IMG/VR virus record: IMGVR_UViG_3300048839_001082
Location: 1 to 64,000 of that record
DNA from: a virus
Length of the DNA: 64,000 nt
Direction: 5' to 3' (one strand)
The notes under the pieces are model-generated. The model was not told the DNA's origin, ran no database searches, and was given only the letters and a program-made list of their open reading frames with translations. This document shows, piece by piece, positions 1-64,000 of the stretch (position 1 is its first letter; each line of letters opens with the position of its first letter). A program made the position numbers and the translations under genes.

Positions 1-263
1 CCTTCATTATCATTAGGGGCTGTATCTTTAACTGCTCCTTTAATTGATTCCACATTTACTATCAATGCTCCTTCATTATCATTAGGGGCTGTATCTTTAA
101 CTGCTCCTTTAATTGATTCCACATTTACTATCAATGCTCCTTCATTATCATTAGGGGCTGTATCTTTAACTGCTCCTTTAATTGATTCCACATTTACTAT
201 CAATGCTCCTTCATTATCATTAGGGGCTGTATCTTTAACTGCTCCTTTAATTGATTCCACATT
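1..263 (+). repeat. Perfect 69-bp coding tandem repeat
   Basis: Copies start at 1, 70, 139 and 208. The last copy is truncated, diverging after base 263. All visible copies are base-for-base identical, third codon positions included. The 69-bp period equals 23 codons, so copy number can change without breaking the frame. The array continues beyond the left edge of the window. Confidence 0.97.
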
Positions 264-843
264 CCAAATATTTACAAGTACGTTGACTATGCAAGGAGTG
301 ATTGTTGTATCTTTCTTAACAACAACATCGGTAATTTATCCTCCAGTTTTTATTAGCGATCAGCTGATAACGACGAGTTTCTTGGAAAGTACTTTTAGTG
401 TAATTAGCCCTAAGCTCAATCTGAATGTTGTCACACCCACACTGGGTAGTAACTTTATTGCATTTACACCTGCACTAAATACGACAAATTCAATCACAAG
501 CGCTTTCATTGACTCCGTTTTCCAAGTTTTTAATGCGGGCGTAGTGCCGGGCGCAGTTGCTATAGCAGCACCTGTATTGCCGAGTTCGAATGCTTTCTAT
601 GTACCCAATCTTTCATTAGAAGCAAGTTCATTATCAGCGGCTTATATCGGAATTTCAGGTGCTATTTATGCACCGTCATTGAGTGGAGGCGCTGCTGCAA
701 TTCTCACCACATTAGATATCGAACGTATAGTTGATGCTTTGCTGTTAAGGTTAAATTTGGATATTATCCCGGTGAATGTCAAGAAAATGAACGATGCTTT
801 TGTTCAAGGCGATGGTACAATCAACAATAAATGGAGGGGTTGA
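1..843 (+). CDS. Repeat-rich structural protein, C-terminal part (start is outside the window)
   Basis: The frame is open from base 1 to the TGA at 841-843, so the gene begins upstream and only its last 280 codons are seen. The first part is a perfect tandem repeat of a 23-residue unit (PSLSLGAVSLTAPLIDSTF followed by TINA). The rest, about residues 90-230 of the visible part, keeps degenerate echoes of the same pattern of Ser/Thr/Ala-Pro and hydrophobic residues, as expected for a beta-solenoid or fibrous fold. The last 40 residues are non-repetitive and charged. It lies directly upstream of the portal gene, so a head-associated fibre or decoration role is possible, but that is inference from position. 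I do not recognise the family. An in-frame ATG at 283 lies after the repeats, but because the frame is open through the repeats I treat it as internal. Confidence 0.75.
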   Translation, partial: PSLSLGAVSLTAPLIDSTFTINAPSLSLGAVSLTAPLIDSTFTINAPSLSLGAVSLTAPLIDSTFTINAPSLSLGAVSLTAPLIDSTFQIFTSTLTMQGVIVVSFLTTTSVIYPPVFISDQLITTSFLESTFSVISPKLNLNVVTPTLGSNFIAFTPALNTTNSITSAFIDSVFQVFNAGVVPGAVAIAAPVLPSSNAFYVPNLSLEASSLSAAYIGISGAIYAPSLSGGAAAILTTLDIERIVDALLLRLNLDIIPVNVKKMNDAFVQGDGTINNKWRG

Positions 844-992
844 TGTTTGATGAAAATTCATTTGAACAAAACTCTTTCAGTATTGACAGTTGGTGGTTTT
901 CAATCATTGAATTAATCAAGAAAAAGATAAAAACACTCGCAACAATGCCGAGAAAATACTTGGTATTCCCTCGTTTCAAGATAGGAGGCTGA
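843..992 (+). CDS. Small hypothetical protein, 49 aa
   Basis: The ATG overlaps the upstream stop as TGATG, and GGAGGGG sits just before it, which supports translational coupling. The peptide has an acidic start, a short hydrophobic stretch around SWWFSIIELI and a basic C-terminal half (KKKIKTLATMPRKYLV). It fills the gap between the repeat protein and the portal. I do not recognise a family; a small membrane-associated or portal-adjacent protein is possible. Confidence 0.55.
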   Translation: MFDENSFEQNSFSIDSWWFSIIELIKKKIKTLATMPRKYLVFPRFKIGG

Positions 993-1015
993 ATGCAGCA
1001 CAATGAAAGGCAATT

Positions 1016-2662
1016 ATGGCTGTCGTGAACGCCTCCCGTGGAGCGAAGACAGTCGCTGATCCGAACGCTAAATATGAATCATTAATGCGAGATTGGCTGG
1101 TATCTCGCGCAATGTGTAGTGGTGAACAATTTGTTAAAGCTTATGATAGTGTCATCGACAATGTGAGTTTTAACAATTTGTTAATTCCATTTTCACCGTC
1201 GATGAGCTCTTTGCAGTATAATTTTTATCGTGCTGAAGCGGAATTGCCTGGAATAACGGCTGAATTTTCAAAAATGATCGTTAGTGGTTTATTGAGAAAG
1301 CCACCAACGATCACGCTTCCACCATCAGTACCTAAAGAAGCTGCTGATTGGATTAAATATACCTTTAATCAAGATAACACTTCTATTGAATCTTTTTTAG
1401 GAACCGGGCTGTGGGAAGAAATTCAAACCAGCAGAGCATGGGTATATGTTGACTACCCTCATGTTATAAATCCTGAAGACTTGACACCAGATGAAAAGAA
1501 AGAATTAAAACCTTATCCAGTCCTTTGGCCCACAGAAACAGTAATAAATTGGAAAATGGGGTTTGACGATTTAGGTAAGCAAGTTCTTAAACAAGTAATT
1601 GTTAGAGGATTTACCGAAGAGTATGGCGATAACGAATTTCACCCTTCAAATATTGAAACTATTAAGGTGCATGAACTCGATGAAAAAGGTGAATATCGAA
1701 TTCGTGTATTTAAAGCTAAAGCAGATGTCGGTGATTTAAAGTTCGTGAATGGGCAGCAGGTGAAAGATATGAAAACCAAGCCTGCTTTTGAGCATGTTGA
1801 AACATTAGATAAAATTTTAGTTAACAGTGAGCGCTTGAAATTTATTCCGGCTTGGCCTCTTAATGGGCAAGTAGAGCCATCTCCGCCCATGCTCAATGCG
1901 GTGATTAACAAAGAAATTGCACTTTATAATAAAATCAGTCGACGTAACCACTTGTTATATGGTGCCGCGACTTATACGCCGGTGATCATTGCGGATATGT
2001 CTGATGAGGATTTTGAAGAAATTGTCAATAGTGGTTTAGGCACTTGGATTAAACTACCCGCTGGCAGTTCAGCTGAAATTCTTCAAACACCGACTGAAGC
2101 GTTAGCAGATATGGACAGAGCAATTATGTCCAGTATTGAAGAGATGGCAAAGCTCGGCATTCGAATGTTGACACCTGAAGCTGATCAATCCGGTATTGCT
2201 TTAGAGATTCGGAATGCTGCTCAAACTGCCAGACTTGGCACATTAAGTTCAAAAGTCTCTAGCGTGATGCAGCAAATAATTGCCTTCATGTTAGAATGGC
2301 GTTATGGCATTGTTGTGAAAGCTTCTGAAGTTGTGTTTAAATTATCTGAAGACTTTAATGCTACACCGTTCGGAGCTGATTGGATGCGATTGGCCACTGA
2401 GTGGTATCAACAAGGTCTTATTCCCAGATCTATTTGGGTACAAATGCTTAAGCAAAACGATATGTTGCCTTCCGATTATGATGATAAGGAAGGTCAGAAA
2501 GAGATTGACGAAGAGCAACTGATTGACAGACAAGCAGAAAATGATGATTTTGCTGATAGAGCAAAGTTAGAGTACAAATTGCTTGAAGAAGCTCCTGAAG
2601 TTGCTTTTGAAAAACGTAAGGAAGTGCCTGTTTCGAATAAAAAGAAACAAGCTGATTCGTAA
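1016..2662 (+). CDS. Portal protein (DUF4055-like)
   Basis: The 548-residue protein has the length and look of siphovirus portal proteins of the DUF4055 type. It starts MAVVNASRGAKTVAD and has the typical early stretch about a sample of residues that traverse the capsid vertex, then a helical central part (IMSSIEEMAKLGIRML, residues about 365-380) and an acidic/lysine-rich tail. The portal forms the dodecameric ring at one capsid vertex that passes DNA during packaging and ejection and anchors minor head proteins. AAGG at 1007-1010 precedes the ATG with 5 bases spacing. The gene is followed by a small head gene and then a MuF-domain gene, the usual portal-MuF-scaffold-capsid order, which supports the call. 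Confidence 0.85.
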   Translation: MAVVNASRGAKTVADPNAKYESLMRDWLVSRAMCSGEQFVKAYDSVIDNVSFNNLLIPFSPSMSSLQYNFYRAEAELPGITAEFSKMIVSGLLRKPPTITLPPSVPKEAADWIKYTFNQDNTSIESFLGTGLWEEIQTSRAWVYVDYPHVINPEDLTPDEKKELKPYPVLWPTETVINWKMGFDDLGKQVLKQVIVRGFTEEYGDNEFHPSNIETIKVHELDEKGEYRIRVFKAKADVGDLKFVNGQQVKDMKTKPAFEHVETLDKILVNSERLKFIPAWPLNGQVEPSPPMLNAVINKEIALYNKISRRNHLLYGAATYTPVIIADMSDEDFEEIVNSGLGTWIKLPAGSSAEILQTPTEALADMDRAIMSSIEEMAKLGIRMLTPEADQSGIALEIRNAAQTARLGTLSSKVSSVMQQIIAFMLEWRYGIVVKASEVVFKLSEDFNATPFGADWMRLATEWYQQGLIPRSIWVQMLKQNDMLPSDYDDKEGQKEIDEEQLIDRQAENDDFADRAKLEYKLLEEAPEVAFEKRKEVPVSNKKKQADS

Positions 2663-2680
2663 TCACTCTAAAGGATTAAA

Positions 2681-3181
2681 ATGGCTGAAACCACAAGTCA
2701 AACATACAACACCGATATCGATGGCTTAGTCCGTCGTATCGATCGCATTATCACTGAAGTCATTAAGAGCCAATCGTCGGGTGTTAGCCAAACGATTAGC
2801 TTCGATGTCGTTCGTGCTAAGGCTTATGTTGAGAGTTTGCGTAGCTATATCGACTATGTTACTTCACAACCCTTGATGGATCTCCCGGAGACTGGTCCGC
2901 GTGCCATCTCAATGTTGCCTAAGGTTGTGATCCCGCGTCTCGAGAACGAGTCATCGTATGATATGGCTACGATGTTCGATCTGATGCGTGATGAGATGGC
3001 AGGTTCTAATTCAAGTCGCCTTCCTTCAGGCCTCATCAGCCATGATGAAGTTCGTGCTCGTTCGTATTTGGTACGTATTGATAATTTCATCAATGGTTAT
3101 ATTACCGTGATTGATCCTCTGGATCTTCCGGAATCTTCACCGATGACTCCTGTTTCAGGTCCCGGTAAGCAAGGCGTTTAA
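2681..3181 (+). CDS. Head-region protein with an internal duplication, 166 aa
   Basis: I do not recognise a named family. The protein contains two related segments, residues about 40-73 and 120-154. Both follow the pattern S-[FH]-D-x-V-R-A-[KR]-x-Y, then an isoleucine-rich helix, then L-x-LPE-[ST]-x-P. Codon use is GC-richer than in most neighbours, similar to the major capsid and tail tube genes, which hints at high expression and hence a structural role. AAAGG lies upstream of the ATG. A strong terminator follows the stop immediately, so this gene closes the portal transcription unit. Confidence 0.7.
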   Translation: MAETTSQTYNTDIDGLVRRIDRIITEVIKSQSSGVSQTISFDVVRAKAYVESLRSYIDYVTSQPLMDLPETGPRAISMLPKVVIPRLENESSYDMATMFDLMRDEMAGSNSSRLPSGLISHDEVRARSYLVRIDNFINGYITVIDPLDLPESSPMTPVSGPGKQGV

Positions 3182-3185
3182 ACCC

Positions 3186-3207
3186 AAAGGCCCTTCGGGG
3201 CCTTTTT
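3186..3207 (+). terminator. Rho-independent terminator with TTCG tetraloop
   Basis: AAAGGCCC (3186-3193), loop TTCG, GGGCCTTT (3198-3205) and a run of T ending at 3207 make a textbook intrinsic terminator. It ends only 3 bases before the ATG of the MuF-polymerase gene, so it both stops portal-unit transcription and occupies the place where a ribosome binding site would be. Confidence 0.9.
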
Positions 3208-3210
3208 ATT

Positions 3211-6200
3211 ATGACTAATGTTAACACAAAAATCTACGACAAGGCGATAGATCGTGCCGCAATGGTGAGACTGTATGAGCGTAGAGTGAATAGCAAAGTC
3301 GCTAAAGATCTCGATGATCATATTGTTCGTTTAGATAGTCTGATTAGAAAGACAGATAAGCTTAATAACCCTGCCTTAATGGATGGAATTGACCTTGAAC
3401 TTTTAAACACTTATAAAAATACCTTAAACACAACTAAAAGATCTCTTTTAGATTTATTCACTGATCAAGTATCATATGCCTACCAAAATATTGAAGTGGC
3501 CATGGGTCATATTTGGGAAACTGAAAGACCTCATACACGATTAGCTGAAGATGTTGTTTTAAAGAGATCTCTAGTGGGTGACAAGACATTGGCCGGAAGT
3601 TGGGCGGGTGTTAGTTATAATGAAAGACTTCGATTACAAGCTATAATTCGTAAAGGTATTGCAGAAGGTGAAACCGTCGATAAGATTGCCCTTGCCATTA
3701 GAAAAGGCAATCTACATCGAATCACACGTTCACAATCTAGAGCATTAGTCGTGACTTCAATAACTAGTGTGGCTTCTCAAGCAGACCAGGCTGTTTACTT
3801 AGCGAATGAAAAGGCAATTCGTGGTTATCAATACGTGGCTGTGTTGGATAGTAGAACCACGTTACTTTGTTCTCATCGTGACGGTAAAATCTTTCCTGTT
3901 GAAGACACTGTTCACTTGCCTCCGGCGCATATAAACTGCAGATCAACCACTGTTCCTGTAATGGCATCTTGGGAAGATCTCGCTAAATTGGAAGGCGTGG
4001 CTCAAGTTAGACGTAAGAATATTGAAAAATTGAGTAAGCGACAAATTGCATATTATGATGGCCTTACACCGCTTAAAGAAAGTTATAATGACTGGCTGCT
4101 TAGGCAGCCTAAAGAGGTACAATTACGTCATTTGGGTGATTATAAGCGTGTTGAGCTTTTTAATACTGGTGAGCTCACCGTGGATAAGTTTTCCAATGCT
4201 GAGGGTAACTCCGTAGGTATTCGCGAATTAAGAGCAATTACTGAAGCAGGTTATACAATACCTGGTGACACTAAACGATTTGCGGCTGCTAAAGCACAAT
4301 TAGATTCAATGCAATTAGGTGCTTCAAAACCTGAAGATTTCTTTATTGATAAAAAGTTAGTGAAAACACTTGAAGATTATTATGTGCTTCAATCTAAAGA
4401 GCTCGGTGGTACTTTATCATTAACTAATTATCGTGGCGCTTTGATTCATACCAAAAAGAGCATGAAATCTCGTGTGCTCACTTCTCCACCTAGAGAGGAT
4501 CAACTCAAATTTAACCCGATTACTGGAAGATATGAAGATGTTCGATTGTATCAACCCAATCCTGGCGTATTAGCTAATAATCTTAAACTTGTTGAAGAAA
4601 GCGATGTTCTTCTAGCGAAAGACAAAGAATTCTTATTGCAATTTTCAGACTCTCTAAAAGATCGTATGAGTGTGAATGAGCGAGCTGTGGTAGTTGACAA
4701 TTTAAGAATTTTGTTTACTCGTTATCGGAATAATAAAGAAATTTGGGGTAATTTCAAAGCTGTATCTCAGGCTCAGATTAAGTTTGATGTGATGAACGTA
4801 TCTGACGCAATAGAAACACAGATTAGGAAAGATTCAGATATTCTTAAGAAATTGCTTCAAGATAATTATATTGATCCGGTTTTAGGTCCCACTCAACTTG
4901 AGGAGTTACAAGCCACCTTTCTCAGTAACATTCGAGAAAGAAATCTTTGGGAAGATAGAGTTGCACCAGGAATTGCAAAGAAACTTCGTTCAACCTTTGA
5001 TCTTACTATTGCTAAGAAAGTGCCCACTGTCTGGGGCAGACTTTCTGATAGAGAACTGCAGCAATTTTATCTCAAGTTTGCCCATAGACTCAGCCTCGCA
5101 GACTCTCCAGACAGAGATCAATTCGCAGTTCAACTAGGTAGAGATCTTTATAATTTAGCTAATTATAATGGTGATCGTAGAAAGTGGTATGAACTTGGAA
5201 TGGCGATTTTAGAAACCAAGAAGGTTCATCGTTTCTTCGAGATTGAAACATTCGGTGTTCAAAAGCGTCGGATGAAAAGTCGAATGAGCGGCAATTATTT
5301 TGGACCCTATTACGATACTGTTGCTTACAATATCAGAGTGACCGACCCAAAAATACAAAGATATTCTCAATTAACTCGTAAGATCGATGTTGGCCTCAGA
5401 GTGGCTGTGATTGATCCTAAGAATCGTCTTGTGGTTAGAGAAGGTTATAAGACATACTTTATTGATCGTGGTTTACTTGGTTATGAAGATACTCGAATCC
5501 CTATTACTTCAACACACAGTTTTAGTGATTTCCCGGAAGAAATGGTGGATAAGAGTCTAGTCGATGCACTAAATTGGGCCGGTAAAACTGAGTATAAAAT
5601 CGATGAGGACTATCATGATTTTATCAGAAAGTTGTTATATTTTGAAGATGACAAAGGGAAGGCCAAATATTATAATGAGCTTAATGAGTATCGAAAGTTT
5701 ATTGCAGCTAGAGGCGATTCTTATGAACGATTCAAAGCAATGGAATGGCTTCGAAATTCAGGAAAGTCATTTAGCAACCATCCTTTCATCGATCACAGAG
5801 CCCGTATATATGATCGTGGAATGATCTCTCCACAATCCGGTGAAACCTTTCGACCTTTCTTAAATACCACTGAACCTAAGATTTTAGGAATTGATGGATA
5901 TGAAAATCTACAAGACCAAATAGGATCCTTTTTGGGTGGTTTGAACGATCGACTTGAAGGCAGGTTTAATTCGCTGACAGTGACAGGTAGACAAAAAATA
6001 GCTCAAAAGTGGAAAGCTGATTTAGTGAAAATCGGCAATCACATGTTAAGAGGGAAGCCTGGAGATATACGTGCAATACTCGAGTCGGAAATTACGAAAG
6101 ATATAGATGGTGAAGATATCGGAAAATTTTACAGATTCGCTATTGAGCAAGCCAAGCTCGATAATTATTTGGGCGGTGACTATTCTATCCGTAATCTTAA

Positions 6201-7887
6201 TAAGCTTAACAATTATCGCACTTCTCTTGCCTTAGAGCAAGATGCTTCTTCTTCAGGCGCTCAAATAATCGCAATTACAACACGTAATAAACAATTGGCG
6301 GAACTAAGCAATGTCATCCCAACAACTCAAAAGAAACGATTGTACGACGAAATTGCTGCTGCCACTTTCAATGATCCCCGGTTTAAAAATCTCAATAAGA
6401 AATTGGGACTATCGGAGAAGGATCTTCGAAAAGCGGCGAAAGCTCAAAATATGGTTACATTCTACGGAGCAGGCGAACGCACCGGAATCTTAAATGTTGA
6501 AGGGAAGTTGAGCAAAGTCCTTGGAAAAGATACAAATACTTTAGTAGTCAAGGCAGCGGATCGAGATACAGTACTCAACGAAATTTCAGCTCAAATTGCA
6601 AGATATGAGAAGTTTGATCTTGATACTGCAGAAGAGCTTCGATTACTAAGGAATAACGTTAAAGATATCTTTAACAAAGGACTTGATCCTGGTGATGATA
6701 TTCTTGAACAACTCTATTTCTTGCAACCACAAACACGTGAACTTGTTGAGAGAATGTCAACGAATTATGAACGAGTGGTAACCCCTGATGATTTTAAACA
6801 AGTCGCGAAAATCATGAGTGAGCATCTCGCGGAACAAGTGCCCATTCTCAAAGAATTCACTAAGTTTTATGGTAGATTGGCTGAAGACTTTTTAAAGAAT
6901 TCAAAACCATCTAAGAGCGATTTCGATTGGGAAAGTATTGCTAAAACAAGCATTCGAGGCTCTAAGTCTAAAGGTTATGTTTTGCCTGATGTGGTAAGTC
7001 GTATTTTAGGTATAAAAGCTAGAGAGCCTGTATCTGAAAAAGTTTTGAGACGTTTTGGTTTTTGGAAACCTGACGGAACATTAAGTGAAATTCTCTATGG
7101 GGTCCCTTCTCCCGAAGATCGTAGAACAGGCGCCAAATTTATGAAACTTGAGATACTAACACCTACACTTCCGACTCCAGAAAATCTATTGAAAGGTAAA
7201 TTTTTATCTGAGCAAAAAATATCAGGTGTTGAGGTCTTCTATGCTAATAAATTGCCTAAAAGCTGGACAAACGTTCCTTCTGCTAATTTTGATGGAAAAA
7301 TTATAGAACAAAATTTCACTCAAACTTTTGAAGAGCGTTTATTCTATAAAAATCCTGACGGTACTTGGACAACGAACATTCTACAAGTTCTTCAAAAGAC
7401 TTCTTCTAATTGGTGGGAAGAAGCAGCAAATAAAATAGGTAAGATAAATGATATTGCGGATGCTACTAAAGCTAGAACAGCTTTTGGTGTTAACGCTAAT
7501 CATTCCAATGATGCTGTATTGGTGAAGAAATTTCATTTGTGGGGTAAGCGTGAAGGTGTTCCAACTTCCACGATTCATGACGCTTTCTTCGCGAATGCAG
7601 CTGATATGCTTAAAGCTAGAAAGGCTTTACGTACAATCTATGCTGAAGCTTTAAAGAATAATGTTATCAAACTTACATTAGATGAGATGTTAGCTAGAGG
7701 ACTTCCCAGACATCTTTATGATCAATATCTAAAAGAAGCCATAGATTCTGGTCTGATCCCTGTAGAAGGTATTTCCAAGATCAATGGAAGAACAATGAAA
7801 AAGAATGATATTCTCAATGAAGATGATATTTTGAAACCCGTTCCTGACGGTTTTAAAACGGACTATAGCTGGTATGGAGTTGGCTGA
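3211..7887 (+). CDS. MuF minor capsid protein fused to a single-subunit (N4 vRNAP/T7-like) RNA polymerase
   Basis: The N-terminal part (residues about 60-260) is a MuF/SPP1 gp7-type minor head domain: VLDSRTTLLCSHRDGKIF, then LPPAHINCRSTTVPV with C220, H240 and C243. The C-terminal half carries the full single-subunit RNA polymerase set. The DxxGR-like motif is D861-H-R-A-R865. Motif A is EQDASSSGAQ with D1011. Motif B is R1073, K1077, Y1085 and G1086 in the exact T7 spacing (R-x3-K-x7-YG). Motif C is STIHDAF with H1456 and D1457, preceded by a NHSND block like the T7 palm. The spacing between B and C (380 residues) is longer than in T7. The middle (about 280-800) is unassigned. MuF proteins sit on the portal inside the head, so I infer a packaged, ejected polymerase for early transcription. 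At 1,558 residues it is far longer than a plain MuF protein. No Shine-Dalgarno is seen; a terminator abuts the start. Confidence 0.85.
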   Translation: MTNVNTKIYDKAIDRAAMVRLYERRVNSKVAKDLDDHIVRLDSLIRKTDKLNNPALMDGIDLELLNTYKNTLNTTKRSLLDLFTDQVSYAYQNIEVAMGHIWETERPHTRLAEDVVLKRSLVGDKTLAGSWAGVSYNERLRLQAIIRKGIAEGETVDKIALAIRKGNLHRITRSQSRALVVTSITSVASQADQAVYLANEKAIRGYQYVAVLDSRTTLLCSHRDGKIFPVEDTVHLPPAHINCRSTTVPVMASWEDLAKLEGVAQVRRKNIEKLSKRQIAYYDGLTPLKESYNDWLLRQPKEVQLRHLGDYKRVELFNTGELTVDKFSNAEGNSVGIRELRAITEAGYTIPGDTKRFAAAKAQLDSMQLGASKPEDFFIDKKLVKTLEDYYVLQSKELGGTLSLTNYRGALIHTKKSMKSRVLTSPPREDQLKFNPITGRYEDVRLYQPNPGVLANNLKLVEESDVLLAKDKEFLLQFSDSLKDRMSVNERAVVVDNLRILFTRYRNNKEIWGNFKAVSQAQIKFDVMNVSDAIETQIRKDSDILKKLLQDNYIDPVLGPTQLEELQATFLSNIRERNLWEDRVAPGIAKKLRSTFDLTIAKKVPTVWGRLSDRELQQFYLKFAHRLSLADSPDRDQFAVQLGRDLYNLANYNGDRRKWYELGMAILETKKVHRFFEIETFGVQKRRMKSRMSGNYFGPYYDTVAYNIRVTDPKIQRYSQLTRKIDVGLRVAVIDPKNRLVVREGYKTYFIDRGLLGYEDTRIPITSTHSFSDFPEEMVDKSLVDALNWAGKTEYKIDEDYHDFIRKLLYFEDDKGKAKYYNELNEYRKFIAARGDSYERFKAMEWLRNSGKSFSNHPFIDHRARIYDRGMISPQSGETFRPFLNTTEPKILGIDGYENLQDQIGSFLGGLNDRLEGRFNSLTVTGRQKIAQKWKADLVKIGNHMLRGKPGDIRAILESEITKDIDGEDIGKFYRFAIEQAKLDNYLGGDYSIRNLNKLNNYRTSLALEQDASSSGAQIIAITTRNKQLAELSNVIPTTQKKRLYDEIAAATFNDPRFKNLNKKLGLSEKDLRKAAKAQNMVTFYGAGERTGILNVEGKLSKVLGKDTNTLVVKAADRDTVLNEISAQIARYEKFDLDTAEELRLLRNNVKDIFNKGLDPGDDILEQLYFLQPQTRELVERMSTNYERVVTPDDFKQVAKIMSEHLAEQVPILKEFTKFYGRLAEDFLKNSKPSKSDFDWESIAKTSIRGSKSKGYVLPDVVSRILGIKAREPVSEKVLRRFGFWKPDGTLSEILYGVPSPEDRRTGAKFMKLEILTPTLPTPENLLKGKFLSEQKISGVEVFYANKLPKSWTNVPSANFDGKIIEQNFTQTFEERLFYKNPDGTWTTNILQVLQKTSSNWWEEAANKIGKINDIADATKARTAFGVNANHSNDAVLVKKFHLWGKREGVPTSTIHDAFFANAADMLKARKALRTIYAEALKNNVIKLTLDEMLARGLPRHLYDQYLKEAIDSGLIPVEGISKINGRTMKKNDILNEDDILKPVPDGFKTDYSWYGVG

Positions 7888-7893
7888 ATAAAG

Positions 7894-7908
7894 CTGTTAT
7901 ATTAACCC
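7894..7908 (+). promoter_or_regulatory. Intergenic motif CTGTTNNNTWAACCC, copy 1 (candidate phage promoter)
   Basis: CTGTTATATTAACCC lies in the 99-base gap before the scaffold and capsid genes. The surrounding 20-mer AAAGCTGTTATATTAACCCA matches the copy at 32550-32569 at 19 of 20 bases. A hairpin AAGGGT-TGT-ACCCTT (7945-7959) follows in the leader. Promoter function is inference from position and recurrence. Confidence 0.5.
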
Positions 7909-7986
7909 AGATGACCTATTTCAAAAGTCATTTGAAATTTTAACAAGGGTTGTACCCTTAAATGAGTAGTACTCAAAGGATTGAAA

Positions 7987-8652
7987 ATGCCTGATCAGAA
8001 TAAAGACGACACGTCTGAGATTGAAAACAAGGAAGAGCATAAAGAAGACAAACAGGAAACGGTTGTACCGCCTGACGTCGAAGAAATTGTTCAAAAGAAG
8101 ATTGCGGAAGCTCTCAAACCCATTAAATCTAATTTAGATAAAGCATATCAAGCAAGAGATGCTGCTTTAGACAAAATTAAGGAGTTTGAGAAAAAACAAA
8201 GAGAAGAAGAGCTCTTGAAACTTCAAGAAGCTGGAAAGCATAAAGAAGCTTTTGAATTACAACTTGCCGAAGAAAAAAGACTAAGAGAAGCCGCCGAAGC
8301 AAAAGCTGTCGAGTTGACACGAGACATGACGCTTAAAGGCGAATTGGGCGCTCTAAAATTTAGAAACAACAATGCTATGGAAATGGCATTCAGAGAGATC
8401 GTCCCACAATTGGTTAAAGATGCAAACGGTAATTGGGTGCATCGCTCCGGTATTAGTATTCAAGACTTCGTGCAAGGCTTCGCTGATAATCAAGACAATA
8501 CTTTCTTGTTTACTCAACGTGTCTCTACAGGATCAGGTTCAGGACCCGTAGCTCCTTCACCCGGTAGCAAAGGTGACAAGTCACTTTTTGAACTATCGCA
8601 GGAAGAAGTTTTAAAATTAGCTAGAGAAGGAAAACTTCCGAGGCGTAGATAA
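7987..8652 (+). CDS. Capsid scaffolding protein
   Basis: The 221-residue protein is highly charged and mostly coiled coil (about residues 30-115, rich in E/K/A heptads such as EEIVQKKIAEALKPIK). It has a Gly/Ser/Pro linker (GSGSGPVAPSPGSKG) and a short basic C-terminal helix ending KLPRRR that could dock to the capsid protein. This matches phage scaffolds encoded directly before the major capsid gene. Scaffolds direct capsid assembly and are then lost. I chose the ATG at 7987 because AAAGGA lies 6 bases upstream; the TTG two codons earlier would overlap that site. Confidence 0.82.
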   Translation: MPDQNKDDTSEIENKEEHKEDKQETVVPPDVEEIVQKKIAEALKPIKSNLDKAYQARDAALDKIKEFEKKQREEELLKLQEAGKHKEAFELQLAEEKRLREAAEAKAVELTRDMTLKGELGALKFRNNNAMEMAFREIVPQLVKDANGNWVHRSGISIQDFVQGFADNQDNTFLFTQRVSTGSGSGPVAPSPGSKGDKSLFELSQEEVLKLAREGKLPRRR

Positions 8653-8663
8653 CTAGGAACATA

Positions 8664-9905
8664 ATGGGCGTTAAGACTAACCTTGCCGGTGCTACTAATA
8701 CTAGCAACCCCGGCGAACATAACTTTGTTTTACAAGAGGCCATTACTGGATATAGTGATGAAGCTTATACGACAGCTAAAAAGTTGTCTGGTACGGGCAT
8801 TGTCGGTTCTAATCCGAATATTGATACTTCGACGGAAACGTTCATTGGTCAAGTTCGTTGGTTCAAGCCGATGGATCATGTCGTGAACGTTGCTTCTCTG
8901 ACTGATTCGTCAGAAGGCGATTATGCGACGTATAGCTCCGACTATCTGCGTTACGTCAAGACTGTTCGTACGCACGGTGGCAAGAAGATCAATCTGCAAC
9001 AAGTCGTGACTCAACAAGACGGTCTGGCGAAGATCGGGCGTGATTTCGCTGAGACACGCGCCCAAGATGAGCATAATGCCATTTTGGCAGTTCTGCGCGG
9101 CGTGGCTTTGGCTGAACTTTTGAATGGCTGTGCAGCGGCATCTGGTGCTACAGGTCTTGGTGGCCAAACTTTCACCAATGATCCTGAAGACAAGAAGTAT
9201 GGCTTTTATGTCGATCTTGGTGCTGAGAAGTTGATTTCATTACCTGGAACGACACCCGCCGGTGTGGCAAACGCCGCTTACGTCGGCGCTCAACGCGCAG
9301 AAGGTTTCCTGAAGGCTTTCGGTATGGCTTATAAAGACTATGAGCCGGAATGGGCATATTTAGTTGTTTCACCTGAAGTCAAGGCTTCGTTACGTTCAGC
9401 GAATTTGGTTGATAGTGACGGTGTCGTTGAAGCCAATGTCAAGTTTGATACGATTTTCGGCGGCAAATTCAGACTTATCCAGACGCGCGCTTCACAAGGC
9501 TTCTCCGGTGCTGAAATTGATAAGATTCAGACTGGTGCGGGCACTGCTGAACTGACTGACGGCTCGAAGACGTCTTTCATTGTGTTGCCGGGTGCGCTTG
9601 CGATGCAGCAACTCGCTATTCCCGAGCCGACTGAAATTGAACGTAAAGCTGGAGCCTTTAAAGGCGGTGGCACCACGGCCATTTGGCATCGTTGGGGTTA
9701 TGTGCTTGCGCCTGTTGGCTATGATTGGATTGGCAGTGATGCTGCTTTTCCGAGCAATGCAAACTATTACGATGTTGTCGAAGGTGGCACTCAAAAGGCT
9801 CTTGCTTCTGTCGGTTCCGGCACACTTGCGGCCACTACGGGTGTTTGGTCACGTAAGACCAAGTCAGCACTCAGCCTGGGCATTCTTCCGGTCTTTCACG
9901 CTTAA
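8664..9905 (+). CDS. Major capsid protein
   Basis: The 413-residue product follows the scaffold gene by 11 bases, the standard place for the major capsid protein. It has GC-richer, strongly biased codons unlike the AT-rich genes around it, as expected for the most abundant virion protein. AGGAA precedes the ATG by about 6 bases. The sequence is rich in Gly/Ala/Thr with few Cys and shows the mixed alpha/beta texture of HK97-fold capsid proteins (for example VNVASLTDSSEGDYATYSSD and the late EPEWAYLVVSPEVKA). There is no protease domain or separate protease gene nearby, so maturation cleavage is not evident. Confidence 0.85.
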   Translation: MGVKTNLAGATNTSNPGEHNFVLQEAITGYSDEAYTTAKKLSGTGIVGSNPNIDTSTETFIGQVRWFKPMDHVVNVASLTDSSEGDYATYSSDYLRYVKTVRTHGGKKINLQQVVTQQDGLAKIGRDFAETRAQDEHNAILAVLRGVALAELLNGCAAASGATGLGGQTFTNDPEDKKYGFYVDLGAEKLISLPGTTPAGVANAAYVGAQRAEGFLKAFGMAYKDYEPEWAYLVVSPEVKASLRSANLVDSDGVVEANVKFDTIFGGKFRLIQTRASQGFSGAEIDKIQTGAGTAELTDGSKTSFIVLPGALAMQQLAIPEPTEIERKAGAFKGGGTTAIWHRWGYVLAPVGYDWIGSDAAFPSNANYYDVVEGGTQKALASVGSGTLAATTGVWSRKTKSALSLGILPVFHA

Positions 9906-9914
9906 GAGCTTAGC

Positions 9915-10394
9915 ATGGCATTAGTCAAAGGCACTAACTCTTATGGTACAGTTGCCGAGGCTGATGCCTACTTCTCTGATCGCATCGACGTAGCCGCTTG
10001 GACGGATGCGAGTGCGGAGGAGAAAGCTAAAGCTTTAGTAACAGCCACGAAGCTATTGGATGAGATTGAATGGCCAGGTCAAGCGGTTGATGTTGATCAA
10101 TCTTTGGCCTTTCCTCGTATTGGTTCATACTTTGATCCTAAACTCGGTGTTGAAGTGATTTTTGATGATGTAGACCCGCCACAAAGACTTACATCAGCTT
10201 GCTTTGAATTAGCTTATCATCTTTGTAATAATGATGGATTGCTAGATGATACAGGCTCGGTAAAGACGATTCACGTTGGTTCTATTACTCTGGAAAATAT
10301 TATGTCGGCCGGTAAGATGCCACATACAGTGAAGAGTTTGATTCGTCCTATTCGTGGTCAATCTGCTCAGAATAGTTGGTGGAGAGCTAACTAA
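9915..10394 (+). CDS. Head-tail connector, DnaT-like family adaptor
   Basis: The 159-residue protein opens MALVKGTNSYGTVAEADAYF and has the WTDAS...KALVTATKLLDEIEWPG block typical of the phage family often labelled putative DnaT-like ssDNA-binding protein. In this position, after the capsid gene, these act as head completion or adaptor proteins that bind the portal ring. The helical bundle and the conserved PPQRLTSACFELAYHL stretch fit. The stop overlaps the next ATG (TAATG), so the two neck proteins are translationally coupled. Confidence 0.78.
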   Translation: MALVKGTNSYGTVAEADAYFSDRIDVAAWTDASAEEKAKALVTATKLLDEIEWPGQAVDVDQSLAFPRIGSYFDPKLGVEVIFDDVDPPQRLTSACFELAYHLCNNDGLLDDTGSVKTIHVGSITLENIMSAGKMPHTVKSLIRPIRGQSAQNSWWRAN

Positions 10395-10747
10395 TGTCTT
10401 ATAAAAATCTTATTAACAAAAATGTTGTCAAAGCATTTAATACGTTGAAAGATTTGGCAGAAGATGTAACACTTCAGAAGACGACAGTGGGCGAATTTGA
10501 TTTTGCCACCAAAGAGCTTGATCTGGCCCAGGAAAGTAGCACTGGTGCTAAGGTGGTGTTTCTAACTGAGTCAAAGAAATCATCTTCGAGGGACACGATT
10601 GAACGTGAAGTATTGATTAAATTTCCTGATATTGTTGATTTAACTCGATATGATACATTAACTCATAATTCAAAGGTGTGGCGAATCGGTGAAATCATTT
10701 TCAATAATGGTTTTATTTACACACTTAAAATATATAGTGGTGTATAA
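10394..10747 (+). CDS. Head closure / neck protein, hypothetical
   Basis: The 117-residue protein has an N-terminal helix (LINKNVVKAFNTLKDLAEDVTLQ) followed by beta-rich sequence ending in VWRIGEIIFNNGFIYTLKIYSG. The size, fold texture and position between the adaptor and the tail terminator are those of head-closure (gp16/FII-like) proteins, which seal the portal channel and receive the tail. The call rests on gene order, not on a recognised motif. It is joined to both neighbours by overlapping stop and start codons. Confidence 0.6.
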   Translation: MSYKNLINKNVVKAFNTLKDLAEDVTLQKTTVGEFDFATKELDLAQESSTGAKVVFLTESKKSSSRDTIEREVLIKFPDIVDLTRYDTLTHNSKVWRIGEIIFNNGFIYTLKIYSGV

Positions 10748-11154
10748 TGAGTAAATATCAAACAACATATGACGACGTTTATTCGATTTTTGCTTCTTCT
10801 GAATGGACCGCTGAAGGTATTAAAACAATTCCTGCGGATGTTTTACTTAAAGAAAACATTACCGAGTTTATTCGAGTTAGTGTGATTCCAAGCGGAGAGA
10901 GTGTCAACAATGCTTCCATCTCAGGTCTTATCATAGTTGAAATTTTTACACAGGCGAATCGCGGCCCATTACGTGCCATTATAATAGCTGATAAATTAGA
11001 CAGTTATTTATCAAAACGTTCTGAAGTTTCTGTAGCTGGACGAATGACACAATTCTTCTCCAGTTCATTAACAGACAATAAACCAGATCGCGACAATCCT
11101 GATTTAGTTAAAAGCACGTTTTCGGTTCCCTTTTCTCATTTCGGAGTTTTATAA
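10747..11154 (+). CDS. Tail terminator protein (DUF4128-like)
   Basis: The 135-residue protein starts with a TTYDDVYSIFASSEW helix and has the beta hairpin ISGLIIVEIFTQANRGPLRAIIIADKLDSYL typical of DUF4128/tail-terminator proteins (lambda gpU-like). These cap the tail tube and join it to the neck. It starts within the stop of the previous gene and ends one base before the tail tube gene, consistent with its job. Confidence 0.72.
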   Translation: MSKYQTTYDDVYSIFASSEWTAEGIKTIPADVLLKENITEFIRVSVIPSGESVNNASISGLIIVEIFTQANRGPLRAIIIADKLDSYLSKRSEVSVAGRMTQFFSSSLTDNKPDRDNPDLVKSTFSVPFSHFGVL

Positions 11155-11742
11155 ATGGCACATATTTCCTCTATCGGCGCCGGCATGTTCTCGGATCTTT
11201 CCGTGGCTAAGCCTAGCGTTGCGCCGACTTTTAGTACGCTTGACTCAGCTTCTGAATTTAAGGCATTGTTCGCTACCATGATTGAGTCAGTTGGCGGTAC
11301 TGCAGCGGCCAATACGTATGTTCGTATTAAGAATGTTCGTGAATTTCCCGCGATGGGTACTCCACCTAATGTGGTGAACGTTCCTGTGTATGGCTCTTCG
11401 ACGTCGCAGCAAATTCAGGGTCAATCTGATGCGCCTTCGATGGAAATCACTATGAACTACGTTGCCACCGAATGGGCGGACGGCACTCTGCTCGGCAATA
11501 TGGTTGGTGATGGTAATCAGTATGTGTTCCGATTCTCATTATTGAACGCAAAGCCTAGTAATTATAATTCCACAGATGCCACAGGCATGGCTAATGGAAA
11601 TATTGAAAATAGTCAATATTTCTGGATTGGTAAGCTTGAAGCCCTCACAGTTTCGCCGCAACTCACCGATGCGAATACTGCGACTATCACAATTACTGTG
11701 CAGTCAGAGTTCTTTGGTGCTTACACCAGCACTCCTGTTTAA
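11155..11742 (+). CDS. Major tail tube protein
   Basis: The 195-residue protein has the beta-rich sequence of siphovirus tail tube subunits, including the insertion-like GQSDAPSMEITMNYVAT and a late region ending LTDANTATITITVQSEFFGAY. Codons are biased and GC-richer, like the capsid gene, as expected for an abundant protein. The next genes are tail chaperones and the tape measure, which fixes its role. It polymerises into the non-contractile tube. Confidence 0.82.
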   Translation: MAHISSIGAGMFSDLSVAKPSVAPTFSTLDSASEFKALFATMIESVGGTAAANTYVRIKNVREFPAMGTPPNVVNVPVYGSSTSQQIQGQSDAPSMEITMNYVATEWADGTLLGNMVGDGNQYVFRFSLLNAKPSNYNSTDATGMANGNIENSQYFWIGKLEALTVSPQLTDANTATITITVQSEFFGAYTSTPV

Positions 11743-11816
11743 TTAGAGTTTTGGGGAGGGCTCGCTGTGTAGCGGTATCCTTAAACGACAAGTATTGTGT
11801 CCCCATTCTTAACAAT

Positions 11817-12041
11817 ATGAACGATATCCATAAGCCGTTTAGTACTGAGTACGTAATTCGTACCACTATTAAACATATGAGGAAATGTGTAGATATTAGT
11901 ATTCGAAAAACTTTTGAACGTATTGGAGAGTTTGCCGAACATCCTGAAATTTCGAAAGAGATTTTTGTGACGTTATCTAATCTACACCAAATGAGGAAGC
12001 AATTAGATGTCTTCCAAAATAATAATCCCGAAAATAAATAA
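11817..12041 (+). CDS. Small hypothetical tail-region protein
   Basis: The frame encodes 74 residues from the ATG at 11817 (MNDIHKPFSTEYVIRTTIKH), helical and basic, ending in an Asn-rich tail. The frame stays open to a TTG at 11751, but neither start has a clear ribosome binding site, so the start is uncertain. I do not recognise a family. It lies between the tail tube and the chaperone genes and may be a tail assembly accessory. Confidence 0.5.
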   Translation: MNDIHKPFSTEYVIRTTIKHMRKCVDISIRKTFERIGEFAEHPEISKEIFVTLSNLHQMRKQLDVFQNNNPENK

Positions 12042-12051
12042 GGAACATAAT

Positions 12052-12366
12052 ATGGCAGTCGAAGTCGGTGGTATCAGAAATTTTGTTGGTCGTAAAATGA
12101 CTAAGAAAACAAAATTTATGGGCGAAGATATCACAATCTCTAAGCTGAGTGTAGCAGAAGTTCTTGAAGTTCAAGCGAAGGCCCGTGGAATTGAACAGAA
12201 TGAAGCAGAAGGTTTTAATGTTTTAAAGACGGTAATTCGTTCCGGTGTTGAGGGCGGTAAAGATCTTTCGGAAGAAGATTTTGAAAACTTTCCTCTTGAC
12301 GAGCTTTCAAAGCTTTCCGGTGAAATTATGAAGTTTTCTGGAATCGGGCAAGAACAGGGAAAGTAA
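12052..12366 (+). CDS. Tail assembly chaperone, G-type product
   Basis: The 104-residue protein starts MAVEVGGIRNFVGRKM with AGGAA 6 bases upstream of the ATG at 12052. Its MGEDITISKLSVAEVLEVQA block and the acidic helical second half are typical of lambda gpG-like chaperones. These coat the tape measure during tail assembly and are absent from the finished tail. The gene ends at a GGGAAAG slippery site, beyond which the frame-shifted T domain continues. Confidence 0.82.
   Translation: MAVEVGGIRNFVGRKMTKKTKFMGEDITISKLSVAEVLEVQAKARGIEQNEAEGFNVLKTVIRSGVEGGKDLSEEDFENFPLDELSKLSGEIMKFSGIGQEQGK
12357..12363 (+). promoter_or_regulatory. Programmed -1 frameshift site GGGAAAG
   Basis: The heptamer is phased G GGA AAG directly before the TAA of the G gene, and it is the same slippery heptamer used by lambda G/T. 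A -1 slip reads on as GTA ATA TTA TCA into an open frame that continues to 12704 without a stop. Confidence 0.92.
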
Positions 12367-12704
12367 TATTATCAGATGAGGAGCTTTCTATTTATGAGAT
12401 AGCTTTTCATCTGAAGATGCCTGTCTATCGATTACTTGAAGAAATGACATATGAAGAGCTGATTGGTTGGTTTTCATATTTATCCAGAAGACCGATTGAT
12501 TGGCGCGATGATGAACGTACATATAGATTAATGCAAGCTCAAGGCGTAAAAGAAAAACCTGAAAATATCTTTCAAACACTAAAAGCTGTATATCAAACGG
12601 CACCTATAGTTGAAAGTCAGATTAATAGGTCTTTTAAAAATTCTGTTATGTTTCGTAAGTTATTATCAGCTACTGGTGGTGTTAAGTTGGATTCCACTTT
12701 ATGA
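12363..12704 (+). CDS. Tail assembly chaperone T domain, expressed as GT frameshift fusion
   Basis: After the -1 shift the G protein continues with VILSDEELSIYEIAFHLKMP and then VYRLLEEMTYEELIGWFSYL and RRPIDWRDDERTYRL. That DW/RP/WR-D-D-R pattern is the hallmark of lambda gpT-like and similar tail chaperone extensions. The complete GT fusion, joined from 12052-12363 and 12363-12704, is 217 residues. The internal ATG at 12417 is not needed. The T part binds tail tube subunits while G binds the tape measure. The stop overlaps the next start (ATGA). Confidence 0.85.
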   Translation, partial: VILSDEELSIYEIAFHLKMPVYRLLEEMTYEELIGWFSYLSRRPIDWRDDERTYRLMQAQGVKEKPENIFQTLKAVYQTAPIVESQINRSFKNSVMFRKLLSATGGVKLDSTL

Positions 12705-13009
12705 TAAAAATAACGGGTATTAAGAAAACTATTCAAGAAATTGAAAGAAAAGCTGCAACTATTGTTCAACAAAAGAAGAAAGATATAACATTGCAATTGG
12801 TTGAAAAACTTGCCGAGGCTACACCAGTAGATACCGGAGAAGCACAAGCAGGTTGGAAATTAGAAAGTTCTTCTATTGTCAATGATGTTGAACACATAAA
12901 ATTCTTGAACGAAGGCTCCTCTCAACAAGCACCATCACATTTCGTGGAAAAAGTTGTTTTATCACAACCGGGCATCCGCCCTAGTGGTATTATAGTGGTA
13001 GATAATTAA
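12701..13009 (+). CDS. HK97 gp10-like tail completion / neck protein
   Basis: The 102-residue protein has a long N-terminal amphipathic helix followed by EATPVDTGEAQAGWKLE, the TPVDTG-x2-xxGW signature of HK97 gp10-like minor tail/neck proteins. These usually lie upstream of the tail tube gene; here it sits after the chaperones, just before the tape measure, a displaced order. The gene is closed by a terminator. Confidence 0.75.
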   Translation: MIKITGIKKTIQEIERKAATIVQQKKKDITLQLVEKLAEATPVDTGEAQAGWKLESSSIVNDVEHIKFLNEGSSQQAPSHFVEKVVLSQPGIRPSGIIVVDN

Positions 13010-13013
13010 CCAT

Positions 13014-13055
13014 CCCGCTAGAGTAGATTTTATCTGCTTTAGCGGGTTTATTTTT
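13014..13055 (+). terminator. Rho-independent terminator before the tape measure gene
   Basis: CCCGCTA (13014-13020) pairs with TAGCGGG (13040-13046). The inner arms AGTAGA and TCTGCT pair with one G-T, and TTTATTTTT follows. It separates the head-neck unit from the tape measure gene, whose GGAG begins 6 bases after the T run. Confidence 0.85.
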
Positions 13056-13068
13056 GAATTGGAGTGAT

Positions 13069-16000
13069 ATGTCTGGCATTCGAATAGACGTAGATGCAAA
13101 GACTTCACAATCGGAGAAGGATCTTAAAAGGATTAATGAGTCTTTACGAAATATTGAAAAGACCACAAATAGTGCATCTAGAGCCCTTTCAAATACATTT
13201 AAGGGAATAAGCACCACAATAATCTCCGGCGGAGCTTTTTTAGCGCTGAAGAATATATCTTCAGAATTCACAAATTTAAGTAATAAAATTGCGCTTGTTA
13301 CAGGCAGAACTGAGAGTTTAATAGTCTCTCAAAGAAAACTCTATCAGATTGCAGAAGACACTCGTTCTTCACTCACTGGTACAGTGGACGTATTTTCAAG
13401 TTTTGGGAGATCTCTAAAGAGTACCGGGATCTCTACTGAAAATATTTTAAAAACTACTAAGACAGTACAACAAGCAATTGCATTATCAGGTTCAAATGCA
13501 GTTGCAGCTTCAAATGCGATTATTCAATTGGGGCAAGGTCTTTCCGCGGGTGCTTTGCGCGGTGAAGAATTGAACTCAGTTATGGAGCAAGCGCCACGTC
13601 TTGCTCAAGCTATCGCTGATGAATTAGGCGTTACAACAGGTAAAATGCGTTTGTTGGCTGCGGAAGGCAAACTGGCCACTGATGTTGTTTTCACCGCATT
13701 GTTGAAACAAGCTGCGCAAATTAATAAAGAATTTAAGGTACTTGCGCCTACGATGGAGCAGTCTACGAGTTTCTTAGTAAGCTCGATGAAGTTTTACGTA
13801 AATGAATTGGATAAAGGTTTAAACCTTTCCGCTTTCCTGTCCGCTAAAATGTTTGAAGTGGGAAAGGGTATAAAGGCAGCTTCTAACAATGCTCTTGAGT
13901 TAGGTGCTAATCTTGCAGCAAGTTACCACACTGTCTTAAAGAATATCAGAGCTATCGGCGGTCCTTTATTAGTGTCTTTGTCAGAGCTTGGTAAACAATT
14001 CGCGAATGTCATTCCGAAGTTGCATTTAACAAAGACTTTGAAAGGTGATATTAATGAAGCAATTCGCATATTTGATGATAAACTATTAGGTGGATTCATT
14101 AATAGCTTTAAGAAATTTAAATTTGTAAATGTATTCAGTATTCGAAGTGATGTTGAAAAGGCAATTACAGAGCTTAAACGACTGAGTCCGAAGTATTGGG
14201 CGGCGAGCGGCTGGGATATCCCTACATTTAAGAAATTCTTTAGTAAGGAGAACTTAAGCAAATACCAAGTCGCCTTTGGAAACCTTGCGAAAGCGATTAC
14301 CGGGAATACTAATTCAATAAGTTCAACAATTACCAATTTAGCAAAGACCGCAGACTATGGTTTTAAAGCGCTTTCAAGATACTTTGGATTTAGACCCGAT
14401 ACTCTAATTGCATTTACTGGTGGACAAATAGATACATTCTTAATGACGTTGTCTGAAGTGACCAGAGGCTTTTCAGGAATAACTGTAAAGATTTGGGAAT
14501 TTAATCGTCTAGTTATCGATAACTTTTTACCAGGTGTACATGCACTTGGTTTAGCTTTAGCAGATGTTTTTAAAGAATTACCAAATATTATTTGGAAAGC
14601 ATTAAAGAGTGTTACAATTGGATTTGTTTCTTTTATTAGAAACTTTACTCAAGTCTTGAAGGAATTGGTATTCACTGATTTTGAAGTTAATTTTAAGCAA
14701 ATCTTTGAAAGTGCTTTAGATGCTTTTAATAATTTTGTTGATGATCTTTCCGATAAAGATATATTTGAAAACATTTACAAAAATATAAAGAGCTTTGGAA
14801 TACGAGTTATAAATGTCTTTAAAGATATTTATGACAAAGTTATTGGAAACTCTTGGTGGACAGATACTATTGAAGCCATAATCGATACTAGTCATTCTTT
14901 ATGGGATAAAGCAAGTTCAGGGCTTAACGATTTCGGACGAAATACTATTAATCTATTTAAAGATATTTTTAATCAAAATAGACGATTGAAGTTTAGCATT
15001 CCTTCATTTAAACTGACATTTGATAAATTTCCCAGAATAGAGATAAATAGTATAACAGACGCTTTTGAAAGTGCTTCAATTAGGGTAAAACAATTCTTTA
15101 GTGATCTTTTTGATAGTTTTCCTTCTATTGCTAAAATGGCGTTTGTTGCCGCTGCGGGTGTTCTTGTATTTGCATTATTTCCACCTGGCATCATAAAGAC
15201 TGCGCTTTTAGCCGCTATTGTCACTAGTCTTGCCACAAGTGCGACAGTGATTGGAGAAGCATTTGGTGCATCATTGACTGGTGGCAGCTTTGTTTATGAT
15301 ATGGGTTATAAGCTAGGTAAAGTGGCTGGTTTGTTTGTGGCTACTGTTATAAGAGAATTTCCTAAGGTTGTAAATGTTTTTGGTGGAGCCATTTCAGCTT
15401 TCTTTCGAGGGATTATAGAAGAACTCCCTATATTGAACACCGCTATTAAAGGTGTTTTTAGTGTTTTTGACACGGTTGGTTTAGCAGGACCTCTGGGAAT
15501 ATTTGGAACTATCTTCTTTGGTAAGAAGCTTGGATTCTTCGATGCTTTGAAAAAAGTCTCTGTAGTCGGCCCTGCCTTAAAGTTCTTTGGACTGATTGAA
15601 ACGAAGAAAGGTAAGAAAGACAAGAGCGGCGATAAAGATGGCTCAATATGGACATCTTTATTTGGAACATTCGGTGCTGTACGAACAGTTTCTGCACTTA
15701 CTTTAATAACGAGCCAATTAGGCGGTTTTGATTCCATTTTCGCTGAATCTAAATGGATGAAGGCTGCATTAGATGTTGGTTTGTTATACTTGTCTTTGTT
15801 CGGTGATAAAGGTCTTGATAACTTGCAAGCAATCCTCTTCAAAACAGTCATTAAGCCCGTTAGAGAAATGTTTAGAACATTAAAAGGTGACTCTTTTATT
15901 GCAAATGGTATTTTTGATGTAATTTTCGGAGATAAAGGCGGCTGGATCGAACGTGCCAGCAGTTTTATGAAAGGTGTTTTTACCGCTATTGGTGAAAATG

Positions 16001-19000
16001 TTGCAAATATTGCTGCACCGCGAATTAAACAAGGTTATGAATTTCTTAAGATATTGTTATTAGGAAAAGATCCTTCAAAGACTATTGAAAGTATAAAGAA
16101 TGTGGCAAGATTGGCCATGTTTAATGTGCAAGATACAATTGCCAAGATCGGATCTGTCTTTAAGTTTTCTGGCCCTTTGATGCCGCGCGGTGCTAGTAAA
16201 TACGCTGCTCAATATCAAGACCTGATGTCTCAGACATTCGGGAAAACGGCTGCTGTCTTGGAAGCAGAAACAAAAAGAACTGCTGAAAAGATCACAAAGA
16301 TAGGTGGTGAGACTGGATTGATGGGCCGTGCGTTTCTCGGCAAACACGGTACAAAAATACTCGTTGGAAGCATTTTGGCAGCATTTGCAGCAATGGCAAT
16401 TGCCAGTCAAGATGCTGAAGCTAAAATAAGAACTCCATTAGACGATACTATCGACATTCTAAGAGATTTGAAAGTTCCAAATCCTTTTAAAGAATTTGCA
16501 TTAGAAACTACAGCTGTTATTCTTCCGTTACTATTTGGTGCACTTGTTTTATTTAGACAAAATGTCACTAATCTATTTAACAAATGGAGCGGAGCACTTG
16601 TTGCGGAAAGTGCCGCTAAAGGGATTTTAGGAAGAATTGCAAACTCTTCACTTGCATTCAAGAGAGTTGGTGCAACAATTGGTGCTGCTGTAGTGGCTGG
16701 CTTTGTTGGTTATGGATTATCAGATGGCAATGCAATGATGGCATTATATGCCGCAGATGCTGCTGGTACTTTAGCCTTTGTGTTTAAAGATCAATTAGCA
16801 AAATTATTCACTGTAAGCGCCTTTGCCAAGATTATTGCAATGATAGGAGGATTGATATCTTTCTTATTGAATCCTTGGGTTTGGATACCGGCAGCTGCAT
16901 TGACGGCAGGTGGTCTTTTAGGAATCTGGTTATTTGGTAAAGAAGGTGAATTCTTTAATGATCTTGATAAAGCAAAAGACAAAATACTTCAATTAATAAG
17001 TTTTGGGTATTTGGGAAAGCAACCTGAACTTGGGCCACGAAGTCTCAGCAAAAATTCAGAACAATTTTTAACGAAGCAAAATATTGATTTAGGCTTTGAT
17101 CTCGATGACATTAACTTTGAGAAAGTATCTTCTAAGGATAGAGAGCTTCTTAACGAGAGTATTAGAAATCTTGAAACTGCTATCGTTGACGCTATTAAAG
17201 AAGATAAGCAAGAAGGACGTATTGACTTTCCTACATATGACCGTATTAAAGCGATGGATAGAAAGATCGCTAATATGGCAACAAATTTGCGCATTAGCTC
17301 CAGTCAGAATGATGTTCCATTCTCGGAAGTCTTAAAGCAAAGCGCATACATACAACCAGAAGGCAGACTTGGTTTAAAGCTTAGTGAGTTGAAGAAATTC
17401 GGTGCTGAGCTTGCGTATAGTATCAATGTCGGTCTAACAAAGTTTTCAAGGTACGGTGCAAAACCTGAAGACAAACTAAGATACACTGAGCGTCTTGATG
17501 AGCTTAAAGCAGAACAAAATCGCAGATACAATCCTAATTTCCGCTTCAGAACAGACGCTGCCACCAAAGAACTTTTAGATCTCGCTAAGAATGCTGAAGA
17601 CTCTGTAGTATTCACTAATGAAGCAATAGAAACTGCTTTAGGTGAAGCTCGTATAAAATTAGAAAGAATTGATGCATTAGTGCGTGAGCAAGAAACTACC
17701 ATGTTTGGTAGTTATAAACCTTTAGAAATGACCGGAAGACAAGGCGAGTACAATCAGACTTTATTGAATGGTTTTAACAGTGCCAGAGATGAAGCACTGC
17801 AACGCGTCAGAGAAAAGTTAGCTTTCGATAGAGAAGAAAAGGCTATAAGAAAATTTAATAAACAGCTTAATGAAGTCGAAACCGTTGCTAAGAATATATT
17901 AAAGCTTGAGTTTGATGTTGAGGATATATTTGCATTTGATCAACACAGCTTCAACAATATGGTCAGAATAACGACTGAAGTTGATGCATTGGGCAAGGCA
18001 CTTATTAAGACATCAGATATTGCCAGTAGAAATGCAATAATTTTAAAGATTAAAGAACAACGTGATCAATTTGTATATGAGCAATCTGAAGCAAGACTTG
18101 CGGAACCTGTTTATAATCAATCCAGATTGCCTGAGTTCATGTCGGAAGCAGGCATGCAAATGTCACCCGAATTTGCGAATTCACTCAGTGACTTTAATGC
18201 AGGAATTATTGCAAAGATAGCTACAGACTTATCAAATAAAATAAAGAAAAGCAAGTTAAAAGTTCCGGGCAGTCCGGAGTATACAGTTCTTGCGGAAGAA
18301 ATTAGAGCTGACCAAGACGCGAATGCAAGGTTCATTGCTGATTTGGCTAAATCCAATCAAGAGACCTTTTTCTATGTAAAAGATCTTGCGGGTAAATATG
18401 AAGTAGACTTCCCTGGGCTAATGAAGAAATACGGACTTTCCGGGGCAAAGACTTTATTATCGAAATTGGCGGATAAAGAACAAGCACGTAGTGATGCCAT
18501 TGCCAAGGGTGATATAGGTATTCTACCTGGAATTGATAACGATATTGCCAGATTTAAAGAAACACTTGCTGAAATTCCTTTGGATGTGCAAACAATGCTT
18601 TCGACGATTGGAAATGTCGGCGTTTCGATTGACATCAATGATTTGTTTAATGCGCCTGAGCTTTTAGCAACACTTACAGAAGTTGCTAATAGACTAAGAG
18701 AAATTGATAAAGATTTTAAATTTAAAGGACCGACCCTTACTTCCGAAGGCCTTGATTCAATATTGATTCGTCAACAAGCTCAACAGAGAGCGGCTTTTGC
18801 GTCTTCTTTAAAGACGATTGACAATACACCTCAAAAATTGGGGACTTTGCTTTCAAATTACGGAGCGGATACTTCTAAAGATATTTCGGCATTAACAGAA
18901 AGCACTCGTAATTATATTGTGGAACTTGAGCGTGTTAAAACCACTATTGAATTTTTGAGAAAGTCTAGACAAAGCCCTGCAGATACCGAAGCACTTTTTC

Positions 19001-22000
19001 AGATGGACACACTATTTAATCGATTGACAGAAAGCTTTAAAAATCGTTTAAAGAAAGTGGGCGAAGTATTCGGTGAAGTGAATTCTACACTTAATTTAGA
19101 ACTTACGGAATCGCAATTCTTTGGATTTTCTAAAGCTGCTCGTAAAACATTATCAGATTACGCTAACTATTTTGCCAGAGGAATTGAGGCTATTAGAGAC
19201 TCATTTGATGGCAAAGACATGTTCGGTACAAGTGCTGAAGACTTCTATAAGAAATATAAAGCTGTTTTAAAGAAGTTAGAATTCATTAAAGTGGTGGAAA
19301 CATCGCTGGAATCTATTTCTGATGTCGTGACCGACGGTCTGGGTGCACAGTTTTCCAAGTTAAGCTCAGCCATGGGCGATCTTCAAATTGATAAGTCAAG
19401 CTTCGCCACATTGCCTTCAGAACTTCGTGAAAGTTCGACTAAGAGTGCTCTCGCCGTTAATGCATTATCTGGTTTGAATGATTTATCAGGTTTATCTGAA
19501 GAGCAACGTGCTTTGATAAATACATTGTCACCGGATGGCTCTAATGCAGAATCTATTTTAAATCAAATTGTTGAAGAATTACGTCGTTCCAATTTGACAG
19601 AATTGGATCCTCAGATAGCTGAATTTTTGAAGAGTCAGTCTGAATTCCCGCGATCACAATTAGACGCCACCAATAACTTATCGTCCGCAATATGGACATT
19701 AAAAGATACTATTGATGCATTGATTTTGAAATTTCCGATGGCAGTTCCGAAGTTTGCTTCAGGTGGTTCAATTAAAGGTCCCGGAAGCGGTATTTCAGAT
19801 TCTATACCGGCATGGCTTTCCAATGGTGAGTTTGTCGTAAATGCCAAGCAAACCAAAAAGCATCGCGGTCTTGTCGAAGCAATAAATAAAGATAGACTTC
19901 CTAGATTTGCTGATGGTGGGTACTTCGGGAATCCCCTTCACATGATCGATAGTCTTGACGATACGATTAATGTGGATGAATTGCTGAAAGTCTATCCTAA
20001 GTTTCAAGATATTCTAAATTTAAAAGAAAATACTTCTGCTGAATTGGTTAAGAGATTTGGAAATAATTTAGATCTTAATAATTTGAATCCAAAAGCGTTT
20101 CTTGAGTTTCGAAAGATTTCAGACAGTTACGCAGAATCTCTTGCGAATTTGTTAAATTTGGATTTAAATTTAACTGATGATCTAGACGTTTTTAGATTTG
20201 AACCTGATTTAAAATTAGGTTCGGAGCAAGTCAGAAAGTCATTTATAAATTTACCTGAACTTGGTGCAAAATACGCTGACTTTCCAAACAAGACCGCAGC
20301 GGAAGCAATCAGATACCATGAGTTTGGGCATGCAATTGCATTTAAATCTCGCAATCTTCCAATAGATCTCGGGCCTGATGTCGACCCTGGTTTAACAGCC
20401 GCAATGTTTAGAAGAGTAAAGGTTCCAATAACGGAATCTGGAAATCTTGTATTAAAAGATTTTCTCGGAACTCCCTTATCTTCGATAAGCATGGAAGATG
20501 CAATTAAACAATTTAATTTGCCGGATGCGCTATTAGAAAGGTATAAGAAGACTTCTCCTATTTTATTTGATGAAGTGGAAGCTTGGCGAATAGGTGATTT
20601 GATATCTCCTTTAAAATTGAATACAAAACCTTTCGAAAGAGCAGCTTTAGGGACATATTCAAATCCCGGACTTACTCAAACATTTGTTAGAATGCAATAT
20701 GCGGATGAATTGAAATCATTATCTTTTAAAGAAACTCCGACACATTCTGCGTTGGTATTAAAAGAAGCGACAGCAGCATTATCAAACCCCCTGGATGTAG
20801 ACGCTTATCTTGCTAGAGTGAATGCTTTTCCAGACTTTGCAACGCTTAAAGAGAATACGCCAGATGCGCTTCAAAAAGATCTTTTAATTTATAAAAGAAT
20901 GTTTGATGAAAAGGCTAGCCAAACATTAATGGGAAAAGCTACGCTTCCCCAGAAAGCTAAAGCTTTTGCAGAACTTTCCAAGAGTGTTCTAAAGAATGCT
21001 GCAAAGAATAGTATTGCTCTCATAAAGAATCCTAATTTTGTTCCCAGTTTGATCGGTGGTGTTGCCGTTGAAGAACTATTAAGGAGAACGCTACCTATTG
21101 AAGACCATTTCATAGGTCTTGCAGACCAAATGGAAGGAACCTTACCGATAGAAATGAGAGGTGTGATAGCAGCATACGGCGCATTTGCGCAATCGTTGTT
21201 AGGACTCGTGGTAGGAAACTTAGTCGGTGATAAAATTTTTGGTGCTAAGAGACTCTTTAAAGTGTTTTCCAAAAATACATTTGCGAATGGAGGCTCAGTA
21301 AAAGGCCCCGGTGGCCCTGTTGAAGACAAAATTCCTGCATTTCTCTCCAATGGTGAATTTGTCGTAAACGCGGCCAGTACAAAGAAGCACAGAGCTCTTC
21401 TGGAACGTATCAATTCAGCTAAAGGTTACAAGCTCGGCGGTCCTGTCGGTGACAATCAAGATGTGATTGAACGCGCCCTTAGAGGGATTCAATATGGACA
21501 AATTGACGCTCTTCAAGGTGTCAGAAAGTTGAGAGCGCAAGCTTCTATACTCGATATCAATTTGAATCCATTGCAATTTGAAGTGCTCGATCAAAAGAAA
21601 CGTGAAGAATTTAGAAGTCTTTTAGAAAATGCTTTCCGAGCAAGAATCGAAGCTTTAGATGCAAAGACTCCTGAACTTGCGGCTGCCGCTCACAGAGCTT
21701 TAACGAATGTCGATGAATTCATGGATAAATACATGACACGATTCGCTGATCCTGCAAAAGAAGCTGGAGCTAATTTTGCCAGAGATTCAGAAGAAAACTT
21801 CCAATCGGGCTTAGCTGATTTACTCAAGGGGAATACCGCAGAAGGTAAGTCAATTGGTAAGACATTTGCTGATAATTTTCTTGATCAATTCACGAATAGC
21901 GTTATAAATACATTCGCTAAGGGAATTACTGATCAACTTTTTGGAAAAGATTCGCCTATAACAGAAGTGTTAAAAGAAGCGGGAACAGGCATTTTTGGTG

Positions 22001-22662
22001 TGTTGAAAAAGAGTTTTTTCAAGAATAAAGAAGAAATTCCAACCGGTGCGCCTTTGACCGCGACATCCGGTACACTTTCGCCATTGATAGCCTCTGAAGG
22101 TAGTCCTTTATTGTCTGAAACGATTAATCCTTTTGAAAGCTTAGAATCGTTAACGGAAGACTTCAAAGTCTGGTTTGATGGTTTCGATGCGACATTAACG
22201 GATGGTCTAAAAAGTATCGAATCTATTGATCTGAGTACGCCACTGGCAGGATTGGGCAAGTTATTATCAGACAACCTAGATGAAGCTATCAATATGTTCA
22301 TAAAGTTTACTGGTGGTTTTGCTTCCGGTGGTTTTGTCAGTGGACCGGGCACGAGTACTTCTGATTCTATTCCCGCAATGTTATCTGCGGGTGAATTTGT
22401 TGTAAATGCAGCATCTGTCAAAAAATTCGGCCCATTACTTGAATCTATTAATTCAGGACGTCCTCGTAATTTTTCTGGAGGCGGTCTTGTGGCACCTTCG
22501 CCATTAGCTGAAAGACCTGTTTCAGTCGGTGGGCAGCAAATCATAAACCTTAATATAACTGGTGATATTAGCCGACAAACAAGAAGTGAGATTTACGCAA
22601 TGATCCCACAAATAGCCGGCGGAGTTAATTTACACAACAGAGAGAAAGGTTTAAAGGTATAA
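13069..22662 (+). CDS. Tape measure protein with zincin-like HEXXH segment
   Basis: At 3,197 residues this is an unusually long tape measure. The N-terminal part has the classic tape-measure domain (IIQLGQGLSAGALRGEELNS, VMEQAPRLAQAIADELGVT). Hydrophobic, probably membrane-active segments lie around residues 685-740, 1100-1115, 1145-1165 and 1265-1290. A module with the pattern GG-x3-GPG-x4-D-x-IPA-x-LS-x-GEFVVNA-x3-KK occurs three times (near residues 2230, 2745 and 3090). Between the first two copies lies H2417-E-F-G-H2421 with E2502/E2504 in DEVEAW, a possible zinc site. The tape measure sets tail length, is ejected and often forms the DNA conduit; enzymatic segments may open the cell wall. 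I start at the ATG 13069 because GGAG lies 4 bases upstream; the TTG at 13054 lacks a site. By the usual rule of about 0.15 nm per residue the tail would be very long, unless globular parts are looped out. Confidence 0.9.
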   Translation: MSGIRIDVDAKTSQSEKDLKRINESLRNIEKTTNSASRALSNTFKGISTTIISGGAFLALKNISSEFTNLSNKIALVTGRTESLIVSQRKLYQIAEDTRSSLTGTVDVFSSFGRSLKSTGISTENILKTTKTVQQAIALSGSNAVAASNAIIQLGQGLSAGALRGEELNSVMEQAPRLAQAIADELGVTTGKMRLLAAEGKLATDVVFTALLKQAAQINKEFKVLAPTMEQSTSFLVSSMKFYVNELDKGLNLSAFLSAKMFEVGKGIKAASNNALELGANLAASYHTVLKNIRAIGGPLLVSLSELGKQFANVIPKLHLTKTLKGDINEAIRIFDDKLLGGFINSFKKFKFVNVFSIRSDVEKAITELKRLSPKYWAASGWDIPTFKKFFSKENLSKYQVAFGNLAKAITGNTNSISSTITNLAKTADYGFKALSRYFGFRPDTLIAFTGGQIDTFLMTLSEVTRGFSGITVKIWEFNRLVIDNFLPGVHALGLALADVFKELPNIIWKALKSVTIGFVSFIRNFTQVLKELVFTDFEVNFKQIFESALDAFNNFVDDLSDKDIFENIYKNIKSFGIRVINVFKDIYDKVIGNSWWTDTIEAIIDTSHSLWDKASSGLNDFGRNTINLFKDIFNQNRRLKFSIPSFKLTFDKFPRIEINSITDAFESASIRVKQFFSDLFDSFPSIAKMAFVAAAGVLVFALFPPGIIKTALLAAIVTSLATSATVIGEAFGASLTGGSFVYDMGYKLGKVAGLFVATVIREFPKVVNVFGGAISAFFRGIIEELPILNTAIKGVFSVFDTVGLAGPLGIFGTIFFGKKLGFFDALKKVSVVGPALKFFGLIETKKGKKDKSGDKDGSIWTSLFGTFGAVRTVSALTLITSQLGGFDSIFAESKWMKAALDVGLLYLSLFGDKGLDNLQAILFKTVIKPVREMFRTLKGDSFIANGIFDVIFGDKGGWIERASSFMKGVFTAIGENVANIAAPRIKQGYEFLKILLLGKDPSKTIESIKNVARLAMFNVQDTIAKIGSVFKFSGPLMPRGASKYAAQYQDLMSQTFGKTAAVLEAETKRTAEKITKIGGETGLMGRAFLGKHGTKILVGSILAAFAAMAIASQDAEAKIRTPLDDTIDILRDLKVPNPFKEFALETTAVILPLLFGALVLFRQNVTNLFNKWSGALVAESAAKGILGRIANSSLAFKRVGATIGAAVVAGFVGYGLSDGNAMMALYAADAAGTLAFVFKDQLAKLFTVSAFAKIIAMIGGLISFLLNPWVWIPAAALTAGGLLGIWLFGKEGEFFNDLDKAKDKILQLISFGYLGKQPELGPRSLSKNSEQFLTKQNIDLGFDLDDINFEKVSSKDRELLNESIRNLETAIVDAIKEDKQEGRIDFPTYDRIKAMDRKIANMATNLRISSSQNDVPFSEVLKQSAYIQPEGRLGLKLSELKKFGAELAYSINVGLTKFSRYGAKPEDKLRYTERLDELKAEQNRRYNPNFRFRTDAATKELLDLAKNAEDSVVFTNEAIETALGEARIKLERIDALVREQETTMFGSYKPLEMTGRQGEYNQTLLNGFNSARDEALQRVREKLAFDREEKAIRKFNKQLNEVETVAKNILKLEFDVEDIFAFDQHSFNNMVRITTEVDALGKALIKTSDIASRNAIILKIKEQRDQFVYEQSEARLAEPVYNQSRLPEFMSEAGMQMSPEFANSLSDFNAGIIAKIATDLSNKIKKSKLKVPGSPEYTVLAEEIRADQDANARFIADLAKSNQETFFYVKDLAGKYEVDFPGLMKKYGLSGAKTLLSKLADKEQARSDAIAKGDIGILPGIDNDIARFKETLAEIPLDVQTMLSTIGNVGVSIDINDLFNAPELLATLTEVANRLREIDKDFKFKGPTLTSEGLDSILIRQQAQQRAAFASSLKTIDNTPQKLGTLLSNYGADTSKDISALTESTRNYIVELERVKTTIEFLRKSRQSPADTEALFQMDTLFNRLTESFKNRLKKVGEVFGEVNSTLNLELTESQFFGFSKAARKTLSDYANYFARGIEAIRDSFDGKDMFGTSAEDFYKKYKAVLKKLEFIKVVETSLESISDVVTDGLGAQFSKLSSAMGDLQIDKSSFATLPSELRESSTKSALAVNALSGLNDLSGLSEEQRALINTLSPDGSNAESILNQIVEELRRSNLTELDPQIAEFLKSQSEFPRSQLDATNNLSSAIWTLKDTIDALILKFPMAVPKFASGGSIKGPGSGISDSIPAWLSNGEFVVNAKQTKKHRGLVEAINKDRLPRFADGGYFGNPLHMIDSLDDTINVDELLKVYPKFQDILNLKENTSAELVKRFGNNLDLNNLNPKAFLEFRKISDSYAESLANLLNLDLNLTDDLDVFRFEPDLKLGSEQVRKSFINLPELGAKYADFPNKTAAEAIRYHEFGHAIAFKSRNLPIDLGPDVDPGLTAAMFRRVKVPITESGNLVLKDFLGTPLSSISMEDAIKQFNLPDALLERYKKTSPILFDEVEAWRIGDLISPLKLNTKPFERAALGTYSNPGLTQTFVRMQYADELKSLSFKETPTHSALVLKEATAALSNPLDVDAYLARVNAFPDFATLKENTPDALQKDLLIYKRMFDEKASQTLMGKATLPQKAKAFAELSKSVLKNAAKNSIALIKNPNFVPSLIGGVAVEELLRRTLPIEDHFIGLADQMEGTLPIEMRGVIAAYGAFAQSLLGLVVGNLVGDKIFGAKRLFKVFSKNTFANGGSVKGPGGPVEDKIPAFLSNGEFVVNAASTKKHRALLERINSAKGYKLGGPVGDNQDVIERALRGIQYGQIDALQGVRKLRAQASILDINLNPLQFEVLDQKKREEFRSLLENAFRARIEALDAKTPELAAAAHRALTNVDEFMDKYMTRFADPAKEAGANFARDSEENFQSGLADLLKGNTAEGKSIGKTFADNFLDQFTNSVINTFAKGITDQLFGKDSPITEVLKEAGTGIFGVLKKSFFKNKEEIPTGAPLTATSGTLSPLIASEGSPLLSETINPFESLESLTEDFKVWFDGFDATLTDGLKSIESIDLSTPLAGLGKLLSDNLDEAINMFIKFTGGFASGGFVSGPGTSTSDSIPAMLSAGEFVVNAASVKKFGPLLESINSGRPRNFSGGGLVAPSPLAERPVSVGGQQIINLNITGDISRQTRSEIYAMIPQIAGGVNLHNREKGLKV

Positions 22663-22663
22663 T

Positions 22664-23260
22664 ATGTACGGCATCCTCAATGGCACTACAGTCATTGCTA
22701 AATTCGTGGCACCTTTGTCAGTGAAAAGCAATGTACCGGTATTCGTGTCGGATGCCCTTTCATTAAAGAGAACAGTAACTAAAAGAAATGCTCAACGTTG
22801 GGAGATCTCAACGAATCTTGAGCCGTTATCTGTTGGTGCGAATGATTTATTCGCACTACTCGTTAATAAAGGTGCATCTGAAGTATTGACTATTCAAATG
22901 CCTCAAAATTATGGGGTTATTAAGAAAAGAGTATCCACAGCCTCTCCTAATGTTGATGGGCTATTGGGTGCTACAAACGTAAATGTTTCTCTAAACAATG
23001 GATTGATCCCTGCAGGTACTTTTATTAGATTTTCGAATCACAGTAAAATTTATATGGTGACTGCTGATTTCAATCAAACCGCAGGAATAATGAGTATTTT
23101 TCCTGGACTACTGATTGCTGTGCCGCCGGGTCAAATATTTAAACATCAGGACGATGTTGAAATGTTGTGCAGATTTGATACCGATGTTGTTATTGGCATG
23201 CAATACACAGACGGCATTCTAATGGATGTCGGCACAGTGAATTTAATAGAGGCACTATGA
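22664..23260 (+). CDS. Distal tail protein, hypothetical
   Basis: The 198-residue, beta-rich protein follows the tape measure directly, in the position of lambda gpM or a distal tail (Dit)-like protein that starts the baseplate or tip. AAAGG precedes the ATG. It has no enzyme motif (representative stretches are KRTVTKRNAQRWEISTNLEP and HQDDVEMLCRFDTDVV). The role is from gene order. Its stop overlaps the next ATG as ATGA. Confidence 0.6.
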   Translation: MYGILNGTTVIAKFVAPLSVKSNVPVFVSDALSLKRTVTKRNAQRWEISTNLEPLSVGANDLFALLVNKGASEVLTIQMPQNYGVIKKRVSTASPNVDGLLGATNVNVSLNNGLIPAGTFIRFSNHSKIYMVTADFNQTAGIMSIFPGLLIAVPPGQIFKHQDDVEMLCRFDTDVVIGMQYTDGILMDVGTVNLIEAL

Positions 23261-23826
23261 TTAAAATATCTACAGGGCTTTCTGATTTACTGTTAGAGCA
23301 AACTGTTGAGTCTTTCTTTCTTGTGGATCTGAATAATGGTTTTAGAAAGACATCAAATGCATTTAATATAACCTATAACGGTAATTTATATATTGCTGAT
23401 GGAACTCTTTTGACTGTGGAACCTCCTCAAATGTCTTCGATCGTTGATCGTCAAGCTTTTAAAATTGTTATGTCCGATGTGAATATGGAAATGGGTGTGT
23501 TGGCGGAAGCCGGAATGTTAGGTACGCCTGTAAATGTATATATGGGTTTTATCAACATTGGAACAGATCAACCCCATACTGAGCTTGATAAATTTTTAAC
23601 GATTTATAGCGGTCATATCGATGGTGTTAGTTATCGCTATGATACTTCACTAATCGGAGAAAGAGCCTTTATATTGACATGCACAACACCAATGAGTGAT
23701 TTAGATCTAAAGAAACCGATATATACCAGTCAAGACTATCTTGACAAAAATTATCCCGGCGATACCTCGTATCAACAGATATACGAGGGTTCCGGCCCGA
23801 TTGAATTAAGATGGGGTAAGATATAA
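23257..23826 (+). CDS. Minor tail protein, gpL/DUF2163-like position
   Basis: The 189-residue, beta-rich protein includes the VDRQAFKIVMSDVNMEMG and FLTIYSGHIDGVSYRYDT stretches and ends GSGPIELRWGKI. In related siphoviruses this slot holds a tail-tip hub-associated protein (lambda gpL analogue or DUF2163/DUF1833-like). No Cys cluster like that of lambda gpL is seen. It is coupled at both ends by overlapping codons. Confidence 0.6.
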   Translation: MIKISTGLSDLLLEQTVESFFLVDLNNGFRKTSNAFNITYNGNLYIADGTLLTVEPPQMSSIVDRQAFKIVMSDVNMEMGVLAEAGMLGTPVNVYMGFINIGTDQPHTELDKFLTIYSGHIDGVSYRYDTSLIGERAFILTCTTPMSDLDLKKPIYTSQDYLDKNYPGDTSYQQIYEGSGPIELRWGKI

Positions 23827-24197
23827 TGGTAGCTCCAGTAGTATTGTTTTGGATTAATGTAGCAGTTACAGCAGCTTCAATGGCTTATCAAGCAGATAAG
23901 GCACACAAGGCCAGAAAGAAAGCCAGAGAAGCAGCTGAAGCTCGTAAAGGTTTTGATGTGGTGGTTGAAGGTGAAGTGATGCGTCTTCCTATTGTATATG
24001 GAAGAGCTAAAGTAGGTGGTGTTCGCGTATTCCATGGCACTAAAAATAGTTTTGAATATGTAGAGCCTAATAGTGATCCTGCTTCGCGATTTCTAACTGG
24101 AACTCCTGATACTACTGCTCAGCAATGGACAGGATGGTCTGATAATGGCGGGAGTCCTGGTAATGGCGGTGGTATCGGTGACACCGGTGGTGGATAA
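23826..24197 (+). CDS. Small tail-tip protein, apparently the split-off N-terminus of a J-like protein
   Basis: The 123-residue protein has a hydrophobic N-terminus (VVLFWINVAVTAASMAYQ), a basic/alanine coiled stretch, then VVVEGEVMRLPIVYGRAKVG and a Gly-rich end. In many siphoviruses the VVVEGE...LPIVYGR segment is at the start of the large tip protein itself. Here it is a separate gene, with its own stop and an AGGAA plus ATG for the next gene, so the tip protein seems to be made in two pieces. Confidence 0.6.
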   Translation: MVAPVVLFWINVAVTAASMAYQADKAHKARKKAREAAEARKGFDVVVEGEVMRLPIVYGRAKVGGVRVFHGTKNSFEYVEPNSDPASRFLTGTPDTTAQQWTGWSDNGGSPGNGGGIGDTGGG

Positions 24198-24213
24198 TTT
24201 ATAAGGAACAATC

Positions 24214-27200
24214 ATGCCCGGTGGAAATCCATATGAAGATTATGCAGCATCAGTTGATGCACAATCCGCTGCCGAAGCTGCGGTAGTCCCTGAACAATAT
24301 AATACAGTAACAATTCCCGGAACGGTTTTAAATAAAACTGTTGAAGGTGAAAAGAATGAGTTTTTATTTATTCAACAAGCATTATGTGTAGGACCAATTC
24401 AAGGTGTTTATGATGTGTTAATTGATGATGGTTTAGGGCTTACTGAACCTTCACTAGGTGCTGCAGGTTATGAAGATTTAGATGCAAAACCACTTTACCA
24501 AAGTGCGGCAATGCGTTTTGATATTCATAATGGAAATGGTGAAGAAGCTGATAATATCTTAGTAAAGAATTTTCCATCTAGATACTCAGCTAAATTTCCA
24601 AATACTGCGAATGCTTCTATCTGTGTTAAGCTAGATAGAGAAAATCCGCAATTCAATGGCGTGCCCAATGCGCAATTTTTCATCGAAGGTAAATTAGTAA
24701 GAGATATTACAAGGTCAGGCTCAGTTGGTGCTTATACTTACGCACTCACTGGTTTTGTTTACAGTAACAATTCCGCACTTTGTTTATTAGATTATCTTTT
24801 GTTATCGGAAGGTGGAAAAGGACTTTCAGCTTCACAGATTGATCTTGAAAGTTTTTATGATGCCAGAATTTTATGTGACACACCCGTATTAGATAATGCT
24901 TTAATTGGTGGACGTATTTGGAGACCTGAATCTGGCAGAAGAAGTGTTTCACAACGAAACCTTCCACTCTATGAATGTAATATTGTAATAGACACTGAAA
25001 AGACAATCCGTGAAAATGTCGAAGCAATTCTTAACACAATGGGAGACGCTCGACTCGTGTGGAGTCAGTCTAAATATAAACTGGTAGTGGCCTACCCTGA
25101 TTCAAATGCAGCGATTCCATACAGCGGTGAAATCACGGATGATGAATTGGTGCTCGGAGAGCCTATTGATATTTCTTGGCCAACTTCCTCAGAACGCCTT
25201 AATTTTTGTACAGTTCGGTTCAGAAATGAATCGATGGATTTTAAAGAGGATTCTGTTTCATGGCCTCCGAAACAATCAGGTACGTACCTCAGAGGAATTG
25301 GAGCATATTCTTACCCGATAGTTACAGGTTGGCCTTTGGGTGAAACTACCAGTGTGTTCATGAATGCGAATGCTGTTTGGACGGGCGGGACAGATAATAC
25401 ATTTGTTTGGAAGTTCGCAGTAAAGAATTCAGGTGCGCATACTTTAGACATTGCAGTTGATGATGATGGTTTACTCAATGTCAGAAGGAATGGTATTTTA
25501 GAAAGCAACGCCACGAATGTCGGTACTGGTAATAACTGGCGAAACTTCGTAACTCGCAGTTTTAATTGGGTTGAAGATGATATTATTGAAGTTACGATTC
25601 TCGCTAACAATTACCAAGGGCGTATTGCCGGTGTCGCTGGTAGAGTTCTGAATGTTGCCCTTCAAGCTCAGATATGGACCACGAGGTCACCTGCTTATAC
25701 TGATTTTGTTACAGTTAACCAAGATAAAACAGTTTATGATGAATTTTTAACTGAAGATAATAATATTCTTCTTGAAGCAGATATCTTCGCGGACGGTATT
25801 TCAGATTATTACCATGCTTTGGCGAAAGCTGAGGAAATGGTTAGAACAAGCAGAAGCGCATTTATTATTGAATTCACTTACAAAATTAAAGATAGATATT
25901 ACGAACCGGGTGACTTCGTTAAATTGACCAGTTCTACTTTGAATTTTGATGAATTGCCTTTAAAGACCGATGAGATTAAATCAAAAGACGATTTCACGGC
26001 TACTGTGAAGGCTACCAGATTTGACTATACTCAGTTAGCTTGGAATGTAAATGATAATGAATACATTGCTCCGAAAGCTGCCTACGATTTTCTTTTAAAT
26101 GCTCCGAGTGAAGTCGTTTTGGATCGTGAAATAATCTCTAACTTACAATCTTCAGGAACAGTTCGGTGGAAATCAACAGGTGATTCTAAGATAATTGGGT
26201 ATATTGTTTATGTAAATAAAGGTGGTGATAACGATGCAAATGGTTATCCTTTGTTTACTGAAGTGGGCAGAACTGGAATAAGTGAAGAATTCGAACTTCC
26301 AACCCTAGGCTATATGTATGGCGGTGTGGGTGTTAAAGCAATTTCTAATACATCCAGTTCAAAAATGACGGTTAACGCACAAGTCATTTTTAATAATCGT
26401 AAAATTGCATTGACAAGCAGCGATACACAGTTTATTAGAAGAGGTCCTGTTGATGAACCTAGTACAATAACACTGACAGCACACATTGCCGGATATGTGA
26501 ATCCAGTGATCCATTGGTACAAGAACGATGTGCTTTTGCCTGACTCTTCAACAACACTTGTTATTTCTTCAGATCCTGATGGTCTAAGTGTTGTTTATAG
26601 ATTAACAGTTGAAGAATCAGAATTTGTTTGGAATGGTGAACACAGAACAGCTCTCTATAGTACAATTACCATAGCCACACTGTCTGTCGGAAATGCGGCA
26701 TTTACGGACTACATATTTAGACGTGCTTTAACTATGCCGGCAACACCTACAGAACAAGGGATGCCGGCAGGGTGGTACGACACGCCTCCCACACCAAATG
26801 GAAATCCATTATGGGTAACGTGGGCTGAAAAAGATTCTGATGGTTTCCTGATCACATCTTGGGTCACTCCCGTGAATATTGAATCGGGTGATATTCATGT
26901 TCAATATAGTAAAGATGGTATTGCTGATTGGCATGATGTATTTGCTCCCGGCGATCTTTTCATTCATTACAATGTGAATGGAGGGGCTTGGTCAGCAGCG
27001 ATACAAATTTCTTTTGAAGGTATTGATTATTTAACAACTCATTTCATATTCACACGTTCCTTACTTGACCCTCCAGCTCTTGATAATACCGCAGATGAGC
27101 CTGTCGGATGGCTTGATGCGCCTCCAACAAACACGTTATTAGGTCCGCTGTGGTTTAGCACCGGCCAACGTTATAAAAATGGTCAGCTGAATAATGTGTG

Positions 27201-30200
27201 GAGTCCTCCCGTCAAATTAGAAGGCGAGGGTGTTATAGCTGAATACAGTGTTACTGGATTACCTGGCACATGGCACTCTGTATTTGCTGAAGGTGATCTT
27301 TATGGTCGTTACAAAGTTGGTGATGGTGACTGGTCAATTGCGGCAAGAATCGTTGCGGAAAATGGAACTTATGTTAGCTATATCTTTAAAAGATCAGCTA
27401 CAGATATAAGTGGAACACGACCCACGGGAAATGATCCCACATCAAATCAGGGATGGTTTGATGCGCCTCCAGCGGCTAATGTTAATGGTGATCCACTCTG
27501 GGCAAGTTTTGCTAATAAAACACTTGATGATGTTGTGATTGGGCTTTGGAGTTTCCCGGTACAGCTTGAAGGTGGTGCTTTTAAGATAGAATATAGTGAT
27601 GATGGTTTGGGAGATTGGAATGCTACTTTCAATGGGACCACACATAAATGGGCTCGCGTAAGTCAAGATAATGGTGCTCACTGGTCACCTTCATATAAAA
27701 TAGTTGGTGAAGATGGAACATCTTTTGTACTCAAAGGTACAAAGGCAACTGTGGGTGATCTGCCAGCTTCCGGAAATGCAGTGGGTGATATTTGGATTGT
27801 GACCGCGGACGGGAATGGTTATGCATGGGATGGTGATTCTTGGAATAATGTAGGCTCAATTCAAGGACCTGAGGGGGCTGCCGGTAAATATTCCACATTT
27901 GTGTTTAAACGAGCACCGGCAACACCGGTACCGACAACACCTACAGGGAACGATCCGACCGCACAAGGCTGGCTTGATTCCCCTCCAGCTGCGGATAACG
28001 GAAAGCCATTATGGGTCTCAACGACTTACAAAACAGCCGCGGGTGTATTGATCTCTCCGGGCTGGACCACTCCGGTACAATTGGAAGGTTCCGCCGTAAA
28101 GGTTCAATATAGTGATGATGCTGCTGGTACCAATGGATGGTTTGATACTTTCAATGGCACTACTCACAAATGGGCACACTACTCAACGGATGGTGGTTTC
28201 AATTGGTCGGCTTCAATAAAGATTGTCGGTGAGGACGGTGCTGACGCTATTTACGTTGATTTGACATCTGAATCGGATGTTACTGCAGCGGAGGCTGACG
28301 GCACCGGGTACGTACTCCCTTCAAGCAATCAATTAAAATTGTATGTTGGCGGTGTACATACAACAGTTGGTGTTACTTACGGTGGTAATGGGACTGTATC
28401 GGGCCTTACGGCAAGCATTAATACTTCAGGTGTGATCACATTCTCAGGTGCAAGTTGGACTTCAGATACGGTGGAATTCACGTTCACCGCGACACTCAAT
28501 TCTATCAGTTATTCAGCCAAATACACTTACGCAAAATCAAGAAAAGGTTCCGATAGTATTTTTCCGGATCTTTTATCTGAAGCGGATGTCATTTCAGCAA
28601 ATTTATCGGGAGTTTTGACAGCTTCTTTGCCGACGGGAAATAAATTCAATTTGCATAAGGGTGGTTTTATAATCCCATCAGCGCAAGTTGTCTTCGGCGG
28701 TAGTACTACGAGAAATGGATTGACATTAAATATTGGTGCTTCAACTGGAGTTATTACACTCACTCAAAATCCCACTTGGACAAGTCTTTCTGAATCCTTT
28801 GTGTTAACTGCTACATATGGCCCTCCAGGTTCTGAAGTTGTGTACAGTAAAATTTACACCATATCTAAAGCACAACAAGGTGCGACGGGTGATGCCGGAT
28901 CGAAAGGTGATACCGGTGAGCAGGGTGCACCGACCTATACATGGGTTGCTTATGCTAATGACGCTAATGGCACTACGCTCTTTTCGACGACAGACCCCGT
29001 CGGTCGTGCATATATTGGTCTAGCTTTCAATCAGTTAACACCGACACCTGAAGCATGGCCTGGATATTATACATGGTCTTTAATCAAAGGCGAACAAGGT
29101 ATTCCGGGTGTCGGTATTCAAGGACCTCCTAGCTATACTTGGATAGCTTATGCAAATAACGCTACAGGCTTAAATTTCAATACAGGAGCTTGGACTAACG
29201 AAACTTATATCGGTATTGCTGTAAACAAATCAACTGCGGATGAATCCGGAAGTGTTTGGTCGGATTATGTGTGGTCAAAAATTCAAGGTTCGAAAGGTGA
29301 TACTGGGAATCCTGGTCAACGCACCATAATTTTGACCTGTTATAAATGGTATATGAGCGCACCCGCAGTCAATGATTATACACAGGTTGTGACTTATACA
29401 TGGGCAGGCGGGCCTATAAGCTATCCAGGTGGTACTATTGCATGGGCGACAGCTGCTCCCGCAAATACCTTGGGGGAAGGCGCATCATTATATCAATTAG
29501 AATTACATATAACAGACTTAACGGGTATTTCGACTCAAACAGTTTCCAATTGGTCCGCGGCAAAACTAAATGTAATTGGATATACACCCGCAGGTATTGT
29601 TGGTGCCAATGGGCAATCCGCAAGAAAAGCCTACAAAGTTACTACCATACTTTCTCCAGCGCCAAGCGTTACTGCAGGAGTGGGAGATGCAGCTCCGACG
29701 GGAGGATGGTCGTTTATTGCCACAACAACACTTGCTTCGTATGAATATCAATTCACTGTGGATGGCATTCTAACTCCCGGTGGTAATATTACATGGGGAA
29801 ATCCTTATTTAGCTTCATGGAAAGTTGGTAATTTACAAGCTATAGCCGTCGATACAGGTGCTCTTAATGTTTCATTAGGGATGACGATTTCTGATACAGG
29901 GAGCATTGCGTCATCAGGTGCTACTGCTTTTGGAACAGGTGTTGGTATCTGGCAAGGTTATGAAGCAGGTCAATACAAAGCCAGATGGGGAAATCCCACA
30001 GGCGCTAGAGTGCAATGGACAGGTACCAACTTTCAAGTTTATAATACAAACAATCAACTTGTGTTGAGTGCGGGTGGAGCGGTGTGGGATTATGTTACAG
30101 GGACGGGCAAACCCGCGAACAATGCGGGGACGGTAATTGATGGTTCAAGAACCACAAACCCGCAACCTCAAGAATTTCCGCCTCATGAAACATTTTATCT

Positions 30201-31125
30201 TAAAGATGCAGCATCTATCCAGCACCCTACGACGTATGGTTCCCTTGGTATATTAAGAACTGTTCGTCCTTACGGACCAGCTGATGATCCAGATCTTACA
30301 GGTGGTGCTGTTAATCAATGGTTTGAAATTAACGGAATGGTGGGATTCCGAAAATCCACAAATGCAACTACGTGGGGCAGTTGGGAGTATGTTCCTAATG
30401 GCAAAATTAAAAGTAGCAATGTCACCACATTTATTGACTCCGCGGCTATTGGTTGGGCACAAATCGGTAATCTAGATATAAATGCCAATGGTTATTTACG
30501 ATCTGTCAAACCAAGCTATGGCAGTGCCACTGCCGGTATTTATCTTGCTTATAATAATGGTGTCCCTCATTTAGACATTGGTGATTCAACAAAGTATTTT
30601 CGTTGGAGTGGAACTGATTTATTGGTCGGTGGAGACATCATTGCCACCGGGAATATCAAGGCGAGGAATGTTACTAACTCTATATCCAATTCTCTTCAAA
30701 ATTTTCAATTGCCAGTAACAGGAGGAAATGGTGCTTATCAAAGACTTATTGTCGGTGATTTTACTAAAGAACATGCAGGTTCAAAAGTTTTTTTATACTT
30801 AACACTTGTTTTAAATATAAATATAGTGAGTGGAGTTAATGGAGGTCTTGCTTCTTTAGTAGTTCCAGTGGCAGTTATAGGTGGTAAAGGAGCTGAGTCT
30901 TACATTTTTAGATATCCTGTTTCATCTTATTATACATCAAGTCCTATTAATATTCCTATATCGTTTTCAATGGACATTACCCCTTATGTATACGATGGAT
31001 CTCCCAATCCTATAAATATTGATATTAATTATATACAGTTGGTAAATGCTAATCAAGTTTCATTTAATTGGATTAGTACTGCTTTCTTATCAGGATCGTG
31101 CATTGTAACAGAATTGAAAGTATAG
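24214..31125 (+). CDS. J-like central tail-tip / receptor-binding fibre protein
   Basis: The 2,303-residue protein starts with a J-like tip region (EFLFIQQALCVGPIQGVYDV, and at residues 275-300 ENVEAILNTMGDARLVWSQ as in phage tip attachment proteins). Four copies of a module of about 115 residues follow, starting near residues 830, 942, 1056 and 1227, with the signature [YF]-[IV]-F-x-R-[SA] and then P-x-GW-x-D-[AS]-PP, LEG, and HKWA or similar. Two beta-sandwich repeats follow (near residues 1415-1545), then a collagen-like Gly-x-y segment near 1556 and further Gly-rich triplets. The distal end has IIATGNIKARN, common in phage fibre ends. AGGAA precedes the ATG. It should form the tail tip and bind the host receptor. 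Confidence 0.85.
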   Translation: MPGGNPYEDYAASVDAQSAAEAAVVPEQYNTVTIPGTVLNKTVEGEKNEFLFIQQALCVGPIQGVYDVLIDDGLGLTEPSLGAAGYEDLDAKPLYQSAAMRFDIHNGNGEEADNILVKNFPSRYSAKFPNTANASICVKLDRENPQFNGVPNAQFFIEGKLVRDITRSGSVGAYTYALTGFVYSNNSALCLLDYLLLSEGGKGLSASQIDLESFYDARILCDTPVLDNALIGGRIWRPESGRRSVSQRNLPLYECNIVIDTEKTIRENVEAILNTMGDARLVWSQSKYKLVVAYPDSNAAIPYSGEITDDELVLGEPIDISWPTSSERLNFCTVRFRNESMDFKEDSVSWPPKQSGTYLRGIGAYSYPIVTGWPLGETTSVFMNANAVWTGGTDNTFVWKFAVKNSGAHTLDIAVDDDGLLNVRRNGILESNATNVGTGNNWRNFVTRSFNWVEDDIIEVTILANNYQGRIAGVAGRVLNVALQAQIWTTRSPAYTDFVTVNQDKTVYDEFLTEDNNILLEADIFADGISDYYHALAKAEEMVRTSRSAFIIEFTYKIKDRYYEPGDFVKLTSSTLNFDELPLKTDEIKSKDDFTATVKATRFDYTQLAWNVNDNEYIAPKAAYDFLLNAPSEVVLDREIISNLQSSGTVRWKSTGDSKIIGYIVYVNKGGDNDANGYPLFTEVGRTGISEEFELPTLGYMYGGVGVKAISNTSSSKMTVNAQVIFNNRKIALTSSDTQFIRRGPVDEPSTITLTAHIAGYVNPVIHWYKNDVLLPDSSTTLVISSDPDGLSVVYRLTVEESEFVWNGEHRTALYSTITIATLSVGNAAFTDYIFRRALTMPATPTEQGMPAGWYDTPPTPNGNPLWVTWAEKDSDGFLITSWVTPVNIESGDIHVQYSKDGIADWHDVFAPGDLFIHYNVNGGAWSAAIQISFEGIDYLTTHFIFTRSLLDPPALDNTADEPVGWLDAPPTNTLLGPLWFSTGQRYKNGQLNNVWSPPVKLEGEGVIAEYSVTGLPGTWHSVFAEGDLYGRYKVGDGDWSIAARIVAENGTYVSYIFKRSATDISGTRPTGNDPTSNQGWFDAPPAANVNGDPLWASFANKTLDDVVIGLWSFPVQLEGGAFKIEYSDDGLGDWNATFNGTTHKWARVSQDNGAHWSPSYKIVGEDGTSFVLKGTKATVGDLPASGNAVGDIWIVTADGNGYAWDGDSWNNVGSIQGPEGAAGKYSTFVFKRAPATPVPTTPTGNDPTAQGWLDSPPAADNGKPLWVSTTYKTAAGVLISPGWTTPVQLEGSAVKVQYSDDAAGTNGWFDTFNGTTHKWAHYSTDGGFNWSASIKIVGEDGADAIYVDLTSESDVTAAEADGTGYVLPSSNQLKLYVGGVHTTVGVTYGGNGTVSGLTASINTSGVITFSGASWTSDTVEFTFTATLNSISYSAKYTYAKSRKGSDSIFPDLLSEADVISANLSGVLTASLPTGNKFNLHKGGFIIPSAQVVFGGSTTRNGLTLNIGASTGVITLTQNPTWTSLSESFVLTATYGPPGSEVVYSKIYTISKAQQGATGDAGSKGDTGEQGAPTYTWVAYANDANGTTLFSTTDPVGRAYIGLAFNQLTPTPEAWPGYYTWSLIKGEQGIPGVGIQGPPSYTWIAYANNATGLNFNTGAWTNETYIGIAVNKSTADESGSVWSDYVWSKIQGSKGDTGNPGQRTIILTCYKWYMSAPAVNDYTQVVTYTWAGGPISYPGGTIAWATAAPANTLGEGASLYQLELHITDLTGISTQTVSNWSAAKLNVIGYTPAGIVGANGQSARKAYKVTTILSPAPSVTAGVGDAAPTGGWSFIATTTLASYEYQFTVDGILTPGGNITWGNPYLASWKVGNLQAIAVDTGALNVSLGMTISDTGSIASSGATAFGTGVGIWQGYEAGQYKARWGNPTGARVQWTGTNFQVYNTNNQLVLSAGGAVWDYVTGTGKPANNAGTVIDGSRTTNPQPQEFPPHETFYLKDAASIQHPTTYGSLGILRTVRPYGPADDPDLTGGAVNQWFEINGMVGFRKSTNATTWGSWEYVPNGKIKSSNVTTFIDSAAIGWAQIGNLDINANGYLRSVKPSYGSATAGIYLAYNNGVPHLDIGDSTKYFRWSGTDLLVGGDIIATGNIKARNVTNSISNSLQNFQLPVTGGNGAYQRLIVGDFTKEHAGSKVFLYLTLVLNINIVSGVNGGLASLVVPVAVIGGKGAESYIFRYPVSSYYTSSPINIPISFSMDITPYVYDGSPNPINIDINYIQLVNANQVSFNWISTAFLSGSCIVTELKV

Positions 31126-31126
31126 T

Positions 31127-31717
31127 ATGCAATATTTTAAATCGGATGAATATGGAAATATTATTCAAATATTACAATCAGACCACGGAATTAACGATAT
31201 TTCTTTTATACAATATGAGAATGATCTTTCAAAACACTGGTATAACATAAGCACGCAGACCGTTATTCAATATACTGATCTACAACAGACAAACAAACGT
31301 AATTATAAAATTGGTGCTACGCATTGGTCTAATGCAACAATGGAATGGGTGATTCCTGATGCACTCAATAACGCAAAACGCCTAGCCAATTCAAAGATAA
31401 CATATGCACGTTCTCTCGCGACATTATCTAGCTTTACCTATGACGGAAAAGAAATTGCCACGGATTCATTATCAAGATCAGATATTGATGGAATTTCTAG
31501 TTATGTTGCGTTATTTGGAGCATTGCCGTCCAACTTTCCGAACGCATGGAAAGCGATGGATAATACATATGTTTCAATTCCCGATGTCGCGACTTGGAAA
31601 TTATTCATAACTGCGATGGTCGCTAAAGGCACGACAAATTTTCTCAATTCAGAAACAAAAAAATCATCAATTGCGTCAGCGCTCACGGTGGAGGAAGTTG
31701 AGGCCATCCAATGGTAA
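31127..31717 (+). CDS. Tail fibre-associated protein with DUF4376
   Basis: The 196-residue protein starts one base after the fibre gene. Its C-terminal half, from about residue 90 (KITYARSLATLSSFTYDGKE through SDIDGISSYVALFGALP to ITAMVAKGTTNFL), matches the DUF4376 domain common in phage proteins encoded next to tail fibres. It probably acts as a fibre tip, chaperone or accessory. Confidence 0.75.
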   Translation: MQYFKSDEYGNIIQILQSDHGINDISFIQYENDLSKHWYNISTQTVIQYTDLQQTNKRNYKIGATHWSNATMEWVIPDALNNAKRLANSKITYARSLATLSSFTYDGKEIATDSLSRSDIDGISSYVALFGALPSNFPNAWKAMDNTYVSIPDVATWKLFITAMVAKGTTNFLNSETKKSSIASALTVEEVEAIQW

Positions 31718-31902
31718 TCCCTTTGCATGAAATCGGAGAAGATATCGCTAGATTGATTATTGAGGTACATCAAACGGCGGCTCAATTGGAGAATCTTGCA
31801 GTATCTAAAAGATTACGTAAACTAGCCGATGAGTTAGATGAATGTAGAAAAGTTGTTTTAGCATCAGACGAATATTTGAATTCAAAATGGGGAGATTTGT
31901 GA
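31711..31902 (+). CDS. Small helical protein, 63 aa
   Basis: The protein is almost entirely amphipathic helix (EDIARLIIEVHQTAAQLENL) and charged. Its ATG lies 4 bases before the upstream stop, so it is probably translated by coupling. No family is recognised. It lies between the fibre-associated gene and the amidase. Confidence 0.55.
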   Translation: MVIPLHEIGEDIARLIIEVHQTAAQLENLAVSKRLRKLADELDECRKVVLASDEYLNSKWGDL

Positions 31903-32334
31903 ATGATTCGTGTCGCATTTCGCTATAAAGATCCCAGATTTTTTTCAAGAGCGGTTTGCTTGTTGCAAGGCGGTGATAGCGCACATTGTGAAATTGCTTG
32001 GAAATGGGAAAATGATACGCACATTTGCGTGAGTGCCTCTTTTCTTGATGGAGGTGTTCGTACTAAAAGTATTAATATGTCTAAAGAAAAATGGCGTATT
32101 TACGAGATGCAAGGCTCACCTGAATTGGTACGTGCTTGGCTTTTCAGAAATAAGGGCGCTCCCTATGATGTCTTAGGTCTAATGGGGTTCATCTTTAGAA
32201 GAATTAAAGGCTGGCGAAATGCTTGGTTTTGTTCTGAAGTGGCCGCTGAAGTTTTAGGATTGCCTGACCCTTGGAGATATGATTTAAATTTACTTGAAAG
32301 CATATGTATCAGATATGGTACTCGTGTTAATTAA
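31903..32334 (+). CDS. Permuted papain-like (NlpC/P60, YiiX-type) amidase
   Basis: The 143-residue protein has a circularly permuted catalytic layout: GGDSAHCEIA with H28 near the N-terminus and WFCSEVAAEVLGLPDPW with C110 near the C-terminus. That is the pattern of permuted NlpC/P60 (orthopoxvirus G6R/YiiX-like) cysteine peptidases or amidases. At the end of the tail operon it may cleave peptidoglycan peptides during entry, or act in lysis. GGGAG lies upstream of the ATG, which follows the previous stop directly. Confidence 0.72.
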   Translation: MIRVAFRYKDPRFFSRAVCLLQGGDSAHCEIAWKWENDTHICVSASFLDGGVRTKSINMSKEKWRIYEMQGSPELVRAWLFRNKGAPYDVLGLMGFIFRRIKGWRNAWFCSEVAAEVLGLPDPWRYDLNLLESICIRYGTRVN

Positions 32335-32435
32335 AATGTATCAATGAAGCTCGTCGAATGAGGTTCGGGAACTCTGACCGGGTGACGCTCCAGGTTGCCC
32401 CAAGTCGGCCCGAAACGCGTCGAAGGCGAGCCGAA

Positions 32436-32495
32436 CGCCGCCACCCCCTGACCACCCCCATGCGGGGCGGGTCGCGGGGCAAGGTGGGCGTTTTT
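32436..32495 (+). terminator. GC-rich hairpin with T run, probable terminator
   Basis: CGCCGCCACC (32436-32445) can pair with GGTGGGCG (32483-32490) with a one-base bulge. An inner CCCC/GGGG helix (around the CCCCCATGCGGGG segment) stacks inside, and TTTTT follows at 32491-32495. It would end the tail transcript before the lysis genes. Confidence 0.65.
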
Positions 32496-32553
32496 AGGTC
32501 ACGTATTTTCAGTGCGGATTTTTTCCACGGGAGCGCGATTTCGATTGAAAAAG

Positions 32554-32568
32554 CTGTTAAATTAACCC
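32554..32568 (+). promoter_or_regulatory. Intergenic motif CTGTTNNNTWAACCC, copy 2
   Basis: CTGTTAAATTAACCC lies downstream of the GC-rich terminator and upstream of holin and lysozyme. With flanks it forms a 20-mer differing at one base from the copy before the scaffold gene. This is the position expected for a late promoter driving lysis; function not shown. Confidence 0.5.
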
Positions 32569-32666
32569 ATTCCGACGTGCCCCCTATATTAATTCCTTAG
32601 AGTTCCCCAAGGAGTTACCGTTAATATCCGCTGTTTCTAATTGATAAAGATTAGTAAAGGATAGTA

Positions 32667-33212
32667 ATGGAATTAATAGCTGCAGTATTCGGTTTCTTTG
32701 CTCCATTTCTGACTGAAGCGTTTAAGATATTTCAGAAGAAACAAGATAATGCTCATGAGCTCTCCATGATGAGAATTCAGATTGAAGCTAAAGCACAAGA
32801 ACATGTTTATAGAATGGAAGAGATTAATGCTAATGCTGATATCGCTGAAATGAGCACTCTCAGAGCTGCTCCTACATCTTTCGGTGTACAGTTGATCGAT
32901 GCAGCTGCTAATAAGAATTTTAGCAAGTGGATGATTGGCCCGGTATTTTATCTATTTGCCATTCTTGATTTTATATCCAGTCTCGTGAGACCCACGATCA
33001 CTTACGCGGCTTTCACGTTTTACGCGGCAGTGAAGTGGGCTCAGTTTGAGCATGCTCGTACATATCTTGGAAGCAATTATAGCGCGCTTTTGCAGATATG
33101 GACGACTTCAGATATGTCCATTGTTATTTTAGTGCTATCCTATTGGTTTGGACAAAGAGCAGCTAAGGCAGCCTTTGGTGGCTCAGCTAATACAATAACC
33201 AAAGGTGGCTAA
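32667..33212 (+). CDS. Holin (3TM-type)
   Basis: The 181-residue protein has an N-terminal hydrophobic segment (AAVFGFFAPFLTEAFKIF), a charged helical stretch, then two or three further membrane segments (MIGPVFYLFAILDFISSLV, ITYAAFTFYAAVKWA and MSIVILVLSYWFG). This matches three-transmembrane phage holins, and the gene overlaps the lysozyme start (TAATG). Holins form the inner-membrane lesions that release endolysin. AAAGGA precedes the ATG. Confidence 0.8.
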   Translation: MELIAAVFGFFAPFLTEAFKIFQKKQDNAHELSMMRIQIEAKAQEHVYRMEEINANADIAEMSTLRAAPTSFGVQLIDAAANKNFSKWMIGPVFYLFAILDFISSLVRPTITYAAFTFYAAVKWAQFEHARTYLGSNYSALLQIWTTSDMSIVILVLSYWFGQRAAKAAFGGSANTITKGG

Positions 33213-33712
33213 TGGACAAAGAAGTCTTAGAATTGGTGAAAACAATTGCAATGCCATTCGAAAGACTTTATTTAGATGCGTATTGGGACCCTCATCCTCA
33301 CGGTCTTCCGACACAAGGATGGGGTCGTCTCCTCTCTCGCTACAGTCGGAAAATGCATCTAGATGAAGGTAAAACTTTAGAGCAAGCTAATGAATGGCTT
33401 CGCACCACATATCCACGAATAACCAGAGACACGGCTGATGAATGGCTTGAAGAAGATATTGAAAAGGCTAATAAAGCGGTTAAACGATTGGTCAAGGTCT
33501 CACTCACTCCGGGACAAGAAGCTGCCTTAACTGATTTTGCCTATAACGTAGGACCGGGCAATTTACAAATTAGCACACTTCTTAGAATGATAAATCGAGG
33601 TGACTTCCCGGATGCCGTTGAAGAATTTGAGAAGTGGAATAAATCAGGGGGTGTTGTTCTTAAAGGTCTAGTTCGCCGTAGAGCGGCTGAAGTTTTGATG
33701 TTTATGCTTTGA
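33212..33712 (+). CDS. Endolysin, T4-type lysozyme (GH24)
   Basis: The 166-residue protein fits glycoside hydrolase family 24. The catalytic Glu is E17 in the FERLYLDAYWD block, with D26 nine residues later as in T4 lysozyme (E11, D20), and a Thr at T34 before GWG. The conserved LTPGQEAALTDFAYNVGPG and GLVRRRAAE segments are clear. It cleaves the glycan chain of peptidoglycan. No signal peptide is seen, so release depends on the holin. Confidence 0.9.
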   Translation: MDKEVLELVKTIAMPFERLYLDAYWDPHPHGLPTQGWGRLLSRYSRKMHLDEGKTLEQANEWLRTTYPRITRDTADEWLEEDIEKANKAVKRLVKVSLTPGQEAALTDFAYNVGPGNLQISTLLRMINRGDFPDAVEEFEKWNKSGGVVLKGLVRRRAAEVLMFML

Positions 33713-33713
33713 T

Positions 33714-33935
33714 ATGGAAATCATACATTTGGTCGCTGTTACCCATATCAATAATACGACTTTGAGAACAGTTGAGATGGAAGATAAAACTTTTAGAACC
33801 ATTGAATTTCCATTTAAAGGAGAACCGACCGTACTTGAAAGTTATTCGAAAGTATTCGAATCGACCATTGGTCATGTAAATTGGGCGCATGTAATAAAGA
33901 CGCGCAGAGATTCAAACAATCAACTTGAGGAATAA
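33714..33935 (+). CDS. Hypothetical protein, 73 aa
   Basis: The ATG starts just after the lysozyme stop, with no clear ribosome binding site, so coupling is likely. The sequence is beta-rich (IIHLVAVTHINNTTLRTVEM) with a short helix. No membrane segment is seen that would make it a spanin, and no family is recognised. Confidence 0.6.
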   Translation: MEIIHLVAVTHINNTTLRTVEMEDKTFRTIEFPFKGEPTVLESYSKVFESTIGHVNWAHVIKTRRDSNNQLEE

Positions 33936-33936
33936 T

Positions 33937-34326
33937 ATGTTTAGTGTAACCGCAACTTTTTCTTTTCTGAACGCGAATGGCTCTCCCGCTAAAGATCCTG
34001 TGATCGAAAAGTGGAACGGTCTCGAGAAGATGAAAGTCGTCGATCAACTTGAAGATCGTTTTTTAGAATTTTTATTGAAGTTAAATCAAGTCGCCACTGA
34101 TGTTGGACATGGTAGAGTTGAAAAGCCCTCCACCACGAATCCTGTGGAAGTTCAATTGGAAGTTTTGGTTACTGAAGATGGAAAGAAGTGGACCAGAGCC
34201 GTTTTCGAATGGCCTAATATGGGCGAAGAGCAACAGGCAGTGATGTTAGGCTTATTCTACGGTGAAATGGCCACTCTCGATAAAGATACTGCTGATAAGA
34301 AAGAAAGCAAGAGCAAACAAAGATGA
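33937..34326 (+). CDS. Hypothetical protein, 129 aa
   Basis: The start is the ATG at 33937, where GAGGA lies 5 bases upstream; the TTG at 33925 is within the previous gene's end. The protein alternates beta segments (FSVTATFSFLNANG and VEVQLEVLVTEDGKKWTRAV) with a helix and ends in a Lys/Ser-rich tail. No family is recognised. Confidence 0.65.
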   Translation: MFSVTATFSFLNANGSPAKDPVIEKWNGLEKMKVVDQLEDRFLEFLLKLNQVATDVGHGRVEKPSTTNPVEVQLEVLVTEDGKKWTRAVFEWPNMGEEQQAVMLGLFYGEMATLDKDTADKKESKSKQR

Positions 34327-34415
34327 ATTTCCTATTTCGTATTAAACTCAGACTTCTGTATTGGGTGGGATACGCAGAAGGTCGCTTCGATTTACTCACT
34401 AAATTGTTAAAATAA
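34323..34415 (+). CDS. Possible 30-aa peptide
   Basis: The ATG overlaps the preceding stop (ATGA), and the frame MNFLFRIKLRLLYWVGYAEG continues to a TAA at 34413-34415. It is basic and aromatic, perhaps membrane-binding. No ribosome binding site is present, so the evidence is only the coupled start. Confidence 0.35.
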   Translation: MNFLFRIKLRLLYWVGYAEGRFDLLTKLLK

Positions 34416-34438
34416 CCTTCTGAAAAATTGCGGAAAAA

Positions 34439-34470
34439 GGGGTATCTTATATGAGAAGTAGAGATACCCC
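34439..34470 (+). promoter_or_regulatory. Hairpin with TATATGA loop, upstream of a small gene
   Basis: GGGGTATCT (34439-34447) pairs perfectly with AGATACCCC (34462-34470) around the loop TATATGAGAAGTAG. GTATCTTATATGA recurs at 38214-38226, also in a hairpin context upstream of a gene. Role unknown; it could be a hairpin promoter, processing site or weak terminator. Confidence 0.4.
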
Positions 34471-34490
34471 TTAACCCAATAGGAGATCAA

Positions 34491-34685
34491 ATGCTAGACT
34501 TCCATGCCCATGCTCGTAGAGAGCTTGATGCAACAGCATTACGTTGCAGATTAGAAGCGAATGTACTCGAAGCGAAGCGGACATTTAAAAATGATCCTCC
34601 AGAGCTTCAGATGGAGATTGATTATCTCCGTCACAAGGCCTCTAAGCTTGATGCTGAAAGAGAACGACTGGAATTTCGAGATTAA
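34491..34685 (+). CDS. Small charged helical protein, 64 aa
   Basis: AGGAG precedes the ATG by about 6 bases. The protein is rich in Arg, Glu, Ala and Leu and is predicted to be coiled coil for most of its length (RRELDATALRCRLEANVLEA and RHKASKLDAERERLEF). No family is recognised. It opens the block of small early-type genes. Confidence 0.65.
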   Translation: MLDFHAHARRELDATALRCRLEANVLEAKRTFKNDPPELQMEIDYLRHKASKLDAERERLEFRD

Positions 34686-34970
34686 GTTCTGTGGGTAACT
34701 CCTACGGCGTGGTGGTCACCACGAAATAAGTGACGCCTTCGACAGGTATGTCGACCCAGTCTTACAAAGGGGTATTAATACTAGTGAGGGCGGCTAGCAC
34801 CGTCTCAATTGCGATGAGTAACCATGCTAGTGGTCTCATGTCGGATTCGTAACCGACACAGCTGGTAGGCTATCCCTTCTACCGCCGGCTAATGAAATGA
34901 AGGAACCCATCTGAAATATGGTGGGACCACTTAAGCATCTTCGAAAGAGGGTGGTTTACAGGAGAAAACC
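34686..34970 (+). ncRNA. Highly structured noncoding stretch
   Basis: No credible gene is present. Several perfect hairpins follow each other: CGTGGTG-GT-CACCACG near 34710, TCGAC/GTCGA near 34740, TGTCGG/CCGACA (34839-34858) and GGTAG/CTACC near 34865. Just before the next gene, GGTTT/AAACC puts its AGGAG in the loop. The density suggests a functional leader or small RNA. Confidence 0.45.
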
Positions 34971-35195
34971 ATGTGCGAGCTTTGTGTTCTCGGGGGTTGG
35001 CCAGAAGGTGAATGCTTCTGGAGTGAAAAGAACAAGAACGAGGAATCAATCATGATTGACTCGATCATGATTCACGACGACGCGGCCGCGAATGATCTTC
35101 TCGCGAGTGAGCGTCTCGATCTGTTGTGGGAATACGTCTGTGATTTCTACAGTACACCCAGGCAGACTTACGCGCGTTTTGTTTTCGGGGTTTGA
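34971..35195 (+). CDS. Hypothetical protein, 74 aa
   Basis: A good AGGAG lies in the loop of a hairpin 5 bases before the ATG, so translation may be structure-controlled. The N-terminus has CELCVLGGWPEGEC, a possible metal-binding cysteine cluster with three Cys, followed by an acidic helical part. No family is recognised. Confidence 0.6.
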   Translation: MCELCVLGGWPEGECFWSEKNKNEESIMIDSIMIHDDAAANDLLASERLDLLWEYVCDFYSTPRQTYARFVFGV

Positions 35196-35280
35196 ATACA
35201 TGCATGGTGCTGACCCTGTGCATGCTAAGCCTCCGACGAGGCGGAGTCAGCTAGGAAAAACTGTGTCACCGAATTGACAC

Positions 35281-35314
35281 GCCGGATCAGTAACCGGCAT
35301 TAATTTTTTTTTTT
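35281..35314 (+). terminator. Rho-independent terminator
   Basis: GCCGG (35281-35285), loop ATCAGTAA, CCGGC (35294-35298) and a run of 11 T at 35304-35314. The element GCCGG...GTAACCGGC reappears at 37155-37175 without the T run. The 85 bases before it hold another hairpin (CTCCG/CGGAG, 35231-35246) and no gene. Confidence 0.8.
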
Positions 35315-35331
35315 CGACCAAAGGAGTCAAA

Positions 35332-35628
35332 ATGACGAAGTACATCGGAAATGCGTTTTCTCTGGCGATGGTCCGCGATGAGGATCTAAATAAGGTCTTC
35401 ATGGTCCCTTGCATGGAGCCTGATAGTCGTGAGTGTGTGTCCGTGGTTGGACACGCGGATACGGCGGCCATGCTGGGTGTTGCCTTCAATCGGGTCAGTC
35501 TTCAACTCGAGCCTGGCGACGAACTTTATGTTGCCCAGTATCAAGGAGGACGGCTTCCTGAGGGTGCCACAACGTTGCCGGAGGGTAGTAGTTTCCGGTG
35601 GATCCTTGTTAGTGTTAGAGATTTTTAA
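35332..35628 (+). CDS. Hypothetical protein, 98 aa
   Basis: AAGGAG precedes the ATG with ideal spacing. The protein is soluble with mixed alpha/beta texture (NAFSLAMVRDEDLNKVFM and VSLQLEPGDELYVAQYQG) and balanced codons. No family is recognised. It heads a three-gene group tied by AAGGAG sites. Confidence 0.7.
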   Translation: MTKYIGNAFSLAMVRDEDLNKVFMVPCMEPDSRECVSVVGHADTAAMLGVAFNRVSLQLEPGDELYVAQYQGGRLPEGATTLPEGSSFRWILVSVRDF

Positions 35629-35637
35629 GGAGAGCAC

Positions 35638-35814
35638 ATGCAAATGCACATCGGGCAAATGTCCAAGCCGAAAGGCACAATGAAATCTCCCGCTCAAATG
35701 CGAGAGATGTCCGAGGCTCTGAATAAGAGTATTAGGAAACATGCGATGGACAATCATTGGGGAAGCCAACCAACGACATTTCCTGAAACAACCCGTAACC
35801 AACGAAAGGACTGA
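35638..35814 (+). CDS. Small hypothetical protein, 58 aa
   Basis: AAGGAG lies just upstream of the ATG. The peptide is Met-rich and basic (MQMHIGQMSKPKGTMKSPAQ) and ends TTRNQRKD. Its stop overlaps the next start region (TGATGATG). No family is recognised; the strong site and tight spacing make it a likely gene. Confidence 0.65.
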   Translation: MQMHIGQMSKPKGTMKSPAQMREMSEALNKSIRKHAMDNHWGSQPTTFPETTRNQRKD

Positions 35815-35816
35815 TG

Positions 35817-36083
35817 ATGTCAAACGACAAGAACCTCGGTAAGTTCATGGCCAAGATCGCCATGTCTGCCGATGAGGCGACCAAGGAAAGCATTCGTGCT
35901 TTCCAGGAAGAGCTCAAGCAGCGCAATCAGGAGATGATCCTGAACAAGCTGAGGGAGGTCCACACGTTGATTGAACGTCAGGTGCAGAACTTGCGTGCGT
36001 TGCGTGCACGCGAAAAGACTCATCTGGCTGAGATTCGTCGTCTGGAGGACTTGGCGAACAGCATCGTCTCCGGTAAGGAGTGA
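35817..36083 (+). CDS. Coiled-coil protein, 88 aa
   Basis: The ATG at 35817 has AAAGGA 6 bases upstream; the ATG at 35814 is also possible but closer. The protein is almost all charged helix (ESIRAFQEELKQRNQEMILN and LRALRAREKTHLAEIRRLED), a likely dimeric coiled coil. No family is recognised. Confidence 0.7.
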   Translation: MSNDKNLGKFMAKIAMSADEATKESIRAFQEELKQRNQEMILNKLREVHTLIERQVQNLRALRAREKTHLAEIRRLEDLANSIVSGKE

Positions 36084-36406
36084 TGTTGCGCGGGGCATAC
36101 CGATGATCGGCACCGCGTTATAAATAAGTCGTGAAACGGTACGTAACGGTTCTCACGGACCGTTCGTCTATGCTATATTAAATTAAACTTTATAGGGTAT
36201 AGCTTGAGTCTTGATGACCAAAAAGCCGCCCCTCGCCTTGTGCAAAATCTCAATCCGTCCTCGTGACGGAGGCAGCCACCCCGTACAATCTTTATGGTCC
36301 TTTATCAGAACTATAATAGATGAAAAGGTGGAACCACTGCCTTAAGCGTCCCAAGTGGATTCTTAAGGCAGTGCAATTGTGCTCTGCAACGACCAATGGA
36401 GTCGAT
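36084..36406 (+). other. Noncoding stretch with several hairpins
   Basis: I see no gene. Hairpins include GCTATA/TATAGC (near 36173-36208), TCCGTC/GACGGA (near 36254-36270), and a 12-bp perfect stem CACTGCCTTAAG (36335-36346) with CTTAAGGCAGTG (36362-36373). CTATAATAG at 36311-36319 resembles a sigma70 -10 element, but no good -35 is seen. Confidence 0.6.
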
Positions 36407-36499
36407 ATGCTCGTACGTCTGAAGAGTGACCGGAGTGTTGTAACCTGGATGTCCATTGAGCATTTGGAACATCTGTGGCATCGGTGGGAACCTGCGTAA
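36407..36499 (+). CDS. Small peptide, 30 aa
   Basis: TGGAG lies 5 bases before the ATG. The peptide MLVRLKSDRSVVTWMSIEHL is followed by a His/Trp-rich end and stops inside a hairpin CCTGCGT/ACGCAGG. It is short, so the call rests on the ribosome binding site and the otherwise noncoding context. Confidence 0.45.
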   Translation: MLVRLKSDRSVVTWMSIEHLEHLWHRWEPA

Positions 36500-36573
36500 T
36501 TAACGCAGGAAGCTGATAGTTAGGGCATCGATCAAAAGTCGGTGCCTTAAAATCAGTTTAACAAGGAGACTGT

Positions 36574-36807
36574 ATGGATTCAAGAGAGACTGCCCATTTT
36601 GTGGAAGGTGCGATGATGGAGTACTATCGTCGCAACGAATGGAATCCTGAAGACTATACTCGGTATACTCAGGAAACGATCAATAAGGTCTGGAGGTATC
36701 TGACTCAACCGAGTCAAACCATTGATGCGTCTTACACGGATATTCAAGCGCACATCGCGCTCGAAGCAGGTAAGATTCATTTTCCGCAAAGTCTCAAGCG
36801 CCGCTAG
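36574..36807 (+). CDS. Hypothetical protein, 77 aa
   Basis: AAGGAG precedes the ATG. The protein is helical and charged (HFVEGAMMEYYRRNEWNPED). The last ten bases, stop codon included, are also the 5' end of the tRNA-Arg gene, so message and tRNA processing compete for one transcript. No family is recognised. Confidence 0.65.
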   Translation: MDSRETAHFVEGAMMEYYRRNEWNPEDYTRYTQETINKVWRYLTQPSQTIDASYTDIQAHIALEAGKIHFPQSLKRR

Positions 36808-36873
36808 CTCAGGGGATAGAGCAACGGCCTTCTAAGCCGTAGGCCGCTGGTTCGAATCCAGCGCGGTGCGCCA
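36798..36873 (+). tRNA. tRNA-Arg(TCT)
   Basis: A 76-base cloverleaf: acceptor GCGCCGC with GCGGTGC, anticodon arm with loop CTTCTAA (anticodon TCT at 36831-36833), T arm GCTGG-TTCGAAT-CCAGC, and an encoded CCA at 36871-36873. It reads AGA/AGG, codons common in this AT-rich phage. Confidence 0.95.
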
Positions 36874-36876
36874 GTT

Positions 36877-36966
36877 AACGAACGATGAGATGACGGGTTA
36901 GCGCCGTCATTGGTCAGAAGACTCCTTTCTCCGTAAACGCTGCTTCATGCGAGCTCATCGTTCGTT
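36877..36966 (+). ncRNA. Structured RNA candidate with multi-arm fold
   Basis: A perfect 13-bp outer helix AACGAACGATGAG (36877-36889) with CTCATCGTTCGTT (36954-36966) encloses ATGACGG/CCGTCAT and smaller arms (AGAA/TTCT, CGC/GCG), giving a cloverleaf-like 90-base element 3 bases after the tRNA CCA. No T run follows, so it is not a simple terminator. Confidence 0.5.
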
Positions 36967-37200
36967 ATTCTAACTGTCCTGCTCGGATACGTCCCTGAGA
37001 GTATTGGACGAAAGGCATTAAAAGCAGCTGAGACTTGGTTGCAACTCATGAGGCAGCTGTGCTATAAGTCGATCGAAATCTGGGAAGAGCCGGGATGTCT
37101 GTGTCCCGTAGTAAGAAAACAGAATAGGTTGAGACTGTACTGCCGAACCAGTACGCCGGAAGGACAGTAACCGGCATCCTACAATTGCATGGAGAATGAT
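36967..37200 (+). other. Noncoding stretch, 234 bases
   Basis: No gene is supported. It holds hairpins GTACTG/CAGTAC (near 37135-37155) and GCCGG/CCGGC (37155-37175); the latter shares its GTAACCGGC arm with the terminator at 35281. Confidence 0.55.
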
Positions 37201-37509
37201 GTGACAGATTTCAGTAAACCTTTTGTTGTAAATTCGAATCCGTTCGGCTCTTTCGGAAGGGACTTTGAGAAGCTCGTTCCGAGACTCGAAGACATTCCTG
37301 AAGATTTCGATAATAAGCGTAAGTGGGAGGAGTGGCAGTCTGAATGGTTTTTCTCAGGTCTGACACCGACTCCGACACCTCGCCCTGGAATTGATGTCGA
37401 TTTGGCATTGCGACATCTCGCCGCAATTCAGCGTTCGTGGGAACCAAAGCACGAGCACAAGCAGATCTACGTAGCCTATCTTGCCAGTCTCTGGTTTGAA
37501 CATCCTTGA
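37201..37509 (+). CDS. Hypothetical protein, 102 aa
   Basis: I start at the GTG 37201 because GGAG lies 6 bases upstream; an in-frame ATG at 37189 has no site. The protein is acidic and Trp/Pro-rich (RKWEEWQSEWFFSGLTPTPT). No family is recognised. It begins a two-gene pair before the pilin-like peptide. Confidence 0.65.
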   Translation: MTDFSKPFVVNSNPFGSFGRDFEKLVPRLEDIPEDFDNKRKWEEWQSEWFFSGLTPTPTPRPGIDVDLALRHLAAIQRSWEPKHEHKQIYVAYLASLWFEHP

Positions 37510-37520
37510 AAGGAATTATT

Positions 37521-37856
37521 ATGATGAACACTGAAATGTTGGCCGCTTTTGAATCCGCCAAAAATGAAATTCAGAGAATTCTGGAAGACTGTGAAAAGAC
37601 GAGAGGTAAGAAATTCCGGGTGTATGTCGAACTGATGCAAACGCTGACACTGCTCTTTCAGTCCGGTGGAGTTGGGACCGGAATTCTCACCGCAAAAACG
37701 GCTGAAGTTTGCGGAGCAATCAGCGTGGAACTCGGCCTCAGTGATGCGGACAGCCGAGAAGCATTGAATATCGTGAGATCTCTCGAAAAGATCGGCAAAG
37801 AATTGGGAGATAAATTGTCACTTGCCCGAGCGGACGGTGTGTCCAATTTGAACTAA
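37521..37856 (+). CDS. Hypothetical helical protein, 111 aa
   Basis: AGGA lies 6 bases before the ATG at 37521. The protein is all-helical with an N-terminal charged part (FESAKNEIQRILEDCEKTRG) and a small-residue-rich middle (SGGVGTGILTAKTAEVCGAI). No family is recognised. Confidence 0.65.
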   Translation: MMNTEMLAAFESAKNEIQRILEDCEKTRGKKFRVYVELMQTLTLLFQSGGVGTGILTAKTAEVCGAISVELGLSDADSREALNIVRSLEKIGKELGDKLSLARADGVSNLN

Positions 37857-37867
37857 AGAAGGCAATC

Positions 37868-37981
37868 ATGAACAAACAAAAAGGTTTCACGATTTTTGAG
37901 TTGATCGCAGCACTCGCCACTGTGGGTATTTTCAGTGTTGTAGCTTACGTGTTATTTCATTTCATCAGCAAGTTCTGGTGA
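37868..37981 (+). CDS. Type IV prepilin-like membrane peptide, 37 aa
   Basis: GAAGG precedes the ATG by 6 bases. The peptide starts MNKQKG and continues FTIFELIAALATVGIFSVV with a short end YVLFHFISKFW. That is the class III prepilin signature: basic leader, Gly at the cleavage site, Phe+1, Thr+2, Glu+5 and then a hydrophobic helix. If processed by a host prepilin peptidase it would give a 31-residue protein that is only the pilin N-terminal helix, lacking any globular head. It may act on the host type IV pilus or type II secretion machinery; this is inference. Confidence 0.7.
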   Translation: MNKQKGFTIFELIAALATVGIFSVVAYVLFHFISKFW

Positions 37982-37986
37982 TTCGA

Positions 37987-38063
37987 GGGCCGTTAGCTCA
38001 GTCGGTAAGAGCAGCGGACTCATAATCCGTTGGTCGTTGGTTCAAGTCCAACACGGCCTACCA
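37987..38063 (+). tRNA. tRNA-Ile2(CAT), reading AUA
   Basis: A 77-base cloverleaf with acceptor GGGCCGT/ACGGCCT, anticodon loop CTCATAA (CAT at 38021-38023) and an encoded CCA. The anticodon-to-T-arm region resembles E. coli tRNA-Ile(CAT), not elongator tRNA-Met, so after lysidine modification it should decode AUA. The isotype is inferred from similarity to that known tRNA. Confidence 0.85.
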
Positions 38064-38078
38064 ATAAGGAGATAGTTC

Positions 38079-38198
38079 TTGAAAGAGCTCTACAAACCCT
38101 TAACCGAAAAGGAAGAAAAACTCGGTGTGATACTAAGGGCCATCACTGTTGTTGGGCTCACGGTTTTTTGGGCTTTTGTAATTGCATATCAATTTTAA
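38079..38198 (+). CDS. Small membrane protein with TTG start, 39 aa
   Basis: AAGGAG (38066-38071) lies 7 bases before a TTG; no ATG is available in the frame. The peptide has a charged N-terminus (KELYKPLTEKEEKLG) and one transmembrane segment (AITVVGLTVFWAFVIAY). No family is recognised. Confidence 0.6.
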   Translation: MKELYKPLTEKEEKLGVILRAITVVGLTVFWAFVIAYQF

Positions 38199-38257
38199 AC
38201 AGCGCGTAAATCAGTATCTTATATGAAGAGATCCCTCTTCTAACTTTGGAGTAAAAG

Positions 38258-38557
38258 ATGACCTCTTTCCAATGGATCAGTTTGTTGGTGACATTCACGA
38301 TCAGTTACATTTACGGATTTGTGTTGAGCATTTTCTTCATGAGTCTGTTCCTGAGCATTGGTGTGGAAGCATTGGCGGCGGTGCTTTTGGCGACCGGCGC
38401 GACCTTCCTTGTCACTCTCGGAACGATCAACCCACTCATGACAGTTTGTGAGAATGCTTCGACACTCGCTTACAGTGCATACGATAACATCCGAAAGGGT
38501 GTGAAGAGTCTTCGGAAGTCTCCGAAGAAGGATAACGTATTTATTCTCAACTTTTGA
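38258..38557 (+). CDS. Membrane protein, 99 aa
   Basis: GGAG precedes the ATG. Two or three hydrophobic segments (ISLLVTFTISYIYGFVLSIF, then VEALAAVLLATGATFLVTLG) are followed by a basic cytoplasmic-type tail (KKVKSL-like, ending KDNVFILNF). It is the first of three adjacent membrane genes. No family is recognised. Confidence 0.65.
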   Translation: MTSFQWISLLVTFTISYIYGFVLSIFFMSLFLSIGVEALAAVLLATGATFLVTLGTINPLMTVCENASTLAYSAYDNIRKGVKSLRKSPKKDNVFILNF

Positions 38558-38567
38558 AGGAGATGTC

Positions 38568-38813
38568 ATGTTCAAGACTATTGTTAATTTTCTCTTCAGT
38601 GGCCTGAGTTTCGCATGGTTCGTTCTGCTTCTCGGTGGGCTGATCACCATGTTGACCGCGCCTTCGCTGTTCGGTTTCGTGCTCGTCACGGCGGGTGCGT
38701 TGGCCACCCTCAAACTGGCCGTGGCAATCGCGTTCGGTGTCGGCGGCTTGCTCGGCGCCGGTGCGCATTATCTACGGCGGCGTTTGACAGGGCATAAGTT
38801 CGAGCAAGTATGA
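38568..38813 (+). CDS. Membrane protein, 81 aa (paralogue pair, member 1)
   Basis: AAGGAG precedes the ATG. Two transmembrane helices (FAWFVLLLGGLITMLTAPSL and LVTAGALATLKLAVAIAFGV) are followed by LRRRLTG. It shares the pattern L-x3-AP-x3-GF-x3-TA-x3-AT...AF-x-V...LR-x-[RK] with the next protein, indicating duplication. Codons are much GC-richer than in the sister gene. Confidence 0.65.
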   Translation: MFKTIVNFLFSGLSFAWFVLLLGGLITMLTAPSLFGFVLVTAGALATLKLAVAIAFGVGGLLGAGAHYLRRRLTGHKFEQV

Positions 38814-39037
38814 TCGCATCTTTAAAACGTGCGGTGCTGGCCATGACAGTAGTGCTGTTTATCGGAATGCTTTTAGCGTTCTTTAGTGCACCTGTTTTCT
38901 TAGGGTTCACTATCATAACAGCCTCTGTCGTGGCCACAGTGACCACATATGCTCTGCTGGCATTTACAGTTACCTTCCTTTGGGAATGGTTGAGGAAAAA
39001 GAATGCAAAACATTCAAACAATCAATCGACCGCCTGA
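38810..39037 (+). CDS. Membrane protein, 75 aa (paralogue pair, member 2)
   Basis: It starts within the stop of its paralogue (ATGA). Two transmembrane helices (MTVVLFIGMLLAFFSAPVFL and IITASVVATVTTYALLAFTV) are followed by LRKKNAKHS. It is clearly similar to the preceding product but is encoded with AT-richer codons. No family is recognised. Confidence 0.65.
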   Translation: MIASLKRAVLAMTVVLFIGMLLAFFSAPVFLGFTIITASVVATVTTYALLAFTVTFLWEWLRKKNAKHSNNQSTA

Positions 39038-39302
39038 AATACTGGTAGAAGGATTCTTTGCAACGCGCAAAGATTATCCAGATATCAGTAAGCAATTTTT
39101 GGATGAGCAATCGTTCAAACAGAGTGTGAGAAGATTTACTGCTGATGATCTATACATTACAGACATAGAAAAACTAAAAGGAAATCTTTTGAATGCAATC
39201 GAGGTAGTAGGTGTTATACAGCTGTCAGGGTCGCTCATCCCATTCTTCGTCACGAAGGAAAAAGCAAAACAATTGCGAATGTTGATTGGTAGACGGAGTT
39301 GA
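39003..39302 (+). CDS. Hypothetical protein, 99 aa
   Basis: The ATG lies 35 bases inside the preceding gene, with GAGGA upstream. The protein is soluble (KSF-type basic patches, FTADDLYITDIEKLKGNLLN) and ends AKQLRMLIGRRS. No family is recognised. A strong terminator follows. Confidence 0.6.
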   Translation: MQNIQTINRPPEILVEGFFATRKDYPDISKQFLDEQSFKQSVRRFTADDLYITDIEKLKGNLLNAIEVVGVIQLSGSLIPFFVTKEKAKQLRMLIGRRS

Positions 39303-39311
39303 TAAAATAAA

Positions 39312-39362
39312 CTACCAAGCACCTTAAAAAGGTGCTTGGTAGAGTTCCCTATTTTTTTTTTT
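39312..39362 (+). terminator. Strong rho-independent terminator
   Basis: A perfect 14-bp stem CTACCAAGCACCTT (39312-39325) with AAGGTGCTTGGTAG (39329-39342), a 3-base loop, and 11 T at 39352-39362 after a 9-base gap. It closes the small-gene block before the polymerase gene. Confidence 0.85.
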
Positions 39363-39374
39363 CGAAAGGGCAAT

Positions 39375-39512
39375 GTGAGCGAGAATGAAATCAAGGGCGT
39401 GCATTTTTTGATGATTGTGATTACCTTGATTGTTCTTTCTCCTTTGTCATTTGAAATGTCGGTATTAGTGTCGATTTTAATCTATATGTATCAGAAAGAA
39501 ATGACCAAATGA
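39375..39512 (+). CDS. Small membrane protein with GTG start, 45 aa
   Basis: AAAGGG lies 4 bases before the GTG; the overlapping ATG at 39373 is followed at once by a stop. The peptide has one long hydrophobic segment (FLMIVITLIVLSPLSFEMSV) and a short basic end. No family is recognised. Confidence 0.5.
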   Translation: MSENEIKGVHFLMIVITLIVLSPLSFEMSVLVSILIYMYQKEMTK

Positions 39513-39574
39513 AAATTTTGATCTTGCTGTTTTTATTGTATGTAATTCCAAAAATTGTCAGTAAACTTAAATAA
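39509..39574 (+). CDS. Possible 21-aa hydrophobic peptide
   Basis: The start overlaps the preceding stop (ATGA). The frame MKILILLFLLYVIPKIVSKL is a single membrane helix with a basic end. The only support is the coupled start and the recurrence of such peptides in this block. Confidence 0.3.
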   Translation: MKILILLFLLYVIPKIVSKLK

Positions 39575-39594
39575 ATTGTAAATCAGGAGTCGTC

Positions 39595-42351
39595 TTGAAA
39601 TCGAGAGTAGTGGCTTCATTGACTCGGAGAATTACCACTGAAGCTGTTCTGCAAGCTCAGTTACGATTCTTAAAAGAGCATGATGTGAACTCTTATGTAA
39701 ATACTGTAATTTCTACATTATACTTGTACACAAGACCTAAAAAGGGTTACGAAACAACTTCTGTTTACATGGCTGAATTGATTTCTGCCTTGGGTCATGG
39801 TGTGCGAACAAAACTTAAGCTCAAAAGAGACTCCAATGCCGCTGCTAAACTAGGTGCATTTTTATTATATACATTCGAAGAACTTGGTTATATAAAAGTG
39901 ATATTGGGTGTGGGAACGAGACACGCCACTTATATCGTGACTGTAACCAATGACAATGCAATAGTATCGATGTGGAGTGCGATGGAAGCTTCTCATATTG
40001 AGAAATTACCGTCCGGAACTCCATATGCTCCTTGGACCAGCACAAAACATAATGCTGGAATTCGAATGGTGAAGACTAATGATAAAGGAGTACTTGATAA
40101 AATCGCTCCTGAAACTCATCCAATTTTATTCAATGTACTTAACAAAGCTCAAGCCGTCGGTTGGAGAATTCATAAAGAGATTTACGACCTTCATGCATGG
40201 GCGCTAAGGAATAAAACGGATGCATTTGCCGATATTTGGGAACAACAAAATCCCGAAGCGAAGGCTACGAAAATAAGAGAAGTTAAAGCCATCGGCGAAA
40301 TGGCAAAGAAGTTTCTTAACAGTCCAATATATCATCTCTATTATTATGATTTTCGTGGTAGGAAATACACGAATACAGCTTATTTACATGAACAGGGTAA
40401 TGATCTGGCCAGAGCTTTACTCCAAAGAATTGACGAGAAGAAAATAGGCAGAGCAGGTTATTGGTGGATGCTGGTATCAATTGCGTCAAATTGGGGTGGT
40501 GATTCTGGCAGACTTGATGGACTAAAAACTGATAAGATTCCCCTTCAAGAACGTTATTTATGGGCGTTAGATAATGAAGATATTTTATTGGCATATGCTG
40601 AAAAGCCTAAGGTACATCAAGGTTGGATGAAGGCTGACAAACCTTGGCAGTTTCTCGCAGGATGCATTGAGCTAAAAAGACTCAGAGAATGGCAGTATCA
40701 ATACGGCAGTGTTAAAAACCCATTTGAAGATTATAATTATGAATCTCACATGGAAGCCTACATTGATGGTAGCAATAATGGTTCTCAACATCTGGCTGCT
40801 TTGACGCTGGATGAAGTCACGGCGCCTCACGTAAATTTGGTTCCGTTAGAACTTCCAGGAGATCTCTATTCTTATGTGGCCGGACATGTATGGGACCATC
40901 TGCATGAGCTCTTGAAAGATTATCCAGAAGAAGAACGTGAAGACTGTGAAATCTTTATCGATAACTTGATAGAATTGAAGAAGAAGATAACTGCGGCCGA
41001 GCCTAAAAGCGATGTGAGAAGAGAATTAATAGCTTCGATTCAAACTTTTAAAGAGGCTAATCAATATATTCTAGATAAATCTGCCGCGGTGTATTGGTAC
41101 AGGATCGAAGATAATAAGCACAAAAGAAAGATCGTGAAGAGAAACGCGATGACAATTCCGTTGTAAAGGCGGAAGTAAAAGAGGGTGAATTCAGTGGACA
41201 TCCATTCGCTGTGGACAATACTGAGCCGAGCCGTTTAAACGGAAGGTGCAACGACTATCATGTAGGGCAGAAGTCTGCTCGAAGCCCCCTCCACTCCTTG
41301 AGTGATGATATAGTCTGGTCTGCATAGTAATATGCAGCTGTATTAAGCAATTGGTATGAATATGAATTGGAACGAAATCTTTATCTACAACGCAGATGGC
41401 AGTTTAACGAGGCGTTATTCAAATAATCAGCATAATACTGTTGGCTGGATAAATAGTTCAGGTTACAGAGGTGTTGTTAGAACTAAAAATAATAAATTTC
41501 AAGCACGTTTAACGCTAGAAGGTAAAAAGCTTTACTTAGGCTTGTTCGATACGCCCAAGGAAGCTTTTGATTGTGTTGAAACTACACGTAAAGAGTTGTA
41601 CGGCGAATTTGCAACTCTTAGATAAATTGCTTAATACGGGTGAAGATTAACGAACTTCATTGAACACAACGATGGTGGAACAAGTTATGGAATGGGGCAG
41701 CAGATAATTGATGATTCTAGAAAACACGGTATTGACCAGTTACTCTATTTAGAACATAAATGGGGTGCCTTCTTGGGTAGAGCCGTCTTTAATGATTGTC
41801 GATTATCTTTAAAACGCCCTATGAAGCTGTTATCAATTTTTGAAGAAGCCGGAAAGAAAGCCGAGAAACAAGGTAGATTTCTGTCTTGGACAGTGCCTAT
41901 AACAAATTTCCCAGTAGTTCAACACTACACAGAAGGTGTGGTGAAGAAGGTCTGGTGTCAATATGGTCCTCCTAGGGGTCCTCGACTCAGTACAAATTAC
42001 TTCGAAAACACTTACCAAATTTCTATTTCTTTCATCGAAGAACGTGTGCCTTCCCGAAATAAACAATCTCAAGGTGCGAGTCCCAATGCCATTCATAGCT
42101 TAGATGCAGCTCATTTGGCGTTGACCGTTGAAAGATGTGATTTCCCAGTAACTACCATTCATGATAGTTTCGGGTGTTTATTAGCTGACATGCCTGTTTT
42201 GTTCAGGACGGTTAGAGAGACTTTTGTTGAACTTTATAATGCCAATCCGTTAGAGCATTTAATGAAAGACTTAGGCTGCAATATCAATGATGTGGATAGA
42301 GGTACGCTAGATATTTCACTAATACTCGAATCTGAGTATGCATTTTCATAG
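39595..42351 (+). CDS. T7-like single-subunit DNA-dependent RNA polymerase, interrupted by a group I intron
   Basis: Joined from 39595-41161 and 41672-42351, the message encodes 748 residues, shorter than T7 RNA polymerase (883) mainly at the N-terminus. It uses a TTG start with AGGAG 5 bases upstream. Catalytic motifs are DFRGR (D252-R256), motif A YIDGSNNGSQHLAAL (D391), motif B R511/K515 with Y523-G524 restored by splicing (IPYGGTSYGMGQQ), and motif C TTIHDSFG late in exon 2, preceded by NAIHSLDAAH. It should transcribe phage middle or late genes from its own promoters. It is separate from, and only distantly like, the MuF-linked polymerase. Confidence 0.92.
41162..41671 (+). other. Group I intron in the RNA polymerase gene
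   Basis: The 510-base intron follows exon end CCGT (U at 41161) and ends with G at 41671. The guide GCGG at 41169-41172 pairs with CCGU including the U-G wobble; the pairing extends to 6 bp (UUCCGU with GCGGAA). Core blocks GACAATACTGAGCC (41214-41227), GGAAGGTGCAACGACTAT (from 41241) and GATATAGTC (41307-41315) match the second intron. Splicing restores a tyrosine codon T|AT at the catalytic motif B. Confidence 0.9.
41356..41625 (+). CDS. Intron-encoded AP2-domain protein, minimal homing-endonuclease relative
   Basis: The 89-residue product has an N-terminal IFIYNADGSLTRR stretch like those at the start of HNH homing endonucleases, then directly an AP2 DNA-binding domain (YRGVVRTKNNKFQARLTLEG followed by KKLYLGLFDTPKEAFDC). 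The HNH nuclease core that usually lies between is missing, so it probably binds DNA without cutting, or is a decayed homing enzyme. It lies in the 3' part of the intron, downstream of the P7-like block. Confidence 0.72.
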   Translation: MNMNWNEIFIYNADGSLTRRYSNNQHNTVGWINSSGYRGVVRTKNNKFQARLTLEGKKLYLGLFDTPKEAFDCVETTRKELYGEFATLR

Positions 42352-42358
42352 GATCAAA

Positions 42359-42787
42359 ATGAGATTTATTACTGACGTTTCTCAAGTGTACCGTATGGCT
42401 GGTTTAGAACATGAGTGTCCAGTTACCTTCTCTGCGACTTCATTCCCACCATATGAGTACAATCTCAAAATCCCCAAAGCTGTTGGTAAACGCTTGATTG
42501 AAAGCTTTGAAGGAGTAACACTCTATCCTGGTCGAGATTTTTTGAATGATGATGGTGGATTTGCAATAATTCTCGATTCTAAAAAGGACCTTTCAGATTC
42601 GAGATTTGGATTGCCGGATCTTAATGTCGCTGAAGCTGTTCGATTGATAAATACCGAAAATAAAGAAAGATGGGCAAGTGTACTATTTATCACGAACAAT
42701 GAAACAGGCATTGAGTATGTCTTTAATATTGATCTCTTGAATGAAGAGCAATTGGTCCAGCTTCTTCATATGCACCAGGAAGATTGA
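42359..42787 (+). CDS. Hypothetical protein, 142 aa
   Basis: I start at the ATG 42359 with AGGA 6 bases upstream; an ATG at 42338 in frame would overlap the polymerase end without a site. The protein is mixed alpha/beta (MRFITDVSQVYRMAGLEHEC and FGLPDLNVAEAVRLINTENK) and unrecognised. The stop TGA overlaps the next start (TGATG). Confidence 0.65.
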   Translation: MRFITDVSQVYRMAGLEHECPVTFSATSFPPYEYNLKIPKAVGKRLIESFEGVTLYPGRDFLNDDGGFAIILDSKKDLSDSRFGLPDLNVAEAVRLINTENKERWASVLFITNNETGIEYVFNIDLLNEEQLVQLLHMHQED

Positions 42788-43020
42788 TGAACAAACTCAA
42801 CATCTTGTTTGAAGGATCTCAAGGCGTCCTCTTTTCAGTTTCTCCCGAACAATTGCCGGGGTTGTTATTGAATTGTCAATTCGTGAAGAAAGAATACGAT
42901 TATGAGTTACATAAATACGTATTCACGAAAGTTGATAAAGATACATCAATAAGCATTGTTCGTGAAGAGGATATGCCTTCTTCACCCCCAACGGAGATTC
43001 CCGTTGAATCTCCTTTTTAG
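42787..43020 (+). CDS. Hypothetical protein, 77 aa
   Basis: AGGAAG precedes the ATG. The protein is beta-rich at the start (NKLNILFEGSQGVLFSVSPE) and ends with a Pro/Ser/Glu tail (SSPPTEIPVESPF). No family is recognised. An 81-base gap with the CTGTT motif follows. Confidence 0.6.
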   Translation: MNKLNILFEGSQGVLFSVSPEQLPGLLLNCQFVKKEYDYELHKYVFTKVDKDTSISIVREEDMPSSPPTEIPVESPF

Positions 43021-43048
43021 ATCGTCAAAACAATTTCAGTTAAAATTG

Positions 43049-43063
43049 CTGTTGACTAAACCC
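43049..43063 (+). promoter_or_regulatory. Intergenic motif CTGTTNNNTWAACCC, copy 3
   Basis: CTGTTGACTAAACCC lies 39 bases before the SSB-like gene that heads the replication genes. It has A instead of T at the second position of the TWAACCC part. It overlaps TTGACT, so a sigma70 -35 alternative cannot be excluded. Confidence 0.42.
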
Positions 43064-43101
43064 TAAAGGGGACTTTCTATTTCAACATTTTAAGGTAAAT
43101 A

Positions 43102-43629
43102 ATGACAATTCTGAAAGACTGCCAATTGTGGTTCGTGAAGGCAAACCCTAAGTACCCTAATGATAAGTTTAATAAAAAGAATCCGACATGGGAATGTCAG
43201 ATTCGTACAGAAAGTAAAGAACAGAAGAAGCTTTGGGAAGATCTAAAGCTCGGCGTGAAGGCAGTCGTACCCGATGAAGGTGCTCCTTTCTACCGTGTTA
43301 ATTTACGTAAGAAGTCTATTAAAGAAGATGGAACACCTGCTTCTACAGTGATCACCGTCAGTGGAAAAATGGTTGACGGAAAGCTAGAGGAAGTCAATCC
43401 TGATTCTATTGGAAACGGCTCTATTGGTAATGTTAGAATCTTCCAATATGAGTATGAGAAGGAAGTAGGTGGTAAGGGTGTTGCTACAGTACTGATGGGT
43501 ATTCAAGTCACTAAGCACATTGTGTATAAGCCTAAGAAGAGAAGCGATGATTTCGGTGAAGCAGATACTGAGACCATCGGCGAATTCGATGAAGAGGCTG
43601 TGCCTGAAGATGACGACGTAAAATATTAA
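43102..43629 (+). CDS. Single-stranded DNA-binding protein, gp2.5-like
   Basis: The 175-residue protein has a beta-rich, basic body (KDCQLWFVKANPKYPNDKFN and VTKHIVYKPKKRSDD) of the kind seen in phage SSBs, and a long acidic C-terminal tail (GEFDEEAVPEDDDVKY) like T7 gp2.5. The tail recruits polymerase and helicase in that family. It lies directly before the DNA polymerase block. Sequence similarity to T7 gp2.5 itself is weak, so the call is on architecture and context. Confidence 0.72.
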   Translation: MTILKDCQLWFVKANPKYPNDKFNKKNPTWECQIRTESKEQKKLWEDLKLGVKAVVPDEGAPFYRVNLRKKSIKEDGTPASTVITVSGKMVDGKLEEVNPDSIGNGSIGNVRIFQYEYEKEVGGKGVATVLMGIQVTKHIVYKPKKRSDDFGEADTETIGEFDEEAVPEDDDVKY

Positions 43630-43634
43630 AAAGA

Positions 43635-43650
43635 GGGGACTTCGGTCCCC
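43635..43650 (+). terminator. TTCG-tetraloop hairpin after the SSB-like gene
   Basis: GGGGAC-TTCG-GTCCCC is a perfect 6-bp stem with a stable tetraloop, followed by TTAAAATTC rather than a T run. The same 16 bases recur at 56273-56288. It may be a weak terminator or an mRNA 3'-end stabiliser. Confidence 0.55.
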
Positions 43651-43671
43651 TTAAAATTCAAAAGGATAATT

Positions 43672-44211
43672 ATGACTGTTCCGTTGCAGAAAAAAGATCC
43701 ATTCGAGCGCTTTCGTGATCTTGAGAAATTTCCTGATGATAAAAAGAAAGATCCTACTGATAGATTTACTGATCATTACACAGACCATCTCGCGAAAGAT
43801 TATAGAACACAAGCGCCTATCGAAATGACTTCTGTTGATTTGGGAAATTGGGCAGCTGAAGACGATGCCGATAAACGTTTCAGCAATGCTCTGGCCCGTG
43901 ATAACAACGAAATGATCGAAAAAGACCTAATCGCGGCCGCCGTTAACCCTTCACACCACAAAGGATTTATTGATGACCTTCAATGGATTGATGTGATGTC
44001 ACGCATACCACGATATCGAAACAATCCTGAGGCTTTTAAAGGTGCCGTAGAACTTCAAATTCGAAAGTATCTGGATAGAAATGGTCGTAAAGATAACGAA
44101 CTCCAAGAGCTCCTCAAAGGGCTTTGGTACTACAAGTATCTTTGCGCTTATATAAAGAATGGCTGCAAACCCATTCGAGGTGATGACGTGGAGAGGATTC
44201 TAGCGAAATGA
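43672..44211 (+). CDS. DUF3310-containing protein
   Basis: The 179-residue protein has a charged, disordered first half and a C-terminal DUF3310-like region (AAVNPSHHKGFIDDLQWIDV, then AFKGAVELQIRKYLDRNGRK and LLKGLWYYKYL). DUF3310 occurs widely in phage replication modules, sometimes annotated as nucleotide kinase-like; the function is not established. The stop overlaps the DNA polymerase start (ATGA). Confidence 0.75.
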   Translation: MTVPLQKKDPFERFRDLEKFPDDKKKDPTDRFTDHYTDHLAKDYRTQAPIEMTSVDLGNWAAEDDADKRFSNALARDNNEMIEKDLIAAAVNPSHHKGFIDDLQWIDVMSRIPRYRNNPEAFKGAVELQIRKYLDRNGRKDNELQELLKGLWYYKYLCAYIKNGCKPIRGDDVERILAK

Positions 44212-46160
44212 GCTTCGAGAAGATTCTGTTTGACATAGAAACGGATGGATTGCTTGACACTTGCACACGTATGTGGATACTTCATGCCGTAGATCTGAAA
44301 ACGGGTGAAATGAAAGAGTATCTTGAAGGTGACCTGGGTTGGCAGGATCTTCTCAGCAATGCCAAGCATGTCATCGGCCATAATGTTATCGGGTTTGATT
44401 TACAGGCCTTAAAGAAACTATTCGATTTCGACTTAAAGAGTGATTGTCAAATTACCGACACGATGATCTTATCATTGGTCTTAAATTACAGAAGATTTGG
44501 TGATGACGGTCATAGTCTTGAGGCTTGGGGCAAGTTTCTAAAACAACCTAAACAAGAGCATGAAGATTGGACACAATTCTCAGAAGAAATGAGAACAAGA
44601 TGCCGTTCAGACGTTCAATTGAATATTAAGGTTTATGAAATTGTCAGAAAAGAGTTGGTTGCATTATCAACTAAAGCCCCTCAGATAATTCATTATTTAG
44701 ATGCCGAACATTACACAGCTGAATGGTGCGCTCAAGCCGAAAGAGAGGGTTGGCCGTTCGATATGGAAAAGGCATCCATTCTTCAGCCAAAGCTTGAAGC
44801 TTCAGTACAATTAGCATATGAAGCACTATCCGCAAAACTGGGAACTAAAACAGTCGCCATCGATAAGAAGAATGGAGAAGTACTTCCTAAAAAACCAAAG
44901 TGGACTAAAGACGGTTTCTATGATGCGCATACTTGTCGATGGTTTGATATAGAACCACCTTCAGGTTTTGAAGGTGAAGAAAGAATGGTTTTAGGGCCAT
45001 ACTCTCGTATTAAGTTTGAACCGTTGTCTCTAGATTCTGTTACCGATGTAAAAATCTTTCTTAATAGAAATGGATGGAAGCCTACTCAATGGAATTACAA
45101 AACTGAATTCGATGATGAAACCGGAAGATACAAGAGAATAAAGACATCTCCCAAAATCACTGAGGATTCTTTGGAGTTTCTTGGTGGTGATGGTAAACTC
45201 TATTCGGATTTTGCGGTAGCAAGATCCAGATTGAGTATTTTAAAAACATGGATTGAAGCGGCTAAAAAAGATGGAAAAGTACATGGTGGCGCTTTCCCCA
45301 TTGGGACTCCTAGTTTCCGTGCAAGGCATAGCATTATCGTTAATGTTACTAGTGTTGATAGCGCGTGGGGAAAAGAAATGCGCGAACTCTTCACTTGTAA
45401 ACCCGGCTGGAGACTTGTGGGTTGTGACAGCTCAGGTAACCAAGCTCGAGGACTTGCGCATTATCTTAAAGATGCTGCGTACATTGACACTTTACTCCAT
45501 GGCGATGTTCATCGTGTTAACGCTAGGATTCTTGATTCAGTTCTTTTGGGAATGGGTATTGCCTGGGATGAATGGCTAGTCGAGCAGGGAATGACTGCCG
45601 ATGAAAAGCATACTCTCGAAGAGAATATCCTGGCAAGACAAAGAAGTAATGCCAAAAGAATTCTATATGCTTTCTTATTTGGAGCTTCCGGTGAAAAACT
45701 GTGGAGTTACGTCTTCGGTGTATTTAATAAGAGAAAAGGAAGTGAATTAAAAACAGGATTCATGAAAGCTGTTCCTGGATTTGAAGCACTAATCACCAAA
45801 CTAAACGATATCTTCAATAAGACTAAAAGAACGGGAGATGGCTACATACCGTCCATCACCGGTGCCAGAATATATGTGGATTCCCCACACAAGCTTTTAG
45901 TGTATTTATTGCAAGCCACTGAAAAAGCCACTTGCGCAGCTGCCTTAATGCTCACGGTCAAAGAGCTCAGAAAAAGAAATATTCCTTATACTCCTTGTAT
46001 TTTTATGCATGATGAAATTCAATTCCAAGTGCCTGAAGAGTATGCGGAAGAAGTGGGTAAGATCGGTAAGTTGGCCTTTAAAGAAGGTCCCAAGTTGTTC
46101 AACATTCAGATAATGGATGGTGAATATAAGATCGGTAATAATTGGTTTGAGACACATTGA
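44208..46160 (+). CDS. T7-like family A DNA polymerase with 3'-5' exonuclease
   Basis: The 650-residue protein has exo motifs DIETDG (D9, E11), IGHNVIGFDLQALK and a late RSDVQLNIKVY. Polymerase motif A is GCDSSGNQARGLAHYL (D407), motif B RSNAKRILYAFLFGASG with a Tyr four residues after the Lys as in T7, and motif C MHDEIQFQV (D602, E603). Length is close to T7 gp5 (704). One oddity: the conserved motif-A Glu, the steric gate against ribonucleotides, is Gln (Q412). It replicates the phage genome with the primase-helicase and SSB. Confidence 0.94.
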   Translation: MSFEKILFDIETDGLLDTCTRMWILHAVDLKTGEMKEYLEGDLGWQDLLSNAKHVIGHNVIGFDLQALKKLFDFDLKSDCQITDTMILSLVLNYRRFGDDGHSLEAWGKFLKQPKQEHEDWTQFSEEMRTRCRSDVQLNIKVYEIVRKELVALSTKAPQIIHYLDAEHYTAEWCAQAEREGWPFDMEKASILQPKLEASVQLAYEALSAKLGTKTVAIDKKNGEVLPKKPKWTKDGFYDAHTCRWFDIEPPSGFEGEERMVLGPYSRIKFEPLSLDSVTDVKIFLNRNGWKPTQWNYKTEFDDETGRYKRIKTSPKITEDSLEFLGGDGKLYSDFAVARSRLSILKTWIEAAKKDGKVHGGAFPIGTPSFRARHSIIVNVTSVDSAWGKEMRELFTCKPGWRLVGCDSSGNQARGLAHYLKDAAYIDTLLHGDVHRVNARILDSVLLGMGIAWDEWLVEQGMTADEKHTLEENILARQRSNAKRILYAFLFGASGEKLWSYVFGVFNKRKGSELKTGFMKAVPGFEALITKLNDIFNKTKRTGDGYIPSITGARIYVDSPHKLLVYLLQATEKATCAAALMLTVKELRKRNIPYTPCIFMHDEIQFQVPEEYAEEVGKIGKLAFKEGPKLFNIQIMDGEYKIGNNWFETH

Positions 46161-46342
46161 CCATGCCTATTGAAATTAAAATTTTTATTACATGTTTGAT
46201 TGTTTGGGTAGGCTCAATGATCACAATCATTGAAATTAGACCGGACTCTTATACTTTCATAGATATTATTTTGAAAATTTGTTTTAGTGGAAGTTTATTT
46301 ATTATGGCAGCTACAATATTATACAGTATTTGGAGATTTTAA
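46157..46342 (+). CDS. Small membrane protein, 61 aa
   Basis: The start overlaps the polymerase stop region. Two transmembrane segments (IKIFITCLIVWVGSMITIIE and FIDIILKICFSGSLFIMAAT) with little else. No family is recognised. The ATG of the next gene overlaps its stop (TAATG). Confidence 0.55.
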   Translation: MTMPIEIKIFITCLIVWVGSMITIIEIRPDSYTFIDIILKICFSGSLFIMAATILYSIWRF

Positions 46343-46566
46343 TGGCTGAAATGAAACAATATGGAATTACGGTTAAGTTCAATGAAAGAGGTTATTGGTC
46401 GAAACCTTATACATACAAGTCCATTGTCACATATGAAAAGAACGATATCGTAGTGGTTCCCACAGGTACATTTTATTCAGTGGGCAAAGTTCTTTCATGT
46501 GAAGAGAACTATCAATTCGATCCTAAGATTAACTATAAACACATTCATTCAAAGGTAATCCTGTGA
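46342..46566 (+). CDS. Hypothetical protein, 74 aa
   Basis: GGAG lies 7 bases before the ATG at 46342; the TTG at 46330 is within the previous gene. The protein is aromatic and beta-rich (KQYGITVKFNERGYWSKPYT). No family is recognised. Confidence 0.6.
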   Translation: MAEMKQYGITVKFNERGYWSKPYTYKSIVTYEKNDIVVVPTGTFYSVGKVLSCEENYQFDPKINYKHIHSKVIL

Positions 46567-46778
46567 AAACATTCGCTATCTCCTGGTTGCGATTTGTTGA
46601 TGGTGAAATCCACATGGCCGAGTTCGAAGCGCATTCTTTATATGAAGCTATTTGTGAAGCTTTCTTCAGAGCGACGGATACGAAGTATGAAGGCATTCCA
46701 ACAGCTGAAGATGTGATAGATGCAGGATATGACGATCATGAAACTGCTCTCGGAGCTATTCAAATAGGTGGAATTTAA
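46563..46778 (+). CDS. Hypothetical protein with GTG start, 71 aa
   Basis: AAAGG lies 6 bases before a GTG that overlaps the upstream stop (GTGA). The protein (KTFAISWLRFVDGEIHMAEF) is acidic and mixed alpha/beta. No family is recognised. The stop overlaps the next start. Confidence 0.6.
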   Translation: MKTFAISWLRFVDGEIHMAEFEAHSLYEAICEAFFRATDTKYEGIPTAEDVIDAGYDDHETALGAIQIGGI

Positions 46779-47035
46779 TGACTATCAATTTTGGTGAGCT
46801 GTTAATCGAAGCAGTCGGTGATATTGAAGCTCATTATGATAAGCCTGAAATTCTTCCGGTTTCTATAATTGATATAGAACGCACTGATCAAACATTTGAC
46901 ATGAATCACCATATGTCAGACCCTTGTCCTGAATGTGGAGGTTTTAATATGCTATTAGGGGATTGGGTTTGCTACGGCACATGCCACGTATGTTTTGAAA
47001 AACGTATGGATGAAGATGACATTAGCAATTATTGA
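46778..47035 (+). CDS. Small protein with four-cysteine zinc motif, 85 aa
   Basis: The C-terminal half has CPECGG, then CYGTCHVC, a likely four-Cys zinc knuckle. The N-terminus is acidic and helical. Such ribbons bind nucleic acid or protein partners. It overlaps the exonuclease start by 20 bases. No family is recognised. Confidence 0.65.
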   Translation: MTINFGELLIEAVGDIEAHYDKPEILPVSIIDIERTDQTFDMNHHMSDPCPECGGFNMLLGDWVCYGTCHVCFEKRMDEDDISNY

Positions 47036-47846
47036 TGGCGATGTCCTCGCATATCAGGCCTGCTACTCTATATGGGAAGACCGTCTCAAGGCCGCAGGTC
47101 GAATTCGCGATGAAATGATTTTAATCGCGTTGGATGAAGATGGCCATAAAGCACCAATAGAGTTCACTAAAGAAGAAGAAAGAAAAGCGCTTGAAAAAGC
47201 TTGGAAGTATTTTGTTTTTCTTCATCAAAATTTAATGGATAAACTTTATTGTGAAGATTATCTCATGGCCGTGAAGGGTCCTAACAACTTTCGTAATTTA
47301 CTTTATCCTGATTATAAGCTCAATCGCCATTCTGATCCTACTAAACGTAATATCTTTGTCCCTATCATTAGATCTCTTGCAGTGGCTGAAGGATTCGCCG
47401 TTGATTCCGATGGTCGTGAAGCGGATGATTTAATGCGAATTTGGGCCGAGCAAGCCATGGAATCTGGTGATGATTTTATTATCGCAACGATTGATAAAGA
47501 CTTAAAGTGTATTCCAGGTAAACACTACTTGATGAATAAAGAAATATTTTTTGAAGTTTCTAAAGAAGAGGCTCGAAAACATTATTATGAACAATTGCTT
47601 AAAGGGGATCCTACAGATCACATTCCAGGTGTACCTAAAATTGGAAATGTTAAAGCAGAGAAATTAATCAAGCCTTGCAAGAATGAAGAAGAAATGCAAG
47701 AAGTAGTCGTGAATGCATATATTGAAGCATATGGAGAAGAATGGTATAGTTACTTTTTATCTAATGCCAAAATGATTCATTTACAAAAAGACCCTAATGA
47801 TTATTTTAAGGCTTCTGATTGGCCTGTCTTATTGGAGTTGAGATGA
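47016..47846 (+). CDS. 5'-3' exonuclease (FEN1/T4 RNase H-type)
   Basis: The 276-residue protein starts MTLAIIDGDVLAYQACY, the first metal-binding Asp block of the family. SDGREADDLMRIWAEQA and IATIDKDLKCIPGKHY follow as the acidic clusters, then the helix-3-turn motif DPTDHIPGVPKIGNVKAEKL. It should remove RNA primers or degrade 5' ends, as T7 gp6 or T4 RNase H do. Start: ATG 47016 with TGGA upstream; an ATG at 47010 is also possible. Confidence 0.88.
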   Translation: MTLAIIDGDVLAYQACYSIWEDRLKAAGRIRDEMILIALDEDGHKAPIEFTKEEERKALEKAWKYFVFLHQNLMDKLYCEDYLMAVKGPNNFRNLLYPDYKLNRHSDPTKRNIFVPIIRSLAVAEGFAVDSDGREADDLMRIWAEQAMESGDDFIIATIDKDLKCIPGKHYLMNKEIFFEVSKEEARKHYYEQLLKGDPTDHIPGVPKIGNVKAEKLIKPCKNEEEMQEVVVNAYIEAYGEEWYSYFLSNAKMIHLQKDPNDYFKASDWPVLLELR

Positions 47847-48490
47847 AATTAGAATGGCAAAATGCGCCCGTGAAAACGCAGTGGGGTGACTGTATGAGAG
47901 AATGTCTTGTTGAATTAGACAAAGATTCAACATTGCGACTTTTCGCGGATGTTGATGATTTGCACAAAGTGGAAAGTGCGCTCTTACGCGAACTGCTGGA
48001 CGAGCCGGTGCAGGAGTCAAGCCCACTCGCGGGCACGATGGCAGAGCAATTCCTGCAAGTCGTCGCCAGCATCTGGCACGATCACCCGGACTATTCGATC
48101 CGGCAGACGCTGGACGCGCTCAATGCGAAGTTTCCTGCAGAGCCGGTGCAGGACACGCCGCCGCAGCGTCCACCCACACCTGTAGGCTGGAGTGATACGG
48201 ACTGGCTGGCTCACCTATCGACCATGCCGCCGATTGCATACGCGCTACGCGACACCCTATACGGCACCAGCAAAGCCGGCGTGCTGCGTTTCTGCGCCGC
48301 CAACGAGCCGGGTGCGTTTGCTGTCTACACCCACCCACCGCAGCAGCGCAAGCCGCTGACGGATGACGAAGCACTCGCGCTTATCCGCGCCACGCCGCAA
48401 GAGGACGTTACTCAAGAAGGATGGATTCGCAGGCAGCGTCTTTCCTGGGTTCGCGCCATCGAGCGTGCCATCACAGGAGAGCCAACATGA
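47843..48490 (+). CDS. GC-rich accessory protein with GEPT C-terminus (cassette 1)
   Basis: GGAG precedes an ATG that overlaps the exonuclease stop. The 215-residue protein begins with AT-rich codons (KLEWQNAPVKTQWGDCMREC), then switches to GC-rich codons from about residue 45, with Pro-rich linkers around PVQDTPPQRPPTPVGW and YTHPPQQRKPLTDDEA. It ends AIERAITGEPT. The composition change inside one gene suggests a fused, imported cassette. It resembles Ea-type accessory proteins of lambdoid phages in texture; function unknown. Confidence 0.7.
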   Translation: MKLEWQNAPVKTQWGDCMRECLVELDKDSTLRLFADVDDLHKVESALLRELLDEPVQESSPLAGTMAEQFLQVVASIWHDHPDYSIRQTLDALNAKFPAEPVQDTPPQRPPTPVGWSDTDWLAHLSTMPPIAYALRDTLYGTSKAGVLRFCAANEPGAFAVYTHPPQQRKPLTDDEALALIRATPQEDVTQEGWIRRQRLSWVRAIERAITGEPT

Positions 48491-48849
48491 ACGACCTCAT
48501 CAGCAGACTGCGAGCCCTGTCGCGCCACGAGCACGACGACCTCACGATTGGGGATGAGGCGGTGGATGAAATCAAGCGGCTGCGGGTCGATCATGCCGCT
48601 GCGATGGCGGCAATGTGGAAGCGAGTCGCTGAGCTGAAGCAACTGTCGAACGATCGCTGGCGCGAGAACGAACGCTTGCAGGCCCTCAACAGCAGCCTCA
48701 CCCGTAAGGCGAACGCTTACCTCATCGAGAACGCACGGCTGGCAGAAGAGAACACACGCATGCGTAGTGTGCTTGGCGAGATCGAGTGGAGCAACGACAC
48801 CACATGGCAGTCCGAGGCCGCACGCGCAGCCCTGAAGGAGACGCCATGA
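48487..48849 (+). CDS. GC-rich coiled-coil accessory protein (cassette 2)
   Basis: The ATG follows the AGGAG that also encodes the previous protein's GEP end. The 120-residue protein is a long coiled coil (DEAVDEIKRLRVDHAAAMAA and ENARLAEENTRMRSVLGEIE), like Ead/Ea22-type phage proteins. Codons are very GC-rich. The stop overlaps the next start (ATGA), and AAGGAG inside its end serves the next gene. Confidence 0.7.
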   Translation: MNDLISRLRALSRHEHDDLTIGDEAVDEIKRLRVDHAAAMAAMWKRVAELKQLSNDRWRENERLQALNSSLTRKANAYLIENARLAEENTRMRSVLGEIEWSNDTTWQSEAARAALKETP

Positions 48850-49508
48850 CCCCCACCCAACGCGCCGCCGCGAAGCGGCTGGCAAAAGAACTTGCCAGTG
48901 TTCACCCACTGCACCCTTACGCGCAGATGTGTGGAAGTGCCGCCGCCCTCCTGCGCGAACTGGCCGCAGAGCCGGATGACGTACCTGAGTTAGTGAAGGT
49001 ACGCCGTCAACTATTTGCCGCAGAGCCGGTGGTGACTGAATGCGCTGACAACGACTCACCGTGGCTGGTCTGCAAGACGTGCGCAGCGGCGGGGAAGTGC
49101 GTGAAGGAAGCAGAGCAGGTGCAGAAGCCGGTGGCGTGGGGGGTTTTTGTAGATGACGAGTTGTTCAAGCCGTTTAACTGCAAAGACGAGGCTGTGGACT
49201 GGTTCCAAGCACAATACAACCACGGATCGCGGTACGATTATTTGGTTCTTCCGCTCTACGCCGCACCGCAGCAGCCCATGCACTGCCCAAAGGACGGCGG
49301 AGAGTGCGGTGCCGGAGGGTACTGCCGGCCGGAGCCGGTGCAGCGCAAGCCGTCGATTGAACCATTTGTTGTGAGGCATTACGCTTTTGACGAACGGTCA
49401 AGCATCAAGGGCAACGGTTTCGACGGCCTAGCGATTGGCGAAGACCGCGAGGAGGCTGAATGCTTTATCAAGTTTGTGAATGCCGCAATCAAGGGAGAGC
49501 CGACATGA
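48846..49508 (+). CDS. GC-rich accessory protein with GEPT C-terminus (cassette 3)
   Basis: AAGGAG lies 6 bases before the ATG. The 220-residue protein has the PVAWGVFVDDELFKPF and YDYLVLPLYAAPQQPM blocks typical of modular phage Ea/DUF551-type proteins, a cysteine-rich central part (CKTCAAAGKC and CPKDGGECGAGGYC), and ends NAAIKGEPT. It is built of pieces separated by EPVQ/EPVV linkers, fitting assembly by recombination. Function unknown. Confidence 0.7.
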   Translation: MTPTQRAAAKRLAKELASVHPLHPYAQMCGSAAALLRELAAEPDDVPELVKVRRQLFAAEPVVTECADNDSPWLVCKTCAAAGKCVKEAEQVQKPVAWGVFVDDELFKPFNCKDEAVDWFQAQYNHGSRYDYLVLPLYAAPQQPMHCPKDGGECGAGGYCRPEPVQRKPSIEPFVVRHYAFDERSSIKGNGFDGLAIGEDREEAECFIKFVNAAIKGEPT

Positions 49509-49708
49509 GTGATTACTTTGAGGGATTGAAACTGGCGCAGCGCATTGGCGTGCCATGCAGAAACTGCGCAACCTCAAGCATCTGGTGCGAGCGATGCGCT
49601 CAAAAGTGGCGCAAGGCGTGTGAAGACACAGCAAGACAAGTGTCTCCACCAAACGCGGCCCACATGCCTGACGCCATCGAGCGCGCCATCACAGGAGAGC
49701 CGACATGA
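49505..49708 (+). CDS. GC-rich small zinc-knuckle protein with GEPT C-terminus (cassette 4)
   Basis: The ATG follows the shared GGGAGAGCCGACATG junction. The 67-residue protein has CRNCATSSIWCERC, a likely four-Cys zinc knuckle, and ends DAIERAITGEPT exactly like cassette 1. Its end again provides AGGAG for the next gene. Confidence 0.7.
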   Translation: MSDYFEGLKLAQRIGVPCRNCATSSIWCERCAQKWRKACEDTARQVSPPNAAHMPDAIERAITGEPT

Positions 49709-49956
49709 AATTTAATGCGTTATTTGGTTTAGGCGAAATCGTCTGTACGCATCAGCGTGAGACAGTTAATGGTGTGTACCCCGACATGATACTGAAGGTG
49801 GTCGCCATTCAATTTGAGTTAAATGGATCGGTGATGTATTTGTGTCGCAATGCAATATCTGGTAATATTATCGTGTGTGGAGAGAATGAGCTGATCGGCG
49901 ATCCGGCATTTGACCAAGAGGCTGGCAAGTATCCACAGGAAACAAATGAAATTTGA
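49705..49956 (+). CDS. Hypothetical protein, 83 aa
   Basis: It uses the AGGAG embedded in the GEPT junction. Codons are AT-rich again, marking the end of the island. The protein is beta-rich (LFGLGEIVCTHQRETVNGVY). No family is recognised. Confidence 0.65.
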   Translation: MKFNALFGLGEIVCTHQRETVNGVYPDMILKVVAIQFELNGSVMYLCRNAISGNIIVCGENELIGDPAFDQEAGKYPQETNEI

Positions 49957-50500
49957 AGGCAAATTACCGAAAGACTTCGAATCCGTGAAAGAGGCCAAGA
50001 AAGTCGCGATTCATCAATTATCGTATTACAACAAAATGATGAATCAAAAAATAATGGGGAGTTCCATAGCTTCAAATGGCCATTGGCAATTTCCTGAAGA
50101 AATGGGGCCACCATTCGTGGGCTTTATTTATGCGCTTTATGACCCTGTTTTGCATCGCGCCTATTTAGGAAAGAAGGCCTATTTAGGTACAGGTGTTAAA
50201 AATCGCGGCAAAGACAGTGGGTGGCGTAATTATGTATCTTCTTCAAATCTATTAAAAGAATTATTTCAGCATCGACCGGTGAGTGAATTTGAATTTATAT
50301 GTATTGAGCAATACAAAACCAAAGGTACCTTATCATACGCTGAAACATGGTCGTTGTGCATGGCTGAGGCACCAACAAGTAAACTTTTCTACAATACACG
50401 AATAGAGTCAGTTTCTTGGTCAGTTAAAGAGCCGATATCTGAAAGACATAAAGAAAGATTATCAATGATAATAAAGATAGTGAAAGAAAATAATGAGTAA
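49946..50500 (+). CDS. SegE-like GIY-YIG endonuclease
   Basis: AGGAAA precedes the ATG at 49946. The 184-residue protein has FVGFIYALYD, RAYLGKKAYLG, GWRNYVSSSNLLKEL and LSYAETWSL, the order of blocks in SegE-type GIY-YIG nucleases (Y-x-GKK, W-x-x-Y-x-x-SS, Y-x-E). These make breaks in DNA and often spread with phage genomes. It may be a free-standing homing enzyme or a recombination nuclease. It lies just outside the GC-rich island. Confidence 0.68.
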   Translation: MKFEGKLPKDFESVKEAKKVAIHQLSYYNKMMNQKIMGSSIASNGHWQFPEEMGPPFVGFIYALYDPVLHRAYLGKKAYLGTGVKNRGKDSGWRNYVSSSNLLKELFQHRPVSEFEFICIEQYKTKGTLSYAETWSLCMAEAPTSKLFYNTRIESVSWSVKEPISERHKERLSMIIKIVKENNE

Positions 50501-50717
50501 AATTTTAGCCGCATTGTCGGTGTTATCCGCATTTTCCGCATTGCTTTACGGTAGTTTCATTTTGATATCTAAGACGGTCCCTTTGGAAAGTGTTGATTAT
50601 ATCTTACTAGGGATTACATTTATGATCGGAGGCAAGGTTTTTATCAGCTTCACTGAAACCTCCAAGGACAAATCCAGCGATGGGAACGATAGTAGCCAAG
50701 AACAGACCTTGCCTTGA
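50493..50717 (+). CDS. Small membrane protein, 74 aa
   Basis: Two transmembrane segments (ILAALSVLSAFSALLYGSFI and SVDYILLGITFMIGGKVFIS) are followed by a polar tail (DKSSDGNDSSQEQTLP). The coding end overlaps the primase-helicase start by 38 bases. No family is recognised. Confidence 0.6.
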   Translation: MSKILAALSVLSAFSALLYGSFILISKTVPLESVDYILLGITFMIGGKVFISFTETSKDKSSDGNDSSQEQTLP

Positions 50718-53316
50718 TAGTGCTTGTGGCTCTTCAGACGCGAGGCAAATATATGAAGATGGCACAAGCTTCTGTTTCTCTTGCATGAAGTTCTTTCCTA
50801 AAAATGCAGAAGATATCGTGCCAGATAAAGAAGAACATAACTATTTACCGAAAGTGGTAAGAACAGTGGAAGATATCGAAAAGAAGCTTAAAGAAATTTC
50901 CACCCTCCCAGTGAGAGGGTTTAAAGAGAGAAAAGTCTCAAAAGAAGTTTGTGAATTCTTCGATGTTAAGGTTTCTTATAATGCAGATAGTGGTGAAATC
51001 GCTGCTCACTATTATCCTTATGAAAATGGAAAAGCCTATAAAGTCCGAGAGCTTCCTAAACAATTCAAATGGATTTCGAAATCAGAAGATCTCTTTGGTA
51101 AAGACAAATTCAGCAGTGGCGGAAAGCGAATTTTCATTGTAGAAGGTGAAGTTGATACGTTGAGTGTTGCACAGACCCTTCACGACAAGTATGGAAAAAT
51201 TTATCCTGTTGTGGGTCTCTCATCAGCCACGATCGCTGGAAAGACACTTTTAAAAAATCGAGAGTGGTTACGAAGCTTTAAAGAAATTATTCTGTGTCTC
51301 GATAATGATGATGCTGGCAAGGTGGCCACAGAAACAGCCATCAAGATACTAGGTATTGATAAAATTAAAGTTGTCAAACTGGCCGGAAAAGATCCTAATG
51401 AAGTATATTTAAAGCAAGGCTCTTCTGTCTTAATGCAGAATCTATTTGATGCTGCTCCATATATTCCTTCCGGTATCATTACCAAAGAAGCACTATGGGA
51501 AGCACTGGTTAACTATAACAATACACCTTCGATTCCATATCCTGCTTGTGTGCATCGTTTAAATGAAAAAGTCAAAGGGATGCGTAAAGGGGAAATTACT
51601 CTCTTTGTGTCTGGCACTTCCTGCGGCAAGAGCACATTGTTGCGAGAAATCATGCTCAGTAATCAAGAATTGACCACAAGTAAAATTGGTGTTGTCAGTC
51701 TTGAGGAATCTCCCGCGGAAACTGCGCGTAAGTTGTCGGGAATGAAAATTAATAAAAATCCTGCTAAAGAGGAGATACCACTTGAAGAGCTCAAAGTCGG
51801 TTTTGACGCTGTGTTCGGAGATGATCGCTACATTGTATTGGACCATCAAGGATCACTTAAAGACGAAACGATTTTGGACAAGCTTGAGTATATGGCTCTT
51901 AGTGGTTGTGAGTATATATTTATTGATCATATCACGATTTTAGTATCTGAAGGTGCCGGTGAATTGACGGGCAATGAAGCCGTTGATAAGATCATGAACG
52001 ATCTATTAAGATTCGTTAAAAGACATAATGTCTGGATTGGGTTAGTTTCACATCTTCGAAAAACCACGAACACAGGTAAGTCATTCGAAGAAGGCAGAAT
52101 GCCCAATCTAGATGATATCAAGGGATGTTTAGCATACAATACTGAAGTGTTGCTCTCAAATGGTCATTCTACTGCAGTTCAAAATATTAAGATTGGAGAT
52201 TGTTTGATAGGGGATAATGGGATACGTCGTGTGCTCTCATTAAGGAGGGGTGAGCAACAGATGTATAAGGTTACCACTAAGACCACGAATGACAGTTTTA
52301 TATGTAATGAAGATCATGTTTTAACAGTATCTCATAATGATATTTTATTAGACATCTCAATCAAAGATTTTCTTAAAAAGAGTAGCAGTTTTCAGGAAAG
52401 ATGTAAACAGCATTACTCAAAGGGATATGAATTGCCTGAAAAAACTTTATTGATCCCACCATATGCTCTTGGTGCTTGGTTAGGAGATGGTTCTAAATCG
52501 GCATTTAGAATAATGGATGCTAGCGAACTCGGCATCGCTGAGAGAGTTGCAAGGGAACTTAATGCGGAATTGAAACAACCCTCAAATAAAAGAAGAGAGT
52601 ATTTCAACTTTGATACAGGTGTTCAGGGCGACATGCTCACGCGATTGAAAGAATTAGATCTCCTTTGTAACAAACATATTCCTGAAGAGTATATATTTAA
52701 CACAAAAGAAAACAGACTTCTTTTGTTAGCAGGTTTAATTGATACTGATGGAACATACAGCTATAAAGATAATGCTTACTATTTTTACCAAAAAGATGAA
52801 GTATTGGCAGAGAATGTAAAAAAGATAGCAAGATCATTGGGTTTCTATAGCAATGTTAGATCACAAATCATCAATGGTAAATATTCGTCCAATGGTAGTT
52901 TAATTTTTGTAGTGACAATTTCTGGTGATATTGAACAAATTCCTGCTCAGAAAAATATTAAATTAACTCTTAATGAAAGACACACAGATCCATTAAAACG
53001 TGGCATTATTATAGAAAAATTAGGTATTCAACCTTATTACGGATTTACATTAGATGGAAATGGCAGATTTCTATTAGGAAATCATACAATCACTCACAAT
53101 TCAGGCTCAATCAAGCAAATATCATTCGACATTGTTGCTTTCGCGCGTAACCTTCAAGAGCCAGATCCAATCAAATGTAATACCATCTCCATGTCAGTAT
53201 TGAAATGTCGTTTCTCAGGATTGACTGGAGAAATTGGCGGTTCTTATTATGACTATGATACCGGTAGGTTCAGACCGGAAGAGGAAATTCCACAAGAAGA
53301 TTTCACTTCGTTATGA
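50680..53316 (+). CDS. T7 gp4-like primase-helicase, interrupted by an intein
   Basis: The precursor is 878 residues; without the 325-residue intein it is 553, close to T7 gp4 (566). The N-terminus has a zinc ribbon (CLDSACGSSD and CFSCMKFF). The TOPRIM primase core shows IFIVEGEVDTLSVAQ and LCLDNDDAGK. The helicase has Walker A SGTSCGKST, Walker B EYIFIDHI, and the conserved loop LDDIKG|SGSIKQISFD that the intein splits. It unwinds DNA and makes primers for the phage polymerase. The start overlaps the upstream gene. Confidence 0.93.
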   Translation: MGTIVAKNRPCLDSACGSSDARQIYEDGTSFCFSCMKFFPKNAEDIVPDKEEHNYLPKVVRTVEDIEKKLKEISTLPVRGFKERKVSKEVCEFFDVKVSYNADSGEIAAHYYPYENGKAYKVRELPKQFKWISKSEDLFGKDKFSSGGKRIFIVEGEVDTLSVAQTLHDKYGKIYPVVGLSSATIAGKTLLKNREWLRSFKEIILCLDNDDAGKVATETAIKILGIDKIKVVKLAGKDPNEVYLKQGSSVLMQNLFDAAPYIPSGIITKEALWEALVNYNNTPSIPYPACVHRLNEKVKGMRKGEITLFVSGTSCGKSTLLREIMLSNQELTTSKIGVVSLEESPAETARKLSGMKINKNPAKEEIPLEELKVGFDAVFGDDRYIVLDHQGSLKDETILDKLEYMALSGCEYIFIDHITILVSEGAGELTGNEAVDKIMNDLLRFVKRHNVWIGLVSHLRKTTNTGKSFEEGRMPNLDDIKGCLAYNTEVLLSNGHSTAVQNIKIGDCLIGDNGIRRVLSLRRGEQQMYKVTTKTTNDSFICNEDHVLTVSHNDILLDISIKDFLKKSSSFQERCKQHYSKGYELPEKTLLIPPYALGAWLGDGSKSAFRIMDASELGIAERVARELNAELKQPSNKRREYFNFDTGVQGDMLTRLKELDLLCNKHIPEEYIFNTKENRLLLLAGLIDTDGTYSYKDNAYYFYQKDEVLAENVKKIARSLGFYSNVRSQIINGKYSSNGSLIFVVTISGDIEQIPAQKNIKLTLNERHTDPLKRGIIIEKLGIQPYYGFTLDGNGRFLLGNHTITHNSGSIKQISFDIVAFARNLQEPDPIKCNTISMSVLKCRFSGLTGEIGGSYYDYDTGRFRPEEEIPQEDFTSL
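52126..53100 (+). other. LAGLIDADG intein in the primase-helicase
   Basis: The intein starts with Cys1 (CLAYNTEVLLSNG) and ends HN at 53098-53100, before extein Ser+1. The block B-like NDSFICNEDHVLTVS is present. Two LAGLIDADG-type motifs, ALGAWLGDGSKS and LLAGLIDTDGTYS, mark an active-looking homing endonuclease. The splice-junction residues Cys, His-Asn and Ser are all intact, so splicing is expected. Confidence 0.95.
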
Positions 53317-53324
53317 AAGGTATA

Positions 53325-56042
53325 ATGAGCAGTATTCAAACACCTTGGAGCTCAGTCGGCTACCTAACTTATAAAAGAACGTATGCCAGAGAAATCACTC
53401 CAGGGGTTACCGAAGAATTTCCACAAACAATTGAACGTGTTTTAGATGCTTGTCAAACTCAGTTGCATTGTGGATTTATCGGGGAAGAGTTAGATCGTCT
53501 TAGAGAATACTTTCTTAAGCTTAAAGCGTCAGTTGCTGGAAGATTTCTTTGGCAATTGGGCACTCAGACCGTAGATCGTTTTGGTCTTGCCAGTCTTCAA
53601 AATTGTGCATTTACTGTTGTAGATAGTCCGGTAAGACCTTTCTGTTGGGCTATGGATATGTTGGCATTAGGCTCTGGAGTAGGCTACAATATCCAACATC
53701 GACATATAGATAAATTGCCCACAGTTAAGGAGTGGTTTAGAGCACCTACCAGAATGGACAATGGTGGAGCTGACTTTATTATTCCAGATTCAAGAGAGGG
53801 ATGGGTTAAATTTCTTGGCAAAACACTCAAAGCTGCGTTCCTCAGCGAGACGCCGGAAAAGGGCACTTTCACATATTCAACACAAGTTATCCGAGGGAAG
53901 GGCTCGCCGATTAAAGGATTTGGCGGAGTTGCTTCAGGCCCCGAAGATCTCTGTTGGGGGATTGGAAAAATATCTGAAATATTATCGAAGCGTCACGGGA
54001 AGAAAATTAGGCCAATCGATGCATTGGACATAATGAATATTATAGGTTATATTATTGTGGCCGGTAATGTTCGTCGAAGTGCTCAAATTGCCATCGGCGA
54101 TCCTGATGACGTTGAATTCCTTTTGGCTAAGCGTTGGGATATGGGCAATATTCCTTCTTGGCGTGCCATGTCAAATAACAGTGTAGCTGTTGATGACATT
54201 GAAGACCTTCACGATTATTTCTGGGAAGGATATGAAGGCAAAGGGGAAGCATATGGTCTTATTAACTTAAGACTTGCTCGCAAAGTTGGACGTTTGGGTG
54301 AAACACAATATCCAGATCCCGGTGTTGAAGGAATGAATCCGTTAATCGCTAGCGGCATACATTAGAAATTCTGTATGAAAATTTATCTAAAAACGGTGGA
54401 TCTCCCGATGGGACAATACCGTGCCAATCCGTTATGGAAGGTGTAACGACTATGAGTAAAGATCTGAACAAACGTTTGTATGCTTATGCGATGTTTGATG
54501 GCCACCTAATGTTTACTGGTAGTTCTTTAAACGCGTGTTTAGTAGTCAATATGCTTGAAAAACATAATGATTACATAGACAAAGTTATACAAACTCTGGA
54601 AGAACTTCCTGTAGGCTATAAAAGAAGTTTACCGGAAATTTATACAAAAGACGGTTATGAGCGACAGCAGCAAATAAGACTGCAATCACGCAACCATCCG
54701 ATATTTACGAAAATTCACAGTAGAATATATATTGACAAGCAAAAGACAATAGATCCACATATGTTAACAATGATGGATGAAGAACTGTTGGCAATAGCCT
54801 TCATGGCTGATGGTAGCAGAGATATAGATAAGCGCTGGGCAAACGCCAAGCCTTGTTATAGACTTCATTTTAACAATTTAACGTACGGTGATTTGATGTT
54901 GTTTAAGAAAAGCTTGAAAGATGTATTCAATTTGGAAATAAATACTAGGAAAAAAGGATCTAGATACGATCTTGCAATTCCTACCTTTCATTCCGAATTT
55001 TTCGAAGAAATTGTCGGGCCTTTTATTCTTCCATCGTTTCAGTACAAACTTGGACGATGAACCCCCGAAAGGGGTGGTGATATAGTCTGTTCTATACGGT
55101 AACGTATAGAGATTGACAGAAATGATCAATCAACGTTGTAAAACGTTTAACAACAAAGGTGCTGAGCAATCTTTGTACCCGTATGAGACTTGCTGTTTAG
55201 CGGAAGTATTCCTACCAAACGTCGACAGTAAAGAAGAATTCTTCGATATTCTTGAATTGCTTTATCGAATTAATAAACATAGCCTTTTGTTACCATCTCA
55301 CCATCCTGAAACAGAAAAAGTTGTTCATCAAAACATGAGGATGGGTATTGGTTTGACTGGACTTCTTCAAGTCTCTGATGAAAAGAACGGATGGTTGAGT
55401 GAAGGTTATGAGTATCTCAGAGAATTTGATGTTGCATATTCTGAAGAAAATGATATTCCCATTTCTATTAAACTAACAACGGTCAAGCCAAGTGGAACTT
55501 TATCACTACTTCCAGGTGTTACTCCAGGGATTCACCCTGGTTATGCTCAGTATATGTTTCGTAGGATTCGTATCGGCGCTAGCAATCCGCTCGTGGAAAC
55601 TTGCAGGAGTCATGGTTATCCTGTGGAGTATGTTCGTAATTTTGACGGAACTGAAGACTACAATACAGTGGTTGTGACATTTCCTTTCAGTTATCCTAAA
55701 GGGACAATTCTCGCGTCAGACATGACCGCCATTGATCAACTAAAGGAGATACAAAGGTTACAAAATGACTGGTCGGATAACTCTGTATCGTGTACTATCT
55801 ACTATCGCAAAGAAGAGTTACCGAGCATTCGAGATTTTCTTAAGAAGCACTACAGAAACGGATTCAAGAGTCTCTCCTTCCTTCTCCACAAAGACCATGG
55901 ATTCGATCAAGCTCCCTATGAAGAAATTACAGAGACCGAATTCAGACTACTCTCCAACCGAACTACAATTATTGGAAACCTTGAAAATGCCGAATTCGAA
56001 TCAAGCGACGAATGTGCCACTGGAGCCTGCCCCATTAAATAA
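53325..56042 (+). CDS. nrdJ: Class II (adenosylcobalamin-dependent) ribonucleotide reductase, interrupted by a group I intron
   Basis: Joined from 53325-54342 and 55159-56042 the message encodes 633 residues, somewhat shorter than the monomeric lactobacillar enzyme (739). Family marks are LQNCAF (first redox Cys), the active-site GMNPCAEQSL restored by splicing (Cys340 with the Asn and Glu), LTTVKPSGTLSLLPGVTPGI, and a C-terminal C-x4-C (CATGACPIK). It makes deoxynucleotides for phage DNA without oxygen or a second subunit, needing coenzyme B12 from the cell. I chose the ATG 53325 with AAAGG upstream over 53313 inside the previous stop. Confidence 0.92.
54343..55158 (+). other. Group I intron in nrdJ
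   Basis: The 816-base intron follows exon end CCGT and ends with G at 55158. The guide GCGG (54352-54355) pairs with CCGU including the U-G wobble. Core blocks GACAATACCGTGCC (54412-54425), GGAAGGTGTAACGACTAT (from 54436) and GATATAGTCTG (55079-55089) match the polymerase-gene intron. CCCC-GAAA-GGGG is a GNRA-capped stem. Splicing makes the catalytic Cys codon T|GT. Confidence 0.92.
54452..55060 (+). CDS. LAGLIDADG homing endonuclease encoded by the nrdJ intron
   Basis: The product of about 202 residues has LLAIAFMADGSRDI, a LAGLIDADG motif variant, and NNLTYGDLMLFKKSLKDVF with the closing FILPSFQYKL, the pattern of the LAGLIDADG_2 type. It should cut intronless alleles and spread the intron. 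I use the ATG at 54452; the ATG at 54434 would put coding sequence through the conserved intron core. The ORF sits between the P4-like and P7-like blocks, unlike the AP2 ORF of the other intron. Confidence 0.85.
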   Translation: MSKDLNKRLYAYAMFDGHLMFTGSSLNACLVVNMLEKHNDYIDKVIQTLEELPVGYKRSLPEIYTKDGYERQQQIRLQSRNHPIFTKIHSRIYIDKQKTIDPHMLTMMDEELLAIAFMADGSRDIDKRWANAKPCYRLHFNNLTYGDLMLFKKSLKDVFNLEINTRKKGSRYDLAIPTFHSEFFEEIVGPFILPSFQYKLGR

Positions 56043-56268
56043 AATCAAGGGTGAAATCATTCTTAATGATGGTCGATTCGTGACTATTTATAATGTTACC
56101 GTGAATCATGTTAGACTATCGTATTCTAACAATTCAAGTGACCTTGATAATGCTATTCGATTGGTTAATGCAGCCACACTGATTGATGGGAAACCATTCG
56201 CATTAAATGAAATAGCTAGTCTGAAAATGTCAGAATTCGATAAAATTATCAAAGCACTTTTTAAGTGA
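55987..56268 (+). CDS. Hypothetical protein, 93 aa, overlapping the nrdJ end
   Basis: The frame is open from 55765, but it overlaps nrdJ heavily, so I use the ATG at 55987 (MPNSNQATNVPLEPAPLNKI), preceded by a weak GGAAA. After residue 20 it has a beta-rich NDGRFVTIYNVTVNHVRLS and a helical C-terminus (NEIASLKMSEFDKIIKALF), faintly like tail assembly chaperones. An overlap of 56 bases with nrdJ remains. No firm family. Confidence 0.55.
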   Translation: MPNSNQATNVPLEPAPLNKIKGEIILNDGRFVTIYNVTVNHVRLSYSNNSSDLDNAIRLVNAATLIDGKPFALNEIASLKMSEFDKIIKALFK

Positions 56269-56272
56269 TTCT

Positions 56273-56288
56273 GGGGACTTCGGTCCCC
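56273..56288 (+). terminator. TTCG-tetraloop hairpin
   Basis: GGGGAC-TTCG-GTCCCC, identical to the hairpin at 43635-43650, follows the preceding stop by 4 bases. ATTTAATT rather than a pure T run follows, so termination may be partial. Confidence 0.55.
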
Positions 56289-56305
56289 ATTTAATTGGAG
56301 ATAAC

Positions 56306-56515
56306 ATGGTTAGACCCGCAAAAGGTTGGCTATCTTCAGATGGTTTATTTTTTGAAGATAAAGAAGCAGCCGAAAAGCACGAATTGCGTCAAACAATTAT
56401 TGATGTGCTCGAATCTGTCTATGGGGATGAACATATGTCGATTGGCAAGTTCGTAGATCATCTTCTTAAAAGCCCAAAACTATATATTTCACGTATTGAT
56501 CCACTGGCACTATAA
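56306..56515 (+). CDS. Hypothetical protein, 69 aa
   Basis: GGAG precedes the ATG. The protein has a GWLSSDGLFFEDKEAAEKHE stretch, seen in many small phage proteins that replace or regulate host factors, but its function is unknown. The stop overlaps the next start (TAATG). Confidence 0.65.
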   Translation: MVRPAKGWLSSDGLFFEDKEAAEKHELRQTIIDVLESVYGDEHMSIGKFVDHLLKSPKLYISRIDPLAL

Positions 56516-56877
56516 TGTCAATTACATTTTCAGTTGGTACGCCAATTTTGGCAAAACTTACTAATGAATATTATGATTTCAATTCATTGGAAGATGCCGT
56601 GTTCAACACTAAAGAGCATCTTGTAGAGTTAACTCCAAATCTTAATATGGCAAATGGCAACGCATTTGAATTCATGCGAATGTTGGCGTTGCCTCAAGAA
56701 TATTCAGGGATCATCCAACCAGGCGATATATATGCATTTCATAGCATGGTAGTCACATTGCACCGAAAGGCAAGATATTCAAGAACAGTGGAAGAACGCA
56801 TTTTGAGATATTATCTAGAAATGGAGCGTATTTCAGCCTATGCATTAGCGACCGAAGATTCAATTATTTGGGGATAA
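56515..56877 (+). CDS. Hypothetical protein, 120 aa
   Basis: The soluble, mostly helical protein (GNAFEFMRMLALPQEYSGII and ERILRYYLEMERISAYALAT) begins in the stop of the upstream gene and ends one base before the next. No family is recognised. Confidence 0.65.
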   Translation: MSITFSVGTPILAKLTNEYYDFNSLEDAVFNTKEHLVELTPNLNMANGNAFEFMRMLALPQEYSGIIQPGDIYAFHSMVVTLHRKARYSRTVEERILRYYLEMERISAYALATEDSIIWG

Positions 56878-56878
56878 T

Positions 56879-57160
56879 ATGTTTATAGACCTTGATGATC
56901 AAAAGCGAGAAAAATGTTTTCAAGAATTAGTTCATTGGATTAATACTAATTCATTAGAAAACGGAAGTAACACCCCCGATTTTATTTTAGCTGATTTTTT
57001 GCTGGAATCTTTAATCCTTTTTGAAAAAATAAACCAAGACAAAAAAGAATGGGGACAGGTTCCTGATCCCGGTGAAATGGACGGCGATGCTCAAAGCGCT
57101 TTATCGTCCGCGGGAATGGGGACTGATGAAGATTACGGGGGCACTGATGAGCGTATCTGA
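56879..57160 (+). CDS. Hypothetical acidic protein, 93 aa
   Basis: The acidic helical protein (CFQELVHWINTNSLENGSNT) has a Gly/Asp-rich disordered end (GMGTDEDYGGTDERI). It starts directly after the previous stop and overlaps the next gene by 14 bases. No family is recognised. Confidence 0.6.
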   Translation: MFIDLDDQKREKCFQELVHWINTNSLENGSNTPDFILADFLLESLILFEKINQDKKEWGQVPDPGEMDGDAQSALSSAGMGTDEDYGGTDERI

Positions 57161-57335
57161 AGGACTCTCTTCACAATCTGATGTTACTGTATCTGATTGG
57201 AAACTTCGAATGGTCTATTTTGATGCAGACGGTTATCCTATGTTACATAAGGAACCCGATCCTGAAGATATACGTGAAGCATTCTTGAAAACTTTTAAGG
57301 TAGAAGAAAAAACCGAGGTGATAAAGAATGTTTAA
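57147..57335 (+). CDS. Hypothetical protein, 62 aa
   Basis: I use the ATG at 57147 (MSVSEGLSSQSDVTVSDWKL), with a G-rich stretch ACGGGGG upstream. A longer frame begins at 57072 but lies inside the previous gene. The middle LRMVYFDADGYPMLHKEPDP resembles the small protein encoded after the ligase (FDEDGEPMSYEAPDEP), suggesting paralogues. Its end overlaps the ligase start. Confidence 0.6.
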   Translation: MSVSEGLSSQSDVTVSDWKLRMVYFDADGYPMLHKEPDPEDIREAFLKTFKVEEKTEVIKNV

Positions 57336-58218
57336 GCCAATGCTCAGCCCTCGGGAAGACCCTCTTTCATATCCGGACTATTTTAGAAAGCTTCAATATC
57401 CTCTGTTAGCCTCACCGAAGCTGGACGGTATTCGTGCGATCATCAAAGATGGTATAGCCTTTTCAAGGACTTTTAAAGCGTTGCCCAGTGGTCAGGTTCA
57501 AGATCAATTCACGTTGATTAATCATTTTGATGGCGAAATTCTTGAAGGAAACCCTTCAGACACAGATGTGTATAATCGTACTCAAAGTCATGTAATGTCT
57601 TTTGACAAGCCGGGTGAGCTTTCATATCATGTATTTGACTGGTGTCATGAAGATTGGCTGCACAGACCTTTTTATGAAAGGTTGGAGATGGCACGCAAAA
57701 TGTTACCTTCAACGCCTTCTTATAAATTTGTGGATCATATTTCTATTGAAACTGAAAAAGAATTATTGGAGTATGAGGAATACGTTTTGAAGCAAGGCTA
57801 TGAGGGCATTATGATGCGTAGTCCGGTTGGATATTACAAGACCGGTAGAGGCACATTTAAGGAAGGTTTAATTTATAAGCTCAAGAGATTCGAAGATGTG
57901 GAGTGCCCGATTTGGGACTTTATTGAGAAACAGATTAACACCAGTCCCAAGGAACGTGATGAGTTGGGTTATGTGAAAAGGGTTGATAAAAAAGACTTTA
58001 AGGAAGGCGCGGGGATGGTCGGTGCCTTCGTAGTTTCATTTGAAGAACAGAAGCTCATTGTGGCACCGGGCGCGTTCAGTCATGACGAATTAATCACCAT
58101 GTGGGAAAATCAAGAACTTTATCGCGGTGCACCTTTGAAATTTCGATTTATGCGTCACGGCATGAAAGATAAACCGAGATTCCCGAGAGCTGTGGGACTC
58201 AGAACAAAAGGTACATAA
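57328..58218 (+). CDS. ATP-dependent DNA ligase
   Basis: The 296-residue protein has motif I SPKLDGIR with catalytic K31 near the N-terminus, FDGEILEG (motif III-like), EGIMMRSP (motif IV) and YKLKRF (motif V). It ends with an OB-fold-like region containing FRFMRHGMKDKPRFP, as in T7 ligase (359 aa) but shorter. It seals nicks after primer removal. The stop overlaps the next start (TAATG). Confidence 0.92.
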   Translation: MFKPMLSPREDPLSYPDYFRKLQYPLLASPKLDGIRAIIKDGIAFSRTFKALPSGQVQDQFTLINHFDGEILEGNPSDTDVYNRTQSHVMSFDKPGELSYHVFDWCHEDWLHRPFYERLEMARKMLPSTPSYKFVDHISIETEKELLEYEEYVLKQGYEGIMMRSPVGYYKTGRGTFKEGLIYKLKRFEDVECPIWDFIEKQINTSPKERDELGYVKRVDKKDFKEGAGMVGAFVVSFEEQKLIVAPGAFSHDELITMWENQELYRGAPLKFRFMRHGMKDKPRFPRAVGLRTKGT

Positions 58219-58427
58219 TGAAATCAAGACTTTGTATTGTGCATTTTGATGAGGACGGTGAGCCGATGTCATACGAAGCACCTGATGAGCCTGTAGTTTT
58301 TCGTTGGAAGAGAGATTACTGGTCTGATTGGAATCCCTTGCCTTATGAGAAGCAACTTCATGCTAGTATTAAAGAGCACGGCTATCCTATTGAATATGCA
58401 TACAGTGAAAAGGTAAAACAACGATGA
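58218..58427 (+). CDS. Hypothetical protein, 69 aa
   Basis: The small protein starts SRLCIVHFDEDGEPMSYEAP, similar to a stretch in the gene before the ligase. It starts in the ligase stop and ends in an ATGA overlap. No function is known. Confidence 0.6.
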   Translation: MKSRLCIVHFDEDGEPMSYEAPDEPVVFRWKRDYWSDWNPLPYEKQLHASIKEHGYPIEYAYSEKVKQR

Positions 58428-58765
58428 AAGCGGTTCTGTATTTTGGTAACAATCCATTTGTACTCGTGGACATTACTAAGAACGCAAAAGGCGAAATCAC
58501 AAGCGGATGGGTGGTAAACGGTGAATGGATGCTTGAAATGGATGATCAACGTATTTATGTAAAGAAAGGCAATAATATCGTTGATACGTATTTTAAAGAA
58601 CCATTTCTTTACATTGAGGTTCCCGAAGAAATGCGCTGTAATTCCACTACCTATAACAAAGTCATTGATTGGGCAAATAAAGAACTCTTAAAATACCGCA
58701 AAGCGCAAGATGAGCAAAAATCTTCTTCACAAGAAAAGATTAATGGAGTTCGCCACTTGGTGTAG
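58424..58765 (+). CDS. Hypothetical protein, 113 aa
   Basis: The beta-rich protein (YFGNNPFVLVDITKNAKGEI and DQRIYVKKGNNIVDTYFKEP) has a helical basic end. Its 3' part overlaps the next gene by 56 bases. No family is recognised. Confidence 0.6.
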   Translation: MKAVLYFGNNPFVLVDITKNAKGEITSGWVVNGEWMLEMDDQRIYVKKGNNIVDTYFKEPFLYIEVPEEMRCNSTTYNKVIDWANKELLKYRKAQDEQKSSSQEKINGVRHLV

Positions 58766-58952
58766 AAAAGAAGGGTTTGTGGTATCTGATGCACAAATTG
58801 ATTATATTGTCCTACGAGTGCAAAACCCCAGCAAGCCCACAAATCCTATGATGGGTGTGTGGTATCGAGAGCATATGCCCGAACATCTAACAGTCGATTA
58901 TAGATTAATACCCATAGTTCGAAGATTTATTAAGGAAACTAAAGATGCCTAG
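58710..58952 (+). CDS. Hypothetical protein, 80 aa
   Basis: The frame starts inside the previous gene at an ATG with no clear site; an internal ATG at 58743 is an alternative. Content: WCRKEGFVVSDAQIDYIVLR followed by MGVWYREHMPEHLTVDYRLI. No family is recognised. Confidence 0.55.
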   Translation: MSKNLLHKKRLMEFATWCRKEGFVVSDAQIDYIVLRVQNPSKPTNPMMGVWYREHMPEHLTVDYRLIPIVRRFIKETKDA

Positions 58953-59277
58953 CCTAGGTGTGGGTGATGTATTCTTGCTTAAAGAAGGCCAGAAAGTATT
59001 CTTCACTGGTTATAGAAAACAAGGTTTGGATGTTACACTGGAAAGAACCGAACGTTATGTTGTGTATAAAACAACGCATGACGGAGGCGGCACGGGACAT
59101 GGTATGCACGATATTTATCCAGATGGACATCATGTTTGGTGTGAACAATTGGACGTGATCAAACCTTTGCGAGTAAATTTTTATCAATCGGGCTGTTTCA
59201 GAAATATGTATCCTGATTTGGAGATTATTGGAACAGCCAAAAAGATGTGGGTATTCACCCCTAAGAAAGGAACTTAA
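58945..59277 (+). CDS. Hypothetical beta-rich protein, 110 aa
   Basis: The start lies within the previous gene's end. The protein (VGDVFLLKEGQKVFFTGYRK) is likely a small beta barrel, with a His/Gly-rich central turn (THDGGGTGHGMHDIYPDGHH). No family is recognised. The next ATG follows the stop directly. Confidence 0.65.
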   Translation: MPSLGVGDVFLLKEGQKVFFTGYRKQGLDVTLERTERYVVYKTTHDGGGTGHGMHDIYPDGHHVWCEQLDVIKPLRVNFYQSGCFRNMYPDLEIIGTAKKMWVFTPKKGT

Positions 59278-60420
59278 ATGACCGGAATGAAGAGCTCCAC
59301 GATCAAGTCAGTCTTGAGGGATCAACTCAACTCTTGGATCTCCACAATCAATGAACCTGAGGTTAGAGAGCTCACGGAAAAGAATGCGTTCGTGACAGGC
59401 GGCGCAATCTCATCGATGTTGCTCGGTGAAATGCCTAATGATTTTGATATTTATTTCAAGACTAAGGAGGCCGCACTCGCGATCGCGACGTATTATGTTC
59501 AAGATTTTAATCGACGTGTCAATAATCAATATAAAACAGACTTGAAGTTATACAAGCAACATGAAGATTATGTAAAACAGCTCGCCGGTTATTATGAAAG
59601 TGAAGGGAAAGAATTCGTAGATACCAGCAAATGGCCGCCCAAGCCGGTGAAACCGATGCATGAAACATTGGTGAAATTGGAAGATCGCGTGAATTGTAAA
59701 GGAGTGATCGAGAATCGAATCATTGTATATGCGAAGAGTGCCGGAGTAGTTTCCGAAACTCAGAGTGAATACAAGTATTTCGAACAACACGGAGAGTTTG
59801 AAGCGGACGATTTTATGCGATCGTTGAAGGCCGATGAAGGTGTTCAATCTGAGATTGAGTATCAACAGTTTAGAGAAGATCCAATCGGTTATACAGCCAC
59901 GCTCGCAAATGAAGTCAAAAGACCGCCGGGTAAACCTCCTGGAGAAATTGTCGGAAAATTTAGACCTGTCTTTCTCTCAGAGAATGCCATCACATTGTCT
60001 CACAAGATGCAATTGGTGGTGAGGTTCTTCGGCACACCTGGAGAAATTCATGAAAATTATGATTTTGCTCATTGCATGTGTTGGTATGATCTTGAAAAAG
60101 ATCATTTGGAACTTCCTTCAGAAGCTATGCAGTGTGTACTGTCTAAGACACTAATCTATAAAGGCTCACTGTATCCGATCGCATCTATCTTCAGAATTCG
60201 CAAGTTTATTGAAAGAGGATGGAGGATCACCGCCGGACAACTTCTCAAAATCATCTGGCAAATTTCGAGTCTTGATTTGAAAGATTCTAGGATCTTGCGA
60301 GAGCAGCTTATCGGCGTGGACCAAGCTTATATGAAGCAATTGCTCCTGGCGTTGGAAAAGAAAGACGTCAAGATCGACGCCATTTATATTGTCAAGCTCA
60401 TTGATGAGATTTTCGAATGA
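59278..60420 (+). CDS. Nucleotidyltransferase of the Pol-beta superfamily
   Basis: The 380-residue protein has FVTGGAISSMLLGEMPNDFD and then IYFKT, the GG...DxD signature (G41, G42, D55, D57) of nucleotidyltransferase folds such as poly(A) or CCA-adding enzymes and their phage relatives. The rest is unassigned, including a charged insertion (about 100-220) and a helical end. It could modify tRNA, RNA ends or a host protein; the substrate is unknown. The stop overlaps the next start (ATGA). Confidence 0.75.
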   Translation: MTGMKSSTIKSVLRDQLNSWISTINEPEVRELTEKNAFVTGGAISSMLLGEMPNDFDIYFKTKEAALAIATYYVQDFNRRVNNQYKTDLKLYKQHEDYVKQLAGYYESEGKEFVDTSKWPPKPVKPMHETLVKLEDRVNCKGVIENRIIVYAKSAGVVSETQSEYKYFEQHGEFEADDFMRSLKADEGVQSEIEYQQFREDPIGYTATLANEVKRPPGKPPGEIVGKFRPVFLSENAITLSHKMQLVVRFFGTPGEIHENYDFAHCMCWYDLEKDHLELPSEAMQCVLSKTLIYKGSLYPIASIFRIRKFIERGWRITAGQLLKIIWQISSLDLKDSRILREQLIGVDQAYMKQLLLALEKKDVKIDAIYIVKLIDEIFE

Positions 60421-60758
60421 GAAAAATCTTTGTGTTTGGGAGTAATCTCGCGGGCAGACACGGCGCAGGGGCGGCTCTATTCGCGAGAAACAACTATGGT
60501 GCAATTTACGGTCAAGGAAAAGGACTTCAAGGAAATAGTTATGCCATTCCCACGAAGAATGGTGACTTGAGTGTTAGAACGTTGGATGAAATTTTTAAAG
60601 ACGTGATGGAGTTTCTCAATTTCGCGGAAGACCACCCTGAGATGACATTTGATGTCACTCCGATCGGTTGCGGATTGGCTGGTTATCAACCGGAACAAAT
60701 CAAACCTTTCTTTGTGGATGTTCCTAAGAATGTGAACTTACCGGATGTGTTTAAATGA
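60417..60758 (+). CDS. Macro-like domain protein
   Basis: The 113-residue protein starts RKIFVFGSNLAGRHGAGAAL and has GQGKGLQGNSYAIPTKNGDL, then DVTPIGCGLAGY, the blocks of the small A1S_2505-like macro-type family common in phages. Macro folds bind ADP-ribose or related nucleotides. In a phage this could reverse or sense NAD-based defence, but that is inference. It overlaps both neighbours by ATGA. Confidence 0.75.
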   Translation: MRKIFVFGSNLAGRHGAGAALFARNNYGAIYGQGKGLQGNSYAIPTKNGDLSVRTLDEIFKDVMEFLNFAEDHPEMTFDVTPIGCGLAGYQPEQIKPFFVDVPKNVNLPDVFK

Positions 60759-60979
60759 CATTCTATGATATTAAATCCTTTTTGACATTTCGATGGCATC
60801 ATTTTATTAAACCCAGAAGTCTTGAAGATATTATTAAGGAGGAACTCTATGATGCACAACGAAATCTGCTTTTAGATGAAAGAAACTTAGAATATTCACA
60901 ACAAATGGTAAAGTTTAGAAAATTTCAGATCGCACGCTTGGCCAAAAGATTGGAAACACTAAATGACAGAATTTTCTGA
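60755..60979 (+). CDS. Hypothetical coiled-coil protein, 74 aa
   Basis: It starts FYDIKSFLTFRWHHFI, then a long charged helix (EELYDAQRNLLLDERNLEYS). No family is recognised. The last bases overlap the next small frame. Confidence 0.6.
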   Translation: MTFYDIKSFLTFRWHHFIKPRSLEDIIKEELYDAQRNLLLDERNLEYSQQMVKFRKFQIARLAKRLETLNDRIF

Positions 60980-61223
60980 GTTTCGAACACCGAAAGAGAT
61001 GTCTAATGAGGAATTCTTTGAGTACATTTTTAACTATTCTAAAGCAGGGCCATTCGTATAGGTAATCGCTGTTCAGGCAATAATGTCTTTCTTAGAAAAT
61101 GAGGTATCACAACCTCGACCTGAGAAAGATTTGGGTTGGTCAATTATCAATAGACAAGCTTGGTACGATGCTTGTGTAATCCTCTATAAAGAGTTTCAGG
61201 AAAAATATGGCAAAGAATCTTGA
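60963..61223 (+). pseudogene. Small gene split by an in-frame TAG, or two tandem peptides
   Basis: One reading frame runs MTEFSEFRTPKEMSNEEFFE to ...KAGPFV, then TAG at 61059-61061, and then stays open, in the same frame, through an ATG at 61083 (MSFLENEVSQPRPEKDLGWS) to TGA at 61221-61223. The 32-residue first part overlaps the upstream gene in coupled fashion. The second part (46 residues) has only a weak AGG upstream. It may be a recent amber mutation, readthrough, or two separate peptides. Confidence 0.5.
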
Positions 61224-61452
61224 TGATTTTGTGAAAGCTTTGAGCGTACTTCAGAGCATACCTTTTGAAAAAGCATTGGGGCTAATGGTTGAAAATTTTA
61301 AAGTGTACGGCAATTGGAATCAAAACGCCTACACACTGGGCTTGCACAATGGGCTCGAAGTCGCTCTCGCATTGTTCCAAAAAAGAGATCCCGCTTTGAA
61401 GCAAATTCCAGAAGAGGGGTATATTGACGATTTCATGGATAAGGATGATTGA
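61207..61452 (+). CDS. Hypothetical protein, 81 aa
   Basis: AGGAA precedes the ATG. The helical protein (NLDDFVKALSVLQSIPFEKA) ends in an acidic tail (EEGYIDDFMDKDD). No family is recognised. The start of the DHH gene overlaps its stop. Confidence 0.65.
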   Translation: MAKNLDDFVKALSVLQSIPFEKALGLMVENFKVYGNWNQNAYTLGLHNGLEVALALFQKRDPALKQIPEEGYIDDFMDKDD

Positions 61453-62285
61453 TGAGCAAACCCATAGTCATTTATCACGCCAATTGTGCGGACGGCTTCT
61501 CGGCTGCCTGGGTCTTCTGGCATAAATACAAAGATGCCCTGGAGTACTTCCCCGGTATTTACGGTAAACCACCCCCGAACGTTCAAAATCGTATTGTATA
61601 CATAGTAGACTTTAGCTATACTCTTGATGTGATGATCGAGATTATTAAAGATGCGATTCAAGTGACCTTACTTGATCATCATCAAACTGCTATGCAAGCG
61701 TTAGATGGCCTTCACGCAAATAATTATTTTCCACATTTTGATATTAATCGAAGCGGTGCTTCAATTGCTTGGGACTTTGTATTCCCTCATGAGAAACGAC
61801 CTTTGTTGTTGAATCACGTGGAAGATAGAGATTTGTGGCGATTTAAACTAGATGGCACACGTGAGTATTCAGCGGCATTGTTCAGTCACAAGTATGATTT
61901 CGAAACTTGGGAAAAATTGATGGCGATGGATGAGATCGCCATGGTTGATTTCAGAATCGCCGGAATGCATATTGAAAGAAAGCATTTCAAAGATATTGAA
62001 GAATTGTTGAAGGTCGGTACTCGTGAGATTGTCATTGATAAGATCCTGGTGCCTTGCTGTAATCTGCCTTGTACAATGTGCAGCGATGGTGGCGATATCC
62101 TTTCAAAATCAGCACCATTTGCGGCCACATATTACGACACGGCCACATATCGAGTCTTCAGCCTTCGTTCTCAAAAGGAAGGTGGAATGGACGTGGCGAG
62201 AATTGCCGAGAAATATGGAGGAGGTGGGCACAAGAATGCCGCCGGTTTTCGGGTGAAGAGAGATACTTTTCTAGCACAAATTTAA
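61452..62285 (+). CDS. DHH-family phosphoesterase
   Basis: The 277-residue protein has HANCADGFSAAWVF (motif I Asp), IVYIVDFSY (motif II), LLDHHQTAMQAL (the DHH box) and the DHHA1-type end EKYGGGGHKNAAGFRV. Such enzymes cleave short oligonucleotides, pAp or cyclic dinucleotides. In a phage a role in nucleotide recycling, or in removing cyclic signalling nucleotides of host defence, is possible. The start ATG follows the previous stop region. Confidence 0.88.
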   Translation: MSKPIVIYHANCADGFSAAWVFWHKYKDALEYFPGIYGKPPPNVQNRIVYIVDFSYTLDVMIEIIKDAIQVTLLDHHQTAMQALDGLHANNYFPHFDINRSGASIAWDFVFPHEKRPLLLNHVEDRDLWRFKLDGTREYSAALFSHKYDFETWEKLMAMDEIAMVDFRIAGMHIERKHFKDIEELLKVGTREIVIDKILVPCCNLPCTMCSDGGDILSKSAPFAATYYDTATYRVFSLRSQKEGGMDVARIAEKYGGGGHKNAAGFRVKRDTFLAQI

Positions 62286-62434
62286 CTCTAAAAATAAGTG
62301 CGTTAAAAACTGCGATCCTGACACGCGTTTCGCCGCCCTTCCCTCCCCCATGACTTTCGAAAACGGTGGCGACTCGGGTCAGTTCTGGCCCACGGTGTGG
62401 CATCCTCGATGTGTAGGTATTGCACCGAGATTTC

Positions 62435-62449
62435 CTGTTGGCTTAACCC
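62435..62449 (+). promoter_or_regulatory. Intergenic motif CTGTTNNNTWAACCC, copy 4
   Basis: CTGTTGGCTTAACCC lies 120 bases before the duplicated-domain protein gene. It matches the fixed positions exactly and differs from copies 1 and 2 only in the three variable bases and the W position common to them. Function is inferred from recurrence. Confidence 0.48.
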
Positions 62450-62525
62450 TATGGGCAATCCTGGATGATCATTAATAAGTATTAAGGTTCTGGATTAGAA
62501 ACATACTCTCTTCGGAGAGCCGTTA

Positions 62526-62552
62526 TCTGGTCGCGGTTCGGCCAGAATTTTT
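62526..62552 (+). terminator. Hairpin with T run just upstream of a gene start
   Basis: TCTGGTCG (62526-62533), loop CGGTT, CGGCCAGA (62539-62546), then TTTTT at 62548-62552. The ribosome binding site AGGAAA follows within 5 bases. It may end upstream readthrough or act as an attenuator for the next gene. Confidence 0.65.
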
Positions 62553-62568
62553 ATTAGGAAACTTTCTC

Positions 62569-63216
62569 ATGAGTCAAGAACTCCGTCAAGTATATGTTAT
62601 CGGTGACAAGGAATTCACCACGAAGGCCGAAGCTCTGACATTCCTGCGTCGCCCTAAGATCGAAGCGGAAATGGTCAAGGTCACCGGTGGTAATAAAGAC
62701 TTGACTACATGGCTTCTGGATAATCAGGAGTCGGTGGAAGTTGCGTTTGAAGTTGGCACGATTCGTCGCGTCACTAAGTCTGAGCACAATAAGTTGTCCA
62801 AGGCCGTCGAAGCGCTGAAGGCCATTGAAGGCAATCCGAAGATTGCTTTCTTGCAAGAGAATGCCGGTGCGATCCTGGATTCTTTCCGTTGGCCCGCTGT
62901 TAAGCGTATGGATGAAGCTGAGAAGAATGCCGCGGCTCGTAATTCGCTCGTCGCCGCTAGCGAAGGTAATGAGGAATTGGCGGAGTGGATCGTCAGCAAT
63001 AAGGATGCAGTCCTGGCCGCTTATGACGCCGGTAAGGAGAAGCGTGAAGTCTCTACCAAGGCTACCGAAGGTCTGGCCGCTTATCGCGCCAAGAAGGCTG
63101 CTGAGAAGGCAGAAGCGGAAGCCCTTGAAATGGCGGAAGCTGAAAAGAAGGGACCTGAAGCGGTCGCTGCTCTTATTCAGAAGCGTGAAGCTGCAGCTGC
63201 TAAGAACGCTAAGTAA
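62569..63216 (+). CDS. Abundant-type protein with a duplicated domain, 215 aa
   Basis: AGGAAA precedes the ATG. Two similar segments, about residues 39-85 and 132-178, share GN-x-[DE]L-x2-W-x3-N-[KQ]-[DE]-x-V-x2-A-[FY]-[DE]-x-G-x3-R-x-V. The C-terminus is Ala/Glu/Lys-rich helix. Codons are GC-richer than in neighbours, suggesting strong expression. No named function is known to me; a nucleic acid-binding or inhibitory role is only a guess. Confidence 0.72.
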   Translation: MSQELRQVYVIGDKEFTTKAEALTFLRRPKIEAEMVKVTGGNKDLTTWLLDNQESVEVAFEVGTIRRVTKSEHNKLSKAVEALKAIEGNPKIAFLQENAGAILDSFRWPAVKRMDEAEKNAAARNSLVAASEGNEELAEWIVSNKDAVLAAYDAGKEKREVSTKATEGLAAYRAKKAAEKAEAEALEMAEAEKKGPEAVAALIQKREAAAAKNAK

Positions 63217-63224
63217 ATAATGTG

Positions 63225-63268
63225 AAGCCCCATTTTGAAGCACCCTGAGGTGTTTTGAGATGGGGCTT
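63225..63268 (+). terminator. Long hairpin after the duplicated-domain gene
   Basis: AAGCCCCAT (63225-63233) pairs with ATGGGGCTT (63260-63268), with an inner CACC-CTGA-GGTG stem. No T run follows; AAAAATGG does. A short direct repeat ATGGAGATGGGCTTAAA-like follows it. Termination is uncertain; a 3'-end hairpin is likely. Confidence 0.5.
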
Positions 63269-63302
63269 AAAAATGGAGATGGGCTTAAAAATGGAGATTA
63301 AT

Positions 63303-63434
63303 ATGCTTACTTTGATAAATATCGGACTTGCTTTGCTTTTCGCGGCCAATTTAACACTTTTTGTTACGCCTCATGGTTCTTGGTTCAATCTTTTCGCAGC
63401 TTCTTTCATTGGTCTTCTTTCAATTATCAAATAA
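63303..63434 (+). CDS. Small membrane protein, 43 aa
   Basis: GGAG precedes the ATG. Two hydrophobic helices (LINIGLALLFAANLTLFV and WFNLFAASFIGLLSII) separated by a short turn (TPHGS). No family is recognised. Confidence 0.55.
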   Translation: MLTLINIGLALLFAANLTLFVTPHGSWFNLFAASFIGLLSIIK

Positions 63435-63440
63435 ATAATC

Positions 63441-63719
63441 ATGACCGCAAAACGTACATGTCTGACCGTTCGCCAGAACTGGCTTCTCTGCAACTATCTC
63501 GCGGAGAATTACACAAGTTCAAAGATGAACGATACGCAATTCGCGAAGAAGGCTTCCGAAGAACTGGGATTTGATGTCTCAGTACCTCAACTCGGACAGC
63601 GTCGTCGAGAGATGGAAATTCCTTCTTTCATGGAAACGTCCAAAGAACCTGAGACAGTGATTGAACGTGTGCGGGAACTCGAGAAACGTGTTGACGCACT
63701 GGAACAAATGTTCAAATGA
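63441..63719 (+). CDS. Hypothetical protein with helical tail, 92 aa
   Basis: The protein starts at an ATG 7 bases after the previous stop. The N-terminal half (TVRQNWLLCNYLAENYTSSK then FAKKASEELGFDVSVPQLGQ) looks like a small helix-turn-helix DNA-binding region, followed by a coiled coil (ERVRELEKRVDALEQMF). It may be a regulator; the family is not certain. Confidence 0.6.
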   Translation: MTAKRTCLTVRQNWLLCNYLAENYTSSKMNDTQFAKKASEELGFDVSVPQLGQRRREMEIPSFMETSKEPETVIERVRELEKRVDALEQMFK

Positions 63720-63725
63720 TTAACA

Positions 63726-63815
63726 GGACAGTTGGCTGAGAGGCTTAAAGCGCCGGTCTTGAAAACCGGAGTTGGCGAAAGTCGACCGTGAGTTCGAATC
63801 TCACACTGTCCGCCA
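63726..63815 (+). tRNA. tRNA-Ser(TGA)
   Basis: A 90-base class II tRNA: acceptor GGACAGT/ACTGTCC, anticodon loop CTTGAAA (TGA at 63760-63762), a long variable arm, and an encoded CCA at 63813-63815. It decodes UCA. Confidence 0.95.
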
Positions 63816-63841
63816 TTTAAAATATAAGAGGATTAAATAGA

Positions 63842-64000
63842 ATGATTACAGAATCAAGACCAATTAGCGTACTCCGACGTGTTTTAATATGGGGAGGTGT
63901 TACAATTTTATCTAAACATGTACGACAGTTTCCTGTTATTGAAATGCTCAATGCTGATGACATTGGGATTGGTTGGGTCATGACAAACACAGAATGGATG
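63842..64000 (+). CDS. Hypothetical protein, N-terminal part (runs off the window)
   Basis: An ATG with AGAGGA 8 bases upstream opens a frame (MITESRPISVLRRVLIWGGV) that is still open at base 64000, giving 53 residues here. No family can be recognised from this part. Confidence 0.6.
   Translation, partial: MITESRPISVLRRVLIWGGVTILSKHVRQFPVIEMLNADDIGIGWVMTNTEWM

Follow-up and report, generated by a model that had tools for sequence, protein, structure and literature searches.

The DNA stretch analyzed here, called the window below, comprises positions 1 to 64,000 of the 81,522-base virus record IMGVR_UViG_3300048839_001082. Its plus strand contains, at 3211–7887, a single open frame without internal stops, present in one copy in the record and encoding a protein of 1,558 amino acids, in which a MuF-type minor head domain is joined to a single-subunit RNA polymerase (RNAP) (Table 1). 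The gene order around it is portal, one small ORF, the fusion gene, scaffold and major head protein, followed by a head-tail adaptor, a major tail protein and a tape measure protein of 3,202 aa. Judged by this gene content, the late module is of the siphovirus type and the fusion occupies the slot usually taken by a MuF gene. The fusion was likewise located between portal and scaffold/capsid in the naomvirus DSS3_VP1, despite an identity of only about 29%. A terminator-like hairpin (3186–3205), which was not common to the relatives compared, ends right before the fusion start codon, and no obvious ribosome-binding site was seen there. The same 69-bp tandem repeat is present at both ends of the record (window positions 1–276; record positions 81396–81522), which suggests that the two copies form a terminal or circular array of repeats. 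Further downstream, the primase/helicase frame (50680–53316) includes an extra stretch of about 250 aa (residues 483–739) that matches PHROGs bearing the label terminase large subunit and may be a shared intein, and the ribonucleotide reductase gene (53313–56042) is split by a LAGLIDADG ORF at 54434–55060, probably marking another intron besides those described below.

Table 1. Features of the fusion gene, its neighborhood and the stand-alone polymerase gene in the window.
Feature	Position	Strand	Basis or remark
Portal protein	1016..2662	+	PHROG 145 9.5e-61
MuF-RNAP fusion gene, proposed virion RNA polymerase	3211..7887	+	1,558 aa
MuF portal-binding (putative)/minor head domain, residues 1-347	3211..4251	+	PF04233, PHROG 241, conserved motif
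Linker and region N-terminal to DxRxR, residues ~348-793	4252..5590	+	AF2 model of 401-1558; conserved (18 sequences)
Catalytic part of single-subunit RNAP	5591..7884	+	profiles, alignment, fold matches
D861-R865	5791-5805	+	fusion RNAP
Motif A D1011	6241-6243	+	fusion RNAP
Motif B 1073-1086	6427-6468	+	fusion RNAP
Motif C H1456-D1457	7576-7581	+	fusion RNAP
Gap with two small hairpins, conserved in relatives	7888..7986	+	before scaffold gene
Hairpin 1 AAGGGT-TGT-ACCCTT	7945-7959	+	gap before scaffold gene
Hairpin 2 TGAGT-AGT-ACTCA	7963-7975	+	gap before scaffold gene
Scaffolding protein	7981..8652	+	PHROG 206 1.9e-5
Major head protein	8664..9905	+	PHROG 247 4.4e-16
Second T7-like RNAP, exon 1 (up to motif B)	39595..41161	+	PHROG 414 5.7e-62
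Group I intron, motif-B tyrosine codon of second RNAP	41162..41671	+	RF00028 63.6 bits at 41141-41337
Second T7-like RNAP, exon 2 (motif C, C-terminus)	41672..42351	+	PHROG 414 2.1e-36

Residues 144–247 of the fusion matched the Pfam family MuF (PF04233) at 1.3e-12 and 48.9 bits, the curated cut-off being 29.6 bits, while residues 1–344 matched PHROG 241 (head morphogenesis) at 1.3e-55. The C-terminal ~750–1,150 residues represent a complete single-subunit enzyme, with matches to Pfam RNA_pol (PF00940; residues 995–1106; 4.3e-11), also exceeding its curated cut-off, and to the RNA polymerase family PHROG 414 (7.9e-22). The region between the two parts is largely helical and the RNAP module starts without a sharp boundary. 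Together with the predicted fold (see below), the Pfam and PHROG matches confirmed a preliminary description of this locus, made from the letters alone, according to which one 1,558-residue protein joins a MuF domain to a complete single-subunit RNAP.

Conservation was analyzed in 81 distinct sequences, i.e., the window protein and 80 relatives. Of the IMG/VR copies, 80 were fetched first, and nearly all of these were complete from MuF through the RNAP end. The MuF motif LD..T...C...G...PP.H..CRS was conserved across the relatives, and the C220/H240/C243 block pointed out in the preliminary description held throughout: C220 was kept in all 79 sequences with this position, and H240 and C243 in 81/81. 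In the polymerase part, D861, R863, R865 and Y867 (DxRxRxY in T7), D1011, S1013 and G1016 of motif A, and K1074, K1077, Y1085 and G1086 of motif B, the latter with T7 spacing, were invariant (81/81 each), and H1456-D1457 of motif C was unchanged in the 77 sequences covering the site. The first of these motifs reads DHRAR in the window and D-x-R-G-R in T7 and the naomvirus. The catalytic residues that had been listed beforehand were thereby verified with one exception: R1073, at the position of T7 R627, is not universal, being kept in 74/81 sequences and replaced by Q in three, K in two and A in two, next to the invariant K1074; the A replacement is that of the naomviruses, including DSS3_VP1. 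The median dN/dS was 0.05 for the MuF part, 0.06 for the linker and 0.06 for the RNAP part, i.e., synonymous changes greatly exceeded replacements. With the invariant residues and the many relatives, this marks a real, selected family.

The AlphaFold2 (AF2) model of residues 401–1558, built with 32 family sequences, had a mean pLDDT of 78 and a pTM of 0.75. The PDB fold matches shown were all to mitochondrial RNAP (POLRMT, 6.8e-17) and T7 RNAP (9.5e-17) with a probability of 1.00, with modest whole-chain TM-scores (0.33–0.41 for the query and 0.40–0.55 for the target) because large parts fall outside the shared core. In the model, D1011 follows the strand 1003–1009, motif B forms the helix 1069–1084 and H1456-D1457 lies in a turn between the strands 1453–1455 and 1458–1462, an arrangement of motifs A, B and C that agrees with the palm and fingers of T7 RNAP. 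The check by structure prediction that the preliminary description had proposed for the C-terminal half thus yielded a right-hand polymerase fold of the T7/POLRMT type. The assignment to a joint T7/N4 family made there could be upheld only for T7 (fold matches at ~1e-16): in the profile comparison (hhalign) T7 RNAP obtained a probability of 91% and N4 mini-vRNAP only 0.5%. The fusion was therefore not assigned to the N4 vRNAP family, as merely 26 columns were aligned with N4 residues 998–2103 in this comparison and the fold match was weaker. In the search against viral models, the nearest hit was a 1,463-aa protein with the same length as the naomvirus homolog, followed by stand-alone phage RNAPs, and the N4-type vRNAPs appeared only at ~1e-10. 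Since the closest relationship of the RNAP half is to the T7 and mitochondrial enzymes and N4 vRNAP is more distant, it is designated here as T7-type, not N4-vRNAP-type. A single-sequence phmmer search against the PDB found nothing significant; T7 RNAP was detected only with the family profile (3e-4). Foldseek found no significant match in the PDB for the MuF half, and portal binding therefore rests on sequence families only. Chance can be excluded because of the family-wide conservation, the dN/dS of about 0.06 and the predicted fold.

In IMG/VR, at least 563 stretches code for relatives. A search of 50,697 phage records with the RNAP half gave near-complete matches only in the two records of DSS3_VP1, in DSS3_PM1 and in EBPR siphovirus 1; MuF is present in each of these four, and a polymerase annotation in none of them. 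Thus, each of the three isolated or named relatives (naomviruses DSS3_VP1 and DSS3_PM1, and EBPR siphovirus 1) has the fusion, with full-length homologs identical to the window protein by ~29% in the naomviruses and by 60% in EBPR siphovirus 1, and the 1,558-aa architecture persists whole both in the IMG/VR relatives and at the naomvirus distance. The GenBank label of the naomvirus homologs is minor head or head morphogenesis only, and the deposit of DSS3_VP1 by its own authors labels the homolog as minor head protein-like. The nearest stand-alone RNAP belonged to the Alteromonas phage vB_AspP-H4/4 (25.8% identity over 35%), and the best MuF-only relatives, from the Pelagibacter phage Kolga (633 aa) and the cyanophage MED4-184 (761 aa), do not have the length needed for an RNAP. 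A search of 84,980 prokaryote genomes gave matches only in two contigs of one metagenome-assembled gammaproteobacterium. Since one of them equals the viral contig L039 in length, the match is ascribed to phage DNA binned with the bacterium and is weak evidence on the host.

Two peculiarities were seen in single groups of relatives. An in-frame insertion of ~235 aa is present after RNAP residue ~1106 in six of them (L075, L076, L078–L080 and L083); an intein nature of these insertions was rejected for lack of intein ends and of a Pfam match, and they are regarded here as an additional, unidentified domain. In relative L085, GDSL lipase and GH5 cellulase-like proteins (13177–14667 and 14671–16611; record positions 75176–78610) are encoded beside the terminase region and are possibly tail or host-surface enzymes.

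Group I introns and similar elements usually occupy conserved catalytic sites of essential enzymes. In four relatives (L071, L072, L073 and L081) the fusion gene is interrupted within motif B, after the first two bases (GT) of codon V1082, by a group I intron with an HNH ORF (RF00028, 66 to 89 bits). In another relative, L053, the group I intron lies next to motif C of the fusion. The fusion of EBPR siphovirus 1 is broken at the same V1082 site by an insertion carrying an HNH ORF (L002, 15171–16044), which remained below threshold in the Rfam search. Most likely, its gp47, gp48 and gp49 together make up a single MuF-RNAP gene with an intron-like insertion inside, and appear as three annotated genes because the gene is split at the group I intron site of the relatives. 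The second, stand-alone T7-like RNAP gene of the window, which adjoins the genes for SSB and DNA polymerase, is also interrupted by a group I intron, the boundaries of which were read from the sequence in comparison with uninterrupted relatives; a small ORF of 89 aa (41356–41625) is located within it. Relatives of the second RNAP were detected in all 17 long related records searched, including DSS3_VP1, where the match (E = 5e-71) is annotated as RNA polymerase. The introns at the catalytic motifs give indirect support for active polymerases in both cases. Neither the introns of the relatives nor the second RNAP gene nor the unrecognized fusion in GenBank phages had been noticed in the preliminary description.

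Motif discovery in the intergenic gaps revealed no convincing promoter, with log-likelihoods barely above those of shuffles; the best repeat, GTATCTTATATGA, occurs twice. N4-style hairpins with a 3-nt loop showed no genome-wide excess in the window (17 found versus 18 expected). The gap between the fusion and the scaffold gene contains two small hairpins (Table 1), and of 53 distinct gaps at this place, 46 held at least one hairpin and 26 held two, with 0.3 expected in shuffles. The stem of hairpin 1 is variable yet perfectly paired, with mostly TTGTA or CTGTG as the loop, while hairpin 2 is usually TGAG-TTGTA-CTCA and lies right before the ribosome-binding site (examples are at 14683–14720 in L008 and at 16436–16450 in the naomvirus record L003). 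Altogether 33 different, compensated stems were found. No other copy of this type of pair was found elsewhere in the window, and because of its confinement to the scaffold gap it seems to be an element, of unknown role, that controls the scaffold/capsid genes rather than an early promoter set.

What the computation established is the domain composition, the polymerase fold with intact catalytic motifs, the purifying selection on the gene and its position, and the presence of a second RNAP in the same genomes. The explanation that we regard as probable is a MuF-borne virion RNAP that enters the cell with the DNA and transcribes the first genes, whereby virion content, ejection, activity and promoters are inferred. 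The MuF part would bind the portal inside the procapsid and bring a few copies of the T7-type RNAP into the head. The polymerase would exit with the DNA through the tail and transcribe the first genes without waiting for the host RNAP, and these would include the second, free T7-like RNAP (39595–42351), which may then make the later transcripts. Packaging is inferred from SPP1 gp7, a MuF protein that the portal takes in few copies to the procapsid interior and that supports the start of infection (PMC6316719); MuF proteins with C-terminal toxins are also thought to be delivered (PMC5512222). Early transcription is inferred from N4, whose injected vRNAP makes the early RNA, including that for a second phage RNAP serving the middle genes (PMC4496689). 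As N4 uses its injected vRNAP and then a second phage RNAP, the same order is proposed for the window phage, the presence of two RNAPs suggesting, by analogy, a cascade of an injected and then a newly made enzyme. Tail passage, promoter choice and timing of the fusion RNAP remain inference. Several points speak against this explanation. A protein of 176 kDa would have to traverse the long tail of a siphophage, for which no counterparts of the N4 ejection partners gp51/gp52 were identified; R1073 (T7 R627) is replaced in 7/81 sequences; neither a repeated promoter motif nor a genome-wide excess of N4-style hairpins was found; and the MuF half had no fold match in the PDB.

The same missing early promoter set would fit a polymerase that is active and never delivered, either cut off from the MuF part or acting only late, on late genes or in assembly, with MuF merely anchoring it near the portal. 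The gene is part of the late module, and the conserved hairpin pair directly downstream, before the scaffold gene, points in the same direction. However, a late role requires no fusion to a head protein and a free RNAP is already available in the genome, while the retention of the full-length fusion down to ~29% identity and the reading of MuF fusions elsewhere as delivered effectors (PMC5512222) also speak against this explanation, which we consider unlikely. A polymerase that does enter with the DNA might also serve chiefly for pulling in the genome or for priming replication and not for early mRNA. T7-type enzymes are strong motors, which counts for the mechanical role. In N4, transcription by the vRNAP likewise serves to draw the genome into the cell (PMC4496689). 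Against it, the window genome has a separate primase-helicase, and DNA pulling and early-gene transcription do not exclude each other; such a restricted function is considered very unlikely. A loss of polymerase activity, with the RNAP half surviving only as a degenerate structural remnant, might be inferred from the non-universal R1073 and the weak similarity to T7 outside the motifs, but is hardly credible given the invariant catalytic residues, the dN/dS of 0.06, the introns in catalytic motifs and the complete fold.

The proposed virion RNAP combines properties of three known systems. With the T7 RNAP family (PF00940, PHROG 414) it shares the DxRxR, A, B and C motifs, their spacing and the fold, but T7 RNAP is a free early enzyme, while the gene of the fusion RNAP belongs to the late module and also specifies the head protein to which the enzyme is joined. 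With SPP1 gp7 and Mu gpF (PF04233, PHROG 241) it shares the N-terminal domain and the gene position after the portal. Similarly to N4 gp50, it is a single-subunit T7-type RNAP with a virion association (proposed here) in a phage that encodes a second T7-like RNAP (PMC4496689). In contrast, gp50 is a podoviral protein of ~3,500 aa without MuF, using its C-terminal part for encapsidation, whereas the fusion has 1,558 aa and a siphovirus-type gene order, and the second RNAP is a single chain in the window phage and a heterodimer in N4. Enzyme or toxin domains have been described at the C-terminus of other MuF proteins, the reported fusions including ART/VIP2, PBECR, RelA/SpoT, PRTase, zeta-toxin and similar domains, and no RNAP was found among the MuF fusions of these papers (PMC5512222, PMC7302621, PMC6316719). 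The survey of polyvalent proteins recorded N4-like vRNAP modules only in N4-like phages and many MuF fusions, none with an RNAP (PMC5512222). The earlier statement that no named description of a MuF-polymerase fusion was known agrees with the literature searched, in which none was found, but the naomvirus paper (Rihtman 2021), likeliest to mention it, was not covered. Both halves belong to known families and virion RNAPs are known as such; the architecture, the carrier and the phage type are new, although a prior description is not excluded.

Few phages are known to have an RNAP in the particle, i.e., the N4 group, the phiKZ-type jumbo phages and some crAss-like phages. We are inclined to believe, with some reservation, that a large undescribed long-tailed lineage, the Naomviridae together with hundreds of IMG/VR relatives, uses MuF to inject a T7-type RNAP and runs a two-polymerase, all-phage transcription programme from time zero, independent of the host RNAP and evolved apart from N4 and phiKZ. 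The DNA of DSS3_VP1 contains uracil (PMC12697855), which is one possible reason for bringing its own polymerase. If true, the injection of an RNAP by way of MuF would be a separate virion-RNAP solution in long-tailed phages with MuF at the portal as the packaging handle, and it would open to experiment the questions of how an enzyme of 176 kDa can get through the tail of a siphophage and whether injected enzymes are carried by MuF in general. The fusion is present in the isolates DSS3_VP1 and DSS3_PM1 (Ruegeria pomeroyi), which are accessible to such work.
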